In this document: positions 1 to 64,000 of the stretch, in pieces | How the letters are laid out: each line of letters opens with the position of its first letter | Position numbering within the stretch: position 1 is the first letter of the stretch | NCBI GenBank assembly: GCA_028821455.1 | Contig: JAPPGE010000023.1 | Span: 1-64,000, forward strand | Length of the DNA stretch: 64,000 bases | Direction of reading: 5' to 3' | Origin: a bacterium | GTDB taxonomy: Bacteria; Pseudomonadota; Alphaproteobacteria; SP197 | Made by a program: the position numbers and the translations under genes | Notes under the pieces: model-generated | Databases searched by the model: none | Told to the model about the DNA's origin: nothing | What the model saw: only the letters and a program-made list of their open reading frames with translations

Positions 1-622
1 GTCTGAATCCTCAAAACCAAAACGTCACCAACTCTTCAAAAGCGATTCCCCTGTGTCGGAGGCCTGTCCCTGCGCGAGATGCTATGTCGATTAGTGGCAC
101 GCACTTCAATTCGGAGGAGGAATTGACAATGGTAGCTTCTGGCCCAGAATCTGAGCCGTGCGCCTCGCTGGGAACCCGATGGGAATCGCGGCAAGTACAA
201 CGCCCGGCGGTTACTGTCGGAGAGGTCCCGAGTGTGCTCTCACGCGCAAGCCCGCCCACCCGACCTTCCCAGCCAAGGAGCGCATGACACCAACAGCGCA
301 TTGCCTAAAGCGAAGCGGCGGCGATCCGCGACGTCGCCGAATCAGTCGAGCGGACGCCCGGCGTCAAGGACGTTGCAAAGTGACCGCTTTACCTTATGGC
401 GATACTCTCCCATCGATCTGAATCTGAAACACACGACACGGGATCAGCTTGCCTTGTTGGCGAGTGAAGCGAAAGGACTTTGTCGAGGAAGTGGCATCGG
501 GCGCCAATGACCTATGGAAGGAGAACAAGGGGTCTGACCGGATCTTGTCGCCATAGCAAGGGGCTTTCGATCCATCCGGCAACAACGTGCACTATGATGT
601 CCCGGCTTCTCCAGCTTCTGCA
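1..622. other. Left-edge stretch with no supported gene
   Basis: I see no convincing gene here. The short open frames on both strands have no recognisable domain. One plus-strand frame at 129-287 has a strong GGAGGAGG sequence upstream, but its 52-residue product is low-complexity and resembles nothing I know. A minus-strand frame starting at 623 overlaps the stop of the downstream recombinase by one base and would give 59 residues, also without recognisable features. The stretch probably belongs to the interior of the mobile segment, whose left end is not in the window. Confidence 0.4.
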
Positions 623-1762
623 TCAAGACTCGAACACACTGACAATCGCCCTACCAACTCGTTCGGCTGCTTCTTCGATGTCTCTGTCAGAGACATGGGC
701 ATACCGCATGGTCATCGAAACCTGTCGATGACCAAGAAGCCGCGCCACTGTCGGGAGAGGAACACCCTGCATAACGGCATAGCTGGCAAAGGTATGGCGC
801 AAGTCATGCAGGCGGATATCCTCTATGCCCGCACGTCGCCGAACGATGTCCCAAAGGGGCAGATTTCGACAAGGTGGTCGTGACGGTGCGGTCGGTGAAG
901 GAAAGACGTACGGGCTGTCAATGCGTGGTTGTCGATTTATGATCTCTCGTGCCGTACTGCTAAGATACACTGTTCGCGGACCCGTCTTGCTGTCCGTGAG
1001 GTCAAGCGTCCCGTCGCCAACTTCCTTCCATTGGAGCGTCCGGATTTCGCTGAAACGGCAGCCCGTGCAGGAGAGGAGTCGAATGATGTCCGCCTGGCGA
1101 GCCCGTGACGGCTCTTCTGCAACGCAACGGTCCAGTTCGTCATGAAGGCGACGGATTTCGGCCCGGGAGAGGAACCGGTTGAGTTTGCGCCCCGGGTTGC
1201 GGCGGATGCCACTCGCAGGATTGACCTCGACGTGGCCATGGACCCTGGCGTGATTCATGATCTGGCGCAGGACGTCGAGCGTACGGTTGGCTCCGCCAGG
1301 AGCGGTCTCGCTGTAGCGGTCGAACCAGAGACTGACGGACCGTCGATCGATCCGGTCAAGTGTCAGATTGCCGAATGTCGGCATGAGTTGACTTGCCAAC
1401 ATGTAGTCGGCATGGCGGCGGGAGGTTGGCTTCTGACGCTCGTAGCATTCCGACTTCCAGACGGCGGCAACAAAGTCACGGAACAAGGGAACGGTCGTGG
1501 TGGGCTTTCGAGCGTCCGGTCCGCCGGACTGGATATCGAGGCACCTGATGCGCGCCTCGTCAACAGTCATCAGCGTCGCCCGGGCGAGCGTGCGACGCCG
1601 TGAAGATCCGTCACGACTGTCGAGACAGATGAATGCCCGATGTCCGGACGGCCGGATACGCACGCCAAGGCCTGGGACCTTCGTGTCCCAGACCGTGTAT
1701 TCCGACTCCTCCGCACGCAGCCGCATGACATTGCGATCACTGAGGCGCATTTTTCGGGGCAT
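623..1762 (-). CDS. Tyrosine-type site-specific recombinase (second of pair)
   Basis: This 379-residue protein catalyses DNA strand exchange through a 3'-phosphotyrosyl intermediate. The N-terminus (about 1-80) resembles the arm-binding domain of P4-like integrases, followed by a core-binding region and a catalytic domain. The catalytic residues are readable: Arg in TGCRFSEIRTLQW, the HDLRHTFAS box giving His and Arg, a LLGH box and the nucleophilic Tyr in MRYAHV. The start codon lies 3 nt after the stop of the upstream recombinase, so the two are almost certainly co-transcribed and translationally coupled. The two proteins share the same architecture but differ clearly in sequence, so this is not a recent duplication. 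It may be active, since no catalytic residue is missing. Confidence 0.9.
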   Translation of the reverse strand: MPRKMRLSDRNVMRLRAEESEYTVWDTKVPGLGVRIRPSGHRAFICLDSRDGSSRRRTLARATLMTVDEARIRCLDIQSGGPDARKPTTTVPLFRDFVAAVWKSECYERQKPTSRRHADYMLASQLMPTFGNLTLDRIDRRSVSLWFDRYSETAPGGANRTLDVLRQIMNHARVHGHVEVNPASGIRRNPGRKLNRFLSRAEIRRLHDELDRCVAEEPSRARQADIIRLLSCTGCRFSEIRTLQWKEVGDGTLDLTDSKTGPRTVYLSSTAREIINRQPRIDSPYVFPSPTAPSRPPCRNLPLWDIVRRRAGIEDIRLHDLRHTFASYAVMQGVPLPTVARLLGHRQVSMTMRYAHVSDRDIEEAAERVGRAIVSVFES

Positions 1763-1765
1763 GGC

Positions 1766-2881
1766 TCAGCTCTCCCCGCCGAGAATGGGCGCCAGAGCTT
1801 CGGCGGCATCGCGGACGGTCGCATCGGCAAGGTGCGTGTACTTCAGCGTGGTCGCCGGGTCGGTATGGCCGAGAAGCCTGCCGATGGCGAGGATCGTCTC
1901 GCCATGGGCGAGGGCCACCGACGCGTAGGTGTGCCTCAGATCATGGCACCGGACATCCTCGATGGCCGCCTCGGCCCGCACTTTCCGCCAGAACAAGTGA
2001 AGAGTATCAGCCGACAGGTGGCGGTTTCCCCGGGACGATGGAAACACCCATGAACCTGATCGCGGAAGGTCGTCGAGAACACGGCGTGCGGCGGACGACA
2101 GCCACACGGTGCGCGGTCCGACCTTGCTGTCGGAGAGGTGGAGGTTGGCCTCGCGGTACTCGGGCCACCTGAGTGTCAGGATCTCGGAACTGCGACACCC
2201 TGTCAGGAGAAGCAGACGTATGATCGATGCCAGAAGGGGAAAGCGGTCATGATGCCGGTCAAGTGTCCGGCTCAACCGCCGTATCTCATCCGTCGTCAGG
2301 AATCGTTCACGGCCCCGCCGGCGATAGCGCCTGATGCCGCTGCACGGATTGGTCCCCTCGAGGCGATAGCCGTAGACCTCGGCCTGTTTGAGAATGACCG
2401 AGAGAACCGGTGCCGATCGATTCGCGGCCACCGGTGTCGCATGAAGGGAGGCAAACCACCTCTCGACATCGGAGCGCGTGATGTCGGCAATCGCCATGCC
2501 CCTGAACCAGGGCAGGATTTGATTCCTGAAGTATCCGAGATTGACCGTGAGCGTACGCGGCTTCCAATGGCGAGCGTAGCGCCGGAAGACTTCCTCGGCC
2601 ACAGCCTCGAACTGGATTGGAGCGACGGGCCCGGCGTCGCGCTTCGGCGCCAGCAGGGCGTTGGCCTTCGAGCGGGCGCACTCCAGGCTGATGGTCTTGG
2701 CATCGCCGATGGCATGCCAGACGCGACGACCGTCGACCTGGCTGTGGAGAAAGTACCGCTTGCGGCCCGAAGGCAGGATTCTGACACCGAATCCCCTGAT
2801 GTCCCTGTCTCGAATGTCACGGGCCTTCCTGCCCGGCTTGAGGGTGTCGACGCGATGTTGCGTGAGACGGCTTGGCGCCAT
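1766..2881 (-). CDS. Tyrosine-type site-specific recombinase (first of pair)
   Basis: This is a P4-like integrase of about 371 residues. The N-terminal arm-type domain contains a GFGVRILPSGRKRYF stretch, which is typical of such integrases. The C-terminal catalytic domain shows Arg in LTGCRSSEILTLRW, then HDLRHTYAS, LLGHTDPATT and Tyr in LKYTHLAD. I chose the ATG at 2881 because AAGGGAGAG lies about 5 bases upstream. An in-frame start at 2974 would add 31 residues that reach into the disrupted oxidoreductase and look non-coding. It is the promoter-proximal member of the pair and starts 94 bp from the premature stop of the oxidoreductase, which places it at the integration junction. Confidence 0.9.
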   Translation of the reverse strand: MAPSRLTQHRVDTLKPGRKARDIRDRDIRGFGVRILPSGRKRYFLHSQVDGRRVWHAIGDAKTISLECARSKANALLAPKRDAGPVAPIQFEAVAEEVFRRYARHWKPRTLTVNLGYFRNQILPWFRGMAIADITRSDVERWFASLHATPVAANRSAPVLSVILKQAEVYGYRLEGTNPCSGIRRYRRRGRERFLTTDEIRRLSRTLDRHHDRFPLLASIIRLLLLTGCRSSEILTLRWPEYREANLHLSDSKVGPRTVWLSSAARRVLDDLPRSGSWVFPSSRGNRHLSADTLHLFWRKVRAEAAIEDVRCHDLRHTYASVALAHGETILAIGRLLGHTDPATTLKYTHLADATVRDAAEALAPILGGES

Positions 2882-2974
2882 GGTTTGCTCTCCCTTCCCC
2901 TGTTGCACCGGGGGCACGGAAACCTCTTGATTCCGCGTTCCAGGCGTGAAATAGTGAGAGAGAAAACGTCGCAA

Positions 2975-4045
2975 TTACCGGTTGTTACAATTTTCGTTCA
3001 GCACCAAAGGTGCGCTCCAGGTGTGTTCGAAGGTGACGCGGGGCACCATGGGAAAACGCCTGGCAAGGGTACGGAGGTGTCGACGCCGGACTTGCGCCAG
3101 ATCGCGTTCGGTGATCGTGAAGTCCGGACGGTGACGCAGGGCCAGCCGGATGAGAAGCCTCTTGTCCCGGGTGTAGCGCATCGTCGCCCCGCCCAGAAGG
3201 ACTGGAATGGTTCCCCAGTCGCCTTCGCCTCCCAGGGCCTTCTGTTCGGCATCGTCAAGCGGCCGGGTGAGGCTGGCGAACGTGTGGATGGTGAGCAGCT
3301 TCTGCCTGAGAAACCCGAAGGCGGAAGTCCAGCCGTTGGTCGCCAGGATGATCCGTGGCGCCGTCAGTCGCCCGGCTGATGTCACAAGAGTCTTGGATGT
3401 GCCGTTGTGGTACTCGCGCACGGCGGAATTCTCGAAGATCTCGACATTGTCCGGCATGGAGCGCGCCAGCCCTGTCACAAGCGCTGCCGGCTGCATGAGT
3501 ATGCTCCCGGGGGTAAACAGGCCGTCGACAAAGCTGTCCGTGCCGAGGAAGGCGGTGAGACGCCCGCGGTCCCATCGCTCGCAGTCCTCGCCAAGGTCGT
3601 CGAGACGGGTCTGCATGACGTCGAGATTCCGGCGTCCCGAAGACGTGGCCGCCACGTGTACCTTGCCGCGACGGCTCCACTGACAGCGAATCTGGTGACG
3701 CTCCACAAGATCGCCGAGCCAGGCGATGGCCTGCCGGTTGATGCGGATCTGCCGGCGGTCGTGTTCCGGCTGTTCGCGCGACAGCGCATGGGGAAGGTCG
3801 ATGATGAATCCCGAATTGCGCCCCGAGGCGTTCTCCCCGATGCGTCCCGCCTCAAGGAGCACGACGCGGTCCCCGGGCCGCAATTCACCCAGGCGCCGGG
3901 CGGCGGCAAGACCGGCGAAACCACCACCGATCACCACCCAGTCCGCCGCACCCTCGCCTTCCCAGACACGCGCCGGAGGGTGTTCCTCCAGGATGTTGTA
4001 CCAGCCGTTCGAATGATCGTTCTTCGGGAAGCCGGTCACCCGCAT
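2975..4045 (-). CDS. FAD-dependent oxidoreductase (DAO family), 3' end truncated
   Basis: This is a D-amino-acid oxidase-fold flavoprotein related to PuuB-type gamma-glutamylputrescine oxidases; 356 residues are present. The dinucleotide-binding motif IGGGFAGLAAARRL lies near residue 40, followed by an acidic strand end and ASGRNSGFI, typical of amine-oxidising members. The family normally runs to about 430 residues, with a C-terminal FAD contact segment of the form GCNGxGxxKGT. Here the frame ends just after FEHTWSAPLVL, so that segment is lost. The tail after that motif is probably foreign sequence from the inserted recombinase element. It starts 9 bp after the cupin stop and belongs to the same minus-strand run. 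The product is probably inactive, and the substrate is unknown; a small amine or amino acid is likely. Confidence 0.8.
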   Translation of the reverse strand: MRVTGFPKNDHSNGWYNILEEHPPARVWEGEGAADWVVIGGGFAGLAAARRLGELRPGDRVVLLEAGRIGENASGRNSGFIIDLPHALSREQPEHDRRQIRINRQAIAWLGDLVERHQIRCQWSRRGKVHVAATSSGRRNLDVMQTRLDDLGEDCERWDRGRLTAFLGTDSFVDGLFTPGSILMQPAALVTGLARSMPDNVEIFENSAVREYHNGTSKTLVTSAGRLTAPRIILATNGWTSAFGFLRQKLLTIHTFASLTRPLDDAEQKALGGEGDWGTIPVLLGGATMRYTRDKRLLIRLALRHRPDFTITERDLAQVRRRHLRTLARRFPMVPRVTFEHTWSAPLVLNENCNNR

Positions 4046-4054
4046 GGCGCGGTG

Positions 4055-4441
4055 TCAGTCCAGGGGCTCCGGGGGGACGGGTACGTGGTGGTGGGTGCTG
4101 CTTCCCGCCTTCGACTCGGTCACCGGAGCCACGGCAAAGAAGAATCTCGCCGGTTCGCGCGCCACATAGGTGAGCCGGGTTCCGGCAGGAAGCCACATGA
4201 TGTCTCCGGGGCCAATGCGGTGCCGTCCCTCGTCGGTGTGGATCTCCAGTTCACCGTCGATTCCGTAGATGATCTCGTCGTAGGTCACGGTCCAGGGAAT
4301 GCTGCAGTTCTCGAACACTCCCATGCCGCCTCCCAGCGTGGTGCTGATCGCCGAGTTGATGGTTGCCACCACATTGCCGCCACTGCCGTCAGCCACGGAA
4401 AGATCGAGGTCATTCCCACGGAACATGCGTGCATCGCTCAT
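4055..4441 (-). CDS. Small cupin-domain protein (EutQ-like)
   Basis: This 128-residue protein forms a single cupin barrel. The conserved turns are visible as DEIIYGIDGELEIHTDEG and GPGDIMWLPAGTRL, resembling the EutQ-type ethanolamine utilisation cupins. These proteins are poorly defined biochemically. The His residues expected of metal-binding cupins are mostly replaced here by Asp, Glu and Tyr, as in EutQ. The start codon overlaps the stop of the upstream Rieske oxygenase by one base (TGATG), so it is translationally coupled to it. The context suggests a binding or isomerising role in the same catabolic operon, but the function is unproven. Confidence 0.8.
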   Translation of the reverse strand: MSDARMFRGNDLDLSVADGSGGNVVATINSAISTTLGGGMGVFENCSIPWTVTYDEIIYGIDGELEIHTDEGRHRIGPGDIMWLPAGTRLTYVAREPARFFFAVAPVTESKAGSSTHHHVPVPPEPLD

Positions 4442-5586
4442 CAGGTCATGTCTCCTTCCAATGCATCTTTCACCCAGGTCTGAAAGGCATGGACACAGTG
4501 TTCGCTGTCTCCGGGTTCACCGCCCCGGGAAATGAACCGGCCCTGGTAGTAGCCTCGCGACACGATACCCCGCTGGACACCTTCATTGAGGGCGGCATCT
4601 TCAGGTCCGAGAGCCTCGTTGAACCAGACCTCCGAAGCACGCGTGGTCTCGTCATCGCCACGGCCAGGAACGCGGTAGTAGGCGTTTTCCACGACTGATG
4701 ACTGCGTCCCCGTGGGCCGCATCAGGAAGGTCGAGATCATGTCGGCATGGGGCCAGGAATAGATGATCCAGTCCGGCCACAGGTAAAGCGTGATGAAATG
4801 GTCCGTCTGGCCACCGGAACCGGACCGCGGGAAGGGATAAACCTCCGTCCGGTTCCTGCCCGGGGGAGCAATGATGGCCAGCCAGCGGTCGTGCACATGA
4901 AGCTTAGTGGTCTCCATGTCGATGATGTCGGTGAGTTCGCGGTGGGCCGGGCCGGAGTTGGGAAAGTGGTAGCCCTCGATCGCGTTCTCGACGGTCACCT
5001 TCCAGTTGGAGGCAATGGCAAAGTCCTTCTGGCCGCCGAACGTGACCGTTTCGAGATCAGGAAACCAGCGCCGGCACTCTTCCTCGAAGCCCGGGGCCCA
5101 CTCGTTCATCGGCGGCGCATCGTCATCGAGGTTGACGAAGATGAAGCCGGCGAATTCCTGGATCCGCACCGGCACGAGACCGAAGTCGGACTTGTCGAAA
5201 TCCGGCACCCGGTCACACAGCCGTGCGCTCCTCAGTGACCCGTCGGTGCCATAGGCCCAGCCATGGTAGGGGCAGGTGATGGCGGCCTTGACGGTGCCGC
5301 GCCCCTGCAGCAGCTCGTGGGCACGGTGCTGGCAAACGTTGTAGAAGGCGCGCAGACGACCGTCCCGTCCCCTGATGGCGACAACTCCCTGACCGTGGAT
5401 GTCGACGGTGACATAGCTGCCGGGAGTGCCGAGCGCGCTCCTGTGACAGACAAAACGCCAGGAGCGGAAGAAGATCGCCTCCTTCTCACGCTCCAGAACA
5501 TCCTCACGGTAGTACCACGGCGAAGGCAGGGTGAACGAGGTGAGGTGGTCACCGGTCATCCCCGCCACCGGCAGCGATTCAACCAT
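4441..5586 (-). CDS. Rieske non-haem iron oxygenase, alpha subunit type (Rieske A)
   Basis: This is a lone oxygenase component of about 381 residues. The Rieske [2Fe-2S] ligands are Cys85-His87 (VCQHRAH) and Cys105-His108 (CPYHGW). The mononuclear iron site begins NAIEGYH, giving Glu204 and His207. The next His is at 215, so the two His are seven residues apart rather than the usual four, which marks a separate subfamily. The ATG at 5586 is preferred because GGAG precedes it; a TTG at 5607 is the alternative. No reductase or ferredoxin gene lies nearby. It sits between the formamidase and the cupin. Related lone alpha subunits hydroxylate or demethylate quaternary amines, but the substrate here cannot be read from sequence. 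Confidence 0.88.
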   Translation of the reverse strand: MVESLPVAGMTGDHLTSFTLPSPWYYREDVLEREKEAIFFRSWRFVCHRSALGTPGSYVTVDIHGQGVVAIRGRDGRLRAFYNVCQHRAHELLQGRGTVKAAITCPYHGWAYGTDGSLRSARLCDRVPDFDKSDFGLVPVRIQEFAGFIFVNLDDDAPPMNEWAPGFEEECRRWFPDLETVTFGGQKDFAIASNWKVTVENAIEGYHFPNSGPAHRELTDIIDMETTKLHVHDRWLAIIAPPGRNRTEVYPFPRSGSGGQTDHFITLYLWPDWIIYSWPHADMISTFLMRPTGTQSSVVENAYYRVPGRGDDETTRASEVWFNEALGPEDAALNEGVQRGIVSRGYYQGRFISRGGEPGDSEHCVHAFQTWVKDALEGDMT

Positions 5587-5651
5587 GACGCAGCTCCGTT
5601 GTTCCAACGCCGGGAACCCTATGCGTCACCCCGTCCCGAATCAACGTTCCC

Positions 5652-5672
5652 GGGCCGCCCTGGTGGCGGCCC
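5652..5672 (-). terminator. GC-rich hairpin just downstream of the formamidase gene
   Basis: An 8-bp perfect stem (GGGCCGCC paired with GGCGGCCC) with a 5-base loop begins about 5 nt after the formamidase stop codon. No T-run follows, so it is more likely a pause site, mRNA stabiliser or weak terminator than a classical intrinsic terminator. Confidence 0.4.
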
Positions 5673-5677
5673 CTGTT

Positions 5678-6694
5678 TCAGTCCTGGATGTACTTCTTGG
5701 GAACGGCGGCGCCAATCGTGTACTTGGGATCCACGAAATTGCCCAGGCGCACCTTGCCGCACTGACTGAGCATCATGTAGGCGTCCCACTGGTCGAACCC
5801 GTAGTCCGCCGCCATCCACCGGATCAGTTCACGGTAGGCAATGCGTGCGCTGTCCTCGAGCGGACGCGTGCTGCCTATTCCCATGATGAAGTCATCGGCC
5901 TCCAGGCGCGGCCACTCGATCGGCCAGTTCTTGATCAGATCGACCGTTATGGTGGTGGTGGTCGGGTACTCGACGGCCACGCCGCATACTTCGCCATCGC
6001 CCTGGCAGGCATGGGCATCGCCGATGAAGAGACGGCCACCCCTGGTGCGGACTGGCAGGTAGGTGATCGTACCCGGTCCCATGTCGGGGAGATCCATGTT
6101 GCCGCCATGGGCGTCGGGTGTCAGGGAATTGATTGAATCGATCTCGGGCGAACAGCTGAGCGTGCCGATATGGGGCTTGTAGGGGAGCGTCACCCTGTCG
6201 CTCCAGTAGACCTTCTCCTCGTCGAGGTCGATCTTGCGAACGATCTCGGGGAGCGGTTCGTTGAGCGTCGCTGTCAGGGTTGTGCCGGTCAAGGCGCCGA
6301 ACTCCCGGATCATGCAACAGGTGCCGCGGGGGTTCGGTCCCCGTGGCGCCATGCTCTCGATATGAACGCACAGGACGTCGCCCTTTTCCGCTCCCTCGAC
6401 CATGATCGGGCCGCATTGGGGATTGAGCCAGGGCATCTCCAGAATTTCCGAGGGAACATCGGATTCGCTCCTGATCTTGCCTTCGAAGGCATCGCGAGTC
6501 TCGACGATGACCCTGTCACCCGGATTGATGTGGAGGACCGGTTCGGAATATGGGCCAATCGTGTAGTGATAGACACCCTGGACCTCTTCCGTGAGATTGT
6601 GGGTGACCCCTGTTGATCCGTAGCCGACACCGCGCCGGTACATGATGGATTCCGTCACCCAGTCGTTCGGGTAGGATCGCATGATCATTTCCAT
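5678..6694 (-). CDS. fmdA: Acetamidase/formamidase (FmdA/AmdA family)
   Basis: This 338-residue cytosolic amidohydrolase probably releases ammonia from formamide, acetamide or a related short amide. The family signatures are present: an N-terminal beta-domain with LHINPGDRVIVETRDAFEG, a GPIMVEGAEKGDVLCVHI segment and a C-terminal GDAHACQGDGEVCG motif, which carries the Asp, His and Glu residues characteristic of the family. The length matches other family members. The preferred ATG has AAGGGGG about 12 bases upstream. It lies directly downstream of an ABC transporter of the urea/short-chain amide class, the same arrangement known for fmd genes in methylotrophs. That strongly suggests uptake and hydrolysis of amides as a nitrogen source. 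Confidence 0.9.
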   Translation of the reverse strand: MEMIMRSYPNDWVTESIMYRRGVGYGSTGVTHNLTEEVQGVYHYTIGPYSEPVLHINPGDRVIVETRDAFEGKIRSESDVPSEILEMPWLNPQCGPIMVEGAEKGDVLCVHIESMAPRGPNPRGTCCMIREFGALTGTTLTATLNEPLPEIVRKIDLDEEKVYWSDRVTLPYKPHIGTLSCSPEIDSINSLTPDAHGGNMDLPDMGPGTITYLPVRTRGGRLFIGDAHACQGDGEVCGVAVEYPTTTTITVDLIKNWPIEWPRLEADDFIMGIGSTRPLEDSARIAYRELIRWMAADYGFDQWDAYMMLSQCGKVRLGNFVDPKYTIGAAVPKKYIQD

Positions 6695-6759
6695 AGCCGT
6701 CGTTCCCCCTTTTTCAATTCATGGGCCATTCCGTCGGGCAGGTCAGGGACATGCCGCCA

Positions 6760-7473
6760 TCAGACCGCGAGGTAGGTGGCCACATGTTCCGTGTCCATAA
6801 GGCGCTCGCGGTCAAGATCAGCCACCACCCTGCCCTTGTCCAGAACATAGGCACGCTGCGCCACGGTCTGGATCAGGTCGATGTTCTGTTCGACGATGAG
6901 GACGGTCAGCTGCCTGGACTGGTTGAGTTCGCGGACGAAGGCGCCGATGTCCTGAACGATGCTGGGCTGGACGCCGTCGCTGGGTTCGTCAAGCAGCAAC
7001 AGATCGGGAGCGTTGATCAGCGCGCGCGCAATGGCGAGCATGGCCTGCTGCCCGCCACTCAGCGTGCCGCCGCGCTGGCGTTGCCGGTCGCGAAGGAACG
7101 GAAAGAACGAGAACGCCACTTCAGGATCGGGTGTCTGCTGGTCGCGATTGATGAATCCGCCCATGCGAAGATTGTCCCGCACCGTCATCTGCGGGAATAT
7201 TCCCCGCCCCTGCGGCACATAGCCGATCCCCCGGCGCGCCCGACGGTCGGCAGGCAGTGCCGAGATATCCTCTCCCTGGTAGCGGATGTTTCCGGCGCGC
7301 GTTGGCAACAGACCGATCAGCGTCTTCATCAGGGTTGTCTTGCCAACCCCGTTGCGGCCAAGCACGCTCACGACTTCACCGCGGTCGATGCTGAGGTCAA
7401 ATCCCTGGAGCACATCGCCGATCGAGTAGCCCGACCGAAGCCCCGTTGCCGTGAGAAGCTCCGTTCCCATCAT
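6760..7473 (-). CDS. livF: ABC transporter ATP-binding protein, LivF/UrtE type
   Basis: This 237-residue ATPase belongs to a branched-chain amino acid/urea/amide-type importer. Walker A is GRNGVGKTTL (about 39-48), the signature is LSGGQQAML, and Walker B is LLLDEPSDGVQPSI followed by the switch region. The gene overlaps the upstream LivG-type ATPase by 4 bp (7470-7473), so the two are translationally coupled. Its partners are the two permeases and the binding protein upstream. The formamidase downstream argues for amide or urea transport rather than amino acids. Confidence 0.9.
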   Translation of the reverse strand: MMGTELLTATGLRSGYSIGDVLQGFDLSIDRGEVVSVLGRNGVGKTTLMKTLIGLLPTRAGNIRYQGEDISALPADRRARRGIGYVPQGRGIFPQMTVRDNLRMGGFINRDQQTPDPEVAFSFFPFLRDRQRQRGGTLSGGQQAMLAIARALINAPDLLLLDEPSDGVQPSIVQDIGAFVRELNQSRQLTVLIVEQNIDLIQTVAQRAYVLDKGRVVADLDRERLMDTEHVATYLAV

Positions 7474-8195
7474 GCCTGTCCGAGATAGATGCGCCGCACG
7501 TCATCGTGCGCCGTGATGTCTGCAACGGTGCCCTCCGCAAAGATGGCGCCCTGGTGCAGCACCGTCACTCGCTCGGCCACCTCCCTGACGAATGCGATGT
7601 CGTGCTCGACCACGATGATGGTCAGTCCATCATCGTTGAGATGACGCAGAACCCTGGCTGTCTGCAACGTCTCCTCGGGCGACAGTCCGGCCGTAGGCTC
7701 ATCAAGAAGGAGGACGTCGGGTCCGCCGGCAAGCACCATCGCGATCTCGAGCCACTGCAGTCGATGGTGGGGCAGTTCCCGGGCCGGAACATCGCTTGTC
7801 ATATCCAGACCGAAGGTCGACAACGCATACTGGTAGCGTTTCTCGGATGTGGAAGAGCGGCCGCCCTGGGGAAGCCTGAACGGCGCTTCGAGATTCTGCC
7901 TTACCGTGAGTTCGTGGAAGGCGCGATTGGTCTGGAAGGTCAGACCCAGCCCCAGCCGTACCCGGCGGAAGCTCGGAAGCGCCGTGATGTCGCGATCCTT
8001 GAGGAAGATATTCCCCGAATCCGGCGCATGAATCCCACACAGCAACGCGAACAGGGTCGATTTCCCCGCACCATTGGGTCCGATGATGCAGCGCAACTCC
8101 CCTTCGGGAATGTCGAGATCGACGTCTTGCGTGGCGACAATGCCGCCAAACCTCTTTTCGAGGGCCGAGGTGCGGACGATGGAATGCGTGGTCAC
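7470..8195 (-). CDS. livG: ABC transporter ATP-binding protein, LivG/UrtD type
   Basis: This ATPase of about 241 residues has Walker A GPNGAGKSTLF and Walker B VLLLDEPTAGLSPEE. The ABC signature, normally LSHGQ or LSGGQ before QWLEIA, reads LPHHRLQWLEIAM here and is strongly degenerate. The GTG at 8195 is preferred because GGAGGGG lies 8 nt upstream and it falls just after the permease stop at 8200. The alternative ATG at 8225 would overlap the permease. It probably heterodimerises with the LivF-type subunit, which has a canonical signature. Confidence 0.88.
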   Translation of the reverse strand: MTTHSIVRTSALEKRFGGIVATQDVDLDIPEGELRCIIGPNGAGKSTLFALLCGIHAPDSGNIFLKDRDITALPSFRRVRLGLGLTFQTNRAFHELTVRQNLEAPFRLPQGGRSSTSEKRYQYALSTFGLDMTSDVPARELPHHRLQWLEIAMVLAGGPDVLLLDEPTAGLSPEETLQTARVLRHLNDDGLTIIVVEHDIAFVREVAERVTVLHQGAIFAEGTVADITAHDDVRRIYLGQA

Positions 8196-8199
8196 GGCT

Positions 8200-9237
8200 T
8201 CAGCCCCTCCGGAAAAGGCGGGCAAGAGCCTGGCGGTTCATGTTGCGGGCCAGGGTGACGACGATTCCGTCAGGGAAAAAGAGCATCACAGCCACCAGCA
8301 ACCCCCCGATGATCACCAGGGCATACTGGTTGCCGGCCGACGACAGCGAATACGTGATCCAGTTGAGGGCGTAGGCCGAAATGGCAACTGCCAGCAGCTT
8401 GCTTCGTCCTCCCACCGCAACCCAGATCACTGGCAGCGCCGCCTGCACCAGTCCGAGCTGGGACGGTGTGATGTAGTTTCCCCACTGGACATAGAGAAGG
8501 CCCGAGAGCCCGGCGAGCACGCCGGCAATGACGAAGACCGCGAGTTGGCGGGCACGTATGTCGTAGCCCAGGAGTTCGGTGCGCAACGGGTCCTCGCGCA
8601 TGGCCAGCATGACCTTGCCGTGGTGCGAATTGACCAGGGCCCGGCAACCCAGGTAGCTCACAAGCACTACCAGCACGACGTAGTAGTAGAAGGAGTAGCC
8701 AAAGAAGGTCAGGTCGCCCAGCTGGAACCAGGGAATGCCTGTCATGCCGTTGTAGCCGCCAAGCTGCACGCTTCCCACGCGCCACTGATATCCGGCCGTC
8801 TGGCCGAGAAAGGTCTCGAGAAGGAGGGCCAGAACCAGCGTCAGTATGGGAACAATCCACCTCTGGACCCGGGCATAGAACATGAAGTATCCGAAAATGG
8901 CCGAGACTACGGCACAGGCCGCCAGACCGCCGACCTCGCCAAGCAATGGGCCCCAGGGATCGCCTCGCATGTTCCCGGCGATAATGCCGTAGAGATAGCC
9001 GGCTATGCCGAAGTAGGCGACCTGGCCGAAACTCAGAACGCCACAGTATCCCCACAACAGGCACAGACCCAGCGCCATGGGCAGATTGAGCAGATAGTAG
9101 GAGACGTTGGACGCCTCGAACTCGCTCATCCACAACGGACCGGCAAGAAAGTTGACGACGAGGAGCACGAAGACTGCCCAGAACAGTCGTGACTGCCCGA
9201 TGTCTTCAGGTCCGGTCAACAGGGCAAGATACTTCAT
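8200..9237 (-). CDS. livM: ABC transporter permease, LivM/UrtC type
   Basis: This 345-residue integral membrane protein has about ten hydrophobic segments. The LivM-family stretch around CLLWGYCGVLSFGQVAYFG is present, and the EDPLRTELLGYDIRARQLAVF segment is the cytoplasmic coupling loop seen in the family. It follows the LivH-type permease by 12 bp and is itself followed by the two ATPases, so the operon order matches urt and fmd transporters. It forms the translocation channel with the LivH-type subunit. Confidence 0.9.
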   Translation of the reverse strand: MKYLALLTGPEDIGQSRLFWAVFVLLVVNFLAGPLWMSEFEASNVSYYLLNLPMALGLCLLWGYCGVLSFGQVAYFGIAGYLYGIIAGNMRGDPWGPLLGEVGGLAACAVVSAIFGYFMFYARVQRWIVPILTLVLALLLETFLGQTAGYQWRVGSVQLGGYNGMTGIPWFQLGDLTFFGYSFYYYVVLVVLVSYLGCRALVNSHHGKVMLAMREDPLRTELLGYDIRARQLAVFVIAGVLAGLSGLLYVQWGNYITPSQLGLVQAALPVIWVAVGGRSKLLAVAISAYALNWITYSLSSAGNQYALVIIGGLLVAVMLFFPDGIVVTLARNMNRQALARLFRRG

Positions 9238-9249
9238 CGCCGGACTCGT

Positions 9250-10155
9250 TCAGTGTGACTGGGCACGCCGGTCAGACCAGCGCTGCAGGGCGGCGGAAAC
9301 CCCGTTGGGCATCAGCCGGATGATGATGAGCGCCGCCAGCAGAAGGGCAACGAGGCCGAGAAACGCGCCGAGATAGAACCCGACCGGAGTGCGGACGAGG
9401 GACAGGAGAACACTGCTCCCCACGGCACCGGCAATCACGTTGGCCGCACCGCCAACCACGACGGTGATGAAGGCGGGCGCCACGAACTGCTGTCCCATGA
9501 ACGGCATGATCGATGCCGTGGGAGCGAGCAACGCGCCGCTGAAACCCGCAAGTCCGGCGCCAAGGCTGAATGTCAGCATGTAGATGCGCCCGGTGTTGAC
9601 ACCCAGCGCCCTGGCCATGGCGGCATCCTGCATGGTGGCGCGGGCATGAAGGCCGAAGGTGGTGCGGTTGTAGAGCCAGGCAAGCGCCACAACGACAGCA
9701 ATGGAAACCGCGATGAGGATCAGCCAGTACACCGACAGGGAGTAGGCGCCGACATCGAGGGATCCGCCCGGGATGGGGATGGAGGGAAGAAACGGGCCAA
9801 ACACCATCAGGGTGCCCTGACTCAACAGCAGGCTGATGCCCCAGGTCACAACCAGGGCGCTGAGCTCGCGACCATAGAATCGCCGCACGACCAGGCGTTC
9901 GAACACGGCGCCCACGAAACCGACGACCAGAAAGGACACGGCGACGCACAGCGGAAACGGAAGGCCCGCCTGGTAGCTGAGCGACGCCGTGTAGGCGCCC
10001 ATCATCATCAGCTCGCCATGGGCGAGGTTGATGATGTTCATCATCCCCAGAATGACGATCAGTCCGAGCGCGCACAGCAACAGGAATGCCGCATTGGTCC
10101 CGAACTGATAGGCCACACTGATGACGAGGCTGAATTCCTCCACCGGAATACTCAC
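9250..10155 (-). CDS. livH: ABC transporter permease, LivH/UrtB type
   Basis: This 301-residue membrane protein belongs to the LivH family. The hallmark MMNIINLAHGELMMMGAY segment lies near the N-terminus, and a conserved cytoplasmic coupling segment ATMQDAAMARALGVN follows further on. The start is GTG at 10155. It lacks the long periplasmic N-terminal domain found in many UrtB proteins, so an amide or mixed substrate transporter is more likely than a dedicated urea one. A large hairpin separates it from the binding-protein gene upstream, which probably sets lower expression of the membrane parts. Confidence 0.9.
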   Translation of the reverse strand: MSIPVEEFSLVISVAYQFGTNAAFLLLCALGLIVILGMMNIINLAHGELMMMGAYTASLSYQAGLPFPLCVAVSFLVVGFVGAVFERLVVRRFYGRELSALVVTWGISLLLSQGTLMVFGPFLPSIPIPGGSLDVGAYSLSVYWLILIAVSIAVVVALAWLYNRTTFGLHARATMQDAAMARALGVNTGRIYMLTFSLGAGLAGFSGALLAPTASIMPFMGQQFVAPAFITVVVGGAANVIAGAVGSSVLLSLVRTPVGFYLGAFLGLVALLLAALIIIRLMPNGVSAALQRWSDRRAQSH

Positions 10156-10175
10156 CCAGGTGACGAATACATGAA

Positions 10176-10218
10176 CAGGTTCCGCCAGGTGGACCCGGAG
10201 GTCGCCTGGCGGAACCTG
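10176..10218 (-). promoter_or_regulatory. Long perfect hairpin between binding-protein and permease genes
   Basis: Fourteen consecutive base pairs (CAGGTTCCGCCAGG with its exact complement at 10205-10218) enclose a 15-base loop. The hairpin begins 10 nt after the binding-protein stop codon and ends 20 nt before the permease start. Such intergenic hairpins are well known to stabilise the upstream binding-protein mRNA, so that it exceeds the permease message. No T-run follows, so complete termination is unlikely. Confidence 0.75.
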
Positions 10219-10228
10219 ACTGAAAGGA

Positions 10229-11743
10229 TCATCCGAACATCGAGAAGAATGGATCTTCGTCGGGAACGTACTGTTTGTACTCCGGATTGCGCACGAGGTT
10301 CACGCCCAGGCGCTGGAGCCACCATGCCTGGATCATCGGCCATTCGCGTACGAAGAAGACATCGTGATTCTCGTCACACACGGCCAGGCGGATGTAATGG
10401 GCACAGTGATGGGTCCCCGGTTCGAGGAAGACCGCACCTTCCGGCGCCTCGATGGCCCATCCCAGTTCCAGCGCCCTCTTGACCGTCTCCTGGTCGGTGG
10501 TTCCGGCAAGGCGGGCTGCCTGGGCGTACATGTGCACCGTGAAGTAGGTGTTCTGCGCCATTTCGCCGATGTACTCGTCGTCCGGGAACATATCCATCCA
10601 CCGCTTGACGAAGGCCCGGTTACGCGCGGTCGGCACCTCGAGCTGGTACTGGATGGCGTTGTGCATCTGGTTCAGGGATGGCGGGGGGAACCGCTTGTGT
10701 TCATAGCCCTGCGCCATGTTGACCGTCGACGCCATCGGATAGCTCAGTCCGGCGGCCGCTGCCTGCGGGTAGTAGTTGTGATGGTTCTGGCCCACCAGGA
10801 GGGTCATGACCCAGTCGGGCTTCGCCTGCTGGATGCGGGCGATCACCTGGCTGAACTCGGACACGGACAGGGGAACGAATTCCTCACCGATGATCTCGCC
10901 ACCGACAAGCGGAGCGAAGGCCTTGGTCCAGGCTGCGGTGAGCTGGCCGAAATTGTAGTCCGCCGCAATCGTGTAGCAGCGTGGTCCGAACTTCTCGACC
11001 ATGTACTGCACGACGGGAATGACCTGCTGCTCGCAGACCGGCCCGGTGCAGAACGTATTGGCATCGGCCACACCACCCTCGTACTGGTTGGTGTAGAAGT
11101 AGAGCTGGTTGAACTGGTCGACGATCGGCCTGATCGCCTCGCGCTCGGCGCTGGCAAAGCCGGCAACGAGGACATCGACCTCGTCTTCCTGGATCAGCCG
11201 GCGGGTCAGCTGCTGCCACAGCGCATTGTTGCTCTGGCCATCAACCGACACCAGGTCGACCTCGCGGCCGAGAATACCCTGATCGCCCGAGTCGACGAAG
11301 ACATCGTCGTCCTCGACAAAGACCGTCGCGTCACCGGACATCTCACCGCCGGCATTGACGATATCGAGCGCCACGCCCTCCTTGCTGATGGTCGGCGCGT
11401 TGGCTGCATAGGATGCCAGCGGTCCGTAACCGCCGGTACCGATGTTGGCGCCGCCCTTGAGGGTCTTGCCTTCGTTGATTTCCTTCACGGCCAGCTGCGC
11501 GGCGTGCAGTTTCTGAATTCCATAGACGGACAGGTTGCCTGACTCATCCTCGATGAAGCCGATCTTGACGGGACTGCCGTCCTGCGCCTTCGCTGTCTTG
11601 AGATTGGGCAGCACGGTCGCCGCCGACACGGCTGCAGCACTCCCCGCGAGAAAGTCCCGCCGGCCTATGCTGAGCCCGGTGCCGTCTGTCGTTGGTGTCG
11701 TCGCGTCCTGCGGGACATCAGCTTGACTGTCACGTTTACTCAT
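10229..11743 (-). CDS. Amide/urea-type ABC transporter substrate-binding protein
   Basis: This is a periplasmic binding protein of 504 residues, longer than typical UrtA (about 420). A twin-arginine-type export signal (GRRDFLAGSAAAVSAATVLP) lies after about 25 polar residues. The mature part starts SPVKIGFIEDESG and has the two-lobed Peripla_BP_5 fold, with the UrtA-like CTGPVCEQQVIPVV segment and DYNFGQ loop. The ATG is preceded by GAGGAGGAA, a strong ribosome-binding site. It is the first gene of the transporter operon. Ligand specificity is inferred only from UrtA/FmdD similarity and from the downstream formamidase. Confidence 0.88.
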   Translation of the reverse strand: MSKRDSQADVPQDATTPTTDGTGLSIGRRDFLAGSAAAVSAATVLPNLKTAKAQDGSPVKIGFIEDESGNLSVYGIQKLHAAQLAVKEINEGKTLKGGANIGTGGYGPLASYAANAPTISKEGVALDIVNAGGEMSGDATVFVEDDDVFVDSGDQGILGREVDLVSVDGQSNNALWQQLTRRLIQEDEVDVLVAGFASAEREAIRPIVDQFNQLYFYTNQYEGGVADANTFCTGPVCEQQVIPVVQYMVEKFGPRCYTIAADYNFGQLTAAWTKAFAPLVGGEIIGEEFVPLSVSEFSQVIARIQQAKPDWVMTLLVGQNHHNYYPQAAAAGLSYPMASTVNMAQGYEHKRFPPPSLNQMHNAIQYQLEVPTARNRAFVKRWMDMFPDDEYIGEMAQNTYFTVHMYAQAARLAGTTDQETVKRALELGWAIEAPEGAVFLEPGTHHCAHYIRLAVCDENHDVFFVREWPMIQAWWLQRLGVNLVRNPEYKQYVPDEDPFFSMFG

Positions 11744-11933
11744 TGTTCCTCCTCGTATGAATCAGGGGCCCGTCGACTTGACGTCGATGGTGAAAACCTC
11801 CTGACGACTCGATTGAATACAATTTCCGGAACATCGGCAAGCAAACAAACCTCGCCGTTGACATGCCGTGTTCCATCGAACGGCAGACAGCGTCGCGTTG
11901 CGTATCGTGGCTTCGGGGAACGGGATTCCGTTC

Positions 11934-13100
11934 TCACAACATGGAGCGTGCGACCCAGCGGTGGAAGCAGTGCGAGGGTCCTTCAAGGACGGGCGTGAAG
12001 ACACCACCTGAAAATCCCGGCGAGGCGCGCCCCTCCTGCATGCCCTGGACGGCATCCACGTCTTCCTGGAACACCTCGCGCCAGGTCTCGCGGACCGTCG
12101 CCCTCAGGTCGGCGCGACCGGGGCCGGCGGCATCCGTGCCGACGTAGTAGACATCGAAGATCTCGCGGCAGCGTCCCGGCCCGTCGGGCAGCACGCGGAC
12201 CGCCCAGAAGTGGTCGTAGTGAACACCGAGCATGACGTTGGGATAGAGCGCCACGTACTCGGCGCGGGTCTGCCAGGGCTCGGGCAGGCCCGGAAAACGC
12301 GACAGCTGATGACCGTTGCGGTCGGGCTGGTAGACGAGGCTCACCTGCCCCGAAAAGGTCTCCTCCTCGATGTTGAGGTGATCCTCGAGGCGTGAATAGG
12401 AACTGAGTCCGGGGTGCACCATGGGCAGATGGTAGGCCTCGCAGAAATTCTCGATGGCCAGCTTCCAGTTGGCCGCGAGATCGAACGTCATGATCGAGTC
12501 CTCTCCGCCATGGCGGAGCAGCGATTCATCGAAGCAGGACCAGCGTTCGGCGAGCGGCCGGATGAAGTCGGCAAAGTCAGCGGCATCGCCGGAGAGGTTG
12601 ACGAAGACCTGGTCGAACCACACCGCGCTCGGCACTTCGTTGAGGCGGAAGTGCTGCCGATCGAACCCTTCGCATTCGTGCCTGCCCGGTCCGCCGATGT
12701 GGGGCGTGAGACGCAGGCTGCCCTCGAGACCGAAGGTCCAGTTGTGGTAGGGGCAGGTGAGGACCACACCCGTCTTGCCGGACTTGCCAACCAGCCGCAT
12801 GCCCCGGTGTGGACAGACGTTGTGGAAGACGCGGACCTGGCTGTCATGGCCGCGCACCACGAAGAGCGGAACCCCGACGAGGTCCAGCGGCATGACATCA
12901 CCGGGTTCAGGCACGTAGGACGCGGCCACCAGGCACACCCAGTTGTGCGACCACAGGCGGACCCTCTCGCTCTCGAACCACGACTGCGACACGTAGGCCT
13001 CTGCGGGAAGCGGCCTTGCCGCTCCATAGTCGAGGGTCACGCTTTCGAGCGCCTGCGGGCTGAAGTCCCGTGCCGAAGGGAAGAATGCTGTCCCGGTCAT
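11934..13100 (-). CDS. Rieske non-haem iron oxygenase, alpha subunit type (Rieske B)
   Basis: This protein of about 388 residues has Rieske ligands Cys96-His98 (CPHRGM) and Cys116-His119 (CPYHNW). Its mononuclear iron site is canonical: NFCEAYHLPMVH gives Asn218, Glu221, His224 and His229. The ATG at 13100 is chosen because GGAGG lies 8 nt upstream; a TTG 15 nt earlier is weaker. It lies upstream of the amide transporter genes and downstream of a serine hydrolase in the same direction. Lone alpha subunits of this kind include glycine betaine and carnitine oxygenases, which borrow a reductase encoded elsewhere. The actual substrate is unknown. Confidence 0.88.
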   Translation of the reverse strand: MTGTAFFPSARDFSPQALESVTLDYGAARPLPAEAYVSQSWFESERVRLWSHNWVCLVAASYVPEPGDVMPLDLVGVPLFVVRGHDSQVRVFHNVCPHRGMRLVGKSGKTGVVLTCPYHNWTFGLEGSLRLTPHIGGPGRHECEGFDRQHFRLNEVPSAVWFDQVFVNLSGDAADFADFIRPLAERWSCFDESLLRHGGEDSIMTFDLAANWKLAIENFCEAYHLPMVHPGLSSYSRLEDHLNIEEETFSGQVSLVYQPDRNGHQLSRFPGLPEPWQTRAEYVALYPNVMLGVHYDHFWAVRVLPDGPGRCREIFDVYYVGTDAAGPGRADLRATVRETWREVFQEDVDAVQGMQEGRASPGFSGGVFTPVLEGPSHCFHRWVARSML

Positions 13101-13143
13101 GAGGCGGTCCTCCAAAGGCGTCGCGATCCTATCAATCCGGTTG

Positions 13144-14361
13144 TCACGCTGTCAGCGCCTGATTGACCAGCACCCTGAGCTGCTTGCGAATGGGATAGCA
13201 TCCCGAGGGGATGAGCTGGGTCATGAACACCACAGCCATGTCCTCTAGCGGGTCAACCCAGAACGCGGTCGACGCCATGCCGCCCCAGGCGAATTCACCC
13301 GGTGAGGCCATGACCCCCGCGGCGGCCGGATCGAGCATCACCGACACACCCAGTCCGAACCCGACACCGACGTAGCTCGTTTCGGCAAAGACCTCCTGCC
13401 CCATGGCCGCAAGGTCGCTGTCGTCGGGAAGATGATTCGTCGCCATGAACTCGACGGTGCGCCGCCCCAGAATACCGCGTCCTCCCTCCCGGAGCATGTC
13501 GGCGAACTTGAGGTAGTCGTGCATGGTGGAAAGCAGACCGCCACCTCCCGAACAACAGGTGACCGCAGACGCATAACGGCTGTCGGCCGTGCCGTCGAAA
13601 CGCCGGAAGCGGTTGTCGGGGGTCTGCTCGTAGCATGGCACGAAGCGGTCGACACGATCCTTCGGAAGCCCGAAGAAGGTGTCGGTCATGCCCAAAGGCT
13701 CGAAGATCTCCTCGGCAAGGTAACGATCGAACGGCCTGCCCGAGATGACCTCCACGAGGTAGCCCAGGACATCGATGGAAACACCGTAGGTCCACCGTGC
13801 TCCCGGGTGATGATCGAGCGGCAGATCGCCGAGGCGGGTGACGACCTCATCGAGCGTCCCGGCCCGGGGCCCGAAGTCGGCCCGATTTTCCCGATAGAGT
13901 TTCGCCAGTTCGTCGTTGCCGTTGAAACTGTAGGTGAACCCGGACGTGTGACAGAACAGATCACGGATGGTGATCGGCCGGCTGGCGGGTTCGAGATGCA
14001 TGCCGTAGGGGGTCTCGCCGACCCGCACGGACATGTCGGCCAGTTGCGGGATGTATGCTTCGACCGGATCCTCGAGCCCGAAGAGGCCCTGTTCATAGAG
14101 CGTGAGGGCGGCCACCGCGGTCACCGGCTTGGACATCGAGTAGATGCGGCAGATGGCATCGGGAAAGATGGCCCGTCCGGCCTCCACGTCCGCAAGACCG
14201 GCAGCCTCCCGGTAGACGAGGAGACCTTCACGGACGATTGCGGTCATGGCCCAGGGAAGCTTGCCCTCGTCGACATAGCGCTTCATCCAGTCACCGATAC
14301 GTTCAAGTCTCATGGACGAAAGACCCGCCGTCTCCGGTTCGGACCTGTGGATGTCGGTCAT
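13144..14361 (-). CDS. Serine hydrolase of the beta-lactamase/EstB family
   Basis: This 405-residue protein has the class C beta-lactamase fold. The SxxK nucleophile motif is visible as SMSKP, about a quarter into the protein, with a YGVS motif (the usual YxN) around WTYGVSIDVLGYLVE and a GWGG-like C-terminal FAWGGMAST. There is no signal peptide, so it probably acts in the cytoplasm as an esterase or amidase rather than in antibiotic resistance. It lies between the small prfC-linked gene and Rieske B with short gaps (21 and 43 bp), so it may share their transcript. It could de-esterify or de-acylate the compound handled by the neighbouring oxygenase. Confidence 0.85.
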   Translation of the reverse strand: MTDIHRSEPETAGLSSMRLERIGDWMKRYVDEGKLPWAMTAIVREGLLVYREAAGLADVEAGRAIFPDAICRIYSMSKPVTAVAALTLYEQGLFGLEDPVEAYIPQLADMSVRVGETPYGMHLEPASRPITIRDLFCHTSGFTYSFNGNDELAKLYRENRADFGPRAGTLDEVVTRLGDLPLDHHPGARWTYGVSIDVLGYLVEVISGRPFDRYLAEEIFEPLGMTDTFFGLPKDRVDRFVPCYEQTPDNRFRRFDGTADSRYASAVTCCSGGGGLLSTMHDYLKFADMLREGGRGILGRRTVEFMATNHLPDDSDLAAMGQEVFAETSYVGVGFGLGVSVMLDPAAAGVMASPGEFAWGGMASTAFWVDPLEDMAVVFMTQLIPSGCYPIRKQLRVLVNQALTA

Positions 14362-14382
14362 GTCGGCCGCTCCTTGGTGATC

Positions 14383-14653
14383 TCAGCGATAGATGGAGGC
14401 CCCGAACCGGGCCTTCTTCTGGGTCCAGGCGGGGAAATCGAGGACCACGATGCCATGGCGCTCGATGAGACGATCGACGCCGCCACGCACCTTCTCATGA
14501 TACTGCGGCAGCACGCCGGGATAGACTTCGGCACGGATTTCGCCTGGATCGAATGTCAGGCGGGCAGTAACGGCCGCGATGCCCGACGGGCTCATGACGG
14601 TGATCAGGCGCGAGGCGCCATGACTGAATCCCCTGAGCCCGAAGAGTGCCGCG

Positions 14654-14664
<11 letters not shown>
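14383..14664 (-). CDS. Uncharacterised 93-residue protein overlapping prfC
   Basis: I do not recognise this protein. It starts with an ATG inside the last codons of prfC (11-bp overlap), which suggests translational coupling. The sequence is soluble, mixed alpha/beta and slightly basic. It has an amphipathic N-terminal half with MSPSGIAAVTARLTFDPGEI and a more polar second half containing PQYHEKVRGGVDRLIERHG. No signal peptide or metal motif is visible. The composition looks coding, but the gene could be a chance frame; the close fit between prfC and the hydrolase supports it. Confidence 0.55.
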
Positions 14665-16249
<1,585 letters not shown>

Positions 16250-16359
16250 GATGACCCGGTGGTGCAGTCAGACCCGATGTGTGCCGCCATCACGGCATTT
16301 TGTCCAGTTGCAAGAAACGGGACGTTTGATGGTGCCGGATGATGTTCTATCCTCGGCCC

Positions 16360-16809
16360 ATGAAGCGCGTCGTCGCAATTCTTGTGGTCCTCATCTCCAT
16401 GACACCGGCGCTGGCCGGCGGTGTCACCGGCCTCCTTTCCGCCACCGACGTCAAGATCGAGGCCTACGTGAACCAGGGCAGGACGCTTGCCATCGCCCTT
16501 CTGCCGCCTTCCGACGTGACGCTCTCCGGCACGCTCGGTGTCGCCTTCGCCCCGGCGAATGACAGCCAGCCATGGACGGATGAACTGCCACGGGTGGTGA
16601 CGGCGGACGCCGACTACTTCGATAGCCCGATTCTGGAAACATTCCCCTTCGACCGCGGCCGCCTTCGACAGCCGGCTGCCATCGCCGTCACCTTCGGAGC
16701 CTGTTTCAGCGAAGCGCGGATCTGCGTCCTCGAGGAAGCCCTGATCACGATCAGCCCGGCCACGGACGGGGATGTGGACGTCGCCATCGTCCTGACCGGC
16801 GGGCCATGA
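16360..16809 (+). CDS. Secreted protein resembling the N-terminal domain of DsbD
   Basis: This 149-residue protein has a classical signal peptide (KRVVAILVVLISMTPALA, cleavage near residue 19-20) and no further membrane segment. Near the C-terminus, FGACFSEARICVLEE places two Cys (115 and 122) in a pattern like the redox pair of the DsbD N-terminal domain, which transfers electrons to periplasmic thiol proteins. The transmembrane and thioredoxin parts of DsbD are absent. I infer an isolated nDsbD-like periplasmic thiol domain. The ATG at 16360 is preferred because upstream in-frame starts would place charged residues before the signal. Confidence 0.6.
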   Translation: MKRVVAILVVLISMTPALAGGVTGLLSATDVKIEAYVNQGRTLAIALLPPSDVTLSGTLGVAFAPANDSQPWTDELPRVVTADADYFDSPILETFPFDRGRLRQPAAIAVTFGACFSEARICVLEEALITISPATDGDVDVAIVLTGGP

Positions 16810-17387
16810 GCGTCGGTTCATCCGGCCGAATTCGGAATCCTTCGAGTAAACTGCGACCCTCAGCCAAGCCGGTTGTACGGAAATGGAGATCCCTGTTGAC
16901 CTGCACTGTTCGCTGAGAACGGAAATCGACGGCAAGGAGTAGGCCCTCCAGGTCGTCAGATCTCATCCAGGCAGCCCTGCTCGCCAAACCTTGACCTTCC
17001 CGAGAGCCGACGCCAACACAATCGGGAGAATGCTGAACTCTCTCTTCGATGGGGACTGGACTCGAGTCGGGGACGGCGATCTGTGATCGAAGAGTAGAAG
17101 CCGCGCCAAGAGGAAGTCGGGCATCCGATCAAGGCGGGAGTGAAGGCAGACTTGCGGGCTGAGGAGAACTTCATGAGAGCCGTGGACGCGATCGTCCAGC
17201 CCGTCCACATAGGCTGCTTCAATCGTCCAGGTCGGGCCGCCAGGCGGCCCTCGGCACTTTTCTGCATCATCGCCAAACGCGAGACAGACAGGGGAACCCG
17301 CACTCGTAGGCAATGAACACAGATGCGGATGCATGAGCCTGGAAGAGCCGAGATGAGAGGAAAACGATCAAAGTACAACGGCGGCCC
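16810..17387. other. Gene-poor stretch
   Basis: There is no supported gene in about 580 bp. One minus-strand frame (16963-17334) is open but has no recognisable domain and little coding character. The stretch lies between the DsbD-N-like gene and the NYN gene and may hold decayed DNA. Confidence 0.4.
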
Positions 17388-18011
17388 TTACCAAGCTGCT
17401 GGCTTCCTGATGTTCGTTCCAGGGATCGGATCCGGAAGCTGCGAGTTCTGCAGGTGGCTGAATCGGATGGGGCGCAAGAAATCGGCGTGCGCCATGAGCT
17501 GTTGCGACAGCCGCCCGGTGCCCGGTTTCACCAAGCCTATGCGTTTCCCGTGACGGTGGCGCACAAGGCGCATGGCCTCCGCCAGGTCGCTGTCGTTGCT
17601 CATGATAACCGCGCAGTCATAGGCATCGAGCCCAGCGTCGTTCAGGAGATGCACCGCGAGATTGACATCCGTGCCCTTTTCCTCGGTTTTGAAAACCTCA
17701 ACCATGCGCTGATCGCCGATCGGCCGAACCAGCGGCATCCACACCCTATGGGTGAGAAAGTGGCCGAAATGCACCTCGACTTCGGGCCGGATGGCACGCA
17801 GCGCACGCAGATAGCTGTCCTGCCGATGCGGCTTCGTCGGGTCCCGGACTGTTTCCGAGACCTTCGCTGTGAAGTATCGAAGCGTCACGATCTGATGATG
17901 CGGCCGGAGCACTCTTCCGGCCAGAGCGACCAGGTCCAACCACTTCCACGGCGTTTTCCTGAGCGCCCCGTAGTAGAGATTGAACCCGTCAACGTAAACG
18001 AATGTGCGCAT
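17388..18011 (-). CDS. NYN-domain (LabA/DUF88-like) protein, predicted ribonuclease
   Basis: This 207-residue protein has the PIN-like NYN fold. The N-terminal strand FVYVDGFNLYY supplies the first catalytic Asp and Asn. The middle motif EEKGTDVNLAVHLL and the later AVIMSNDSDLAEAM supply the other acidic residues for metal binding. All expected acidic positions are present, so it should be an active metal-dependent RNase or DNase. I chose the internal ATG at 18011, since the upstream extension to 18071 is Ala/Gly-rich and outside the domain. It lies 146 bp downstream of a PD-(D/E)XK-like gene in the same direction. NYN proteins occur in RNA turnover and in some defence systems. Confidence 0.85.
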   Translation of the reverse strand: MRTFVYVDGFNLYYGALRKTPWKWLDLVALAGRVLRPHHQIVTLRYFTAKVSETVRDPTKPHRQDSYLRALRAIRPEVEVHFGHFLTHRVWMPLVRPIGDQRMVEVFKTEEKGTDVNLAVHLLNDAGLDAYDCAVIMSNDSDLAEAMRLVRHRHGKRIGLVKPGTGRLSQQLMAHADFLRPIRFSHLQNSQLPDPIPGTNIRKPAAW

Positions 18012-18157
18012 CGCAAGCCGCCAAAAAGCAGGGGCCGCCGAAGCGACCCCGCGCCCTGCAGTCGAAGCCACAGGGGTGACTGCTCAAGATGTAGGTCTAT
18101 TGCGAAGTGGTGTCAAGTCTGTGCGACCTCGGGTGACGGTTGCGGTGTTCCCTTCGC

Positions 18158-19138
18158 TTATTCTTCGATGATCAGTTCGGACATTCTCGCCCAGACTCTT
18201 CGTGCGGCATCAGCACTAAAGTCATCGAAGAACAGCCAATCGTCGGCATTCAATGGCATGTCCAGAATCCAGAATGCCTTGCTCTTGCGCCATCGATCTC
18301 GCCCATTCCAGTTCGGCGGACAATTCTCGTAGCACCCTGTCTGCGGAACATGAACCGCCATGTTCTGCTGAAAGGAACGATCCTGGTCGCCCTTTGTCCG
18401 GTTACAGATCTTGTGGATAACCTCAACGCCCGGAACGGTGACTCTCCCTAGACGACACCGTCGTGGATGGAACTCGAACCACCGCTGACTTGAATCAAAC
18501 AGTTTCTTGTTGTTTCCCGAAAGACACTCATAGAGATGTCTGTGTTCTTCTCGAAGAAGGTCGGAATAGCGCACACGAAACCCGCCGATCAATTCATCCG
18601 GATTCCTGGCTGGTCCGGAATGGCCATGCCGCGCGATGCCGGCGTCCAGATAGGATGCCAGGTCATTGAGGCCGTTGGCCTCGGCCGAGTCCCGAACCTC
18701 TTCGTAGCTCAGCTTGACTTCGTACTTTCCTGCGCTCGACGCCCGATCCAGATAGCCTTTCGGGGCCATGAGAACCGTTGTTCCCTGCCTCCACCTTCCC
18801 TGTAACTCGCCCCACCGGGCGTAGGCCGCATAGTCTTCGGGTTGATTCTCGCTGGGCGGTGCGATGACCTTGCTCTCGGTCAGGATGGCGTAGTGAACTC
18901 CATGAACATTCTTGGCAACAACGTGCAGATCCGTTTCCCGCCCCGCTTTGCTTTGTGCGAACCAGGACTCTTCTTCCCGCGCATAGTTGGGTCTGATCTC
19001 CACCAGTTCGCCCAGCTTCACCGTGGGAAGAATCCGCCCGACCCACCACTCCGCGAAGCTCCGGTTTGAGCGCAAACCTGCGGCCAGCCGACTGTCGATA
19101 TCCGGTTCCTGCATGGTTCGCCAGAGTTCATGGTCCAT
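18158..19138 (-). CDS. Predicted PD-(D/E)XK-type nuclease
   Basis: This protein has about 326 residues. The first third carries a pattern typical of stand-alone PD-(D/E)XK nucleases: Asp70 in ETDLHVV, then Glu88-x-Lys90 in ILTESKVIAPP, and Gln99 in NQPEDYAAY. The rest, including a RWFEFHPRRCRLGRV segment and a Trp-rich C-terminus, is not recognisable. Base composition is slightly less GC-rich than nearby genes, which fits transfer. The ATG at 19138 is used because the upstream extension crosses a tandem repeat. It might be a restriction-like or defence nuclease, possibly paired with the NYN protein downstream; both ideas are inferences. Confidence 0.6.
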   Translation of the reverse strand: MDHELWRTMQEPDIDSRLAAGLRSNRSFAEWWVGRILPTVKLGELVEIRPNYAREEESWFAQSKAGRETDLHVVAKNVHGVHYAILTESKVIAPPSENQPEDYAAYARWGELQGRWRQGTTVLMAPKGYLDRASSAGKYEVKLSYEEVRDSAEANGLNDLASYLDAGIARHGHSGPARNPDELIGGFRVRYSDLLREEHRHLYECLSGNNKKLFDSSQRWFEFHPRRCRLGRVTVPGVEVIHKICNRTKGDQDRSFQQNMAVHVPQTGCYENCPPNWNGRDRWRKSKAFWILDMPLNADDWLFFDDFSADAARRVWARMSELIIEE

Positions 19139-19144
19139 CGTTGA

Positions 19145-19184
19145 ATGCTCCAGCGCTGCAGTGCATGCTCCAGCGCTGCAGTGC
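19145..19184. repeat. Tandem 20-bp direct repeat upstream of the nuclease gene
   Basis: Two identical adjacent copies of ATGCTCCAGCGCTGCAGTGC occur at 19145-19164 and 19165-19184. Each contains the palindrome CAGCGCTG. They lie 6 bp upstream of the predicted nuclease start codon, so they could form a double operator or be a slippage product. Confidence 0.85.
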
Positions 19185-19365
19185 GTCCCGACGTTCCACC
19201 GGGAACCCGACGAGGCCTGGTTGGTCGACGCACAGGGCCATCGGTTGTCGGGCATGGATCGCTCGCAGGTCTCCTCAAACTCTGCCGAGAAACTCGCCGG
19301 TGACCATGAACCACCATCATCTGTCGGTTGGGATACCGACCGAGGTCGACACCGTTGATGCGTCC

Positions 19366-20673
19366 TCAGTCGCCGAGATCGTGCCAGTGACCGTCCAGGC
19401 CGAGGAAACGGTCGCCGTCATGGAAGGTTGATGCCCCGGCATCCCTAGCGACGCGGAGCATGGCCGGCAACGGCTCTCCCAATGTCTCGAGAATGGTGGC
19501 CAGCGTGTCGTGTCCGATGTCGTCAATGAGTTCGAAGGGGCCTCGCTTCCAGGCGAACCCCCAGCGCATGGCGCGATCGATGTTGACGATGTCATCGGAG
19601 ATTTCGCCGACCAGGCCGGCCGCGTAGGCGAGAACGCCGCCCATGAGGTCCCGGGCAAAATCCCCCGCAGCGCCTGAGGCGGTCATGAGTTCCCGTGGGG
19701 TCGACGCATCTGCGGCAACGCCCGGCATTGTCGACGGGCGCCAGTGAGCGTCATCGAGATCAAATGTCTCCCGCAACCTTTCACCGTCTTCGGTCCTGGT
19801 GACCCGGTAGAAGCCGCCGCGCGTCTTGCGACCGAGCTGGCCCCTCGCAAGCATCGCCTGCTCCTCTTCCGGGAATGTCGTGTAGAGATGGCCCGTGTCG
19901 CCTGCGGGGAGATTCGCTGCCAAATTCTTGCCGACAAGGTCCATCACGTCGAGGCCGATGAGATCGATCAGTCCGTAGAGTCCCGTCGGCGGCAGCCCCA
20001 CAGGAGCCGACATGAGGGCATCGATCTCCTCCATCTGCAACCCGCCTTCGCGACGGGCCTTTCTGGCCTTGTGGAGGCCCGACAGCATCCAGAAACAGCC
20101 GATGCGGTTGCCGATGAAGTTCACCGTGTCCTTGGCATGAACGACACCCTTGTCGAGCCTTGTCGAGCAGAACGCCGCCATCGCCTCGACCACATCCGGC
20201 GTCGTTTCCTCCCCGGGTACGATTTCCAGCAGCTTCATCACCTTCACGGGATTGAAGAAGTGGGTCACCACGACATCCCGGCGCAATCTCCCGGTCATGC
20301 CTTCGGTGATCGAACGCAGCGGGATGCCCGAGGTGTTGGTGGAGATCACCGAACCGTCGCTGCGCCAGTGCTCGAGTTTCGTGAACATGTCGCGCTTGGT
20401 TGCGAGATCCTCGATGACGGCCTCGCAGATCCAGTCGTAGTCCGCGATCTTCGCCAGATCGTCGAAGGTGCCGGTCTCGATCAGGTTCACCCTGTCGGGA
20501 TTGTCGATGGCCGGAGGACGTCCGTCGGTCATGCGGTGCATCGCCGCATCCACGGTGTCGCGGTCCACGTCAAGGAGGAGGACCCTGCATCCCGCGTCCG
20601 CGCACTTGCCGGCGATTCCGGTTCCCATGGTTCCGGCGCCGATCACGGCCACCGAGTTGATCGAGCGTGTCAT
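19366..20673 (-). CDS. 3-hydroxyacyl-CoA dehydrogenase without hydratase domain
   Basis: This protein of about 435 residues oxidises L-3-hydroxyacyl-CoA with NAD. The Rossmann motif IGAGTMGTGIA lies at about 10-20. The active-site region reads THFFNPVKVMKLLEIVPG, with the catalytic His and Glu, followed by GNRIG. Two C-terminal 3HCDH helical domains follow. Many alphaproteobacterial relatives are about 780 residues because an enoyl-CoA hydratase domain is fused at the C-terminus. Here the protein ends after the second helical domain. I chose the ATG at 20673, since the longer ATG at 20688 adds five residues ahead of MTRSIN. It is the last gene after ureD, 34 bp away. Confidence 0.9.
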   Translation of the reverse strand: MTRSINSVAVIGAGTMGTGIAGKCADAGCRVLLLDVDRDTVDAAMHRMTDGRPPAIDNPDRVNLIETGTFDDLAKIADYDWICEAVIEDLATKRDMFTKLEHWRSDGSVISTNTSGIPLRSITEGMTGRLRRDVVVTHFFNPVKVMKLLEIVPGEETTPDVVEAMAAFCSTRLDKGVVHAKDTVNFIGNRIGCFWMLSGLHKARKARREGGLQMEEIDALMSAPVGLPPTGLYGLIDLIGLDVMDLVGKNLAANLPAGDTGHLYTTFPEEEQAMLARGQLGRKTRGGFYRVTRTEDGERLRETFDLDDAHWRPSTMPGVAADASTPRELMTASGAAGDFARDLMGGVLAYAAGLVGEISDDIVNIDRAMRWGFAWKRGPFELIDDIGHDTLATILETLGEPLPAMLRVARDAGASTFHDGDRFLGLDGHWHDLGD

Positions 20674-20707
20674 GCCTTTCCACCTCAAAGTCTCCTGGCG
20701 GGCCTCC

Positions 20708-21490
20708 CTATAGCACCGACCGGGGACATTGCGCGACCGCGGTCATGACGTCGTCGACCGCACGCGCCAGCATGGCGCCGTCGTCCGCCAGAATACGCAC
20801 GAGGAGGCCGCACTCGCCTGGAAGCGACGACACACCGGAATAGGCGCCGGACAGCATCACCGCCTCGCTGAGGATATCCGCGAGGCCGGGCGCCGCAGCG
20901 CCGCCACCAACCAGGCCGATCGTGCCGTGAACCGCCACACCCGCACACGCGAGGTCCCTCCCGGTCGTTCGCGCGCGGTCGAGCGCCATGAGGGTTCCAT
21001 CATCGGCCCGCACGACCGTCTCGGACTGAAGGGACGTGAAGTGCTTCCCGGGGTCGCCGGCATCGTGAGGCAGGAAGGCATCGCACCACATGACATCCGC
21101 ACCGTCATGAACCACCACCTCCAGCGATGTACGGACCCGGGCGCCGGGGAACAGCACCAGCGGGCGTGGCTGCCAGACGAGCCGGCTGCCTGGATGCGCA
21201 TCGAGACGGACATGCTGCCAGGCGTCGTCTGCCGGCATGGCATGGGCGATGGTGGCTCCCTGGGTCCGGATCGTCACCCTGGTCCCCTCGCCAGCGACGA
21301 TTCCGGCGGCAAACCGGTCGCCCTGGAGAAGACCGGCTCCCAGAGACTGGAGAATCACGAACAGTCCGTGACCGTCGTCAAACGGACGGGTCAGGTGAAA
21401 TGGAAAGGCGACGTACTGGCGCTTCAGGAAGGTCCGGCCGGACGGCGCTCGCGCGAAATCCAGTGCCAGCTGCCTGTCATCTCCCGTCAT
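20708..21490 (-). CDS. ureD: Urease accessory protein UreD
   Basis: UreD (260 residues) is the scaffold that joins UreF and UreG to apo-urease for nickel insertion. The family segments PFHLTRPF, GAGLLQGDRF and LVWQPRPLVLFPGARV are visible. The start codon overlaps the ureG stop by one base. In this cluster it is last (E-F-G-D), unlike the common placement upstream of ureABC, and the urease structural genes are not in the window. Confidence 0.92.
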   Translation of the reverse strand: MTGDDRQLALDFARAPSGRTFLKRQYVAFPFHLTRPFDDGHGLFVILQSLGAGLLQGDRFAAGIVAGEGTRVTIRTQGATIAHAMPADDAWQHVRLDAHPGSRLVWQPRPLVLFPGARVRTSLEVVVHDGADVMWCDAFLPHDAGDPGKHFTSLQSETVVRADDGTLMALDRARTTGRDLACAGVAVHGTIGLVGGGAAAPGLADILSEAVMLSGAYSGVSSLPGECGLLVRILADDGAMLARAVDDVMTAVAQCPRSVL

Positions 21491-22110
21491 CAGCCGTCGA
21501 ACAGCACGTTCAGGACAATGTGATCGACGACATCATCGACCGCTTCGCCAGTCCCACAATTGGTGACAATGACGGGCCTGCCGCGGCGGACGTCGCGGGC
21601 CTCCTTCGTCATCGCGGCAAGATCAACGCCGACATGGGGCGCCAGATCCGCCTTGTTGATCACGAGGAGGTCCGCCTGCAGGACACCCGGGCCCCGCTTG
21701 CGCGGGATATCACCGCCACCTGACACGTCGATGACAAAGATCCAGTAGTCGACGAGTTCCGGAGAAAACGTCGATGCGAGGTTGTCGCCCCCCGACTCGA
21801 GCAGCACGAGGTCGAGGGGGTGAAAGGTCAATTCGAGGCGCTCCGCTGCATCGAGATTGAGTGTCGGATCCTCGCGGATGACCGTGTGCGGGCAGGCACC
21901 CGCCTCGACGGCAACCACGCGGCTGGGTTCAATCAGTCCACTGCGCTGCAGCCGTTCGGCATCTTCCCGCGTCACAAGATCGTTGGTGATGACGGCAAGG
22001 CTGGTGCCGCGATCGGCGAAGGCGGGTATCAGGCGTTCAAGCAACGCTGTCTTTCCGGAACCGACCGGTCCACCGATCCCGACACGTGCTGCTGAGAGTG
22101 GTTCCGTCAC
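21490..22110 (-). CDS. ureG: Urease accessory GTPase UreG
   Basis: UreG (206 residues) is a SIMIBI-class GTPase that drives nickel delivery to urease. The P-loop [11 protein letters not shown] is at 11-21. The nickel-binding CPH motif is present in [16 protein letters not shown], and ESGGDNL and [10 protein letters not shown] supply further nucleotide and metal contacts. Length and motifs are complete. It is transcribed between ureF and ureD. Confidence 0.96.
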
Positions 22111-22126
22111 CTTGTCGTCCTCCCCT

Positions 22127-22798
22127 TCAGTTGGCGAAGAGCCGCACCTCCCCCCTTTCGTGGCGCATCACGGCGATGTCGGCCAGGGGAGTAAAGGCAT
22201 GGGGTTCGTCGGGAGGCGGGGCGGCAAGGATGCCGGCAATGTCGTCCGTCACCTCAGCCAGAATCGCCTGGGCCTCCAACGGTCCCGTCAGGGACAGCCG
22301 GATGGCAGCCTGGGCAATGCCGGACGCCAGAGTCCAGGCCGACAGAGTTTCGAGAACTGCCATCGTCATGCCCGACCCGGCCCACACCGCGCCCTGGACC
22401 ACCGGAAGATGGCCGCGGGCGCGGCCTTCCGCGACAAGGCGGCGCCATCGCAGGGCGGCCGGGTTGCCGAGGCCCGCGTGGGCGCGCAACAGCGCGCGTC
22501 CCGCCTGGCATGATCCGGAACGCAGCTCGCTGGCAAGGGTCATGGCGTCGAGCATCCGGTCGAGATCACTCCACTCCTCGTCGCAACGGGTTTCGGCCGC
22601 CCGCCTTGCCATGACCCGGTCGGCGGTGGCCCAGCGGTTCCGCAGCTGGCCCCGGGCGAACTCCAGCACCCCGGCGCCGTCATTCACCTTGCCATCCTCC
22701 ACCAGGGTTTCCAGACCCCACGAGAAGGCGAATCCGCCCGAGGGAAAGGCGCTGTCGCCCATTCTGAGGGCGGCGAGAAGGGCGCGAATGTCAGTCAT
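22127..22798 (-). CDS. ureF: Urease accessory protein UreF
   Basis: UreF (about 223 residues) is an all-helical protein that acts as activator of UreG in the urease maturation complex. The N-terminal [18 protein letters not shown] motif is diagnostic. The ATG at 22798 overlaps the ureE stop by 8 bp and fits the family start. An upstream extension to 22927 is out of family. The C-terminal [12 protein letters not shown] matches the usual end. Confidence 0.93.
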
Positions 22799-23237
22799 CG
22801 ACCAGGGCGATCCGTCCGTCGGCAAGAAAGGCCTCGAGACGGGCGAGATAGTCCCTCCGGGGCCCCTCGAGAGCAACCGCAAGGAGAGGGCCACGGAAGG
22901 CGACGCGCCAGTGGAGGTTGCCTGCATGGTAGCCCAGTTCGAGCGCGACCGCCGCGTCCGCTGGCTTCAGGTGCAGCCATGTCTCGACACTCGCCCTGAC
23001 GATGATCGCGCGTTTCGCCTCCAGCAGCAGCACGGCGCCGTCGACCAGGGTGGTGGTGCGCGGCAGCGCAATGGCGCAGTCGGTGCCCTTGTCGGTGACG
23101 GTGCGCAGTCTCTTGCGCAGCATGTCGCGGCGATCGAGGACGATGGTCTCGACCCGGTCTTCGTGGGCGAGGTCATGCAGTGTCCCGCCGAGACCGGCCT
23201 CGGACGCCATGCCCACGATCCCGGTCAGTTTCAGCAT
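22791..23237 (-). CDS. ureE: Urease accessory nickel metallochaperone UreE
   Basis: UreE (about 148 residues) delivers nickel to the UreDFG complex. The LRTVTDKGTDCAIALPR and GYHAGNLHWRV segments are family signatures, the latter including the metal-binding His. The His-rich C-terminal tail of some UreE proteins is missing, so nickel storage capacity is probably low. I chose the ATG at 23237. It is the first gene of the ureEFGD run and is divergent from the EamA transporter with about 100 bp between them. Confidence 0.9.
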   Translation of the reverse strand: MLKLTGIVGMASEAGLGGTLHDLAHEDRVETIVLDRRDMLRKRLRTVTDKGTDCAIALPRTTTLVDGAVLLLEAKRAIIVRASVETWLHLKPADAAVALELGYHAGNLHWRVAFRGPLLAVALEGPRRDYLARLEAFLADGRIALVDD

Positions 23238-23338
23238 GCCTGCTTCCCCCCGCGCATGTTCAGCCACGTTCACTATAACTTGCATCGGGATCGAAGACCG
23301 GCGACGAATGTCCGTCAACCCGGCGCCCCCCTTCATCG

Positions 23339-24235
23339 ATGAAACCTGTTGATCTCGTCATCGCGGTCACCGTGCCGGTCCTGTGGGGCGCAGGCTTCGC
23401 CGTCGCCAAGGGATCGCTCGACGAGTTCCCGCCGGTCTTTCTCATGGGCATGCGCTTCACCCTGGCGGCCCTGGTCCTCGTGTGGTTCGTCAGGCCACTG
23501 TGGCACATGGCCGGACGCCTGGCGCTGGTCACATTCTTCGGCGGCACCCTTGCCTACGGACTGCAATTCACGGGCCTCGTTGACCTCGATGCCTCCACCG
23601 CCGTCCTCGTGGTGCAGGTCGAGGTCGTCTTCGCCGCCATCATGGCGAGCATCTTCTTTCACGATCATCTGTCGCGCCGGCAATGGTGCGCCATGGTGAC
23701 GGCCTTTGCCGGCGTGGCGCTGATCGCCGGCGAACCACGGGTTCACGCAGCACCCCTGGCCTTCCTCATGGTGATGGCCGGAGGCGTTGCCTGGGCCGCC
23801 GGCCAGACCATGGTGAAAACCCTGGGACCGGTCGGCGGATTGCGCCTGGTCGCCTGGTTTGCCGCCTTCGCCGGTCCGCAATTGCTTGTGGCATCCCTTG
23901 TCGTGGAAAACGGCCAGTGGCAGGCCGTACGCCAGGCATCATGGTCCGGCTGGTTCGCCGTCGTCTACCTTGCGATTTTCATGACAGCGACGGGCTACGC
24001 CCTGTGGTTCCGCCTGATCGGCCGCTACCGGATGAACCAGATCGTGCCGTTCCTCCTCCTGGTTCCGGTAACAAGCATTGTCGGCGGCGTCTTCTTTCTC
24101 GGCGAGACCCTCTCGCCCTGGATCATCGCCGGTGGTCTGCTTGTCATGGCCTCGGTAACCTTCATTCACCTGCAACAGCCCGGCGTGCCGGCCGCCACCG
24201 GCAAATCGACCCTGGAGGGAAGACAGGAATTATGA
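23339..24235 (+). CDS. EamA-family (DMT superfamily) transporter
   Basis: This 298-residue protein has ten hydrophobic segments arranged as two EamA repeats. The first starts with LWGAGFAVAKGSLDEFPPV; the second starts about residue 145 with GVAWAAGQTMVKTL. Members export amino acids, amines or other small metabolites, and the substrate cannot be told here. Its last codons overlap the next gene by 4 bp (ATGA), so the two form an operon. Confidence 0.9.
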   Translation: MKPVDLVIAVTVPVLWGAGFAVAKGSLDEFPPVFLMGMRFTLAALVLVWFVRPLWHMAGRLALVTFFGGTLAYGLQFTGLVDLDASTAVLVVQVEVVFAAIMASIFFHDHLSRRQWCAMVTAFAGVALIAGEPRVHAAPLAFLMVMAGGVAWAAGQTMVKTLGPVGGLRLVAWFAAFAGPQLLVASLVVENGQWQAVRQASWSGWFAVVYLAIFMTATGYALWFRLIGRYRMNQIVPFLLLVPVTSIVGGVFFLGETLSPWIIAGGLLVMASVTFIHLQQPGVPAATGKSTLEGRQEL

Positions 24236-24999
24236 GCCAGGACATTGTGACGGCGACGGCCGACGGCATCCTGCAAATCCGTCTCAACCGGCCGCAGAAG
24301 AAGAATGCGCTGACCCGCGAGATGTACGGGACGCTCGAGGCGGCATTCAACCGCGCCAATGACGAACCCAGGGTCAAGGCCATCTGGATAACCGGGAGCG
24401 GCGATTCCTTCTCAAGCGGCAACGACGTCGGTTCCTTTCTCGAGGAACAGGCGGGAGACCGCCTCCCCGGCGCCGGCGGCTTCCTTCACGCCCTGGCTGC
24501 ACTCGAGGTGCCGCTGGTCGCTGCCGTCAACGGACTGGCGGTGGGTGTCGGTGCGACGATGCTGCTCCACTGCGACATCGTTCACGCCGCCACCGGCGCG
24601 ACATTCCGCTTCCCCTTCGTCGATCTCGGCGTCTTTCCGGAAGCAGCGTCCACGGTTCTGCTGCCGCGTCTTGCCGGCCACCAGCGCGCCATGGAACTGA
24701 TGCTGCTCGCTGACTCCTTCGATGCATCGGCAGCCCGTGACATCGGCATGGTCAACGATGTCTTCGAGGACAAGGATCTCGAAACGGAGAGCCTTCGCGT
24801 TACCCGCCGCCTCACCGCAAAACCCTCTTCATCACTGCGCCTGACCAAGGCGCGCGTGAAGGCCGGCTACGGCGATCTCGGCGCCGTCATCGCCGAGGAG
24901 ACCCCGCTGTTTGCCAACGCGGTGCGGTCGCCGGAGGCTCGCGAGGCCTTCAACGCCTTCCTCGAGAAGCGCCGCCCCGACTTCTCGCAGTTCGACTGA
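24232..24999 (+). CDS. Enoyl-CoA hydratase/isomerase family protein, isomerase-like
   Basis: This crotonase-fold protein has 255 residues. The oxyanion segments SSGNDVGSF and AVNGLAVGVGATMLLHCD are present. Both catalytic Glu of true enoyl-CoA hydratases are replaced (Thr in GVGATML, Phe in FRFPFVD). A Glu appears instead in GVFPEAAS, the position used by delta3-delta2-enoyl-CoA isomerases. An isomerase-like role in unsaturated acyl-CoA oxidation is therefore more likely than hydration. It is translationally coupled to the EamA gene and convergent with ligA, 4 bp away. Confidence 0.88.
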   Translation: MSQDIVTATADGILQIRLNRPQKKNALTREMYGTLEAAFNRANDEPRVKAIWITGSGDSFSSGNDVGSFLEEQAGDRLPGAGGFLHALAALEVPLVAAVNGLAVGVGATMLLHCDIVHAATGATFRFPFVDLGVFPEAASTVLLPRLAGHQRAMELMLLADSFDASAARDIGMVNDVFEDKDLETESLRVTRRLTAKPSSSLRLTKARVKAGYGDLGAVIAEETPLFANAVRSPEAREAFNAFLEKRRPDFSQFD

Positions 25000-25003
25000 C
25001 GCT

Positions 25004-27378
<2,375 letters not shown>

Positions 27379-28629
27379 ATGAACTACCTGCCACGAATCG
27401 TCGATACCGAGTTGGAAGAACTGCTGGAGGCCTCCGGGGCGGTGCTCATCGAAGGCCCAAAGGCTTGCGGGAAGACGGCAACCGCCATGCGTGCAGCCGC
27501 GAGCAAGGTATTGCTGGACATCGACGACAATGCCCGACGCCTGATCGGCGTCGATCCTGTGCTTGCACTCGAAGGCGACACGCCGCGCCTGATCGATGAA
27601 TGGCAGTTGGAGCCCACACTGTGGAATCATGTTCGCAGGACGGTCGACCGGCGTTCCCGATCCGGCCAGTTCATCCTCACCGGCTCGGCGGTTCCCGCAG
27701 ATGATACGACCCGCCATACCGGCGCCGGACGCATTACCCGACTTCGCATGCGCCCGCTGTCGCTCTACGAGGCGGGTCACTCTTCCGGCGAGATGTCACT
27801 GCGAAGGCTCCTTGACGGCGAGCATCAGCGTGCACAGCGATCCGATCTTTCAATTGCGTCCGTTGCTGAACTCGTGTGCGCCGGCGGCTGGCCGGGACAC
27901 ACCGGCAAACCTCTGAGGTCGGTTCTTCGCGTGAACCAGGGCTACCTCGACGAGATCTGCCGTGTCGACGTCTCCAGAGTCAGTGAAAGAAGGAGAGACC
28001 CCGTCAAGGTGGCGCGCCTTCTGCGGTCGTTGGCCCGCAATGTCGCAACTCCTGTCGCGATGGCGAAGCTGGCGCGCGATGTCGGGAACGACTTTGACGG
28101 CATGAAGGTGGATACGATCGTCGGGTATCTCGAAGCGCTGGAGCGCCTCATGGTGATCGAGGACCAGCCCGCATGGTCGCCGCACTTGAGGTCGCGCACG
28201 ACGCTCCGGGCAACACCTGTGAGACACTTCGCTGACCCTTCGCTGGCCGTGGCGGCTCTGCGGGCCACGCCTCTACGTCTGACTGCCGATCCGGAGTTCC
28301 TCGGTCTCCTGTTCGAGTCCATGGTCATCCGAGACTTGCGCATCTATGCGCAGGCGGCGGATGCCCAGGTGTTTCACTACCGGGAGAAGGAAGGGCTGGA
28401 GGTCGACGCCATCGTTGAAGCGGCAGACGGGCGCTGGGCAGCATTCGAGATCAAGCTGGGCGAACGCTGGGTGCCGGAGGGCATGAAGAGCCTGAACAGA
28501 CTGGCAAGGCGGATGGAGGAGAGCGACCACGAAAAACCGTCGGCGCTTGCGGTCATCTTGCCGAACGGTTACGGCCACGCGGACATGCAGAATGTGGGCG
28601 TCATCCCGATTGGCGCGCTGGGGCCATGA
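27379..28629 (+). CDS. AAA-type ATPase with C-terminal DUF4143 domain
   Basis: This 416-residue protein belongs to the widespread single-gene family of ATPases with a DUF4143 C-terminal domain. Walker A is EGPKACGKT (25-33), followed by a Walker B-like LIDEWQ and a sensor-type ILTGSAVP. The DUF4143 part ends in GLEVDAIVEAADGRWAAFEIKLG, with the Asp and Glu-x-Lys of a PD-(D/E)XK-like fold. The function of this family is not settled, and such genes are mobile and patchily distributed. It lies on the opposite strand between recN and ligA, which are normally neighbours. Three spaced repeats precede it. Confidence 0.9.
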   Translation: MNYLPRIVDTELEELLEASGAVLIEGPKACGKTATAMRAAASKVLLDIDDNARRLIGVDPVLALEGDTPRLIDEWQLEPTLWNHVRRTVDRRSRSGQFILTGSAVPADDTTRHTGAGRITRLRMRPLSLYEAGHSSGEMSLRRLLDGEHQRAQRSDLSIASVAELVCAGGWPGHTGKPLRSVLRVNQGYLDEICRVDVSRVSERRRDPVKVARLLRSLARNVATPVAMAKLARDVGNDFDGMKVDTIVGYLEALERLMVIEDQPAWSPHLRSRTTLRATPVRHFADPSLAVAALRATPLRLTADPEFLGLLFESMVIRDLRIYAQAADAQVFHYREKEGLEVDAIVEAADGRWAAFEIKLGERWVPEGMKSLNRLARRMEESDHEKPSALAVILPNGYGHADMQNVGVIPIGALGP

Positions 28630-28885
28630 ACCTGCGCGAACACGACGAAAGGTCTCTGCCAAATGACACGGAACGCTGACGGATGAACTGACCTGGGCCA
28701 GGGCAACCGGGTCGTTTCCCACCAGAAACTTCGACAAGGGCTCCCGCGCCCTGCGGTCGACACCTCAGGGGTTATCATCCAGGGGCTGTGAAAGGCCTCG
28801 ATGAACGTCAAGCGCGGTGCCCCTCCAGATCTCGGGAATGCCGGCCGGCGCTTTGAGCCGACACCTTGGCGACAGGTTGCTGTTG

Positions 28886-30538
28886 TCATGGCTTGAGGAG
28901 GCTTGCGGCGGCGGCGCGGGATTCTTCGGTTATCTGGGCTCCGGCCAGCATGCGCGCCAGTTCCTCCCGGCGATCGTTGCCGGACAGCGTTCGCGCCCGT
29001 GCAACGGCCGTGTCGTCCCTGGAAAGAAGAATGTGGTGGTCGGCATGCGCCGCCACCTGGGGGGCATGGGTCACGACGAGAACCTGGGCACGCTGACCGA
29101 GACGGCGCAGCCGATCGCCGATTGCATCCGAGACCGCGCCACCCACGCCGCTGTCAATCTCGTCGAAGATGAGGGTGCCCGCCGGCTCGTCGCCCTGTCC
29201 GGCGACTCTCAGGGCGAGCATGAATCGCGACAACTCGCCCCCCGAGGCGATCCTGCCGAGCGGGCCGGGAGCGGCCCCGGGTGTCGTCACCACCGTGAAC
29301 TGCACGGTTTCCGCGCCATCGGCACCCCACGCATCGGTCTCCCGAGCATCGAGGCGGGTGGCAAAGACCGCATGGTCCATCCGCAGCGGCGCCAGTTCCG
29401 CCGTCACTGCCGCATCGAGGGAATGCGCCGCCTTCCGGCGGCGTTGTCCAAGAACATCGCAGGCACTCCGGAACACGTCCCGCAGGCGGACCTCATCTTC
29501 CCTGGCGGCAACCACCTCCGCCTCAAGATCCTCCAGCGCCGCAAGATCGCGAGCCAGGTTCTCCCGCACTTCAAGGAGTCCGGCCACCGTTGTCCGGTGG
29601 CGCCGTGCGGCGCTCTTCAGGGCGAACAGGCGTTCCTCGATCTCGTCGAGCCGGTCGGCTTCATTCTCGAGTCCCGCAGCCGCTCGCGCCAGAGCGGAGG
29701 AGGCTTCTGCAGTCTCGACCAGGGCGCGGTCGACAGCGCCAAGGGCATCATCGACGAGGCCGCCGGCGACGTCCCTGACCCGCACCAGAGCAGCGCTGGC
29801 GGTGGCGAGTCCTTCATCGACACTTCGCTCTCCGGCAAGCGCCTCTGCGGCGATGTCCATCGCTTCGGCCACGTTGCGGCTGTTGGCGAGCCTGGTTCGC
29901 GTGGCTGTGAGAACATCCTCCTCGTCCTCGCCGGGATCAAGCATCTCGAGGTCACGGAGGTCGCCGGCAAAGATGTCCGCTGTCTCCCATCGTCCGGTCT
30001 GGTCGGATTCGAGTCGCTCCAGCTTCTGTTTCGCCTGCTGCCATGCCGCAAAGGCCTGCCCGACCCCGTCGACGGCCTCCCGGTTGTCGGCGAAGGCATC
30101 GAGCAGCATCCGGTGGGTCGCAGGCCTCAACAATCCGCGCTGGTCCTGCTGACCATGGCACTCGACGATGTGATCGCCAATCTCCCTCAAAAGGGTCACG
30201 CCGATGACCTCGTCGTTGGCATGGGCCAGGCTGCGACCATCCACCCTGACCTGCCGACGTACGACGAGTTCCTCGTCGCATTCGATGCCCCGCTCTTCGA
30301 GCATGCCGATGATGGCGCTCTCCCGGCAGATGCGGAAGGTGGCCGTGACCGACGCCTTCTCGGCACCGGGCCGGATCATGGAAACATCGGCACGGCGGCC
30401 GATGACAAGCCCCAGTGCATCGAGAAGAATCGACTTGCCGGCTCCGGTTTCACCGGTGAGAACCGTCAGCCCATCGCCGAACTCGAGATCGATGCGTTCG
30501 ATGACCGCCAGGTTGCGGACGCTGAGCGAAGTCAGCAT
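28886..30538 (-). CDS. recN: DNA repair protein RecN
   Basis: RecN (550 residues) is an SMC-like ATPase in double-strand break repair. Walker A GETGAGKS is at 29-36. A long coiled-coil region with VAAREDEVRLRD and other heptads follows. The C-terminal ABC half contains the signature SGGELSRFMLALRV, Walker B LIFDEIDSGVGG and a switch His in VTHAPQVAAHADHHIL. It follows bamD by 51 bp in the same direction, the usual alphaproteobacterial order. Confidence 0.96.
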   Translation of the reverse strand: MLTSLSVRNLAVIERIDLEFGDGLTVLTGETGAGKSILLDALGLVIGRRADVSMIRPGAEKASVTATFRICRESAIIGMLEERGIECDEELVVRRQVRVDGRSLAHANDEVIGVTLLREIGDHIVECHGQQDQRGLLRPATHRMLLDAFADNREAVDGVGQAFAAWQQAKQKLERLESDQTGRWETADIFAGDLRDLEMLDPGEDEEDVLTATRTRLANSRNVAEAMDIAAEALAGERSVDEGLATASAALVRVRDVAGGLVDDALGAVDRALVETAEASSALARAAAGLENEADRLDEIEERLFALKSAARRHRTTVAGLLEVRENLARDLAALEDLEAEVVAAREDEVRLRDVFRSACDVLGQRRRKAAHSLDAAVTAELAPLRMDHAVFATRLDARETDAWGADGAETVQFTVVTTPGAAPGPLGRIASGGELSRFMLALRVAGQGDEPAGTLIFDEIDSGVGGAVSDAIGDRLRRLGQRAQVLVVTHAPQVAAHADHHILLSRDDTAVARARTLSGNDRREELARMLAGAQITEESRAAAASLLKP

Positions 30539-30589
30539 GACGGTGACCGGCTCACCTCATGCAGCTGTGCGGGGCCGGACATCGCCGCC

Positions 30590-31348
30590 TCAGGGAAGCA
30601 ACTGGTGCTGCGCCAGCAATGACCAGGCATCCTCGTACCAGACGCTGCCGGGATAGTTATGGGCAAGGACCGCCGCTGATTCACGCGCTTGGAGAATGAG
30701 TCCGAGCGCCAGGTATGTCTCCACGAGGCGGAACAGCGCCTCGGGGACATGGGATGTCGTCTGGTAGTGGTCGATGACCGTGCTGAACCGATTGACAGAC
30801 GCGATGTAGGCGCCGCGACGCTGGTACCAGCGGCCGATGTCCATCTCCTTGCCCGCGAGGTGGTCGAGGGTCAGCTCCAGCTTGAGGGTGGCATCGCGGC
30901 TGTAGGGCGAATCCGGGAAGAGTCGCAGCAGCTCGAGAAAGGCATCCCGCGACTTTTCAGCCATGCGCTGGTCGCGTTCCACGTCCGAGATGCGTTCATA
31001 GTAGCTCTGGGCAATGAGATAATAGGCGTAGACCGCGTTCTCGTTGCCCGGATGGGATTCGATGAAGCGGGAAGCGGAGGCGACTGCCGCCTCGAAATCG
31101 CCTTGCAGATAACTGGCATACGCGGACATGACCTGGGCATGCTTCGCCCATTGCGAGTAGGGGTGCTGTCGCTCGACTTCCTCGAATTCGGCCACCGCGA
31201 GGCTGCGTTCTCCAGCCTCGAGCAGATTGACCGCATTGTTGTAGATCTCCTCGACCGGTCTCTCCACGTACGTGTCCGGGTCATCCGTACCGCAGGCAGC
31301 CAGAGTCGCCATGATGACGAGAGCCAGAATCCCTCTTGCCGCAACCAT
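30590..31348 (-). CDS. bamD: Outer membrane assembly lipoprotein BamD
   Basis: BamD (about 252 residues) is a TPR lipoprotein of the BAM complex that inserts beta-barrels into the outer membrane. The signal peptide ends in the lipobox LAAC. Repeated TPR helices follow, for example YNNAVNLLEAGERSLAVAEFEEV and the HPGNENAVYAYYLIAQSYY region. The ATG at 31348 is preferred because AAGGG precedes it by about 7 nt; an ATG at 31354 lies inside that sequence. It is the first gene before recN. The lpxC gene that often precedes bamD is absent. Confidence 0.93.
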   Translation of the reverse strand: MVAARGILALVIMATLAACGTDDPDTYVERPVEEIYNNAVNLLEAGERSLAVAEFEEVERQHPYSQWAKHAQVMSAYASYLQGDFEAAVASASRFIESHPGNENAVYAYYLIAQSYYERISDVERDQRMAEKSRDAFLELLRLFPDSPYSRDATLKLELTLDHLAGKEMDIGRWYQRRGAYIASVNRFSTVIDHYQTTSHVPEALFRLVETYLALGLILQARESAAVLAHNYPGSVWYEDAWSLLAQHQLLP

Positions 31349-31605
31349 GCACATCCCTTTGCCTGCCTGCCTCACGATAGCACCCGACCGGGTCCGGTGC
31401 ATCCGTACGCAGCACCCGGTTCCCGATGGCGGGTCATGGCGCCATCCGGTGACGCCGGCTGGCCCCTGCCGGTGAAGTCGGTACGGAGATTCATGGCCCT
31501 TTCCCTTGCAGAGAGGCAGCACCATTGACATAGACGCGGGCGCATGGTGCGGCAAGGGCCGAGAGACTCCTTGCAACTGATCCGCTTCACGGTGAAGGTG
31601 CCGCC

Positions 31606-34077
31606 ATGCCTCGTTCCGAAATGCGCCTTTCCGCCGTTCTCGGTCCGACCAACACGGGCAAGACACACCTCGCCGTCGAACGCATGCTGGCGTACCGCAG
31701 CGGCATGATCGGCCTGCCGTTGCGGCTGCTGGCCAGGGAAATCTACGATCGCGTGGTCGCCAGCAAGGGCAGAGGTGCAACTGCGCTCGTCACCGGCGAG
31801 GAGCGCATCGTGCCCGAACGGGCCCGCTACTTCGTCTGCACCACGGAATCCATGCCGCTCGACATGGACGTCGAGTTTCTCGCGGTGGACGAGATCCAGC
31901 TCGCTGCCGATGCAGAGCGTGGTCACGTGTTCACCGACCGCCTCCTGAGAGCAAGGGGACGGGAGGAAACCATCCTGATGGGCGCTGCCACCATGCGTCC
32001 CGCCATTCGGGAACTCCTTCCCGATGTGCGACCGGTGGTCAGGCCGCGGTTCTCGGACCTCTCCTATGCAGGATCCACCCGCCTGGCACGTCTGCCGCCG
32101 CGCAGCGCCGTAGTCGCCTTCTCGATTCCCGATGTCTACGAAATCGCGGACATCCTGCGCCGCCAGCGCGGCGGATGTGCCGTGGTTCTCGGCGCTCTCT
32201 CCCCCAGGGCGCGCAATGCTCAGGTCGCCATGTACCAAGCCGGCGACGTCGAGCACATCGTCGCCACCGATGCCATCGGCATGGGCCTCAACATGGATGT
32301 CAACCATGTCGCCTTCGCCGCGCTGCGCAAGTTCGACGGCAGAAGGGTCAAGACCCTGGCGGCACACGAACTGGCACAGATCGCCGGACGCGCCGGGCGC
32401 CACACCAACGACGGCACCTTCGGTGTGACCGCCACGCTGGCGGGCATGGAACCGTCTCTCGTCCAGGCCATCGAAAACCACAGGTTCGACGACGTCGGCT
32501 CACTCATGTGGCGCAATCCGGATCTCGATTTCCGCAGCTGTCTCGCGCTCCTGAAGAGCCTGGAAGAGCGCCCGCGCAGCGCCTTTCTCGTGCGTGCCGG
32601 CGAAGCGGATGATCACCGGGCACTGGCTAGTCTCGTCCGCGATGCCGACATCACGCGCCTCGCCTCGCACCCCGAGGCGGTCCGCCTGCTGTGGGAGGTC
32701 TGCCGGGTACCTGACTACCGCAAGGTCATGCACGACCACCACGTGCGACTCCTCGCCCACATCTATCGCCATCTGGCCGGGCCGAAGATGCGGCTGCCCG
32801 AGGACTGGGTACATCGCAGCATCACCCGCCTCGACCGGACCGGCGGCGATATCGACCTGTTGATGAGCCGCATCGCCCACATCCGCACCTGGACCTACAT
32901 CTCCCATCGCTCGGACTGGGTGGAGGACCACGCCAGTCTGCGGGAAGAAGCCCGCGCCATCGAGAACCGCCTCTCCGATGCCCTTCACGAACAGCTCATC
33001 CAGCGCTTTGTCGACCGCCGCATGGCCTTGGTTGCCATGCGGCTGGGACAGGGCGAGGCACTAGACATCCATGTCGATGGCGACGGTCGCATCATGGTCG
33101 AGGGAGAAACGACGGATCGCCTGCAGGGATTCCGCCTGATGCGTCCGGCACGCACGGGCCGCGCGCTCGATCGGGTGCTCGCCGGCGAGACGCGCCGCAT
33201 CGCCGCCCGCGAAGTGGCAGGCCGCGTGGAGATGCTGGTGTCGGAGGACGGAGAGAACCTTGAGGTGGACAGCGCTCTGCTGGTGCGCTGGCGCGGCGAT
33301 CCTGTCGCCCGTCTTGCGACAGGCCGCTCGATTGTCGAGCCGGGGTTCACGGTCCTTGCCTCGGACATCCTGAGCGACACTGGCGCCCGGAGGGTCAGGG
33401 CAGTGATCGATCGATGGTTTGCCCGACGGCTCTCCGGAAGCCTGGAGCCGCTTCTCGCCCTCGCGCATGCCGGGTTCGAGGGAGCCGCGCGGGGCATCGC
33501 CTTCCAGCTCGTCGAGGGTCTCGGGGTCTCGACGGAACGCACCTGTCTTGACCTGGTCCGCGGTCTCGATGACGCCGACCGGCGCCGGCTGACCACCTTC
33601 GGGGTCCGTTTCGGCACCCGTGCGGTCTTCGTCAGGCCCATGATGTCGTCACCGGATCTCGCCTTGCGATCCATTCTGTGGGCCGTCGCCCACGACCACG
33701 GCACGGCACCGGGCGTCCCGTCGAAGGGCGAGGTCGCACTCACGGCAGATCCATCCCTTCCCGATTCCTTCTGGCACGCGATCGGCTATACGCAACTCGG
33801 CACCCGCGCCCTGCGTGTCGACATGGCCGAGAGACTGGCCGCCCGGATGCGCAAGCTGACACGACGCGGATGGGCCCCGGCGCCCGGCGACCTCGTCTCC
33901 TTGTCGGGATCGAGCCGCGAGGCGTTCGCCGGCATTGCCGAAGCCCTGGGGTTTCGTGTGCGCATCGTTGACGGCGACGTACTCCTCGCCCAGGTGCGAC
34001 GGCGGCCGAACAGGCCGGACCTGCCCGATCCCTCCTCGCCCTTCGTCGGCCTTGCAAAGATGAAGGTCGCCCGATGA
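31606..34077 (+). CDS. Suv3-like superfamily 2 RNA helicase
   Basis: This 823-residue protein resembles the mitochondrial degradosome helicase Suv3, found widely in Alphaproteobacteria. Motif I is GPTNTGKTHLA (13-23), motif II is VDEIQLA, and the C-terminal helicase half has TDAIGMGLNMDV and IAGRAGRH. The long C-terminal part contains Suv3-type helical segments and an extra acidic region with no clear domain. The gene overlaps the S4-domain gene by 4 bp. That S4 protein, the ferredoxin and CarD follow it, as in other members of the class. Confidence 0.9.
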   Translation: MPRSEMRLSAVLGPTNTGKTHLAVERMLAYRSGMIGLPLRLLAREIYDRVVASKGRGATALVTGEERIVPERARYFVCTTESMPLDMDVEFLAVDEIQLAADAERGHVFTDRLLRARGREETILMGAATMRPAIRELLPDVRPVVRPRFSDLSYAGSTRLARLPPRSAVVAFSIPDVYEIADILRRQRGGCAVVLGALSPRARNAQVAMYQAGDVEHIVATDAIGMGLNMDVNHVAFAALRKFDGRRVKTLAAHELAQIAGRAGRHTNDGTFGVTATLAGMEPSLVQAIENHRFDDVGSLMWRNPDLDFRSCLALLKSLEERPRSAFLVRAGEADDHRALASLVRDADITRLASHPEAVRLLWEVCRVPDYRKVMHDHHVRLLAHIYRHLAGPKMRLPEDWVHRSITRLDRTGGDIDLLMSRIAHIRTWTYISHRSDWVEDHASLREEARAIENRLSDALHEQLIQRFVDRRMALVAMRLGQGEALDIHVDGDGRIMVEGETTDRLQGFRLMRPARTGRALDRVLAGETRRIAAREVAGRVEMLVSEDGENLEVDSALLVRWRGDPVARLATGRSIVEPGFTVLASDILSDTGARRVRAVIDRWFARRLSGSLEPLLALAHAGFEGAARGIAFQLVEGLGVSTERTCLDLVRGLDDADRRRLTTFGVRFGTRAVFVRPMMSSPDLALRSILWAVAHDHGTAPGVPSKGEVALTADPSLPDSFWHAIGYTQLGTRALRVDMAERLAARMRKLTRRGWAPAPGDLVSLSGSSREAFAGIAEALGFRVRIVDGDVLLAQVRRRPNRPDLPDPSSPFVGLAKMKVAR

Positions 34078-34355
34078 ACACCGTCGCCATGCGCATCGAC
34101 AGGTGGCTGTGGCATGCCCGGTTCTTCAAGACCAGGTCCATGGCAACGCAACTCGTGGCGAGCGGCCGCCTGCGGCTCAACCGGCGGCGGGTCACCAAGT
34201 CCCACGGCACACTCCATCCGGGTGACATCCTCACCTTCCCGCAGAATCGCCGCGTGCGTGTCATTCGGGTTATCGCCATGTCGACCCGGCGGGGACCCGC
34301 CCGGGAGGCCGCGGGCCTTTACGAGGACCTGACACCGACCGATTGTCCAACTTGA
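34074..34355 (+). CDS. S4-domain RNA-binding protein (HslR/Hsp15-like)
   Basis: This 93-residue protein has an S4 RNA-binding domain starting at MRIDRWLWHARFFKTRSMA, which matches the DKWLWAARFFKTRS core of Hsp15. Hsp15 binds 50S subunits carrying stalled nascent chains. The start codon overlaps the helicase stop (ATGA), indicating coupling. Confidence 0.92.
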   Translation: MNTVAMRIDRWLWHARFFKTRSMATQLVASGRLRLNRRRVTKSHGTLHPGDILTFPQNRRVRVIRVIAMSTRRGPAREAAGLYEDLTPTDCPT

Positions 34356-34392
34356 CCGCGGTGGAGTCTTTCTGCCATGACGCATCCTCAAG

Positions 34393-34872
34393 ATGTTCGC
34401 CCGGATCAGAAAACTCCTCGATATGGGTGCGTCCGACACGTCCCCGTCGCCGTCACCTGAAGAAGAGCTGCGCATGGCATCGGCCTGCATCCTCGTCGAG
34501 GCGGCACTGGTCGACGGCCACGTCGATGAACGCGAGATGCAGCACATTCACGACGTGCTCCAAGATCACTTCGGTCTCGACACCGGTGAAGTGCAGATCC
34601 TTGTCGACGAGGCCACGCGGATTGCCGGAGATGCGGTGTGCTGGCACCGGTTCACGAGGGTTCTCAAGGCAGAGTTCGATGCCGCGGAGCGGTTGAGCAT
34701 GATGCAGCGGCTGTGGCAGGTGGTTCTCGCCGACGGCGAACTCCACGCGTATGAGGATTCGCTGGTGCGCAGAATCGCCGGTCTGCTGCACATCGATGAT
34801 GGCGACCGGGCGCTGGCAAAGAAACGCGCCCAGGCATGCCTGGCGCGAATGGAGCCATCTCCTCCCACTTGA
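34393..34872 (+). CDS. TerB-like (DjlA N-terminal-type) helical protein
   Basis: This 159-residue soluble protein has a TerB fold. [19 protein letters not shown] and [18 protein letters not shown] are the two EF-like acidic helix pairs of the family. The domain is found in tellurite resistance and co-chaperone proteins and may bind metal through the conserved Asp and Glu. Its role here is unknown. It lies between the S4 protein and the ferredoxin on the same strand. Confidence 0.82.
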
Positions 34873-34949
34873 CGGTCGACCTGGAAGTCCCAGATAACCA
34901 TGACGACCCGACCGACACCTTCACATCTCTTCAGGGCGTGGAGACCTTC

Positions 34950-35282
34950 ATGACCTACATCGTTGTTGAGTCCTGCATACGGTGCAAACTGACCGACTGC
35001 GTCGAGGTCTGTCCCGTGGACTGCTTCTACGAAGGCGAGAACATGCTGGTGATCCACCCGGACGAGTGCATCGACTGCGGGGTGTGTGAGCCCGAATGCC
35101 CTGTCGACGCGATCAAGCCGGACACCGACCCCGGTCTCGAGGAGTGGCTGGAGATCAACAGGGAGTACGCGGAAGTCTGGCCCAACATCACCCGCCAGAA
35201 GGATCACCCTGCGGATTCCGACGAATGGCGCGACGTGAAGGACAAGAAGAAGTTCTTCAGCCCCAACCCGGGTGACGGTTGA
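34950..35282 (+). CDS. fdxA: 7Fe ferredoxin
   Basis: This 110-residue ferredoxin carries one [3Fe-4S] and one [4Fe-4S] cluster. The first motif, [18 protein letters not shown], has the spacing typical of the FdxA class. The second, [16 protein letters not shown], is a full CxxCxxCxxxCP motif. The C-terminal [19 protein letters not shown] extension is typical of alphaproteobacterial FdxA. The ATG at 34950 starts the family sequence MTYIVVESC, and longer in-frame starts are out of family. Confidence 0.95.
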
Positions 35283-35333
35283 GGGTTCTCTCGACTCCGG
35301 TTCACTCATGTGCAGGTTGTGTCACCCGGGTGT

Positions 35334-35351
35334 GCGCCCGGTACCGGGCGC
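35334..35351. other. Perfect 18-bp palindrome after fdxA
   Basis: GCGCCCGGTACCGGGCGC is its own reverse complement. It lies 52 nt past the ferredoxin stop and between two convergent genes. It could act as a hairpin terminator in both directions or as a regulator site; no T-run follows. Confidence 0.6.
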
Positions 35352-35500
35352 GCCTCGCGTCGCCTGATGGGCGTCGGCACCTGAGCCCGTCACGTCCCGT
35401 GATCCATGAACAGATCAACACGGGCAGTCATGCGTTTGCTGCAACTTCGGGTTTCACACCATTCCGGGGGGAGGTTTGCGGCAAAGCTCTCGAACGTGCG

Positions 35501-36361
35501 TCAAGGCACATTGCGCGCAAGGTCCTCGAACCACTCCGGAACATTCCGCGGGTCGCCGTCGGCAACCCGCACCAAGCCATCGAAGTGCCGAGCCAGGCTG
35601 CGCACGCGTTCCGCCTGGCGAAAGGCGAGCGTCACGGAGCCAACGTAGACCACGCCGAGCAGCGGGCCGAATACGGTCATCGGTGCAGAGAAAATCTGGT
35701 GCGCGTCATGAATGAAAATGCGCAAGGTGGGGTAAAGGTGCTCGCAGACGTGCGCCATGCGCTCGAGTTGCGATCTGCGCACCGCAGCCTCAAGCCCGGA
35801 CCAGTAGCCCTCGCCACGCGCAAAGCTCTCGATTTCGTGACGCGGCAACGCAATTTCATAGTCGGACATGTTCTGTCGCATCCAGTCCATCCTGGCCTCC
35901 ATCGCCGCAATGGCCTGCCCCGGCGTCTTGCCAAGATGGGCGTGATACTCCCACTGAAGCACCTCGCGGGTCTTGAGCAGCTCGGGCAACGATGTGGGAA
36001 CGTGCCGAATCTTGTATCCCGCTGCTTCCCGGTGCCATTCAAGAAGCCTATCATCGGATGATGTGCGAGCGGCGGCTTCCACCCGTATCCCGTCTTCCAC
36101 GACGTCGCCCGGCCGTTCCATGCGTTCGGTCAGCGCGGAGAGCCAATCCAGACTGACACCGAGTGCCGATGCGCAATTCGCCGCGAGGTGGACGCTGGGC
36201 AGCTGCACACTACCTTCGGCCAGGATCTTTCCGATGGTCGATCGCTGGGCGCCGGTGGCGGTGGCAAGGGCACTTCGATTCATGCCGGCGCTCTCCATGG
36301 CGGCCAGCATTCGTTGCCGAATCTGCACGGCGCGTTCACGTTTGTCCATTATATTATCCAT
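35501..36361 (-). CDS. XRE-family transcriptional regulator with DUF5753-like C-terminus
   Basis: This 286-residue protein has an N-terminal helix-turn-helix of the XRE class (about 15-75), with RSALATATGAQRSTIGKIL as the recognition region. The C-terminal part has a YWSGLEAAVRRSQLERMAHVCE segment that resembles the DUF5753 ligand-binding regions of actinobacterial XRE regulators, but this is weak. A second ATG at 36349 is possible. The gene interrupts the usual fdxA-carD neighbourhood and is divergent from the DUF2061 gene, sharing an AT-rich intergenic region. Confidence 0.75.
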   Translation of the reverse strand: MDNIMDKRERAVQIRQRMLAAMESAGMNRSALATATGAQRSTIGKILAEGSVQLPSVHLAANCASALGVSLDWLSALTERMERPGDVVEDGIRVEAAARTSSDDRLLEWHREAAGYKIRHVPTSLPELLKTREVLQWEYHAHLGKTPGQAIAAMEARMDWMRQNMSDYEIALPRHEIESFARGEGYWSGLEAAVRRSQLERMAHVCEHLYPTLRIFIHDAHQIFSAPMTVFGPLLGVVYVGSVTLAFRQAERVRSLARHFDGLVRVADGDPRNVPEWFEDLARNVP

Positions 36362-36471
36362 GATGTATTAAATTCTCTAGACAATAGTTTTATGTAGGTA
36401 ATTTGCCTAATTCAACATGCGTTTTCGCTTTCCTATCTTTGCAATGTATCGGGTGCGAAGGGAGCACGAGG

Positions 36472-36900
36472 TTGGATACGAGGCGGCGAACGCTGGTCAA
36501 GGCGGCGGTCTGGCAGCTGCTGGGCTTCGCTACCATGACGTTGACCGGCTGGATGTTCACTGGTTCCGCGACTCAAGGCGGTGCGATCGCCGTCACGGGA
36601 ACGCTCTGCGGCTTTGTCACCTACGTCATCTATGAACGTGTCTGGTCCCGGATACGCTGGGGGCAACTCGGCACGCATGACGAGGACGGAAGCTTCCTCG
36701 GGGAGCGCCTTGCGACCCGTCTCGGCGCCAACCTGAACGTGCGGAAGCGTAAGAGCCGACTGGTCACGCCTCAGTCGTTCTCCGCTTCCGGGGCCGTTCC
36801 CGGGTCGGCATCTGGCACGGAAAGTCGGATTGCGGGCATGTCAACGCGCACGCCATCGTCCCGGTTTGCTGCCGAGTCCGGCATGATGAGCGGTTCCTGA
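36472..36900 (+). CDS. DUF2061 membrane protein
   Basis: The product is about 142 residues long. Its first 60 residues match DUF2061: RRTLVKAAVWQLLGFATMT, then GWMFTGSATQGG and a YVIYERVWSRIRWG end, forming two transmembrane helices. The rest is a polar tail of low complexity. A TTG at 36472 is preferred because GGAGCACGAGG precedes it. The ATG at 36403 lacks a Shine-Dalgarno sequence, and the start is uncertain. DUF2061 has no known biochemical role. Confidence 0.7.
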   Translation: MDTRRRTLVKAAVWQLLGFATMTLTGWMFTGSATQGGAIAVTGTLCGFVTYVIYERVWSRIRWGQLGTHDEDGSFLGERLATRLGANLNVRKRKSRLVTPQSFSASGAVPGSASGTESRIAGMSTRTPSSRFAAESGMMSGS

Positions 36901-37156
36901 TCCGCTCGCGACCGCATGCTGCGAGTGAGCCTGCAGCCGCTCGCTTCAACGCAAACGTCTCATGAAGGGTCTTCCCTTCAGGCCGTCATTCTGCTAGATT
37001 CGCGGCTCCCACACCCCGGGACCGGTGGCAAGGCCTTGGTGTCGTCCCGGCAGTCGGGATCACTGATGACAGAGTGCGGTGTCGGCGCCGTGATGTCGTG
37101 CGCGGTCCCCGGGGCAATGATCAAGCAAGAAGAAAGGGTCAGCAGGTTACCCGACA

Positions 37157-37657
37157 ATGACAAGTGAACAGCTCAATCTCAAACCCGGTGATCACGTTGT
37201 TTATCCGACACATGGTCTCGGCAAGGTCGAAAAGGTGGAAACCCAGACGATCGGCGGGGCCTGCCTCGAAATGGTGGTCGTCAACTTCGAGCAGGACAAG
37301 ATGATCCTGCACGTCCCCATCGCCAAGCTCTCCTCTTCGGGCATGCGCAAGCTCTCTTCAAGGGATATCATGAAGAGCGCGCTCACCACCTTGAAGGGAC
37401 GGGCCCGCAAACAGCGATCCATGTGGAGCAGACGTGCCCAGGAGTACGAGGCCAAGATCAATTCTGGTGACCCTGTCTCCATCGCCGAGGTCGTACGCGA
37501 CCTCTACGTCAGGGTTGGCGAGCCCGAGCAATCCTACAGTGAACGGCAACTCTACGAAGCCGCGCTCGATCGACTGTCGCGCGAGTTGGCGGCAGTCGAG
37601 GGCGTCAAGCAGGATCAGGCGGAAGGCAAGATCGAGAAATCCCTGCGGGCCGCCTGA
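37157..37657 (+). CDS. carD: CarD-family transcriptional regulator
   Basis: CarD (166 residues) binds the RNA polymerase beta subunit and stabilises promoter open complexes, especially at rRNA genes. The RNA-polymerase-interacting domain begins LKPGDHVVYPTHGLGKVEKVE. The C-terminal DNA-binding helices contain DIMKSALTTLKGRARKQR and the Trp-containing basic segment QRSMWSRRAQEYEAKI. It lies in its normal alphaproteobacterial context, after the ferredoxin, although two extra genes have intervened. Confidence 0.95.
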   Translation: MTSEQLNLKPGDHVVYPTHGLGKVEKVETQTIGGACLEMVVVNFEQDKMILHVPIAKLSSSGMRKLSSRDIMKSALTTLKGRARKQRSMWSRRAQEYEAKINSGDPVSIAEVVRDLYVRVGEPEQSYSERQLYEAALDRLSRELAAVEGVKQDQAEGKIEKSLRAA

Positions 37658-37702
37658 TTACCTCTTCTCTTTGTGTGCCTTCGGTCCTCATCGGAGGATC
37701 TC

Positions 37703-38530
37703 ATGAACACGCCACGCAAGAGAGAGGCGGCTTTTGCACTCGATCCCGACCGGTTCGCCGTCTTCGGAAGCTGGCGGCGCATCTGGGCCGTCGCATCGAT
37801 CAACGGCCGGCGCAAGGATCTCGTTGCCCTGCATGACATCCTCGTCGATCGGTTCCGGTTCGGTGATCGTCTCGTCTATCTGGGCAACTACCTTGGAGAT
37901 GGCGAGGATCCCGCCGGCACGCTTGATGAACTGATTGCCTTTCGCCGGGCAATTCTCGCCATGCGCGGCATGGCGCCCGGGGACATCGTGTTTCTTCGCG
38001 GCAGTCAGGAAGAAATGTGGCACAGGCTCCAGCAACTTCACCTGGCGGTCGACGCTCCCGGCGTGCTTGCCTGGATGCTGGATCATGGAATCTCGGGCGC
38101 CATCGAATCCTACGGGCACTCTGCCGATCAGGGGCTGCAGGCTGCCAGTCGCGGAACCCAGGCCCTGATGACCTGGACCACCAGGCTGAGAGAAGCCATG
38201 CACCGTCGACCGGGGCATGACGCGCTGATGAGTCATCTCAAGCGGGCCTGCCTGACCGCCGACCGAACGCTGTTGTTCGTGCACGCCGGACTCGATCCCG
38301 GGCGGCCTCTCGAGATCCAGTCCGATGCCTTCTGGTGGAATCCGGGAGGATTCCATGCCTTGAGCAAGCCCTACGGCAACATCCGCTACGTGGTCCGCGG
38401 CTTCGATCCCGACCAGCGTGGCGTCGACATCGGCGACTACCGGGCGTCGCTCGATGGCGGAACGCAACGCAGCCTGGTGGCAGGCTGTTTCGACAGTCAG
38501 GCGCGCCTCGTTGACCGAATCGACATGTGA
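37703..38530 (+). CDS. Degenerate metallophosphoesterase (predicted pseudo-phosphatase)
   Basis: This protein has 275 residues and the overall layout of a calcineurin-like serine/threonine phosphatase. The catalytic motifs are altered. The first, GDIHG, reads SINGR. The second, GDxxDRG, reads GNYLGDG. The third, GNHE, reads RGSQE. Only the late VHAG motif (LLFVHAGLDP) is kept. Metal binding is therefore unlikely, so the protein probably binds rather than hydrolyses a ligand. The ATG at 37703 follows GGAGG by 6 nt. It sits 45 bp after carD on the same strand. Confidence 0.8.
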   Translation: MNTPRKREAAFALDPDRFAVFGSWRRIWAVASINGRRKDLVALHDILVDRFRFGDRLVYLGNYLGDGEDPAGTLDELIAFRRAILAMRGMAPGDIVFLRGSQEEMWHRLQQLHLAVDAPGVLAWMLDHGISGAIESYGHSADQGLQAASRGTQALMTWTTRLREAMHRRPGHDALMSHLKRACLTADRTLLFVHAGLDPGRPLEIQSDAFWWNPGGFHALSKPYGNIRYVVRGFDPDQRGVDIGDYRASLDGGTQRSLVAGCFDSQARLVDRIDM

Positions 38531-38548
38531 CCGGCAAGGACAAGGAAC

Positions 38549-39808
38549 ATGACCGGCAATCTGAGGATCGATGGCGACCGCCTGTGGGATGCCATCATGG
38601 ACATGGCCCGGATCGCGGCCACGGCGAAGGGCGGCAACTGCCGCCTCGCACTGACCGACGACGACCGCGAAGGGCGCGATCTCTTCGTTCGCTGGTGCGA
38701 GGCCGCCGGCATGACATGCAGCGTCGACCGCATGGGGAACATCTTTGCCCGCCGCCCGGGCGTGAACCCGCAAGCCCTTCCTGTCTCCACCGGCAGCCAT
38801 CTCGATACCCAGCCCACCGGCGGCAAGTTCGACGGTGTCTATGGCGTGCTCGCCGGACTCGAGGTCGTGCGGACGCTCAACGATGCCGAAATCGAAACGC
38901 AGGCGCCCATCGAGGTGATTTGCTGGACCAACGAGGAAGGGGCGCGGTTTGCGCCCGCGATGATCGGTTCGGCCGTGTTCTCCGGGGAATTCAGTCTCGA
39001 ATACGGTCATTCGCGCACCGACGCCGACGGCAACACCCTCGGCGGGGAACTCGAACGCATCGGCTACCTCGGGGACGAGGAACCAGGCGGTCATCAGCTG
39101 GGGGCCCATTTCGAGGCCCACATCGAGCAGGGCCCCATCCTCGAGGCAACGGGCAAGACCGTCGGTGTCGTGACGGGTGTTCAGGGATTGCACTGGTTCG
39201 ACGTTCGCCTTGCCGGCATGGAAGCACATGCAGGGCCCACTCCGATGGAGATGCGCCGCGACGCCGTCGTCGCGGCGGCTAGACTGATCGGGGAGATCAA
39301 CGGGCTTGCCCTCGAGGAAGCGCCTCACGGCCGCGCCACGTGCAAGATCGAGAGCTGCAAGCCGTCCGGCACCCGGAACACCATCGCCGGAGAGGTGGCC
39401 CTGACCGTCGATCTCAGGCATCCGGACAAGGCGGCCTACGAACGCATGGCCGGAACTCTCCCCGAGATCGCGGAACGCACGGCGTCGGCCACCGGCGTTA
39501 CGATCGAGGTGGAGAAGATCTGGTCGTCACCTCCCGTCGCTTTCGATGCGGGGTGTGTCGACGCAATACGCCGCGCCGCCTCGCTGGCGGGCTGCGACTC
39601 CATGGACATGGTATCGGGTGCCGGTCACGACTCCGTCTACGTCAGCCGGGTAGCGCCAACAGCCATGATCTTTGTTCCCTGCGAGGGGGGCATCAGTCAC
39701 AACGAGATCGAACATGCCACACCCGGTGATCTTGCAGCGGGGTGCAACGTCCTGCTCCATGCCATGCTCGACCGCGCCGGGCCGGTCACTCGAGACGGAC
39801 CACCTTGA
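38549..39808 (+). CDS. M20-family amidohydrolase (N-carbamoyl-amino acid hydrolase/allantoate amidohydrolase)
   Basis: This 419-residue binuclear metalloenzyme belongs to the hydantoinase/carbamoylase group. The metal ligands are seen at His84 (TGSHLDTQ), Asp95 (GGKFDGVYG), Glu130 (NEEGARF) and His191 (EAHIEQGP), with a late ISHNEIE. It cleaves N-carbamoyl groups or allantoate to release ammonia and carbon dioxide. The substrate is not certain. It lies 18 bp after the pseudo-phosphatase gene and converges with the M48 peptidase with a 23-bp overlap. Confidence 0.9.
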   Translation: MTGNLRIDGDRLWDAIMDMARIAATAKGGNCRLALTDDDREGRDLFVRWCEAAGMTCSVDRMGNIFARRPGVNPQALPVSTGSHLDTQPTGGKFDGVYGVLAGLEVVRTLNDAEIETQAPIEVICWTNEEGARFAPAMIGSAVFSGEFSLEYGHSRTDADGNTLGGELERIGYLGDEEPGGHQLGAHFEAHIEQGPILEATGKTVGVVTGVQGLHWFDVRLAGMEAHAGPTPMEMRRDAVVAAARLIGEINGLALEEAPHGRATCKIESCKPSGTRNTIAGEVALTVDLRHPDKAAYERMAGTLPEIAERTASATGVTIEVEKIWSSPPVAFDAGCVDAIRRAASLAGCDSMDMVSGAGHDSVYVSRVAPTAMIFVPCEGGISHNEIEHATPGDLAAGCNVLLHAMLDRAGPVTRDGPP

Positions 39809-41267
39809 CCAGCATGCCGGGAGCAAGGTCGGCGCCTTCGTTGAAACCGTTGAGGACCATGAACCGCTCGCGGCGGTGGTCCTCGAATGCCATCATCCGG
39901 CTCAGTGAACCGATGGTGTCGCCCGGAGCGACCTCGACGACCCTGACACGCAATCGGCCGGTCGCTTCAGCCTCATCCGCCGACAACCGCCTGAAGGTCG
40001 CCAGCGTCTGCTCGGCCAGATCGTCGAGACCGCCGGCATCGCCCGCCGGCACGGCGAACAGGAACCTCGCCACCCGGCCCGGATTGAGGGCAATCGCCAC
40101 CATCCGGTAGAGCCTGTCGGTGCCATCGGGGGAAGCGCGGAAACGTCCGCCGGCCGCCTGGAATCCCGCAACCTCGAAGACCTCGGGGTCATCGATCCTC
40201 ACGCGAAGTTCGTCCGCCCAGTGCAGGAGGTGGGGTATCGCGCCGCGGTGGATCTCCTCGACGCCATCGAATGCGACAAGGGCGCCGGCATCGTCATAGG
40301 CGCGCACCTGGCCGTTGACCCGGAACATCGCCAGGCGTTCCGGTACATCAAAGGCAAATCGCCATGCGGGATGCACGAAGCGGCGTTCGAGGATGCGCCC
40401 CTGGTCCGCGCGCTCGCCGTAGGCGATGCCGTCGATCATCTGCAGATAGGACTCCCGGTTGAGGATGCGCGTGTCGGCCTCGGACCGGGCCTCGCGTGCG
40501 GCACGGACGACGCGATCGGCTGTCCGGGGATGGGTCGCAAACCAGCGTGTCAGGAATGACGGGTCGTGATCGAGAGGCGACAGCGCAACCTGCAGCTCCG
40601 AGTGCCGTTCCAGCTGCCTGAGAAAGGTCGCCATGGCGTATGGATCGTATCCGGCACGGGCAAGGTAGCGGACCCCGAGAGTGTCGGACTCAATCTCCTG
40701 CTCCCGGCTGTAGCCCGCGATCACCGCGTGGGCCGCCAGTCCGCTGAGGTCGGTAGCCACCCCGCCATACTCGAGACTGGACGTCGATGCATCGACCACC
40801 GTGACGGCGATTTCGGCAACCCGGGCCCAGGTGAGACGCTGAGCCGTATGGCGGGCGGCCACATGGCCGATCTCGTGGCCGATCACGCCGGCAAGTTCGG
40901 CCTCGTTGTTGGCAAGTGCCAGTAGCCCGCGCGTCACGTAGATGTAGCCGCCCGGCAGGGCAAAGGCATTGACCACGTCCGTGTCGAGGACGGTCACCGT
41001 GAGCACCTGGGAGGAGATGTCCGATGCCGCCAGCATCCTGGCGGACACCATGGCCACGTAGGCGTTGATCCGGGGATGTTCCTCGTAGAGACCGTGCTCG
41101 TTGAGGATCTCCGGGTGGTGTTCGGCGCCGATCGCCCGTTCCTCGTTTTCGCTGACCAGCGAGAACATCGATCCACCTGTGGCGGGATTGTTCGTGCACC
41201 CCGCCGCCGTCAGAAAGAGAGCACAGCAGGCGGCCAACACCGGGGCGAGGCGCCCGGTATCAGTCAT
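39786..41267 (-). CDS. M48-family metalloprotease lipoprotein (BepA-like)
   Basis: This 493-residue protein has a signal peptide ending in the lipobox-like TAAGC (Cys24). The zinc motif HEIGH is at 131-135 with the third ligand Glu in the EIESDTLGVRYLARAGYDP segment. The C-terminal half contains a LysM-like end, APGDTIGSLSRMMAFEDH, which may bind peptidoglycan. It is probably an outer-membrane quality-control peptidase of the BepA/LoiP type, although the LysM-like tail is unusual for BepA. Confidence 0.88.
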   Translation of the reverse strand: MTDTGRLAPVLAACCALFLTAAGCTNNPATGGSMFSLVSENEERAIGAEHHPEILNEHGLYEEHPRINAYVAMVSARMLAASDISSQVLTVTVLDTDVVNAFALPGGYIYVTRGLLALANNEAELAGVIGHEIGHVAARHTAQRLTWARVAEIAVTVVDASTSSLEYGGVATDLSGLAAHAVIAGYSREQEIESDTLGVRYLARAGYDPYAMATFLRQLERHSELQVALSPLDHDPSFLTRWFATHPRTADRVVRAAREARSEADTRILNRESYLQMIDGIAYGERADQGRILERRFVHPAWRFAFDVPERLAMFRVNGQVRAYDDAGALVAFDGVEEIHRGAIPHLLHWADELRVRIDDPEVFEVAGFQAAGGRFRASPDGTDRLYRMVAIALNPGRVARFLFAVPAGDAGGLDDLAEQTLATFRRLSADEAEATGRLRVRVVEVAPGDTIGSLSRMMAFEDHRRERFMVLNGFNEGADLAPGMLVKVVRLE

Positions 41268-41685
41268 CCCCGATGACCAGGGGTTCGAGACGGGCGCGTA
41301 TGTCGTCGGGAATGGTCTTCTTGACCCGTTCCACGAGATCGAAACACAGCGTCGTGCACCGCAGGCGTGCCGTTACCACACCGGTGGTTGCATGGCGCAT
41401 CGTCGAACGGAAGGTGAGTGAGGAATTGCCGAGTTTCTCGACACCGGATTCGATGACCAGGGGGTCGTTGACAACCATCTCGCCGACGAAATCGATCTCC
41501 ACGCGGACGTCGACAAATCCCAGGCTGTCCGCCTCCAGCCTTTCCCGCGTGACGCCCGAGCGCTGGATCATGTGCCAGCCCGCCATGTCGAACTTGGCAT
41601 AGTACTGGACGGCGTTCATGTGCCCCTGGTGGTCACAGTCCCAGGCCGTCACCATCGAACGATGCGTCTCGATCCATCCGTTCAT
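41260..41685 (-). CDS. Hotdog-fold acyl-CoA thioesterase
   Basis: This 141-residue protein belongs to the 4HBT hotdog family. The YbgC/FadM-like active-site region is WDCDHQGHMNAVQYYAKFD, with the catalytic Asp. The N-terminus IETHRSMVTAW matches relatives, supporting the ATG at 41685 although no Shine-Dalgarno sequence is seen. It overlaps the M48 gene by 8 bp. The substrate is unknown; likely a short or aromatic acyl-CoA. Confidence 0.88.
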   Translation of the reverse strand: MNGWIETHRSMVTAWDCDHQGHMNAVQYYAKFDMAGWHMIQRSGVTRERLEADSLGFVDVRVEIDFVGEMVVNDPLVIESGVEKLGNSSLTFRSTMRHATTGVVTARLRCTTLCFDLVERVKKTIPDDIRARLEPLVIGDD

Positions 41686-41709
41686 GACGGAAGGATTACT
41701 GTGCCGGGG
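41669..41709 (-). repeat. Repeat copy A around the thioesterase start
   Basis: This 41-bp sequence matches 43288-43328 at 36 of 41 positions. It covers the thioesterase ATG and its upstream leader. The duplication is discussed under copy B. Confidence 0.8.
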
Positions 41710-41885
41710 CCGGCAAGGCAATCACCGGAACGCAGCCGGAATCTCCCGGGCGATCCGGGTTACCTTCCTGTCGGACCAGAGAATGCCGTGCAGTCCCGGG
41801 CACCGGGTATTGACCTTGAGTGCCGTCAGCCATGCCTGGTGTCAGGAACCCGCGGAATCACGGAGGACAGGTCACTGCATGATGT

Positions 41886-43259
41886 CTAGGTAAGGTTGCG
41901 GGCGACATCGCGAGCAACCTCCTCGCCCGAGAGTCGCGCGCCCGCGGCCGTCGCCCACAGGGACCGGTGGCAGGCCTCGCCCGCGAAGAAGATCCGCTCG
42001 CCGATCGGCTGCCTCAGCGCGGACCGCAAGGCATGAGCGCCCGGTTCCGCCGAGGCGTAGGAGCCCAGGGTCAGCGGGTCTTGGCCCCAGGAGGTGACCG
42101 CCCCCTTCACGAAGCGGCTGTCGATGCTGCTTCCCAGCATGCCGCGCAATTCGCCCATGGCGTAGTCGATGCGGGCTTCGGCCGATTCCTGTTCGAGGTC
42201 ACGGGCCCAGCTGCCGCCGACATCGCAGTAGGCAAGCCCGTGCCCGCCGGCGTTCGTGAGCACGCCGATGCCCCTGCGGTCGTGGCTCATGCGGTACAAC
42301 AGGTAGCCGTCGGGGCCCATGCCGAAGACATCCTCGGAGAACTGCAGCGTGATGTGGTTGTAGAGCCCCATGGAGATTCTCTCGAAGGATTCGATCTTGC
42401 GCGCCGGAAGCACCGGGGAAAAGACGATGGCTCCGGATGCCAGGACACCGGTCGATACCGTGACGATGACGGCGCGGGCGCGAATCGAACCCTGATCCGT
42501 CTCGACGATGACCCCATCTGCGCTCCAGTCGATGTGCGTGGCGCTGGTGTTGAGCGACACCGGGATATCACCGGCCCAGTGGGCGATCAGGGTGCCGAAT
42601 CCCTCCCGGCAGAACCAGTCGGCACCGTCGGCGCCGCTCCACCAGTCGACGACGGAGAAGTTCTCGAGATCCTTGCCCATGCTCCAGGGTCCGATGCCAA
42701 AGGCCGCCGTCGCCGTCCAGGGGCCCTCGATTCCGGCCGCAGCCTCGGCGGCGGAGATGTCGTTGCCTCTTTCGCCCTGAGCGCCGATGGCTCCATAGAG
42801 TTCACCCCAGGCGTTCCAAAGCGTGTCGTGCTCCTCAGTGCCCAGTTCACGATCGCCGTCGAACACACGGTAGATCTCCGGAGCCGGGTAGACGTCGAAG
42901 CCATGCTTGCGACCGTAGGCCACGAATGGGTTGCTTGCAGCAACATGGAGCCAGTGCGCGCCGTGGTCGTACGGCACGCCGAAGGTCGTCGTCTCGGTGT
43001 AGGCGCGTCCGCCTATCCTGCCGGAAGCCTCGATCAGCAGAACCTCAAGGCCACGTTCCATGAGCACGCCAGTTGCCGCCAGTCCCGCAGCCCCCGCACC
43101 GATCACGACGACGTCGGGATTGGACGGGAACTGGGCACGTGCAATGCGAGGTGCAACCAGCGCCCCGCCGAGACCGGCAAGGAACGAACGACGGCTGATG
43201 TCAGACAAGTCAGGACGGTTCACGGACCGGGCCTTCGACAGCGGGGAAGCGTGCATCAT
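41886..43259 (-). CDS. Flavin monoamine oxidase family protein, twin-arginine exported
   Basis: This protein of about 457 residues has a Tat-type export signal (DISRRSFLAGLGGALVAPRIA) ending near residue 40. The FAD-binding motif VIGAGAAGLAATGVLMERG follows, then EASGRIGGRAYTE, which defines the amine oxidase family. The C-terminal FAGEACHRSLWATAAGARLSG contains the typical FAD contact. The substrate is an amine or amino acid, probably oxidised in the periplasm. The start at 43259 gives 27 residues before the twin Arg; an ATG at 43304 within a duplicated sequence is also possible. Confidence 0.88.
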   Translation of the reverse strand: MMHASPLSKARSVNRPDLSDISRRSFLAGLGGALVAPRIARAQFPSNPDVVVIGAGAAGLAATGVLMERGLEVLLIEASGRIGGRAYTETTTFGVPYDHGAHWLHVAASNPFVAYGRKHGFDVYPAPEIYRVFDGDRELGTEEHDTLWNAWGELYGAIGAQGERGNDISAAEAAAGIEGPWTATAAFGIGPWSMGKDLENFSVVDWWSGADGADWFCREGFGTLIAHWAGDIPVSLNTSATHIDWSADGVIVETDQGSIRARAVIVTVSTGVLASGAIVFSPVLPARKIESFERISMGLYNHITLQFSEDVFGMGPDGYLLYRMSHDRRGIGVLTNAGGHGLAYCDVGGSWARDLEQESAEARIDYAMGELRGMLGSSIDSRFVKGAVTSWGQDPLTLGSYASAEPGAHALRSALRQPIGERIFFAGEACHRSLWATAAGARLSGEEVARDVARNLT

Positions 43260-43287
43260 GGGTCCATGCCTTTGCTCACGGTATGTT

Positions 43288-43328
43288 TCGATCCATCCGG
43301 CCATGGTGGAAGGATTACCGTGCCGGGG
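43288..43328 (-). repeat. Repeat copy B upstream of the amine oxidase
   Basis: This 41-bp copy of the thioesterase leader and start carries an in-frame ATG that reads MAGWIETYREQ, close to the conserved N-terminus of hotdog thioesterases. It is probably a relic of a duplicated thioesterase gene, whose body was replaced by the amine oxidase. Confidence 0.7.
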
Positions 43329-43459
43329 CAACCAGGTTGAAGAGGCCTGCCTCGTTCCACTCGCCTGGCCGCACGGCAGCCGCTTGCAGTATCTCGTCAT
43401 GCTCGCCGAACTCGTCGGGAGCTCCGGCATGCGAGCAATCCGCGAGCCTGGGTTCGTCC

Positions 43460-43936
43460 TCAATCATCCTGCATTCGCAAGGGCAGTTCGGTCGTCGACT
43501 TGATCTCCTCCATGGAGAGCAGGGACGTGATGTTGAAGACCTTCACCTGGGAAATGAGCGCCTGGTAGAAATCGTCATAGGCCCGGGCGTTCTTCACGCG
43601 GACCTTCAGGATGTAGTCGACGTCACCGGCCAGGCGGTGGGCCTCCAGCACCTCCGGGCGCCCCTTCAGCGTCTCCAGAAACCGGTCCTGCCAGTCCTTC
43701 TGGTGTTCGGAGGTTCGGATGAGCACGAAGAAGCATGCCTCCAGTCCCAGCTTGTCGGGGTCGAGGAGAACAGTGTTCTGCCGAATGATCCCGGCAGCCC
43801 GGAGCTTTCGTATTCGGTGCCACACCGACGTCCGCGAAGCGCCGGCCATCTGCGCGATGTCATCGAGGGAGCGCGAAGCGTCCTCCTGCATCGCCACAAG
43901 AATGTTCCGATCAACGCCATCGAACTGGACAGCCAT
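43460..43936 (-). CDS. Lrp/AsnC-family transcriptional regulator
   Basis: This protein of about 158 residues has an N-terminal winged helix-turn-helix (RNILVAMQEDASRSLDDIA, then SRTSVWHRIRKLRAAGII) and a C-terminal RAM domain around AGDVDYILKVRV. It senses amino acids or related effectors. It is divergent from cysG, with an AT-rich intergenic region. The amine oxidase lies downstream and may be a target. The ATG at 43936 is preferred over the earlier one at 43954. Confidence 0.92.
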   Translation of the reverse strand: MAVQFDGVDRNILVAMQEDASRSLDDIAQMAGASRTSVWHRIRKLRAAGIIRQNTVLLDPDKLGLEACFFVLIRTSEHQKDWQDRFLETLKGRPEVLEAHRLAGDVDYILKVRVKNARAYDDFYQALISQVKVFNITSLLSMEEIKSTTELPLRMQDD

Positions 43937-44082
43937 CACCGCCTCCATCACCAATCGGAAGAAATTTCCATAATCTACCAGTTCTTCTATAGTTTGTCCT
44001 TATTTTTCCGATCTACTGTCAGTATATTGGAAAATGCGTACAATTCGCGGACACAAAGCGAAAACGGTAACGGACAGTCGGC

Positions 44083-45486
44083 GTGCAGTACTTCCCGATC
44101 TTCCTCCGCCTCGCGGACCGGCGCGTCCTCGTCTCCGGCGCCGGGCAGGTTGCGGTGGCCAAGCTGCGCCTGCTTCTCAAGAGCGATGCCCGAATCTCCG
44201 TGTTCGGCCCCGAACCGGATCCGGAGATCCTGGCGTGGCACCGTGACGGCGCGTTGCGCCACGACGGGCGCCGCCTTCAGACCGGCGATCTCGCCGGTGC
44301 GGCGCTCCTTTACTGCGCGAACGAGGATCCCTCGCAGGACGCGCGCGCTGCCGAGCTGGCGCGGCGGCGCGGGATCCCCGTCAACATCGTCGACAATCTC
44401 GAGGGAAGCGACTTCACCACCCCCGCCATCGTGGATCGCGATCCGGTCACGGTGGCCATCGGAACGGAAGGGACAGCTCCCGTGCTTGCCCGGAACCTCA
44501 AGGCGGCATTCGAGGCGCAGCTGCCGATTTCCCTGGGTCCGCTTGCGCGCATCGCACGGGTATTCCGGCACAGCTGCGAGAGCGTGCCTTCGGGCCGGAT
44601 GCGACGGGCGTTCTGGTCCGAGTACTTCTTCCGGCGCGGCCCCCGGGGCTATGCCAGGGAGGGCAGGAACGGTGCCCGAGAAGCGCTCCGTTCATTGCTC
44701 GACGAGGCCGCAACCGTGACGCGCCCCTCCGGCCTCGTCTCCTTCGTGGGCGCCGGGCCGGGAGACCCGGAACTGCTCACCCTCAAGGCGCGCAACCTTC
44801 TGCACGAGGCGGACATAGTGGTGCATGACCGGCTGGTCTCCACGCAGGTGCTTGAACTCGCGCGGCGGGAGGCGGAGCGCGTCTGCGCAGGCAAGTCCGG
44901 ATACGGTCCGTCGTGGTCACAGACGCGCATCAACACGCTGCTGGTACGTCGTGCCCGGGAAGGAAATCACGTGATCCGCCTCAAGTCCGGCGACCCGGCG
45001 GTGCTCGGCAGGCTGGACGAAGAGATCGAGGCCCTGGAGGCCGCGGAGATTCCCTGGGAGGTTGTTCCAGGAATTACGGCGGCCGCCGGTGCGGCCGCGG
45101 ACATGGGAGTCTCGCTCACGCGACGCGGGCGCAACTCGGAGATTCGCCTTGTCACGGCCCGTGACGTCGACGGGTTCGCCGAGCATGACTGGGCCACCCT
45201 TGCCCGGCCCGGATCCGTTGCCGCGATCTACATGGGCAAACGGGCGGCTGCCTTCCTGCGCGGGCGACTGCTGATGCGCGGAGCTGCGCCATCAACGCCG
45301 ATCACGATCGTCGAGAACGCCTCGCGCCAGGACAGGCGGATCGTCGCGACAACGCTGCTCGACTTGCCCGACATGCTGGACGGAACACACCCTGCGGGAC
45401 CGGTGGTGCTGATGCTGGGCCTCCTTCCACGCGCCGCCATGCGAAAGGCTGAAGCCGGCTTCGATGTCCGCCGCGAGGCCGTTTGA
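44083..45486 (+). CDS. cysG: Siroheme synthase (precorrin-2 dehydrogenase, ferrochelatase and uroporphyrinogen methyltransferase)
   Basis: This 467-residue multidomain enzyme makes siroheme from uroporphyrinogen III. The N-terminal NAD-binding domain shows VSGAGQVAVAKLRLLL, followed by the bifunctional dehydrogenase/ferrochelatase domain. The C-terminal SAM-dependent methyltransferase starts at FVGAGPGDPELLTLKA and contains VHDRLVS and IRLKSGDPAVLGR. The start is GTG at 44083. It supplies the cofactor for the sulfite reductase encoded next. Confidence 0.95.
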   Translation: MQYFPIFLRLADRRVLVSGAGQVAVAKLRLLLKSDARISVFGPEPDPEILAWHRDGALRHDGRRLQTGDLAGAALLYCANEDPSQDARAAELARRRGIPVNIVDNLEGSDFTTPAIVDRDPVTVAIGTEGTAPVLARNLKAAFEAQLPISLGPLARIARVFRHSCESVPSGRMRRAFWSEYFFRRGPRGYAREGRNGAREALRSLLDEAATVTRPSGLVSFVGAGPGDPELLTLKARNLLHEADIVVHDRLVSTQVLELARREAERVCAGKSGYGPSWSQTRINTLLVRRAREGNHVIRLKSGDPAVLGRLDEEIEALEAAEIPWEVVPGITAAAGAAADMGVSLTRRGRNSEIRLVTARDVDGFAEHDWATLARPGSVAAIYMGKRAAAFLRGRLLMRGAAPSTPITIVENASRQDRRIVATTLLDLPDMLDGTHPAGPVVLMLGLLPRAAMRKAEAGFDVRREAV

Positions 45487-45788
45487 TGGCCCGCGCCTTC
45501 AGGCCCAGCATTCTGACCGCAAACGATCTCCTTGATGGCGACGTCGTCTACCTCGCGCGCGATGGCGCATGGACGCGTCGTTCGGCCGAGGCACGCCTCT
45601 TCGAGGACGAGGACGAGGCGAACCGAAGCCTTGCGGCGGCCGAGTCGCAGGAGGATGCCGTCGTCGGCCCCTATCTGGCGGCGGCCGTGCCCGGAGGTCA
45701 GCTGGGACCGGAGCCGGTCCACATCCGGGAAGCTCTTCGCGCAACGGGGCCCACCAACTATTGCCACGGCAAGCAGACGGGACGCTGA
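45486..45788 (+). CDS. DUF2849 protein of the sulfite-reduction cluster
   Basis: This 100-residue protein starts at an ATG that overlaps the cysG stop by one base. It carries the DUF2849 pattern LTANDLLDGDVVYLARDGAW and EALRATGPTNYCHGKQ. DUF2849 proteins sit between cysG and cysI in many alphaproteobacteria. Their role is unknown; a partner or chaperone of sulfite reductase is likely from context. Confidence 0.9.
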   Translation: MARAFRPSILTANDLLDGDVVYLARDGAWTRRSAEARLFEDEDEANRSLAAAESQEDAVVGPYLAAAVPGGQLGPEPVHIREALRATGPTNYCHGKQTGR

Positions 45789-45791
45789 CGC

Positions 45792-47462
45792 ATGTACAGA
45801 TACGACGGCTTCGACCGGGAATTCGTGCACGCCCGGGTGGCACAGTTCCGCCAGCAGGTGGAGCGCCGCATCAAGGGCTCCCTGACCGAGGAGGAGTTCA
45901 AGCCTCTGCGGCTGATGAACGGACTCTACCTTCAGCTGCACGCCTACATGCTGCGTGTGGCCATCCCCTACGGAACGCTCCAGAGCCGCCAGATGCGTCA
46001 GCTGGCCTACATCGCGGAGCGCTGGGACAAGGGCTACGGACATTTCACGACACGTCAGAACATCCAGTTCAACTGGCCCAGGCTGAAGGACGTGCCGGAC
46101 ATTCTCGACGCTCTCGCGGACGTGGAGATGCATGCGATCCAGACGTCCGGCAACTGTGTGCGCAACGTCACAGCCGACCACTTCGCCGGCGCGGCCGACG
46201 ACGAGATCGCCGATCCCCGCCCGACCGCTGAACTGCTTCGGCAGTGGTCGACGGACCACCCGGAATTCGCGTTCCTGCCGCGGAAGTTCAAGATCGCGGT
46301 GAGCGGCTCCCCGATCGACCGCGCCGTGACCCGCGCGCACGACATCGGACTCCGCATGATCCGCAATGTGGTGGGCGAGCCCGGATACGAGGTCTGCGTG
46401 GGCGGCGGGCTCGGGCGCACCCCGATGATCGGCTCGGTCATTCGCGACTTCCTGCCCGAGGCGGACCTGCTGCCCTACATCGAGTCCATCCTGCAGGTCT
46501 ACAACGCCATCGGACGCCGCGACAACATCTACAAGGCGCGCATCAAGATCACGGTAAGCGAGCACGGGATCGAGGCATTTCGCGAGAGCGTCGAGCAACG
46601 CTTCCGGATTCAACGCGAGACATTCGCAGGCGAGCACCAGGCTCTTCTCGCGCGTATCGGCGCGATGTTTGCCGCGCCAGTCTGGATCGAGGCGCCCACC
46701 GGAGCATTCGACGCGGCGCTCGCGCGCGATCCGGTCTTCCGGTCGTTCGTCGATACCAACCTCCACCCGCACCGGAATCCCGACTACGCGATCGTCACCA
46801 TCTCGCTCAAGGCCCACGGCGCCACCCCGGGCGACGCCACCGCGGAGCAGATGCGCGTCATCGCCGGCCTGGCGGAGCGATATGGCCATGACGAGATCCG
46901 CATCAGTCATGAGCAGAACTGCATCCTGCCCCACGTGCACAAGCGCGACGTGCCGGCGGTGCATGCGGCATTGCGGGAGGCGGGGCTTGCCACCGCCAAT
47001 GTCGGGCTGGCATCCGACATCATCGCCTGCCCGGGAATGGACTACTGCAACCTGGCCACCGCGCGCTCCATCCCGATCGCCCAGGACATTGCCACACGCA
47101 TGAAGGAACGCGGAGACGAGCGCCACATCGGCGATCTCAAGATCAAGATATCCGGCTGTATCAACGCCTGCGGGCACCACCATGTCGGGCACATCGGCAT
47201 TCTCGGCCTCGATCGCGCCGGCGTCGAGAACTACCAGATCACTCTCGGCGGCGACGGAACGGAAACGGCCGCGCTCGGCGAACGCGCCGGCCCCGGTTTT
47301 GCGGCAGACGACGTCGTTCCTGCCGTGGAGCGGCTGATCGACACCTACCTCGAACTCCGCTCGGACGATGACGAAGCCTTTCTCGCAACCTACCGGCGCG
47401 TCGGCATGCGGCCCTTCAAGGCGGCGCTCTACCCCGACACCGCCGCGGCCGCAGGACGCTAG
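45792..47462 (+). CDS. cysI: Sulfite reductase hemoprotein subunit
   Basis: This 556-residue siroheme and [4Fe-4S] enzyme reduces sulfite to sulfide. The cluster ligands are seen in ACPGMDYCNLATA and SGCINACGHHHVGH. The N-terminal domain has FTTRQNIQFNWPRL and TSGNCVRNVTADHFAG for siroheme and substrate. It lies between DUF2849 and DUF934. A PAPS/APS reductase gene (cysH), often next to it, is not present. Confidence 0.95.
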   Translation: MYRYDGFDREFVHARVAQFRQQVERRIKGSLTEEEFKPLRLMNGLYLQLHAYMLRVAIPYGTLQSRQMRQLAYIAERWDKGYGHFTTRQNIQFNWPRLKDVPDILDALADVEMHAIQTSGNCVRNVTADHFAGAADDEIADPRPTAELLRQWSTDHPEFAFLPRKFKIAVSGSPIDRAVTRAHDIGLRMIRNVVGEPGYEVCVGGGLGRTPMIGSVIRDFLPEADLLPYIESILQVYNAIGRRDNIYKARIKITVSEHGIEAFRESVEQRFRIQRETFAGEHQALLARIGAMFAAPVWIEAPTGAFDAALARDPVFRSFVDTNLHPHRNPDYAIVTISLKAHGATPGDATAEQMRVIAGLAERYGHDEIRISHEQNCILPHVHKRDVPAVHAALREAGLATANVGLASDIIACPGMDYCNLATARSIPIAQDIATRMKERGDERHIGDLKIKISGCINACGHHHVGHIGILGLDRAGVENYQITLGGDGTETAALGERAGPGFAADDVVPAVERLIDTYLELRSDDDEAFLATYRRVGMRPFKAALYPDTAAAAGR

Positions 47463-47464
47463 CC

Positions 47465-47935
47465 ATGGGACGCGGCAACTGCGGGATCCTCGTCCGCGAC
47501 ACCGGGTTCCAGGACGACGACTGGCGCGCCGACTTTGTCCGGTGGAGCGGAGAAGACGGCCACTGCGCCTTGCCTGATGGCGCGGCCCTGGATGTCGAGA
47601 ACACCGCGCCGGCCGAAGACATCGTGCCGTTCTTCGGGCGCATCGCCCTCATCCGCATTGCCTTCCCGTCGCACATGGACGGTCGAGGGTTCTCGCTCGC
47701 TCGCCACCTGCGGCTGCTGGGCTACCGGGGCCGGCTGCGTGCGGCAGGCCGCATCCTCGCGGATCAATACGCCATGGCCCGGCGAAGCGGTTTCGACGAA
47801 GTGGAGATCGACCCGGCTCTCGCCGAACGGCAGCCGGAAGAGCAGTGGCTGTTCCGTGCGGACTGGCGCACGCATGACTACCAGGAGCGTCTGGGCCGGC
47901 GCCGGTACCACGGAGCGCACGGCGCGCAGGATTGA
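47465..47935 (+). CDS. DUF934 protein, oxidised sulfur metabolism
   Basis: This 156-residue protein matches DUF934, a small cysteine-biosynthesis-linked family. The core GRIALIRIAFPSHMDGRGFS and LGYRGRLRAAGRILADQYA segments are conserved. It starts 2 nt after cysI and ends the cluster. It may help electron delivery or assembly of the reductase, which is inferred from location only. Confidence 0.9.
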   Translation: MGRGNCGILVRDTGFQDDDWRADFVRWSGEDGHCALPDGAALDVENTAPAEDIVPFFGRIALIRIAFPSHMDGRGFSLARHLRLLGYRGRLRAAGRILADQYAMARRSGFDEVEIDPALAERQPEEQWLFRADWRTHDYQERLGRRRYHGAHGAQD

Positions 47936-48029
47936 CATCGTACATCCCTGCGAGTCGGCGGGTCGCGTCGACAGTGCGGTGGCGACGCACCGACCAGGTG
48001 ATGCAGGCTGAACACCACGGTCTCCCCGC

Positions 48030-48260
48030 CAGGCAGCAGATGATGCAAATGCCGCGAAAGTGCTGGCCCGGCGCCCTTGATGCCGGTTCGATGCAGGCGC
48101 GGTCCGTCACCCGCGGCCGGACCTTGCAGACATCCTCGAGGCTGCCGCCCGTTTCCGCGAGCGGTATCCCGAGATTCTTCATCGCCTGTCCGGTCTGGAA
48201 GGCGACGTCGCCTGCACCATGGAACGTGGAACGTGCCAGCAAGGCCGTGCGCGATCAGGA
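48030..48260 (-). pseudogene. Broken RidA-family gene copy
   Basis: The minus strand encodes TFHGAGDVAFQTGQAMKNL, then GGSLEDVCKVR and PGQHFRGI. These match the intact RidA gene at 50026-50448 (GTFHGPGDVARQTGQAMKNL and others). A 7-base duplication (ACGTTCC twice, near 48220-48235) shifts the frame upstream, and the 3' end diverges around 48040. It is a decayed paralogue. The exact ends are approximate. Confidence 0.8.
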
Positions 48261-48390
48261 GCGCAGCGGGTGTGTCCCGAGCACCACCGGCCCGTTCCAC
48301 GCGAAATCAGCCTTGTCTTGACGACAGCCGGCCGCACCGGCAGCGTTCGCCGCGGGACGAGAATTCGGAAACACCCGGGAGAACAGGACC

Positions 48391-48513
48391 GGGGCCGGCC
48401 GACTCCTGATGCTTCCTGGAGTCGGTTCGGCCGGCGCACTGCGCCACCAAGGGATCCCCGTCGTCACCGATCTTCCGGGAACGGACCGCAATCTGCAGGA
48501 CTCCATGATTTGA
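48391..48513 (+). pseudogene. Remnant of a GMC-type oxidoreductase gene
   Basis: A 40-codon plus-strand segment reads LLMLPGVGSAGALRHQGIPV, then DLPGTDRNLQDSMI and a stop. This matches the conserved middle of choline-dehydrogenase-type GMC flavoproteins (LLMLSGIGPxxxLxxxGI, then DLPGVGxNLQDH). The rest of the gene is missing on both sides. Confidence 0.8.
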
Positions 48514-48589
48514 CCGGCGCACCAGACATTCGAAGGATCGTCGCTGCAAGCGCCTTGACGGGCGCGAGGCATACGACGGACCGGATAAC

Positions 48590-49825
48590 GTGATCGTTCA
48601 GGGCATACTGCACCGGCCGCCGGCGCTGATCGCCGTGATGTGCCTCGCCGAGGTGCTCGCGATGACCGGCTTCGCGGCCTACTGGTCGCTGCTGCCGGTG
48701 TTGCAGGCGGAGTGGCACATGAACAACGCCCTGGCCGGCTGGCTTTCGGGCGCGTTCTTCGGCGGCTATGTGCTCGTGGTCGCATACCTGACGGCGATGA
48801 CTGATCGGGTCGATGCCCGGTACGTCTTCATCCTGGGTGCGGCGCTCTCCGCAGCGGGTCTGGTCGGGCTGGCGCTCCTGGCAACGGGATTCTGGTCGGC
48901 GTTGCCCTGGCGCGTGATCGCCGGCGCCGGCCTCGCCGGCACCTACATGCCGGGTCTCAAGGTGCTCACCGACCGCCTGCCTGAGGCACGACAGCCGCGC
49001 GCCGTGGCCTTCTACACGTCCTCCTTCAGCATTGGCACCGCGGTGTCCTATTCACTCACCGGCGGCGCGCTGGGGTGGTTCGGCTGGAGCGGCGCCCTGC
49101 TGGTCACCGCCGCCGGCCCGATCCTCAGCCTTGTCGCTCTTGCGACGGTGGTCGCGCCGAGGAAGCCGGAAGCGGCCACCGAGGAACGCGGCCATGTGCT
49201 CGACTTCCGCCCGGTCCTGCGCTCGCGGGAGACGATGGCCTACATCATGGCCTACGCCGGCCACGGGGCGGAGCTCTTCGCCATGCGCTCCTGGATCGTT
49301 CCCTTCCTGGTGTTCTGCCTCGGCAGCGGCAGCGGACGCGAGTTTGACGCCACGCTCCTTGCCACCGCGATCGCTCTCGTCGCAGTGGTGTCCAGCATCG
49401 GCGGAGCGGAAGTGGCCCTGCGCATCGGGCGGGTGCGCCTGCTCACCTGGGTGATGCTGGTGACCTTTGCAATCAGCGTTGCGGTCGGCTTTTCCTCACC
49501 ATTGCCCTTTGCTGCGGTGGTGGTGCTTTGCCTGATCTATTCTGCCGCAATCCAGGCTGATTCGGCGGCACTCACGGCCGGCGCCGTCGCCACCTCGCCG
49601 GTGGGCCACCGTGGCGCGACGCTGGCGGTGCATTCGACGCTGGGCTTCGGCGGATCGCTGTTCGCGCCGGCGCTGGTTGGCGTGGTGCTCGACGTTGCCG
49701 CACCGCTGGGCGGGACGACCGCGTGGGGTCTTGCCTTCCTGGCGATGGGATCGATGGCGCTCTTCGGCTACGTCTTCTTCCTGATGGTGCGTCGACGCCC
49801 GACGTACCGTTCACCCACAGGGTAA
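48590..49825 (+). CDS. MFS transporter, 12 transmembrane segments
   Basis: This 411-residue protein has about 12 hydrophobic segments. An MFS-like DRVDARYVFILG loop follows TM2 and TM3. The start is GTG at 48590. No specific family is clear, but it resembles nitrate/cyanate or drug-type MFS proteins. It is convergent with the RidA operon and could import or export the compound that operon degrades. Confidence 0.87.
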   Translation: MIVQGILHRPPALIAVMCLAEVLAMTGFAAYWSLLPVLQAEWHMNNALAGWLSGAFFGGYVLVVAYLTAMTDRVDARYVFILGAALSAAGLVGLALLATGFWSALPWRVIAGAGLAGTYMPGLKVLTDRLPEARQPRAVAFYTSSFSIGTAVSYSLTGGALGWFGWSGALLVTAAGPILSLVALATVVAPRKPEAATEERGHVLDFRPVLRSRETMAYIMAYAGHGAELFAMRSWIVPFLVFCLGSGSGREFDATLLATAIALVAVVSSIGGAEVALRIGRVRLLTWVMLVTFAISVAVGFSSPLPFAAVVVLCLIYSAAIQADSAALTAGAVATSPVGHRGATLAVHSTLGFGGSLFAPALVGVVLDVAAPLGGTTAWGLAFLAMGSMALFGYVFFLMVRRRPTYRSPTG

Positions 49826-50025
49826 ACGGCGAAGAGTCTGCCGCTTCCCGAAGGCCTGTCGAACCACGCTGTCCGGCCGGAGTTCACCTGCCGTACCGAT
49901 GGTCGCACTGCGTCATGGACAACCGGGTGGTCCGGCACGACGCCATCAACAACCGCTCCGGGCGGGCAGCGCATCTCCATTCGCAGGCACTCACGGCTTC
50001 ACCACGCTCCGGGGAACCGCGGTCC

Positions 50026-50448
50026 TCAGCGTTCCCGGTCCTGCAGCACGGCCCAGACGTCGATTTCCATGTCGAGCCAGGGGCGGGCAAAGGCACTGAT
50101 GACGGCCGTATCGAGGATGATGGGGATGCCGCGGAAGTGCTCGCCAAGCACCCTTGATGCCGGCGCGATGAAGGCGCGGTCCCTCACCCACAGCCGGACC
50201 TTGCAGACGTCATCCAGGCTGCCGCCCGCTTCCGCGAGCAGAGTCTTGAGGTTCTTCATCGCCTGCCCGGTCTGGCGGGCGACGTCGCCTGGACCATGGA
50301 ACGTGCCGTCAAGATCGTGCCCGGTCTGGCCGCGTATCGCCAGCCAGCGACCGGCCCGCACCACCATGGCAAGGCGCGATCCAAGCTTCTGCTGACCGCG
50401 GTACCACTGGTCGGTGTCGAAGACCCGGAAGCGTTCGTGTGCCGTCAT
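50026..50448 (-). CDS. RidA-family protein
   Basis: This 140-residue protein belongs to the RidA/YjgF/UK114 family. Relatives deaminate reactive enamine/imine intermediates. The visible family parts are RAGRWLAIRGQTGHDL and TFHGPGDVARQTGQAMKNLK, then GGSLDDVCKVRLWVRDRAF. The typical Arg (VRDRAF area) and the ligand pocket are present. It is the last gene of the MttB-Rieske operon, 14 nt after the dehydrogenase. It probably clears imines formed in the pathway. Confidence 0.85.
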   Translation of the reverse strand: MTAHERFRVFDTDQWYRGQQKLGSRLAMVVRAGRWLAIRGQTGHDLDGTFHGPGDVARQTGQAMKNLKTLLAEAGGSLDDVCKVRLWVRDRAFIAPASRVLGEHFRGIPIILDTAVISAFARPWLDMEIDVWAVLQDRER

Positions 50449-50462
50449 GACCCTGGCATTCG

Positions 50463-51452
50463 TCAATACCGGTGGAGGGTGCTGACCCGGTTGCGCAGCC
50501 GGGCGCCGCGAAGCCGGCGGGAGAGGTTGTCGAAGAAGAGATCCAGCGTGTCGGGAATGTATGTCCGGGCGTCGTCGGACGAGCAGTGGGGCGATATGAA
50601 GAGATCGGGGATCGTCCACAGGCGCGAGTCGGGCGGCAGCGGTTCGGGGTCGAAGACATCGAGATGGGCCGCTGCAAGATGCCCGCTCTCGAGGAGGTCG
50701 CCGAGCGCATCGACGTCGACGATCGCAGCCCGCCCCATGTTGAGGAGTGTCGCCCCCGGTTTCATCGACGAGAGTCGGCGGCGGTCCAGAAGATTGCGGG
50801 TTTCAGGCGTGAGCGGCGCCATCACGACGACGGTATCCGCCTCGCCCAGTACCGTGTCGATGGCATCGACGGCGACCACGCGATCGGCCCAGCGGAACGG
50901 CTGGCCTCGGCGCGTGACGCCGATCACCCTCATGGCGAGGCGCTGACGCAGCCAGCGCGCTGTCGGGCCCCCCATGCCGCCCAGGCCAATCACGACGGCC
51001 GTGCCGCCCTCGATCCGGGTGGTGAACCGTCGCGACCATCGGCGCCCGGCCTTGGCGTCGGCGAAGTGCGGCAGTCCGTGCGCCATGGCGAGCACCGATG
51101 CCGCGGCGAACTCCGCTGCCTTGGGCCCGTGGACGCCGCTGTTGTTGGTGATGGCGAGGCCCCGCCAGGTCCAGTCGAAGGGCTGCAGGTGTTCGGTTCC
51201 GGCTCCCGTGAGCGTGATCCACGTGAGCCTTGGCGCCATGGACTTCAGCTCGCGCATGGGAAACCGCCAGCCGATCAGGATGTCAGCGTCAGCCACGCCT
51301 TCGGCAAAGCGGTCGTGGTCCAGACTCCAGTCAAAGCGGACATGGCGTGCGAGGTGCGGATGGCGCGCCGCCGCGTCCGCCACCAATTCCTCGGTCACGT
51401 GGAAGACACGCGCCTGGGTGGAAAGGAAGCTGACGTGCACCTTCAGCGTCAT
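50463..51452 (-). CDS. D-isomer-specific 2-hydroxyacid dehydrogenase
   Basis: This enzyme of about 329 residues oxidises or reduces a 2-hydroxyacid with NAD(P). The Rossmann motif is VVIGLGGMGGPTARWLRQRL, and the catalytic Arg, Glu and His are implied by LLNMGRAAIVDVDAL, LDVFDPEPLP and ISPHCSSDD. The ATG at 51452 overlaps the Rieske C stop by 4 bp. It follows an oxygenase in an apparent catabolic operon, so a hydroxylated acid intermediate is plausible. Confidence 0.9.
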   Translation of the reverse strand: MTLKVHVSFLSTQARVFHVTEELVADAAARHPHLARHVRFDWSLDHDRFAEGVADADILIGWRFPMRELKSMAPRLTWITLTGAGTEHLQPFDWTWRGLAITNNSGVHGPKAAEFAAASVLAMAHGLPHFADAKAGRRWSRRFTTRIEGGTAVVIGLGGMGGPTARWLRQRLAMRVIGVTRRGQPFRWADRVVAVDAIDTVLGEADTVVVMAPLTPETRNLLDRRRLSSMKPGATLLNMGRAAIVDVDALGDLLESGHLAAAHLDVFDPEPLPPDSRLWTIPDLFISPHCSSDDARTYIPDTLDLFFDNLSRRLRGARLRNRVSTLHRY

Positions 51453-52585
51453 GGATCGAGCACACGGTCGAGGACCCAGTTGTCGATGGCGTGGACCAGG
51501 GGTTCGAGGTGGCTGAACCTGCCCGGTGCGACAAAGGGCGAACCAAGGCCGATCTGCTGGAGATTGGAGACGTCGTTGTCCTCGACGATCGACTGATTCC
51601 AGCGTTCGTAGTAGTTGGGCGCCAGTTCGGCGAAGTCGCCTCGCCGTGCGGTCGACTCGGGAAAGCAGGATCCGACGATCAGCCGTGTCTTCCCGGCAGA
51701 GAGCGGATGGAGTTCGAGCCACCACATGCAGTCGTAGGTCAGACCGAACATGGTCGAGGGATAGAGAAGGATGTAGTGGGTGCCCTCGGCCGAACGGCCC
51801 TCGAGGGTGGGGATATGGGGAAAACCCTTCATGCCCTCGAGCAGGGCGCGGCTCCCCTTGTGGCGCGTGAACAGGCCGCAGTACTGGCCATGGGCCGGAA
51901 TCGGCGGATTGTGATCGCGTTTCTGTTTCTGGATGGTCTGTTGGTGAACGGTGGGTACATGGTAGCTCTCCATCGCGTTCTCGACGTAGACCTTCCAGTT
52001 GCAGTCGAGGTCATAAGTGACGCGCCTCGTCGTCACCATGGCGTCGAGATCGTAAGGGGCGAGGATCTGCGGCAGGTCGCCGAGCCAGGACTCCAGTGGT
52101 TCGGCCTCGGAATCGAAGTTCAGGAACATGAAGCCGGCCCAGATCTCCAGGTTGAGTTCGATGAGACCGAAATCCTTGCGGTCGAATCCGGCCGTCTCGT
52201 CCATGTCCATGGCGCCGATGAGACGTCCGTCGTCGACGGCATAGGTCCATGCATGGTAGGGGCAGGAAAAGGTGTGGCACCGGCCCTCGCCCGACACCAC
52301 CCGGGCGCCGCGGTGACGACAGGTGTTGGCGAAGGCGCGGACCCGTGAATCCCGGCCGCGGACGATGACGACGGGAACGCCGACGAAGTCGAGTGAAAAA
52401 TAGCAGCCCGGCTCCGGCACACGGTCCTCCCGGCCGATGAAGTTCCAGCACTTCATGAAAATCGTCTTCACCTCGCGGCGGAAGAAGTCCTCGGAGGTGT
52501 AGCACTCCCCGGGGAGTGTCTCGGCCTCCAGCAGGGGCCGCCTGGTGGCCTCGTAGCGATGCGGGTCGAACAGGTTGTCGTTCAT
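51449..52585 (-). CDS. Rieske non-haem iron oxygenase, alpha subunit type (Rieske C)
   Basis: This 378-residue protein has Rieske ligands Cys89-His91 (TCRHRGA) and Cys108-His111 (CPYHAW). The mononuclear site NAMESYHVPTVH gives Asn203, Glu206, His209 and His214. It overlaps both the MttB-family gene (4 bp) and the dehydrogenase (4 bp), so it is tightly co-translated with them. Lone Rieske oxygenases of this type demethylate quaternary ammonium compounds such as glycine betaine. The MttB neighbour supports an N-methylated substrate. The reductase is not encoded nearby. Confidence 0.9.
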   Translation of the reverse strand: MNDNLFDPHRYEATRRPLLEAETLPGECYTSEDFFRREVKTIFMKCWNFIGREDRVPEPGCYFSLDFVGVPVVIVRGRDSRVRAFANTCRHRGARVVSGEGRCHTFSCPYHAWTYAVDDGRLIGAMDMDETAGFDRKDFGLIELNLEIWAGFMFLNFDSEAEPLESWLGDLPQILAPYDLDAMVTTRRVTYDLDCNWKVYVENAMESYHVPTVHQQTIQKQKRDHNPPIPAHGQYCGLFTRHKGSRALLEGMKGFPHIPTLEGRSAEGTHYILLYPSTMFGLTYDCMWWLELHPLSAGKTRLIVGSCFPESTARRGDFAELAPNYYERWNQSIVEDNDVSNLQQIGLGSPFVAPGRFSHLEPLVHAIDNWVLDRVLDP

Positions 52586-54096
52586 GGTGCCTCCTCTTCC
52601 TTGCGCCGACGAACGAATGCCTCGAGTTCCTCGGCGCGCGCAGGATCGAGCGGCGGCGCCTCGAAGCGCCGCAACAGTTCCTTCCAGATCCGGTTGGCCC
52701 GGCAGGTGGCGTTCCTGGCGCCGTCCTCTTGCCAGGTTTCGAAATTGCGCCAGTCGGACAGCATGGGCTGGTAGAACGCGGTGTCATAGTGGCGAAGGGT
52801 ATGGCGCGCGCCAAAGAAGTGCCCGCCGGGCTGAACTTCGGCAATGGCATCGAAAGCGAGAGTCTCGTCATCGACGACGAGGGGCTGGAGAAACTCGCCG
52901 ATCATCTGCAGCATCTCGGCATCGAGTACCGCCTTTTCGAAGCTGGCCGTCAGACCGCCCTCCAGCCAGCCGGCGCCATGATGGAGGAGGTTGGCGTGGC
53001 CCAGCACGGCGCCCCAGATCGACATCTGGGATTCGTAGGCCGCCTGGGCATCGACCGCATTCGAGGCGTTGGTGTTGCTCGACCGGTAGGGGAGATTGTA
53101 ACGGCGGGCCAGCTGACCGCTCACGAGCGTGGCCCTGGTGTACTCCGGTGTTCCGAATGCCGGTGCGCCTGTCCTCATGTCGACATTGCTGGTGAAGCTG
53201 CCGTAGAAGACCGGTGCTCCGGGAGCGACGGCCTGGGCAAAGGCGATGCCCGCCAGTGCTTCGGCATTCTGCTGGACCAGCGAACCCGGAAGGGTGGCGG
53301 GGCTCATGGCGCCGGCAAGCGTAAACGGTGTCAGGGAAACCGCCTGGCCGTTGGTTGCGGCCTCGATCAGCCCTTCGAGCATGGGGCCGTCGATGCGCCG
53401 CGGCGAATTGACATTGATCGTGGTGAAGAATCCGGGTTTCCGGCGCACCTCCTCCCGCGAGACCCCCCGCACGATGGCGAGCATGTCGACGGCATCGCTC
53501 ACCCGCTTGCGGCCGAGGCCCGTGGCATGCCAGACCTTGTCGGAGAGCGTCAGGATCGCCTGAATGCAGTCGAGGTGGCGTGTTTCGGCGTCCAGGTCGA
53601 TCGGCGCAATCGGGACGCCGCCGCACAGGTGCAGGACGTCGAGACTTTGCATGAGCCGGATGTAGTTCCGGAAGTCCGCGAAGTTCCCCTGCCGGCGACC
53701 GCCGTCAAGGTCGCTGGCGTTCGCCGGACCGCCCACCGAATTGAAGGCGATGTGGTTGCCGCCGAACGTGACGGCGCGCTCCGGGTTGCGCGGGTGGATC
53801 GTGAATTCCGCCGGGGCCCGTGACACCAGTTCCATGACCAGCGCCCGGTCGAAACGCACGCATTGACCTGTCACCTCGGCGCCGGCCGCCCTCAAGTGTT
53901 CGAGGGCCTCGTCGAGCAGGAATTCGATTCCTAGTTCCTCGAGAACGCGCAACGACGTGTCATGAATGGATTCGAGATGGTCGGCGGAGAGGATTCCGAG
54001 TGGTGGATAGGGATTCCGGAGACGCCGCCAAGGCGTCTGCGGCACGAGGTCGCCTGCGGGGCGTCGTGCCCGTCTCTTCGCGTCCCGACGTCTCAC
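52582..54096 (-). CDS. Trimethylamine methyltransferase (MttB) family protein
   Basis: This protein of about 504 residues belongs to the non-pyrrolysine MttB family, whose bacterial members demethylate glycine betaine, carnitine and similar amines through a corrinoid protein. The family parts PWRRLRNPYPPLGILSADH and RVLEELGIEFLLDEAL are present, and no in-frame amber codon is seen, so no pyrrolysine is used. The GTG at 54096 is preferred because GGGAGAG lies just upstream. No corrinoid protein gene is found near it. Co-occurrence with an oxygenase is unusual, as MttB chemistry is typical of anaerobic metabolism. Confidence 0.88.
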   Translation of the reverse strand: MRRRDAKRRARRPAGDLVPQTPWRRLRNPYPPLGILSADHLESIHDTSLRVLEELGIEFLLDEALEHLRAAGAEVTGQCVRFDRALVMELVSRAPAEFTIHPRNPERAVTFGGNHIAFNSVGGPANASDLDGGRRQGNFADFRNYIRLMQSLDVLHLCGGVPIAPIDLDAETRHLDCIQAILTLSDKVWHATGLGRKRVSDAVDMLAIVRGVSREEVRRKPGFFTTINVNSPRRIDGPMLEGLIEAATNGQAVSLTPFTLAGAMSPATLPGSLVQQNAEALAGIAFAQAVAPGAPVFYGSFTSNVDMRTGAPAFGTPEYTRATLVSGQLARRYNLPYRSSNTNASNAVDAQAAYESQMSIWGAVLGHANLLHHGAGWLEGGLTASFEKAVLDAEMLQMIGEFLQPLVVDDETLAFDAIAEVQPGGHFFGARHTLRHYDTAFYQPMLSDWRNFETWQEDGARNATCRANRIWKELLRRFEAPPLDPARAEELEAFVRRRKEEEAP

Positions 54097-54184
54097 GGCA
54101 CTCTCCCGAACCGGCGGACGACGGGCTCCGCAGCCGGGCGGAGAACCCGGCGAGCCCCGGTTATCGCGACGAAACGGCCTGCCA

Positions 54185-56197
54185 TCACATGTGGTCCCGT
54201 GGAACGGACTCGTTCCACCGGCGCACCAGAACACGCCTGTCATGCTCGAACGCTTCGAGCGTGGCGGCGATGTGAAAGCTCTCGGAGTCGCAGGTGACGA
54301 CAATCCGCGTGTCGGTAGAGGGCTGCCAGTCGCCACGTTCCGCCCTGGCGATGCGGACCATGTCGGTGCGGGCACTCGAGGGGTCGCCCTCGCGGATGCC
54401 GAAGGTCTCTTCGGACCTCTTCGACACCACGAGACCGATGTCATCGAGGCGGACCCGGCCGCTGTCGTCGATGCGGTGAAGCTGCACCTCGTCCAGACCC
54501 AGGTCCCTCGTGACCGTCAGGCGCGCATCTCCCTCCTCGAGCACGGTCACCGGGTGATCTTCCGCGAACTCGGGCCCGGGGGGAGCCGTCGCAACCTTGG
54601 TCTCCTGGATCACCGGCAGCTGAAGCATGGATCCTGCGACATTGAGCGTCAGCGTGACCGTTTCCGGCGACGGCCAGGCCATGGGCCAGTAGCCGGTCGC
54701 GATGGCGAGGCGAATCCTGTTGCCCGGATGAAAGCGCCATGCCGTGTCGTTCAGTTTCACGACAACACGTTCACGTTCTCCGGGAATCATCGGCGCCGGC
54801 CATTCATGGGAGTGGCGGTGCGAAAGATTGAGAAGACCGAAACTCACCCGGACCGAGCGGCCTTCCGGCGTGACCTCGCAGAGCCGGACGGCAACCTGGG
54901 CCTGGGCACGGTCGCTGGCGAGATCGAGTGTCACCTCCGGAGCACCAAGGATGGCGAGGGGTTCGGCGAGAACCGCGCTGTCGAAAACGAGCGACAGCAT
55001 GTCGTCCACCGCCTGGTCCGACGCGAACTCCGGACCGAGGCCACCGCCGTCCCGGGGGCACCACTCGCCCCCGGCCAGACCGCCGGAAAGCAGTGTCGAG
55101 ACACGATGCGCCATGTCCCGGGACGGTTCGCCGTCGAGCGTCCCGTCGCCGGGAAAGAAGCACCGGGACGATGTCGCCGGCGGCCATGCGTCCACATTCA
55201 TCCAGTGACCGCCGATCACGGGGTGCATCGGGTGGGGAGTGGCCTCCTCCTGCATCCACACCGTGAGTGCCGGCTCATGATCGATACCGTTCTCCATGCC
55301 TTTCAGCCACCGGTCCCACCATCTCAAGGACTCCTGAAGAAAACCGACCGGCTCCCCGGGAAATCCGAAGTGAGGATAGACATGGGTCCAGGGTCCGATG
55401 AGGGCGCGCCGCGGCGCCTGGAGCCGTTCCATCATGCGCAGTGCCGCATTGGTATAACCGTCCGTCCAGCCGCCCACAACGAAGACCGCGGCCTCGATAG
55501 CGGCCGGATTCTCGCTGATCGAACCGTGTTTCCAGAAGGCGTCGCGGCGCTGGTGTCGGAACCAGTCGATCATCGGGCACCCCGTGGTCTCGAGGCGTTC
55601 CCGCCACATCTCCCGCCATGCTTCGCCGACGATGAGAGGATCCGGCCAGCGGGACAGGCACGAGAAGATGCCGCTCCCCCAGCTGATGCTGTCGTTGAGC
55701 AGGCAACCACCCATGTAGTGGACATCGTCACGGTACCTGTCGTCCGTGGAACAGCAGGTGATGATCGCCTTGAGCGATGGCGGGCGACGGGCGGCGATCT
55801 GGAGAGCGGCGAAGCCGCCCCAGGAAATGCCCACCATGCCGGTGGCGCCACTGCACCATGGCTGCCCGGCGATCCATGCCAGCGCCTCGCAGAGATCGTC
55901 CTGCTCGCACGCGAGATACTCGTCGAGAAGCACCCCATCGGAATCGCCGGAGCCGGCGAGGTCGAGACGGATGGAGGCATAGCCGTGACCCGCCCACCAG
56001 GGATGGGTCACCGCATCCTGAATGATGGTCCCGTCGAGCCGTCTGTAGGGAATCGCCTCGACGATGGCCGGCACCGGGTCATGGCCGCTGTCGACAGGCA
56101 GCCACATGCGCCCGGCAAGGCACCGCCCCCGCGATACCGGAATACGAAGATAGCGTTCCTCGCGAACCTCTCGCGGAAACTCCGTGCGAACCGTCAT
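54185..56197 (-). CDS. CocE/NonD-family hydrolase
   Basis: This 670-residue alpha/beta hydrolase is of the X-Pro dipeptidyl-peptidase/cocaine esterase type. The nucleophile motif is GISWGG with Ser125. The C-terminal beta-sandwich PepX domain (about 440-600) has NDTAWRFHPGNRIRLAIATG. There is no signal peptide. Relatives hydrolyse esters or acylated amino groups. It lies 88 bp upstream of the MttB gene and probably opens the same pathway by removing an acyl group. Confidence 0.87.
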   Translation of the reverse strand: MTVRTEFPREVREERYLRIPVSRGRCLAGRMWLPVDSGHDPVPAIVEAIPYRRLDGTIIQDAVTHPWWAGHGYASIRLDLAGSGDSDGVLLDEYLACEQDDLCEALAWIAGQPWCSGATGMVGISWGGFAALQIAARRPPSLKAIITCCSTDDRYRDDVHYMGGCLLNDSISWGSGIFSCLSRWPDPLIVGEAWREMWRERLETTGCPMIDWFRHQRRDAFWKHGSISENPAAIEAAVFVVGGWTDGYTNAALRMMERLQAPRRALIGPWTHVYPHFGFPGEPVGFLQESLRWWDRWLKGMENGIDHEPALTVWMQEEATPHPMHPVIGGHWMNVDAWPPATSSRCFFPGDGTLDGEPSRDMAHRVSTLLSGGLAGGEWCPRDGGGLGPEFASDQAVDDMLSLVFDSAVLAEPLAILGAPEVTLDLASDRAQAQVAVRLCEVTPEGRSVRVSFGLLNLSHRHSHEWPAPMIPGERERVVVKLNDTAWRFHPGNRIRLAIATGYWPMAWPSPETVTLTLNVAGSMLQLPVIQETKVATAPPGPEFAEDHPVTVLEEGDARLTVTRDLGLDEVQLHRIDDSGRVRLDDIGLVVSKRSEETFGIREGDPSSARTDMVRIARAERGDWQPSTDTRIVVTCDSESFHIAATLEAFEHDRRVLVRRWNESVPRDHM

Positions 56198-56301
56198 GCC
56201 GGGATGCTAGACCGCAAGGGCCGTCATTCCAATCGACCCCTTCCAAAACTGTCAGCGGTCCGCGGGATGGAGCCGGGGACCAGGCGTCGGCATTCCCCCA
56301 T

Positions 56302-57732
56302 TCAGAAGCCAAGTTCGGGCCGGCGTTCCGGGCAGTCCAGCCAGGGACGGCGTTCCTCCAGCGCATGGCCGATGCGGAACACCGAACTGTCGGCGAAGGG
56401 CCGGCCGACGATCTGGATGCCGGTCGGAAGGCCGTCAGCGGTCAGTCCCGACGGCACCGCAAGCACCGGCGAATGGCCGAACATGTTCCACAGCACGGTC
56501 ATGGCAGTCTGGGTGTCGGTGACATCCTTGCCATTGACGTTGATGGTGTCCTGCTGCCACGCCGTCGCCGGAAGGTGCGGGCAGGACACCGTGGGTGTGA
56601 TGAAGGCGTCATGGCGTTCGAAGATGGGTCCGAGATGGTCGTTCCAGACCTCGCCGGCGACTTCCAGCGAGCGACGGTAGTCGGCAGCCGTGAAGCGCCT
56701 GGTGGTTGCCACGAGTTCGGGCATGTAGTCGCTGACGATATCGCCATGTTTCTCGAGGGTTTCCGCGAACTCGTCGGCCGCCAGGAACTCCTGACCGCCG
56801 TGACCGAGGCGGATCGCCTCTTCGGCCCAGTCCACCGGCACCTCGGTGATGACCGCTCCTGCATCCTCGAGGGCAGCCAGGGCCTCTCGTGTCTGACGCT
56901 CCACGTCGGCGATGACCTCGTAGCAACCCAGATCGATCGAATAGGCGATCTTCATGCCGGCAATGCTGCCGGGGTCTACCGGCACCGTGATCCTGTCGGC
57001 AAGGCTGTTGTGGTCGAGGGGATGGGAACCCGACACGAGGTTTGCCATCAACGCCGCATCCCTCACAGAACGGGTCATGGGGCCATGGTGCAGGTACATG
57101 GCAAAACTGCTCCTGCCGGGCATGGGAATGCGCCCGAAAGGCGCCTGCCAGCCGACGATCCCGCACTGGCTTGCCGGTTGCCGGATCGAGCCCGTGCTGT
57201 CGCCGCCGGTGGCAAGGGTGGTGGCGCCGGCAGCCAGCGCGGCAGCCGAACCGCCGGAGGAGCCTCCAGGGGAGACGCCATGGCGCCATGGATTGTGGGT
57301 GACGCCCCACAGGCGTGAATGGGTTGTATAGAGCCATCCAAACTCGGGCATCGTTGTCCGGGCGAAGAGGATGGCGCCGGCTTCCAGAAGCCTCGCGATG
57401 TCGGGATCGGTCACCTCGTCGACGTGATCCCAGTAGACCATCGAGCCCCTTGCCGACCGTCTGCCGGCGATGCGCGAAGAATCCTTGACCGCCAGGGGGA
57501 TGCCGGCGAGCGGTCCGGGGTCCGCGCCACCGCCTGTGAAGGCCTGCTCGGCGTCCCTGGCCTTCCGGCGCGCTTCGTCGAAGTAACAGTCGCCGAAGGG
57601 ATTGATGCTGTCCGATATGGCCTCGGCCCGATCGATCAGGGCCTCCAGCAGGTCCACCGGCGACAGAGTCCTTTCTCTGAAGCGTCGCGCCGCCTCGTGG
57701 GCCGGCATGTAACCGAGATCATCGTCGTCCAT
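56302..57732 (-). CDS. Amidase-signature-family amidase
   Basis: This enzyme of about 476 residues has the Ser-cisSer-Lys triad: Lys83 in LAVKDSS, Ser158 in PGGSSGGS and Ser182 in GGDSTGSIR. The usual TDTGGSIR motif is altered to GDSTGSIR, which keeps the nucleophile. It is probably an amide hydrolase for a carboxamide. The ATG at 57732 is internal to a longer open frame but follows family length. It is the first gene of the minus-strand operon, divergent from the PLP enzyme. Confidence 0.9.
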   Translation of the reverse strand: MDDDDLGYMPAHEAARRFRERTLSPVDLLEALIDRAEAISDSINPFGDCYFDEARRKARDAEQAFTGGGADPGPLAGIPLAVKDSSRIAGRRSARGSMVYWDHVDEVTDPDIARLLEAGAILFARTTMPEFGWLYTTHSRLWGVTHNPWRHGVSPGGSSGGSAAALAAGATTLATGGDSTGSIRQPASQCGIVGWQAPFGRIPMPGRSSFAMYLHHGPMTRSVRDAALMANLVSGSHPLDHNSLADRITVPVDPGSIAGMKIAYSIDLGCYEVIADVERQTREALAALEDAGAVITEVPVDWAEEAIRLGHGGQEFLAADEFAETLEKHGDIVSDYMPELVATTRRFTAADYRRSLEVAGEVWNDHLGPIFERHDAFITPTVSCPHLPATAWQQDTINVNGKDVTDTQTAMTVLWNMFGHSPVLAVPSGLTADGLPTGIQIVGRPFADSSVFRIGHALEERRPWLDCPERRPELGF

Positions 57733-57856
57733 CACCTTATCTCCCGTCTCCCACCGGCACCCGACTGACCGCACCACCCGGAAGGGGGATGCGCCGCAGC
57801 TTGACGCTGACCGGGCCAAGACTGCAAGGAAGGGACGTCCGAGAAGAGTTCAACCG

Positions 57857-59029
57857 ATGACACGTCCCAACCGCCCCGGATTCGCCTCCCGCGCCATCCA
57901 CGCCGGCCAATCGCCCGATCCTTCGACCGGCGCCATCATGACACCGATCTATGCCACGTCGACCTATGTTCAGGAGAGCCCGGGTATCCACAAGGGATAT
58001 GAATACTCAAGGTCCCAGAATCCGACACGCGGGGCCCTCGAGGCCTGCGTTGCCGATCTCGAGAATGGCGGCAGGGGTTTCGCCTTCGCGTCGGGGCTCG
58101 CTGCGACATCGACAATCCTGGAATTGCTGGAGTCGGGGAGCCATGTGGTGGCGGGGGATGACCTTTACGGCGGCACCCGCAGGCTGTTCACCGGAGTCCG
58201 CCAGGATAGCGCCGGACTGTCTTTCAGTTTTGTCGACATGACGGACGAGGCGGCCCTGCGCGCCGCCATGACCCCCGATACCCGGATGATCTGGGTGGAA
58301 ACGCCGACCAATCCCCTGCTGTCCGTGGTCGACCTTTCCATGGTCAGCCGCGTCGCCCGCGAAGCGGGATGCATCGCGGTCTGCGACAACACCTTCGCCA
58401 CGCCGTGGATCCAGCGGCCGATCGATCACGGCTTCGATCTCGTTGTCCATTCCGTCACCAAGTACCTCAACGGTCATTCGGACATGGTCGGAGGCCTCGT
58501 CGTGGCTGCCGACGACAGCGGCCTCGTCGACCGGCTCGGATATCTGCAGAACGCTGTTGGCGGCATCCAGGGGCCGTTCGATTCATTCCTCGCCCTGAGG
58601 GGGCTGAAGACCCTGCACCTCAGGATGGAGCGTCACTCGGCCAACGCGCTCGCCATCGCCCGGCACCTCGAGGGGCACCCACGGGTCAGGCGCGTTCACT
58701 ATCCCGGGCTGGCCACGCACCCGCAGCACCGACTTGCCTCGACCCAGATGAACGCCTTCGGGGGCATGGTGTCGGCCGTTCTCGACACCGACCTCGCCGG
58801 AACCCGCAGGTTTCTCGAGACGTGCCGTCTCTTTGCCCTTGCCGAGAGCCTGGGCGGTGTCGAGAGCCTGATCGAGCATCCCGCCATCATGACCCACGCC
58901 TCGGTTCCGCCCGGTGTGCGCGAGGAACTCGGTATCACCGACAGCCTGGTGCGCCTCTCGGTGGGCATCGAGGACGAGGCGGACCTCATCGCCGAACTCG
59001 ACGCCGCTCTCGCAGCCATCGGCTCCTGA
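57857..59029 (+). CDS. Cystathionine gamma-synthase/beta-lyase family PLP enzyme
   Basis: This 390-residue trans-sulfuration enzyme binds PLP at Lys202 in SVTKYLNGHSDMVGG. YATSTYVQESPG and EYSRSQNPTRGALE are typical of the gamma-synthase, gamma-lyase and beta-lyase group. Which reaction it carries out cannot be told from sequence. Its 3' end overlaps the convergent MFS gene by 44 bp. Confidence 0.92.
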   Translation: MTRPNRPGFASRAIHAGQSPDPSTGAIMTPIYATSTYVQESPGIHKGYEYSRSQNPTRGALEACVADLENGGRGFAFASGLAATSTILELLESGSHVVAGDDLYGGTRRLFTGVRQDSAGLSFSFVDMTDEAALRAAMTPDTRMIWVETPTNPLLSVVDLSMVSRVAREAGCIAVCDNTFATPWIQRPIDHGFDLVVHSVTKYLNGHSDMVGGLVVAADDSGLVDRLGYLQNAVGGIQGPFDSFLALRGLKTLHLRMERHSANALAIARHLEGHPRVRRVHYPGLATHPQHRLASTQMNAFGGMVSAVLDTDLAGTRRFLETCRLFALAESLGGVESLIEHPAIMTHASVPPGVREELGITDSLVRLSVGIEDEADLIAELDAALAAIGS

Positions 59030-60497
59030 ACCACTCGGACGTGGCCTGGTGTTGCCCGTGCACACCTGAACGGGTGGGTGCGATGAGGCAGCTGAAGCGC
59101 CATGCGATCCACATCCCGATCAGGGCCGGCGGCACGAAGGCGCCAAAGAGCCATAGTGCGGCTGTCTGGAACTCTCCGGGCTGCGATATCCGCTCGAACC
59201 CGAGCACGTTGGCAATGATACCGGTGAGCGCAGCGCCGATTGCGAAGGCGGCCTGCTGCGTACTCGGCAGCATGGAACTCGCCCGGTCCCTGTCATCGCG
59301 GTCGGCACTCGCGACCACGTGCTTGATGACGTAGCCCCAGATCATGCCGAATCCGGCGTTGCCGATGAAGGCGGATGTGACGACAAACCACAGCGGGCCA
59401 TGGGGAACGAACCACGCCTGCGCGGCGAGTCCGGCCGCCAGCAGGACGCTGCCAAGCCGAATCAGCCGACCCTCGTATGCCGGCACCAGTCCGGACAGGA
59501 AGAATGCGCCGGCTCCCCAGCCGAGCGATTCGGTCACCACCACAAGGCCGGCCTCGAACGATGTCAGACCATACAGCCGGATCAACAGAATGGGGCCGTA
59601 CACGCTTAACGACATCATGGAGAGACTGAGCACGAAGGTCATCGCAATGCCGCATCCAACAGGATGGACGAGGCTGGTCGCATGCTCTGGCAGCAGCCTG
59701 AAACGGCGCGACACCGCGGCGTCGCGCACGGTGAACAGCCACACGCACAGACACCCCGCCAGCAAGAGCACAGCCGAGACGGCTATCGAGCTGGCGGCTC
59801 CCGCAAATGAAATCGCGAGAATCGCGCCGGCGATGAACATCAGGCGCACAACAGGGAGCTGCCTTGCCTCCAGGGGCGCTTCGGACCTTGCCCGGGCGAG
59901 CATCGGATACAGCAACGCCGCCAGCACCAGACCCTGCAATGCGAACGACCAGAAGGCGAAGCGCCACAGACCGGCGGTCGCGAACGCGCCACCGATGAGC
60001 GGTCCGCTGAGCGCGGAAGCCGTCCATGTCAGTGAAAGGCATGCGACGATCCTCGGTATGAGCCGATCCGGGAAGAAGCGGTTCTGGGCGATGAAGACCA
60101 GGGCAACGAGCGCTCCACCACCGAGTCCCTGCACGGTGCGGCCCGCGAGCAGGACTGGCATTACCGGGGCGGCGGCGCATGCGATGCATCCAAGCGTGTA
60201 GAGCAGCGTCGAAACCAGCATGGCAAGACGCAGACCGGCACGCGCCACGAAGGCGCTCGCCGCCGCCGCGGCCACGATCGAGCCCATCAGGTAAAGGGCA
60301 AATGCCCAACTGATGAGACGCAGGCCGCCGATGTCGCCGACCGCCTCCGGGAGGGTCGTCGCTGCCAGCAACGTGTTGGCCGCATGCAACCAGATCGCCA
60401 GGCACATCACGAGCAGCAGGAGCAGGTGCCGGCGCGTGACCACCTCGCGCCAGCTGACGGGCTGCGAGCCCGGAACCGGCAATTCGTTCTTCTGCAT
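58986..60497 (-). CDS. MFS efflux transporter under SoxR control
   Basis: This 503-residue protein has about 14 transmembrane segments as in the DHA2/QacA group. The motif GRTVQGLGGGALVALVFI after TM4-5 is the family drug-proton antiporter pattern. It is divergent from soxR. A 19-bp-spaced promoter with a SoxR box drives it, so it is probably induced by redox-cycling compounds. Confidence 0.9.
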   Translation of the reverse strand: MQKNELPVPGSQPVSWREVVTRRHLLLLLVMCLAIWLHAANTLLAATTLPEAVGDIGGLRLISWAFALYLMGSIVAAAAASAFVARAGLRLAMLVSTLLYTLGCIACAAAPVMPVLLAGRTVQGLGGGALVALVFIAQNRFFPDRLIPRIVACLSLTWTASALSGPLIGGAFATAGLWRFAFWSFALQGLVLAALLYPMLARARSEAPLEARQLPVVRLMFIAGAILAISFAGAASSIAVSAVLLLAGCLCVWLFTVRDAAVSRRFRLLPEHATSLVHPVGCGIAMTFVLSLSMMSLSVYGPILLIRLYGLTSFEAGLVVVTESLGWGAGAFFLSGLVPAYEGRLIRLGSVLLAAGLAAQAWFVPHGPLWFVVTSAFIGNAGFGMIWGYVIKHVVASADRDDRDRASSMLPSTQQAAFAIGAALTGIIANVLGFERISQPGEFQTAALWLFGAFVPPALIGMWIAWRFSCLIAPTRSGVHGQHQATSEWFRSRWLRERRRVRR

Positions 60498-60531
60498 GGC
60501 GACTTTTCCCGTTGCGATGCACCTGGAAGCG

Positions 60532-60562
60532 ATGCTAAAACTTCAAGTAAACTTGAAGTCAA
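60532..60562 (-). promoter_or_regulatory. SoxR-type promoter with SoxR box
   Basis: An 18-bp palindrome CTTCAAGTAAACTTGAAG lies at 60541-60558, matching the E. coli SoxR box CCTCAAGTTAACTTGAGG in layout. On the minus strand it lies between a -35 TTGACT (60557-60562) and a -10 TAGCAT (60532-60537) with a 19-bp spacer, the length that MerR/SoxR proteins correct by distortion. The MFS gene starts 35 nt downstream. Confidence 0.9.
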
Positions 60563-60566
60563 GACC

Positions 60567-61049
60567 ATGCAAACCACGCGTTGGCAGAAAACCAGCCTCT
60601 CGATCGGCGACGTCGCCCGGCGCACGGGACTCAACACGTCGGCGCTCCGCTTCTACGAGGAAAAAGCTTTGATCGAATCGCTGCGCACGCCGGGAAATCA
60701 GAGGCGCTATGCGCGTGACGTGATTCGCCGGGTCTCGTTCATCCGGGCCGCGCAACGGGTGGGCCTGACACTCGAGGAAGTTCGCGCGATGCTCGACGAC
60801 CTGCCCGCGGGCCGACCCCCGACCCGCGCGGACTGGCAGGAGCTTGCGAGGCGATGGAAACCCTGGCTCGACGAACGGATCGCCGCCCTCGAGCGCCTGC
60901 GGGACCAACTCTCGTCATGCATTGGCTGCGGGTGCCTGTCGCTCGACAGCTGTGCCCTCTACAACCACGGTGATGCCGCCGGCAGCCTGGGCCCCGGTCC
61001 GCGCTACCTTCTGGGCGATTCCCCCGAGGATCTGCGGGCCCGCAATTGA
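60567..61049 (+). CDS. soxR: Redox-sensitive MerR-family regulator SoxR
   Basis: SoxR (about 160 residues) senses redox-active compounds through a [2Fe-2S] cluster. The winged-helix domain has TGLNTSALRFYEEKALIES, and the C-terminal CIGCGCLSLDSCALYN motif holds the four cluster cysteines. The ATG at 60567 fits the family; no strong Shine-Dalgarno sequence is visible. It is divergent from the MFS gene and shares its operator. Confidence 0.93.
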   Translation: MQTTRWQKTSLSIGDVARRTGLNTSALRFYEEKALIESLRTPGNQRRYARDVIRRVSFIRAAQRVGLTLEEVRAMLDDLPAGRPPTRADWQELARRWKPWLDERIAALERLRDQLSSCIGCGCLSLDSCALYNHGDAAGSLGPGPRYLLGDSPEDLRARN

Positions 61050-61107
61050 CTGAAAGAGTCTGGTGGAGCACGCGCACTGAAGGACGAATGTCGCTGGCAA
61101 GGCAGCC

Positions 61108-61497
61108 TCAGGGGACGGGCGGAACGAAAGAGCCTTCGTCGCGCAGTGAACAACGATTTCCGTCCGGATCGACGAAGTCGCCGACGGTTCCCCAGATTTC
61201 CCGTCTGATGACGACGCGCACGCCGCGCGCCTCCAGGAGACGGGCGGCAGCATCGACGTCGGCGACGTTGAACCTCAACTTGACCGGACTTTGCTCGATG
61301 GGTCGTCCTCCCGGCATCGCCGTGCCGCCGGCCTCGACCATCAGGTAACTCCCGCCCATGTCCAGGCAGGTGAGCGTGGAATGCTCGTCATCAAGCGAAA
61401 ACAGTTCCGGCAGTTCCAGGATCCGGCGGTAGAAGTCGACACACGCTTCATATTGCTCGGTGAACACGATGATGCCGCTTCGTTTCAGGTCCATCAT
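61108..61497 (-). CDS. VOC-family (glyoxalase-like) protein
   Basis: This protein of about 129 residues has two beta-alpha-beta-beta-beta units. The N-terminal GIIVFTEQYEACVDFYRRILEL and the C-terminal GDFVDPDGNRCSL with a metal-ligand-like Asp/Asn region are typical of the vicinal oxygen chelate superfamily. The substrate is unknown. A second ATG follows the first. Confidence 0.85.
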   Translation of the reverse strand: MMDLKRSGIIVFTEQYEACVDFYRRILELPELFSLDDEHSTLTCLDMGGSYLMVEAGGTAMPGGRPIEQSPVKLRFNVADVDAAARLLEARGVRVVIRREIWGTVGDFVDPDGNRCSLRDEGSFVPPVP

Positions 61498-61945
61498 GGT
61501 TCGCTCTCTGTCCCCGCCTCCGCCACTCGCTCCCGATTCGTCCGGAAGCGGGTGACGCCTCCCACGTCCCTCAGACGCTCGAGAAGCCTCATCTGCCATC
61601 ACTGATCCATGACCGCGCCGTTCTGCTGCTGCGCCGTATGCGACTGGGGACGCCTCGCGCATCCCGTCACCGAATCTCGATCGGGAGTCCGGATCCCGTC
61701 AACCTGCCGGCTTTCGACAAGCACCTTCCTGAGCTGAGCCTCGTCACGACAGGTCGGCACTCGCCTGCCAGCGACACAGGCACCCTGCGCCGATCCGGCA
61801 ATGAACGATGGGACTGCCCTGCAGCCGATGACTGTCTCCCGGTCCGTGATGTGTTGGGTTCTGCCCGAAGTCCTGGAACAAGACCAGTGGAACGGCGACG
61901 CTGCGCATTGCCGACGACACATCCGTGCCCTGCACGAAGACCTGA
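61498..61945. other. Gene-poor stretch
   Basis: This 448-bp gap separates the VOC gene and the indolepyruvate oxidoreductase gene. I see no supported gene; short frames on both strands lack recognisable domains. Confidence 0.4.
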
Positions 61946-64000
61946 TCAACCGGCGTTGCTGGCGCGTTGTTGCCGGTGCTCGTCTTGAGACGCGGCGCTG
62001 CGGAATGCGGCGAGAGCTTCGGCCTCGGCAACTCGGGCCCTGGCGATGGCCTCGGCCTTGACATGACCAAAGCCGCGAATGTGCGAGGGGACGTTGGCAA
62101 GGTCCACGGCGGCAGCATGGTTTGCAGGCGTCAATGCGATGGCAACCTCGTTCATGTGGTCGAAGTAGTCGGAGATCAGTTGGCGTTCCTCGCGCCGTTC
62201 CCGCTGCCAGCCAAAGGGATCGAGAACGCTGCCGCGCAGCCGCCGCATGGCCGCAAGACAGCGAAACACCACGAGGATCCAGCTGCCGAACGTCCGTTTC
62301 ACCCGGTGGCCGGTCGACGGGTCGCGACGCGAGATCAGCGGCGGCGCCAGGTGGAACTGCAACCCCGGTTTGCCCTCGAAGGTATCCCGCAGCCTCTTCG
62401 TGAATGTGCCGTCGACATAGAGCCGCGCCACCTCGTACTCGTCCTTGTAGGACATCAGCCTGAAGGCCTGGCGGGCGACGGCAACGGCAAGCTCTTCCCT
62501 GCCTGGTGCCACCCCGCGCTCGGCGTCCGAGACGCGATGGACAAGATCCAGGTACCGTTCGGCCCACGAACGGTTCTGCCAGGATGCGAGGAAGGCGGCG
62601 TGGCGTTCCACGAGCGCTCCGTGATCGCCGATGTCCGGTTCTTCCCCCGCTGACACCAGATTGCGGACCGCCGCCACGTCATCGGCCGCATGCCGTCCCA
62701 GGAGCACGGCTTGCCTGTTGGTCTCGACGGCAACGCCGTTGAGTTCGATGGCCCTGTCGATGGCGTGGCCCGGGAGCGGCAGAAGACCCTTTTGCAGGGC
62801 ATAGCCGAGCATGAAGAGATTGGCAGCAATGCCGTCGCCGAGCAGACTTCTGGCGAGGCGTGTGGCATCGACGACGTGGATCGCGGCGCTGCCGACCGCA
62901 TCCTCGAGGGCCGTCTCGAGGGCCTCGAGCGGATACTCGAGATCAGGGTCGAGGGCGAAGGCGCCGGTCATCGTCTTCTCGGAATTGACCACAGCCGTGG
63001 TGGTGCCGGGCGCCAGTTTGCGAAGCGTGTCCGGTGCCGCCGCCGTGACCATGTCGCAGGCCAGCAGCAGTCGGGCACCACCGTCGGTGATCCGCGGCGC
63101 GTGAAGCTCAGCTGGAGACCTGGCGATACGGATGTGACTGACCACGGCACCGCCCTTCTGGGCCATGCCGATCATGTCGAGAACCGAGACACCGTTCTCT
63201 GCGACATGCGCCGCCATGCCGAGAAGTGCGCCGACCGTGACCACCCCGGTACCGCCAATGCCCGCCACCACGATGTCCCACGGCCTGTCGAGAGGCGCCA
63301 TGGCCGGTTCCGGCAGGCGTCCTGACGCCAGGGAACGAAGCGCATCCCTGTTGCTGCGGCGCGGGCGGACACCGGTGACGGTCACAAGAGCCGGACAGAA
63401 TCCCTTGATGCACGACATGTCCATGTTGCACGACGACTGATCGATTTGCCGCTTGCGGCCGGACAGGGTCTCGACCGGAACGATCGCCACACAGTTCGAC
63501 TTGAGACCGCAGTCGCCGCACCCTTCGCACACCTCCTCATTGATGACGACACGCTCCAGAGGCATCGGCAGGGTGCCGCGCTTTCGACGCCGGCGTTTCT
63601 CCGCAGCACAGGTCTGGTCGTAGATCAGAACCGTAAGGCCGGGAACCTTCGCCAGGGCACGCTGGACCAGCTCCAGGTCGTCGCGATGATGCACCGTGCA
63701 GCCCTGTGGCCAGCGCGTCGCCGCCGGATACTTCGCCGGATCGTCGGTGACGACACGGATCTCCCGTGCCCCCTCCGCCGCCACCTGACGGGCAATCCGG
63801 GGCGGGCTGACATCGATGTCGGCGCTCTGCCCGCCGGTCATCGCAACGGCATCGTTGCACAGGATCTTGTAGGTCATGTTGACGTTTGCCGCCGCGGCGG
63901 CGCGGATCGCCAGCAGACCCGAGTGGCTGTAGGTGCCGTCGCCCAGATTGACGAAGACATGGTCCGTGGCAACGAACGGAGCCTGGCCGATCCATGATGC
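61946..64000 (-). CDS. Indolepyruvate ferredoxin oxidoreductase, fused subunits, 5' end outside window
   Basis: This is the C-terminal 684 residues of a fused enzyme normally about 1,150 residues long. It decarboxylates aryl pyruvates such as indolepyruvate and passes the electrons to ferredoxin. The TPP domain end is visible as WIGQAPF and NLGDGTYSHSGLLAIRA at the right edge. The 8Fe ferredoxin motifs CEGCGDCGLKSNC and CNMDMSCIKGFCP follow, then the gamma-type domain with GIGGTGVVTVGALLG. The gene runs past 64000, so its start is not in the window. Confidence 0.93.
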   Translation of the reverse strand, partial: ASWIGQAPFVATDHVFVNLGDGTYSHSGLLAIRAAAAANVNMTYKILCNDAVAMTGGQSADIDVSPPRIARQVAAEGAREIRVVTDDPAKYPAATRWPQGCTVHHRDDLELVQRALAKVPGLTVLIYDQTCAAEKRRRRKRGTLPMPLERVVINEEVCEGCGDCGLKSNCVAIVPVETLSGRKRQIDQSSCNMDMSCIKGFCPALVTVTGVRPRRSNRDALRSLASGRLPEPAMAPLDRPWDIVVAGIGGTGVVTVGALLGMAAHVAENGVSVLDMIGMAQKGGAVVSHIRIARSPAELHAPRITDGGARLLLACDMVTAAAPDTLRKLAPGTTTAVVNSEKTMTGAFALDPDLEYPLEALETALEDAVGSAAIHVVDATRLARSLLGDGIAANLFMLGYALQKGLLPLPGHAIDRAIELNGVAVETNRQAVLLGRHAADDVAAVRNLVSAGEEPDIGDHGALVERHAAFLASWQNRSWAERYLDLVHRVSDAERGVAPGREELAVAVARQAFRLMSYKDEYEVARLYVDGTFTKRLRDTFEGKPGLQFHLAPPLISRRDPSTGHRVKRTFGSWILVVFRCLAAMRRLRGSVLDPFGWQRERREERQLISDYFDHMNEVAIALTPANHAAAVDLANVPSHIRGFGHVKAEAIARARVAEAEALAAFRSAASQDEHRQQRASNAG

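Follow-up and report, generated by a model that had tools for sequence, protein, structure and literature searches.

Positions 1-3014 of the window (the whole 64,000-nt stretch that was analysed, part of contig C60 of genome G000) are best explained as the right end of an integrative mobilizable element (IME) belonging to a many-copy family. This element is inserted at ACACC-TGGAG in a FAD-dependent oxidoreductase gene, and its far end is on another contig of the same genome, C85. We place the probability of this reading, together with the two-recombinase working that we propose for it, at about 0.92. In the layout that best explains the family as a whole, two coupled tyrosine recombinase genes occupy one end, a MOBF relaxase and a NikA-like accessory protein are encoded at the opposite end, and the cargo varies. 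The parts of the element and its host gene in the window are as follows.

3020..4045, minus strand: host 5' fragment of the split DAO oxidoreductase gene (PF01266; 90% DNA identity to the uncut G007 contig as far as window position 3013)
3020..3024, minus strand: host recognition arm ACACC (GGTGT on the plus strand), present in the G001 and G007 empty sites; ACAC(C/G/A) is at the same distance in 34/34 visible right ends of G000, G004 and G001
3015..3019, minus strand: 5-bp coupling TGGAG, shared by the two junctions and the empty site
3001..3014, minus strand: element right terminus CGCACC-TTT-GGTGC, a palindrome with a variable 3-bp centre (GCAC-N5-GTGCT in 32/35 loci)
2975..3014, minus strand: element-encoded tail of the truncated oxidoreductase ORF, including its stop codon
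2954..2968, plus strand: putative arm-type site GTGAGAGAGAAAACG, an inverted copy of a left-end one (right ends compared with left ends)
2901..2914, minus strand: putative second arm-type site CCCCCGGTGCAACA, similar in sequence to CTTCCCCGAGTGCAACA at left ends
1766..2881, minus strand: int1, tyrosine recombinase of 371 aa with catalytic R, K, HxxR, H and Y (Pfam PF00589, PF13356, PF14659)
623..1762, minus strand: int2, tyrosine recombinase of 379 aa with its catalytic residues present (Pfam PF00589, PF22022)
1..622, no strand: remainder of the assembled element up to the contig edge, in which no gene is conserved; homology among copies ends at ~652-675
1..53, plus strand: edge of a high-copy repeat at which the assembly breaks off within the element; it recurs at 23 more genome positions, mostly contig edges

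The split oxidoreductase gene and its two junctions

The truncated oxidoreductase ORF (window 4045-2975, minus strand, 356 aa) matched only positions 1-308 of the 353 in the Pfam DAO profile and therefore lacks its C-terminus, as the initial annotation had proposed; relative to the uncut G007 orthologue, 90 residues are missing in all. The break in the gene is at ~3014, and the residues of the ORF beyond FEHTWS(A) are element sequence. Some details of the earlier description need correction here. The ORF had been said to stop after FEHTWSAPLVL, but actually continues to ...LNENCNNR. The GCNGxGxxKGT segment, thought to lie about 70 codons further on, is represented in the uncut orthologue by NGVGAAKGT, which starts 26 codons past the break, and the segment where PVFG was expected reads SGVMCMSRN. 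The spacing of 94 bp to the first recombinase was accurate, with the ATG of int1 at 2881 and the end of the oxidoreductase ORF at 2975.

A search of four genomes with the C-terminus of the G007 oxidoreductase located the missing 3' piece in G000 itself, at C85:12741-13040, where it adjoins the start of an element left end. The 3' piece and the left end had both been predicted to lie to the left of the window; both exist, but on this separate contig. The window contig ends at base 1 inside a high-copy repeat, which puts the left end out of reach by walking left, and the middle of the window element is unassembled. Unique DNA is always on the same side of the 53-bp edge repeat at its 23 further places, and window 1-53 is one terminus of a high-copy repeat at which the assembly stopped. 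A short segment of the same region, window 352-389, is common to the end of contig C15 (C15:175851-175888) and is perhaps the end of an insertion-sequence gene.

The window junction reads ..GAAC-ACACC-TGGAG-CGCACC-TTT-GGTGC.. and the C85 junction reads element..GTGC-ACACC-TGGAG-CGGTGTCATG... Two related genomes, G001 and G007, hold an uncut oxidoreductase gene, and their empty site is ACACCTGGAGCGGCGTC, with ACACC-TGGAG-CGGCGTC as its junction part. The uncut G007 contig (L056) aligns at 5-3282 to window 6291-3013 with 90.4% identity and at 3270-4264 to C85 13039-12045 with 90.7% identity, and these alignments overlap by 13 bp, corresponding to the duplicated site ACACC-TGGAG-CG. The gene after the 3' piece on C85, an enoyl-CoA hydratase gene as identified by reading, is also within the L056 alignment. 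Judged by these alignments, the insertion at the DAO site is clean and has duplicated the core. The 3' piece on C85 and the empty sites support the proposal of the initial annotation that insertion of a mobile element with two adjacent recombinase genes split the 3' part of the oxidoreductase gene.

A related element breaks the oxidoreductase orthologue of G004 at exactly the same base (contig C22), with its other junction on G004 C63. This orthologue, the only one found to end at the same residue, is the one point in favor of the view that the oxidoreductase naturally ends here, or lost its end to a point mutation or frameshift, with the recombinases simply located downstream. The G004 copy is itself split by an element, however, and no intact orthologue was found to end at this residue; the nearest ones run past the same base, in G007 by the 90 residues noted above. 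As the 3' piece and the following enoyl-CoA hydratase gene sit on C85 and the empty sites are at hand, we rejected a natural end, to which we give practically no chance. The G004 C22 element additionally encodes a 1177-aa protein that has a SIR2 domain and is similar to the Dsr1 defence family (L073 961-4494) and a second, partial int2-like ORF (L073 4720-5148).

Conserved ends, couplings and choice of target

The motif GCAC-N5-GTGCT was found upstream of int1 in 32 of 35 loci from three genomes (G000, G004 and G001); the exceptions are C39, which is cut off by a contig end, and the diverged G004 C99 and G001 C323. All 34 visible right ends have a host arm of the form ACAC(C/G/A) (29 ACACC, 4 ACACG, and 1 ACACA), and 28 different 5-bp couplings occur at them. 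Depending on the subgroup, one or two extra bases separate the coupling from the palindrome. The three central bases of the palindrome vary freely among copies while its arms are fixed (e.g., window 3001-3013). The palindrome of C17 is altered on both sides, to GCACG..CGTGC, and since this two-sided change keeps the symmetry, it suggests that the symmetry matters.

Left ends were harder to recognize, as a single left end used as a nucleotide query found few others and a pattern search gave mostly chance matches. A model built from an alignment of eight left ends gave 11 matches in G000, 13 in G004 and 4 in G007. The left ends carry CTTCCCCGAGTGCAAC ~170 bp and a GTGAGAGAG-like block ~65 bp before ACACC, with matching copies at the right end, and we consider these repeated blocks to be putative arm-type binding sites.

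The couplings at the two kinds of ends were compared for 23 of the 24 left ends in G000 and G004 (G000 C91, without ACACC at the model end, was dropped; the four G007 matches are outside the count, the right ends having been collected for the other genomes). The left-end coupling equaled that of some right end in the same genome in 14 of the 23 cases, relative to a random expectation of 0.61, and none of 20,000 random draws was as high. In the cross-genome control only 2 of 23 matched, both through the shared TGGAG site. Joining the flanks of matched ends gives a continuous host frame for the DAO gene (in both genomes) and for SulP, glycosyltransferase, HAD and Rieske oxygenase genes, as well as for a hydroxylase and an autotransporter-like gene in G004 and, more weakly, for an epimerase end; these host genes were named from reading of the sequence, without profiles. 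No clear continuous gene was seen across the joined flanks of four matched G004 pairs (C85/C20, C92a/C26, C102/C48, and C9/C21).

For most left-right pairs the equality of couplings is partly circular, because the pairs were first proposed from equal couplings. Four elements were paired independently: C60/C85 and G004 C22/C63 by protein, and C90 and C54 because both ends are on one contig. Their couplings are equal in three cases and different in one (C54, GTAAT versus TGATT), which indicates that couplings are usually duplicated and that a mismatch is tolerated. As in the family here, CTnDOT and Tn916 combine a short conserved core with a 5-7 bp coupling that need not match, but these elements have a single integrase and couplings that are usually unequal at the two ends.

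These data bear on whether the elements are strictly homology-dependent islands, in which each lineage, as with phage integrases, retains a coupling of its own and can integrate only where the site matches. Consistent with this expectation are the three equal couplings among the four independent pairs, the coupling CGGTG common to the related G004 elements C55 and C23 in different host sequences, and the coupling AGGGC common to the closely similar G004 left ends C8 and C30 in different hosts. Against it, the sister elements C13/C54 in G000 and C92a/C102 and C85/C20 in G004 have different couplings, C54 differs between its own two ends, and the one DAO site is occupied by C60 and G004 C22, which do not group as sisters in the Int1 tree, a coincidence that strict homology does not predict. 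We rate strict homology as a real contender whose chances fall somewhat short of even. A further shared target is ACACC-AGTGG, which holds four elements of two clades (C104 in G000, G004 C3, G004 C99 and G001 C323) and, by reading rather than by profile, looks like the start of a porin gene. The target data as a whole are explained neither by strict homology nor by free retargeting, and we favor the view that coupling homology is preferred and mismatch tolerated.

Spread of the recombinase pair and genes for mobility

Int1 and Int2 are ~39% identical to each other, and int2 begins 3 nt past the int1 stop, with no gene between them. Searches with both proteins identified 14 adjacent Int1-Int2 pairs in the 4.36-Mb genome G000, and 14 of the 19 Int1 loci examined in G004 have an uncut Int2. 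At nearly all uncut loci the Int2 start lies at -4 or +3 nt relative to the stop of Int1, and the catalytic residues are invariant across 34 Int1 copies wherever these are not cut off. The main groups of the Int1 and Int2 trees agree, and the pair therefore travels as a unit.

All genomes in this analysis are metagenome-assembled. An Int1 relative was detected in 16 of 289 genomes of a class-wide sample (E 1e-60), G000 included, and none was detected in five genomes of the same genus (G002, G003, G005, G006, and G009; E 1e-30). G300 and G291, two genomes from other families, have right ends of the same kind. Overlapping recombinase pairs with the same order and overlap were also found on plasmids of Shewanella (L219), Aurantiacibacter (L220), and Vibrio (L221); these are ~40% identical to Int1 and annotated only as integrases, and no terminal palindrome like that of the family was found within 330 bp upstream of the three pairs.

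Solo right ends that retain no more of int1 than its first 40-80 codons are present in G000 at other host sites (C9:889-1259, C44:3562-3886, and C86:11677-11917), and we read these sequences as remnants or short non-autonomous forms. They show that decay occurs, and the copies in G007 carry stops. Together with the absence of a conserved gene from window 1-622, which ends in a repeat, this would fit the window element being a remnant as well, i.e., a dead recombinase module in a decayed island that is immobile today. We doubt this and would bet against it, because both window recombinases are open and keep every catalytic residue, and both termini and the direct repeat are intact.

Two complete elements are contained in single contigs, C90 (~18.5 kb) and C54 (~14 kb). 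In both, Int1-Int2 lie at one end, and a TrwC/MOBF relaxase that includes a helicase domain (2050 and 1951 aa, respectively) is encoded near the opposite end. The cargo of C90 includes a restriction-modification-like protein of type IIG. Insertion of the C54 element has disrupted an AbiE-like anti-phage gene pair belonging to the host (L199 14991-16078). A NikA-like protein adjoins the left end on C102 and a near-identical ORF is found at C85; such NikA-like ORFs at C85 are the only mobilization genes seen for the window element itself, the relaxase being seen in its siblings C90 and C54. Among ten genomes of the same genus, Int1-like genes and TrwC relaxases are both present in five and both absent from five. 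We noticed no complete T4SS among the listed ORFs of C90 and C54, of which only part were profile-scanned. Based on the sibling relaxases, the NikA-like protein and the co-occurrence in the ten genomes, we read these elements as integrative mobilizable elements: they have their own integrases and att repeats (Int1, Int2, both junctions, and the empty site), and relaxases or mobilization proteins in C90 and C54.

Known systems and a proposed working

The window element is best read as a "Tyr duo" IME of the kind found in Prevotella, but one that has alphaproteobacterial hosts, uses a MOBF relaxase, is present in many copies and enters many targets. MTnPi1-3 of Prevotella intermedia are IMEs with a tyrosine recombinase duo and the att sequence TTAC NNNNN AA (PMC5704250, PMC4755523). 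According to the available parts of these reports, they share with the family two tandem tyrosine recombinases (14 such pairs in G000), a relaxase, several copies per genome and a short 11-bp att with a 5-bp variable centre; the corresponding short att, variable coupling and low target specificity are seen here in 34/34 right ends with 28 couplings. The likeness is one of description, and the family differs in its alphaproteobacterial hosts, its ACACC-N5 core, its MOBF relaxase and its larger number of copies, as well as in the ~39% identity of its recombinases, those of MTnPi being described as having no significant homology (PMC4755523, PMC5704250). In the portion of PMC5704250 at hand, no canonical IME was then known with a MobF relaxase, and none of those described in Proteobacteria was canonical. 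MOBF IMEs were later reported in Mesorhizobium, where 41 genomes contained 24 IMEs, integrated at tRNA genes, radC and further sites of the ICE type (PMC8627217). These are likewise alphaproteobacterial chromosomal mobilizable elements with a MOBF relaxase and relaxosome accessory factors, but the accessible part of that report does not mention a recombinase pair. A literature search with limited coverage of subscription journals returned no description of this alphaproteobacterial family, or of a tyrosine recombinase duo combined with MOBF and a multicopy, many-target habit.

Other multi-recombinase elements are less similar. GInts, as far as described in the accessible text of PMC5385486, also have a recombinase operon at one end, variable cargo, a weakly conserved far end, direct repeats of 10-11 nt and a ~6-nt overhang able to drift toward the target; their ginABCD comprises three integrases plus GinD, all needed, whereas the family has two recombinases without a conserved third gene. 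A third conserved gene after int2, as in GInt and RIT, was looked for and none was found, the next ORFs differing between C90 and C54. We rejected membership in GInt since the conserved DNA stops near the end of int2, and in RIT since RITs have three adjacent recombinases and each locus here only two. SEs resemble the family in having two catalytic tyrosine recombinases and a 6-bp spacer, but are described in the available text as intA-tfp-intB-srap elements of 1-2 copies that are putatively non-mobilizable (PMC10214605); with Int2 starting 3 nt after Int1, there is no position for tfp, and we rejected membership in this group too.

Copy-out by a strand-biased circle as in SEs, with the donor copy staying in place, would account for the many copies (14 pairs in G000, 19 Int1 loci in G004) and would suit two recombinases with a 5-7 bp spacer. 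We nevertheless regard it as quite improbable, because the bases beside the two SE ends differ in origin, as stated in the part of PMC10214605 available, while here they are mostly equal, and because int1 and int2 have no gene between them, in contrast to SEs with their tfp at this position.

For the "Tyr duo" IME that we prefer, Int1 and Int2 would cooperate, with some division of labour, on an attP consisting of the left arm ACACC, the 5-bp coupling and the palindromic right arm GCACC-N3-GGTGC. The attB partner would be ACACC plus 5 bp. Cuts staggered around the coupling would leave an ACACC-N5 direct repeat at both ends upon insertion, and if a coupling mismatch is sometimes tolerated, the element could thereby acquire a new target. 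Excision may be followed by transfer through the MOBF relaxase and a helper conjugation system. Multiplication of the MOBF elements within genomes could be due to a machine that needs little beyond ACACC, copies or tolerates any next 5 bp and can have its target reset by insertions, with copy-out as a possible contribution; this explanation is tentative and we lean against it.

Most integrative islands occupy one or a few fixed sites. The more than 30 related insertions described here, with their defined ends, varying couplings, empty sites and same-site events in related genomes, represent a natural experiment on how an integrase changes target. In anatomy they amount to a compact system of two recombinases and a short recognition core, which a laboratory strain would allow to be tested. 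These elements disrupt genes for metabolism and the cell surface (oxidoreductase, sulphate transporter, Rieske oxygenase, and porin-like) and bring defence-like genes with them, and so probably have a part in shaping the alphaproteobacterial genomes described here.

Follow-up and report, generated by a model that had tools for sequence, protein, structure and literature searches.

Demethylases that work through a corrinoid and those that are oxygenases are normally described as alternatives, the former for anaerobes and the latter for aerobes. Among corrinoid systems, the closest to the locus described here is the MtgBCD demethylation of glycine betaine in Ruegeria pomeroyi DSS-3, an aerobic bacterium, whose layout was established by genetics and proteomics and whose MtgC and MtgD take part in methionine synthesis as well as in glycine-betaine demethylation (PMC12478193). 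The published model has one MtgC and many MtgB-like proteins, and the presence of "up to seven" PF06253 open reading frames per genome was taken as a sign of further methylated substrates (PMC12478193). Among oxygenases, the closest are Stc2, the stachydrine demethylase (3vca, 4qup), and CntA, the carnitine monooxygenase (6y9c, 6y9d). Each kind of enzyme is known; a search of the open-access literature (most subscription journals lie outside that scope) suggests that the combination of an MttB-family methyltransferase and a Rieske oxygenase in one operon is undescribed, and likewise, in agreement with the initial annotation, returned no joint route employing both. Searches on the ergothioneine/hercynine route and on the MtgB pocket gave nothing usable.

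Such a combination occurs in the 64,000-nucleotide stretch of bacterial DNA analysed here (GCA_028821455.1 JAPPGE010000023.1:1-64000), which we call the window. Pfam and NCBIfam profile matches assign the six genes as follows:

50026..50448, minus strand: RidA (Rid/YjgF family; predicted imine/enamine hydrolase); PF01042 (Ribonuc_L-PSP), E=1.5e-14
50463..51452, minus strand: D-2-hydroxyacid dehydrogenase; PF02826 (2-Hacid_dh_C), E=1.7e-42
51449..52585, minus strand: Rieske non-heme iron oxygenase, alpha subunit only, quaternary-ammonium type; Rieske and Ring_hydroxyl_A domains
52582..54096, minus strand: non-pyrrolysine MttB-superfamily methyltransferase (MtgB-like), GTG start; PF06253, E=5.9e-203
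54185..56197, minus strand: CocE/NonD-type serine hydrolase; Peptidase_S15 and PepX_C domains; TIGR00976, 211.7 bits (cut-off 66.3)
56302..57732, minus strand: amidase-signature hydrolase, loosely attached; PF01425, E=1.7e-79

As first annotated, the six genes share one strand, all with strong family matches, and both of the reported four-base ATGA overlaps are present in the sequence, one joining the MttB stop to the Rieske start and the other the Rieske stop to the dehydrogenase start. The gaps elsewhere are 14 bp (dehydrogenase to RidA), 88 bp (MttB to CocE) and 104 bp (CocE to amidase), and by this measure the amidase is the loosest member of the run. We suspect, with somewhat more conviction than doubt, that these genes form a catabolic operon of an aerobic bacterium, directed at one specific betaine-like, N-methylated quaternary compound and drawing on both B12-dependent and O2-dependent steps. 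The lineage is uncultured and apparently aerobic.

The co-occurrence of the genes extends well beyond the window. Counting the window's own genome, 14 of the order's 16, representing five genera, carry an ortholog of the Rieske oxygenase (62-94% identity), and at all 14 loci CocE, MttB, Rieske, dehydrogenase and RidA stand together as far as contig ends allow, with MttB identities of 61-96%. The operon of G002 is split over two contigs, the contigs of G010 and G011 end inside CocE, and that of G004 ends before CocE; RidA has moved upstream of CocE in G005 and G015, and the operon is absent from G008 and G013. The conserved six-gene order that had been proposed thus holds for five genes and fails for the sixth: among the relatives' loci examined, the amidase adjoins the operon only in G006, a close relative, and it was not found in the examined operon loci of more distant genomes (the contigs of G010 and G011 stop short of its position), so we reject a six-gene unit. 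Pairwise dN/dS within the genus (Nei-Gojobori, window genes against G006, G010 and G011) is 0.06-0.08 for MttB and the dehydrogenase, 0.08-0.10 for Rieske, 0.14-0.15 for RidA and about 0.18 for CocE, low values from which we conclude that the operon genes are under purifying selection. The dehydrogenase segments G.G.MG, GRA, DVF.PEP and PH.SSDD, which hold the NAD motif and the catalytic Arg, Glu and His, are invariant in 14 orthologs; RidA is kept at the 14 loci with an invariant C-terminal AR....ME.D motif, and the CocE segments GISWGGF, GGW.DGY and GPWTH are invariant among orthologs.

The MttB protein is full-length, covering PF06253 profile positions 3-498 of 500, and its frame is open throughout, with no in-frame amber codon. 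Pyl334 of the MttB from M. barkeri (7xcl; position from PMC9842639) aligns with its T342, so that the protein carries no pyrrolysine. Its AF2 model (pLDDT 88) superimposes on 4yyc, 2qne and 9yce with Z scores of 57.8, 57.1 and 56.9 (474-477 residues aligned, rmsd 1.5-1.6). The MtgB of Desulfitobacterium hafniense (2qne, 9yce) and the S. meliloti protein 4yyc thus share its whole-protein fold (Z 57-58) and its want of pyrrolysine, but they are only about 38-39% identical to it and have other pocket motifs. On these grounds we place the operon MttB in the non-pyrrolysine, MtgB-like branch of PF06253 and predict that it transfers methyl groups to a Co(I) corrinoid. In a tree of 29 proteins, the operon MttBs form a clade of their own (13 members, support 100/99), nested in a larger group with the paralogs C79a, C79b, C54 and C12, whereas 4yyc groups apart from them with the window-genome paralog C65; an identity as a glycine-betaine MtgB is rejected accordingly. 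The pocket motif reads DKVWHATGL in the operon clade and DKPFMGSVT on the glycine-betaine side of 4yyc, and because of this difference the substrate is likely to be something other than glycine betaine, and could be an unusual one.

The corrinoid partner of this protein would come from another part of the genome. The window genome encodes 15 full-length PF06253 paralogs and a single corrinoid protein with a B12-binding_2 domain, the gene for which, at C24:16937-17641, is followed by DUF1638, Virulence_fact, MTHFR, DUF5981 (MTHFR C-terminal), a second MTHFR and a pterin-binding methyltransferase. About 6 kb downstream of this cluster, on the same contig, lies a gene for a RACo_C_ter protein, the usual corrinoid reactivator, and with it the corrinoid protein, pterin methyltransferase and reductive activator of an MtgBCD-type system are all accounted for. 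The best NCBIfam models for the corrinoid protein are two MtgC models, of which it reaches neither cut-off (199 bits against 370 for MtgC_2, the better of the two), and every one of the order's 16 genomes has it, at 79-98% identity. The initial annotation's remark that no corrinoid protein is encoded is therefore correct for the six genes at 50026-57732, and we reject it for the genome as a whole. As in Ruegeria, the gene for the PF06253 methyltransferase lies away from those for the one corrinoid protein, which is shared, the pterin methyltransferase and DUF1638, and several PF06253 paralogs occur per genome; in contrast to that system, the operon MttB belongs to a clade apart from the glycine-betaine type, its translation is coupled to that of a Rieske oxygenase, and the paralogs number 15 rather than "up to seven". 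One corrinoid protein with 15 MttB paralogs fits the model of one MtgC and many MtgB-like proteins (PMC12478193). Since the genome carries this Ruegeria-like MtgC/MtgD layout, the operon MttB needs no local corrinoid gene, and since the same layout operates in an aerobe (PMC12478193), the presence of MttB implies no anaerobic life, contrary to the view of the family as mainly anaerobic.

The Rieske protein retains its 2Fe-2S ligands C89, H91, C108 and H111 and its mononuclear iron ligands H209, H214 and D336 in all of 24 relatives, with E206 nearly invariant. Ranks 1-10 among the structural matches to its AF2 model (pLDDT 92) are occupied by Stc2, CntA and the uncharacterised 3n0q (Z 38.7-40.3); the next group, the aromatic dioxygenases, begins at Z 36.8, about 3 Z below the best group, and the dicamba and guaiacol O-demethylases rank far below Stc2 and CntA. 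CntA is the best match by sequence as well, the AMESYH segment aligning with its NMECYH and E206 falling on the CntA Glu. Stc2 and CntA thus share the closest fold (Z of about 40) and the ligand pattern, but they are only 26-28% identical to the operon protein, which lacks an adjacent reductase gene (none could be identified in the operon or next to it), and no MttB partner is reported for them in the literature searched. Identity with the glycine betaine monooxygenase GbcA was rejected at 150 bits against the 670 required by the NCBIfam equivalog. Sequence and model together place the protein closest to the quaternary-ammonium oxygenases, which favors a predicted activity on quaternary ammonium substrates. 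With MttB and Rieske both in quaternary-N-methyl groups and the operon conserved, the earlier proposal of an operon for compounds of this kind gains partial support.

Outside the order, we sampled 385 genomes across the class, one per species and drawn evenly, with limited flanks. Close relatives of the Rieske protein (about 40-62% identity) exist in other families of the class, and many of their genes are paired with the same type of dehydrogenase; at some loci DUF1989 proteins, a polar amino-acid ABC transporter and a second Rieske copy join them. No MttB stands beside Rieske at the out-of-order Rieske loci examined in this sample, and no Rieske beside MttB at the best 26 out-of-order MttB loci (flanks of about 1.5 kb); in L093 a 28% identical MttB lies about 7 kb from Rieske and in L107 a 59% identical MttB fragment about 9 kb away, neither of them adjacent. 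Because Rieske and the dehydrogenase are found together outside the order without MttB, theirs is the wider pair and probably older than its union with MttB. The joining of MttB to that pair is specific to this order within the sample examined.

The operons of relatives also contain oxidative enzymes that the window operon lacks. In seven genomes of the order, a 692-aa flavoenzyme is encoded between CocE and MttB, its best solved relatives being histamine dehydrogenase (6de6, E=1e-215) and trimethylamine dehydrogenase (TMADH; 1djn), and in ten genomes an HpaB-type monooxygenase lies inside the operon. The window operon has neither. Homologs of the first are found elsewhere in its genome, which gives twelve matches to the histamine/trimethylamine dehydrogenase family, all outside the operon; matches number 3-15 per genome in this expanded family. 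A second HpaB of the window genome, 65% identical, lies on contig C63 beside RidA and a DUF1028 gene. The order looks specialised for methylated amines, given the 15 MttB paralogs to a single corrinoid protein and the expansion of the amine-dehydrogenase family.

In the pathway that we propose, MttB would move one N-methyl group to the MtgC-like protein, the sole, shared corrinoid protein of the genome, whose gene lies away from the operon; the MtgD-like pterin-binding methyltransferase would hand it to tetrahydrofolate, and the RACo-type protein would re-reduce the corrinoid. Aided by a reductase whose gene also lies elsewhere, the Rieske oxygenase would attack the same carbon skeleton in a step that needs O2; a further oxidative N-demethylation (or a C-N cleavage) with release of formaldehyde is the most likely form of this step. 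RidA could then hydrolyse the resulting imine or enamine, and the dehydrogenase could handle a 2-oxo or 2-hydroxy acid. The CocE hydrolase may free the amine from an ester or amide, as the amidase probably does in the window's close clade, and in most relatives the histamine/trimethylamine-dehydrogenase-type flavoenzyme, the HpaB-type flavin monooxygenase or both would add oxidation steps. That the substrate is acylated is weakly suggested by the two hydrolases, of which the amidase adjoins the operon in one relative. Only tentatively, and with doubt slightly outweighing belief, do we propose that an O2-independent Co(I)-corrinoid methyltransferase and a Rieske oxygenase act in sequence on one quaternary amine in an aerobe, the first methyl passing to tetrahydrofolate and a later carbon to formaldehyde, and that the substrate falls outside those known for either family. 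A conserved, translationally coupled MttB-Rieske pair would show both types of demethylase serving a single pathway. It would also build on the recent discovery that, in aerobes, the handling of methylated nitrogen compounds relies on a common MtgC core; the operon is, besides, a concrete, cloneable gene set for finding a new substrate. We count against our reading the divergent pocket motif of MttB, the operon's want of a reductase gene and the second HpaB copy, which keeps company with RidA and DUF1028 and not with MttB. The DUF1989 genes near Rieske-dehydrogenase pairs elsewhere, and agmatinase-like or RutB-like genes near related Rieske genes, likewise do not single out one class of substrate.

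The alternative that survives best, unlikely as we judge it, makes the Rieske protein a CntA-like C-N lyase that hydroxylates the carbon beside the quaternary nitrogen so that trimethylamine or dimethylamine is set free, with MttB demethylating another intermediate and the skeleton leaving as a 2-oxo or 2-hydroxy acid for the dehydrogenase. The closeness of CntA in sequence and structure, down to the alignment around E206, is what one would expect of such an enzyme, as are the dehydrogenase, the most widely conserved partner of Rieske, and the expanded TMADH family. Stc2, however, is a true N-demethylase and matches no less well, the two being level at a Z of about 40, and an upstream quaternary-to-tertiary demethylation by MttB would remove CntA's leaving group.

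We think it quite unlikely that MttB and Rieske, instead of acting one after the other, are two options for a single demethylation, with the B12 route serving if corrinoid is available or O2 is low and the oxygenase otherwise. Both do belong to quaternary-amine demethylase groups, and outside the order Rieske works without MttB, at times in tandem with another Rieske, so that MttB could replace one oxygenase. The tight ATGA coupling implies roughly constant co-expression, not a switch, and the Rieske tree, which separates the operon clade from the B copies linked to a dehydrogenase but gives no finer resolution, does not resolve a replacement of one of two tandem copies by MttB.

Improbable, in our estimate, is the recruitment of MttB to a non-canonical methyl donor (e.g., an S-methyl, O-methyl or ring N-methyl group) in an N-heterocyclic or guanidino pathway, in which Rieske, HpaB and RidA would act as in Rut-like ring-opening routes. 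The separate MttB clade with its altered pocket motif and the HpaB-RidA association in relatives are compatible with it, as are a decarboxylase of the AruI type close to the operon (in G015 and, on visual inspection, in G005), agmatinase-like genes in G005 and L038, and a RutB-like hydrolase near the L039 Rieske. These guanidino genes lie outside the conserved core, however, and are absent from the examined operon loci of the window's genus, and the Rieske fold favors quaternary ammonium substrates. We regard a guanidino substrate, at which these neighbors in G005, G015 and L038 and the DUF1989 genes near the Rieske-dehydrogenase pairs of L033, L244 and L245 hint, as a lead only. Finally, that the genes are chance neighbors from unrelated pathways is very improbable: the 88-104 bp that set off CocE and the amidase and the extra genes that intervene in relatives would allow it, and for the amidase it may hold, but for the five core genes it is rejected by their co-localisation in 14 of 16 genomes despite insertions and rearrangements.

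Some further neighborhoods bear on the operon that we favor as a route for a quaternary N-methyl compound. In L038, the gene for a Rieske protein of 37% identity has RidA and a betaine ABC transporter of the ProV type as neighbors, which we count in favor of our reading. The Rieske gene of L252 stands among FAD-oxidoreductase and DHDPS-family genes, a set that we read as resembling hydroxyproline catabolism. Likewise in favor of it, several genomes of the order have further genes of the TMADH type in the vicinity of MttB paralogs outside the operon (G001:C89, G009:C369, G015:C74, G002:C147, G013:C11 and G003:C230).

The genome from which the window derives (G000) shows a strong expansion of methylated-amine enzymes, with 15 MttB (PF06253) paralogs and 12 matches of the trimethylamine dehydrogenase/histamine dehydrogenase type, as against a single corrinoid protein in the whole genome. 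Its matches to S-methyl_trans (PF02574, the homocysteine/betaine methyltransferase type), 13 in number and spread over 13 loci, seem a high count for one genome. The pairing of HpaB with RidA that occurs in the operons of relatives is present in this genome in a second copy, on contig C63:

L210 (G000:C63) 6480-9046, HpaB-type monooxygenase, RidA and DUF1028 gene cluster

In two relatives of the same order, a thiamine-diphosphate enzyme is encoded near the operon:

L155 (genome G015) 2050-3663, thiamine-diphosphate enzyme
L154 (genome G005) 9550-11166, thiamine-diphosphate enzyme

Against the model for 5-guanidino-2-oxopentanoate decarboxylase the G015 enzyme scores 645.9 bits, above the cut-off of 500; this profile score is that of the G015 copy, the G005 copy having been assigned by eye alone.

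Two additional Rieske oxygenases are encoded in the window itself:

4441-6694, minus strand, Rieske oxygenase region
11934-14361, minus strand, Rieske oxygenase region

One has an acetamidase/formamidase-family gene as its neighbor, the other a beta-lactamase-family serine hydrolase, and between the two regions lies what seems to be an ABC transporter set of the branched-chain type. Outside the order, four clusters (L033, L243, L244 and L245) each hold two tandem Rieske oxygenases, one of them linked to a D-2-hydroxyacid dehydrogenase of the same type as that of the operon; most include a polar amino-acid ABC transporter, and those at L033, L244 and L245 also encode DUF1989 (urea-amidolyase-associated) proteins.

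Approximately 2 kb downstream of the operon RidA gene, past a convergent MFS gene, lies a short RidA-like sequence:

48039-48228, minus strand, RidA-like remnant of 190 bp

It shares 85% identity with the central part of the operon RidA gene and is a truncated duplicate of that gene.
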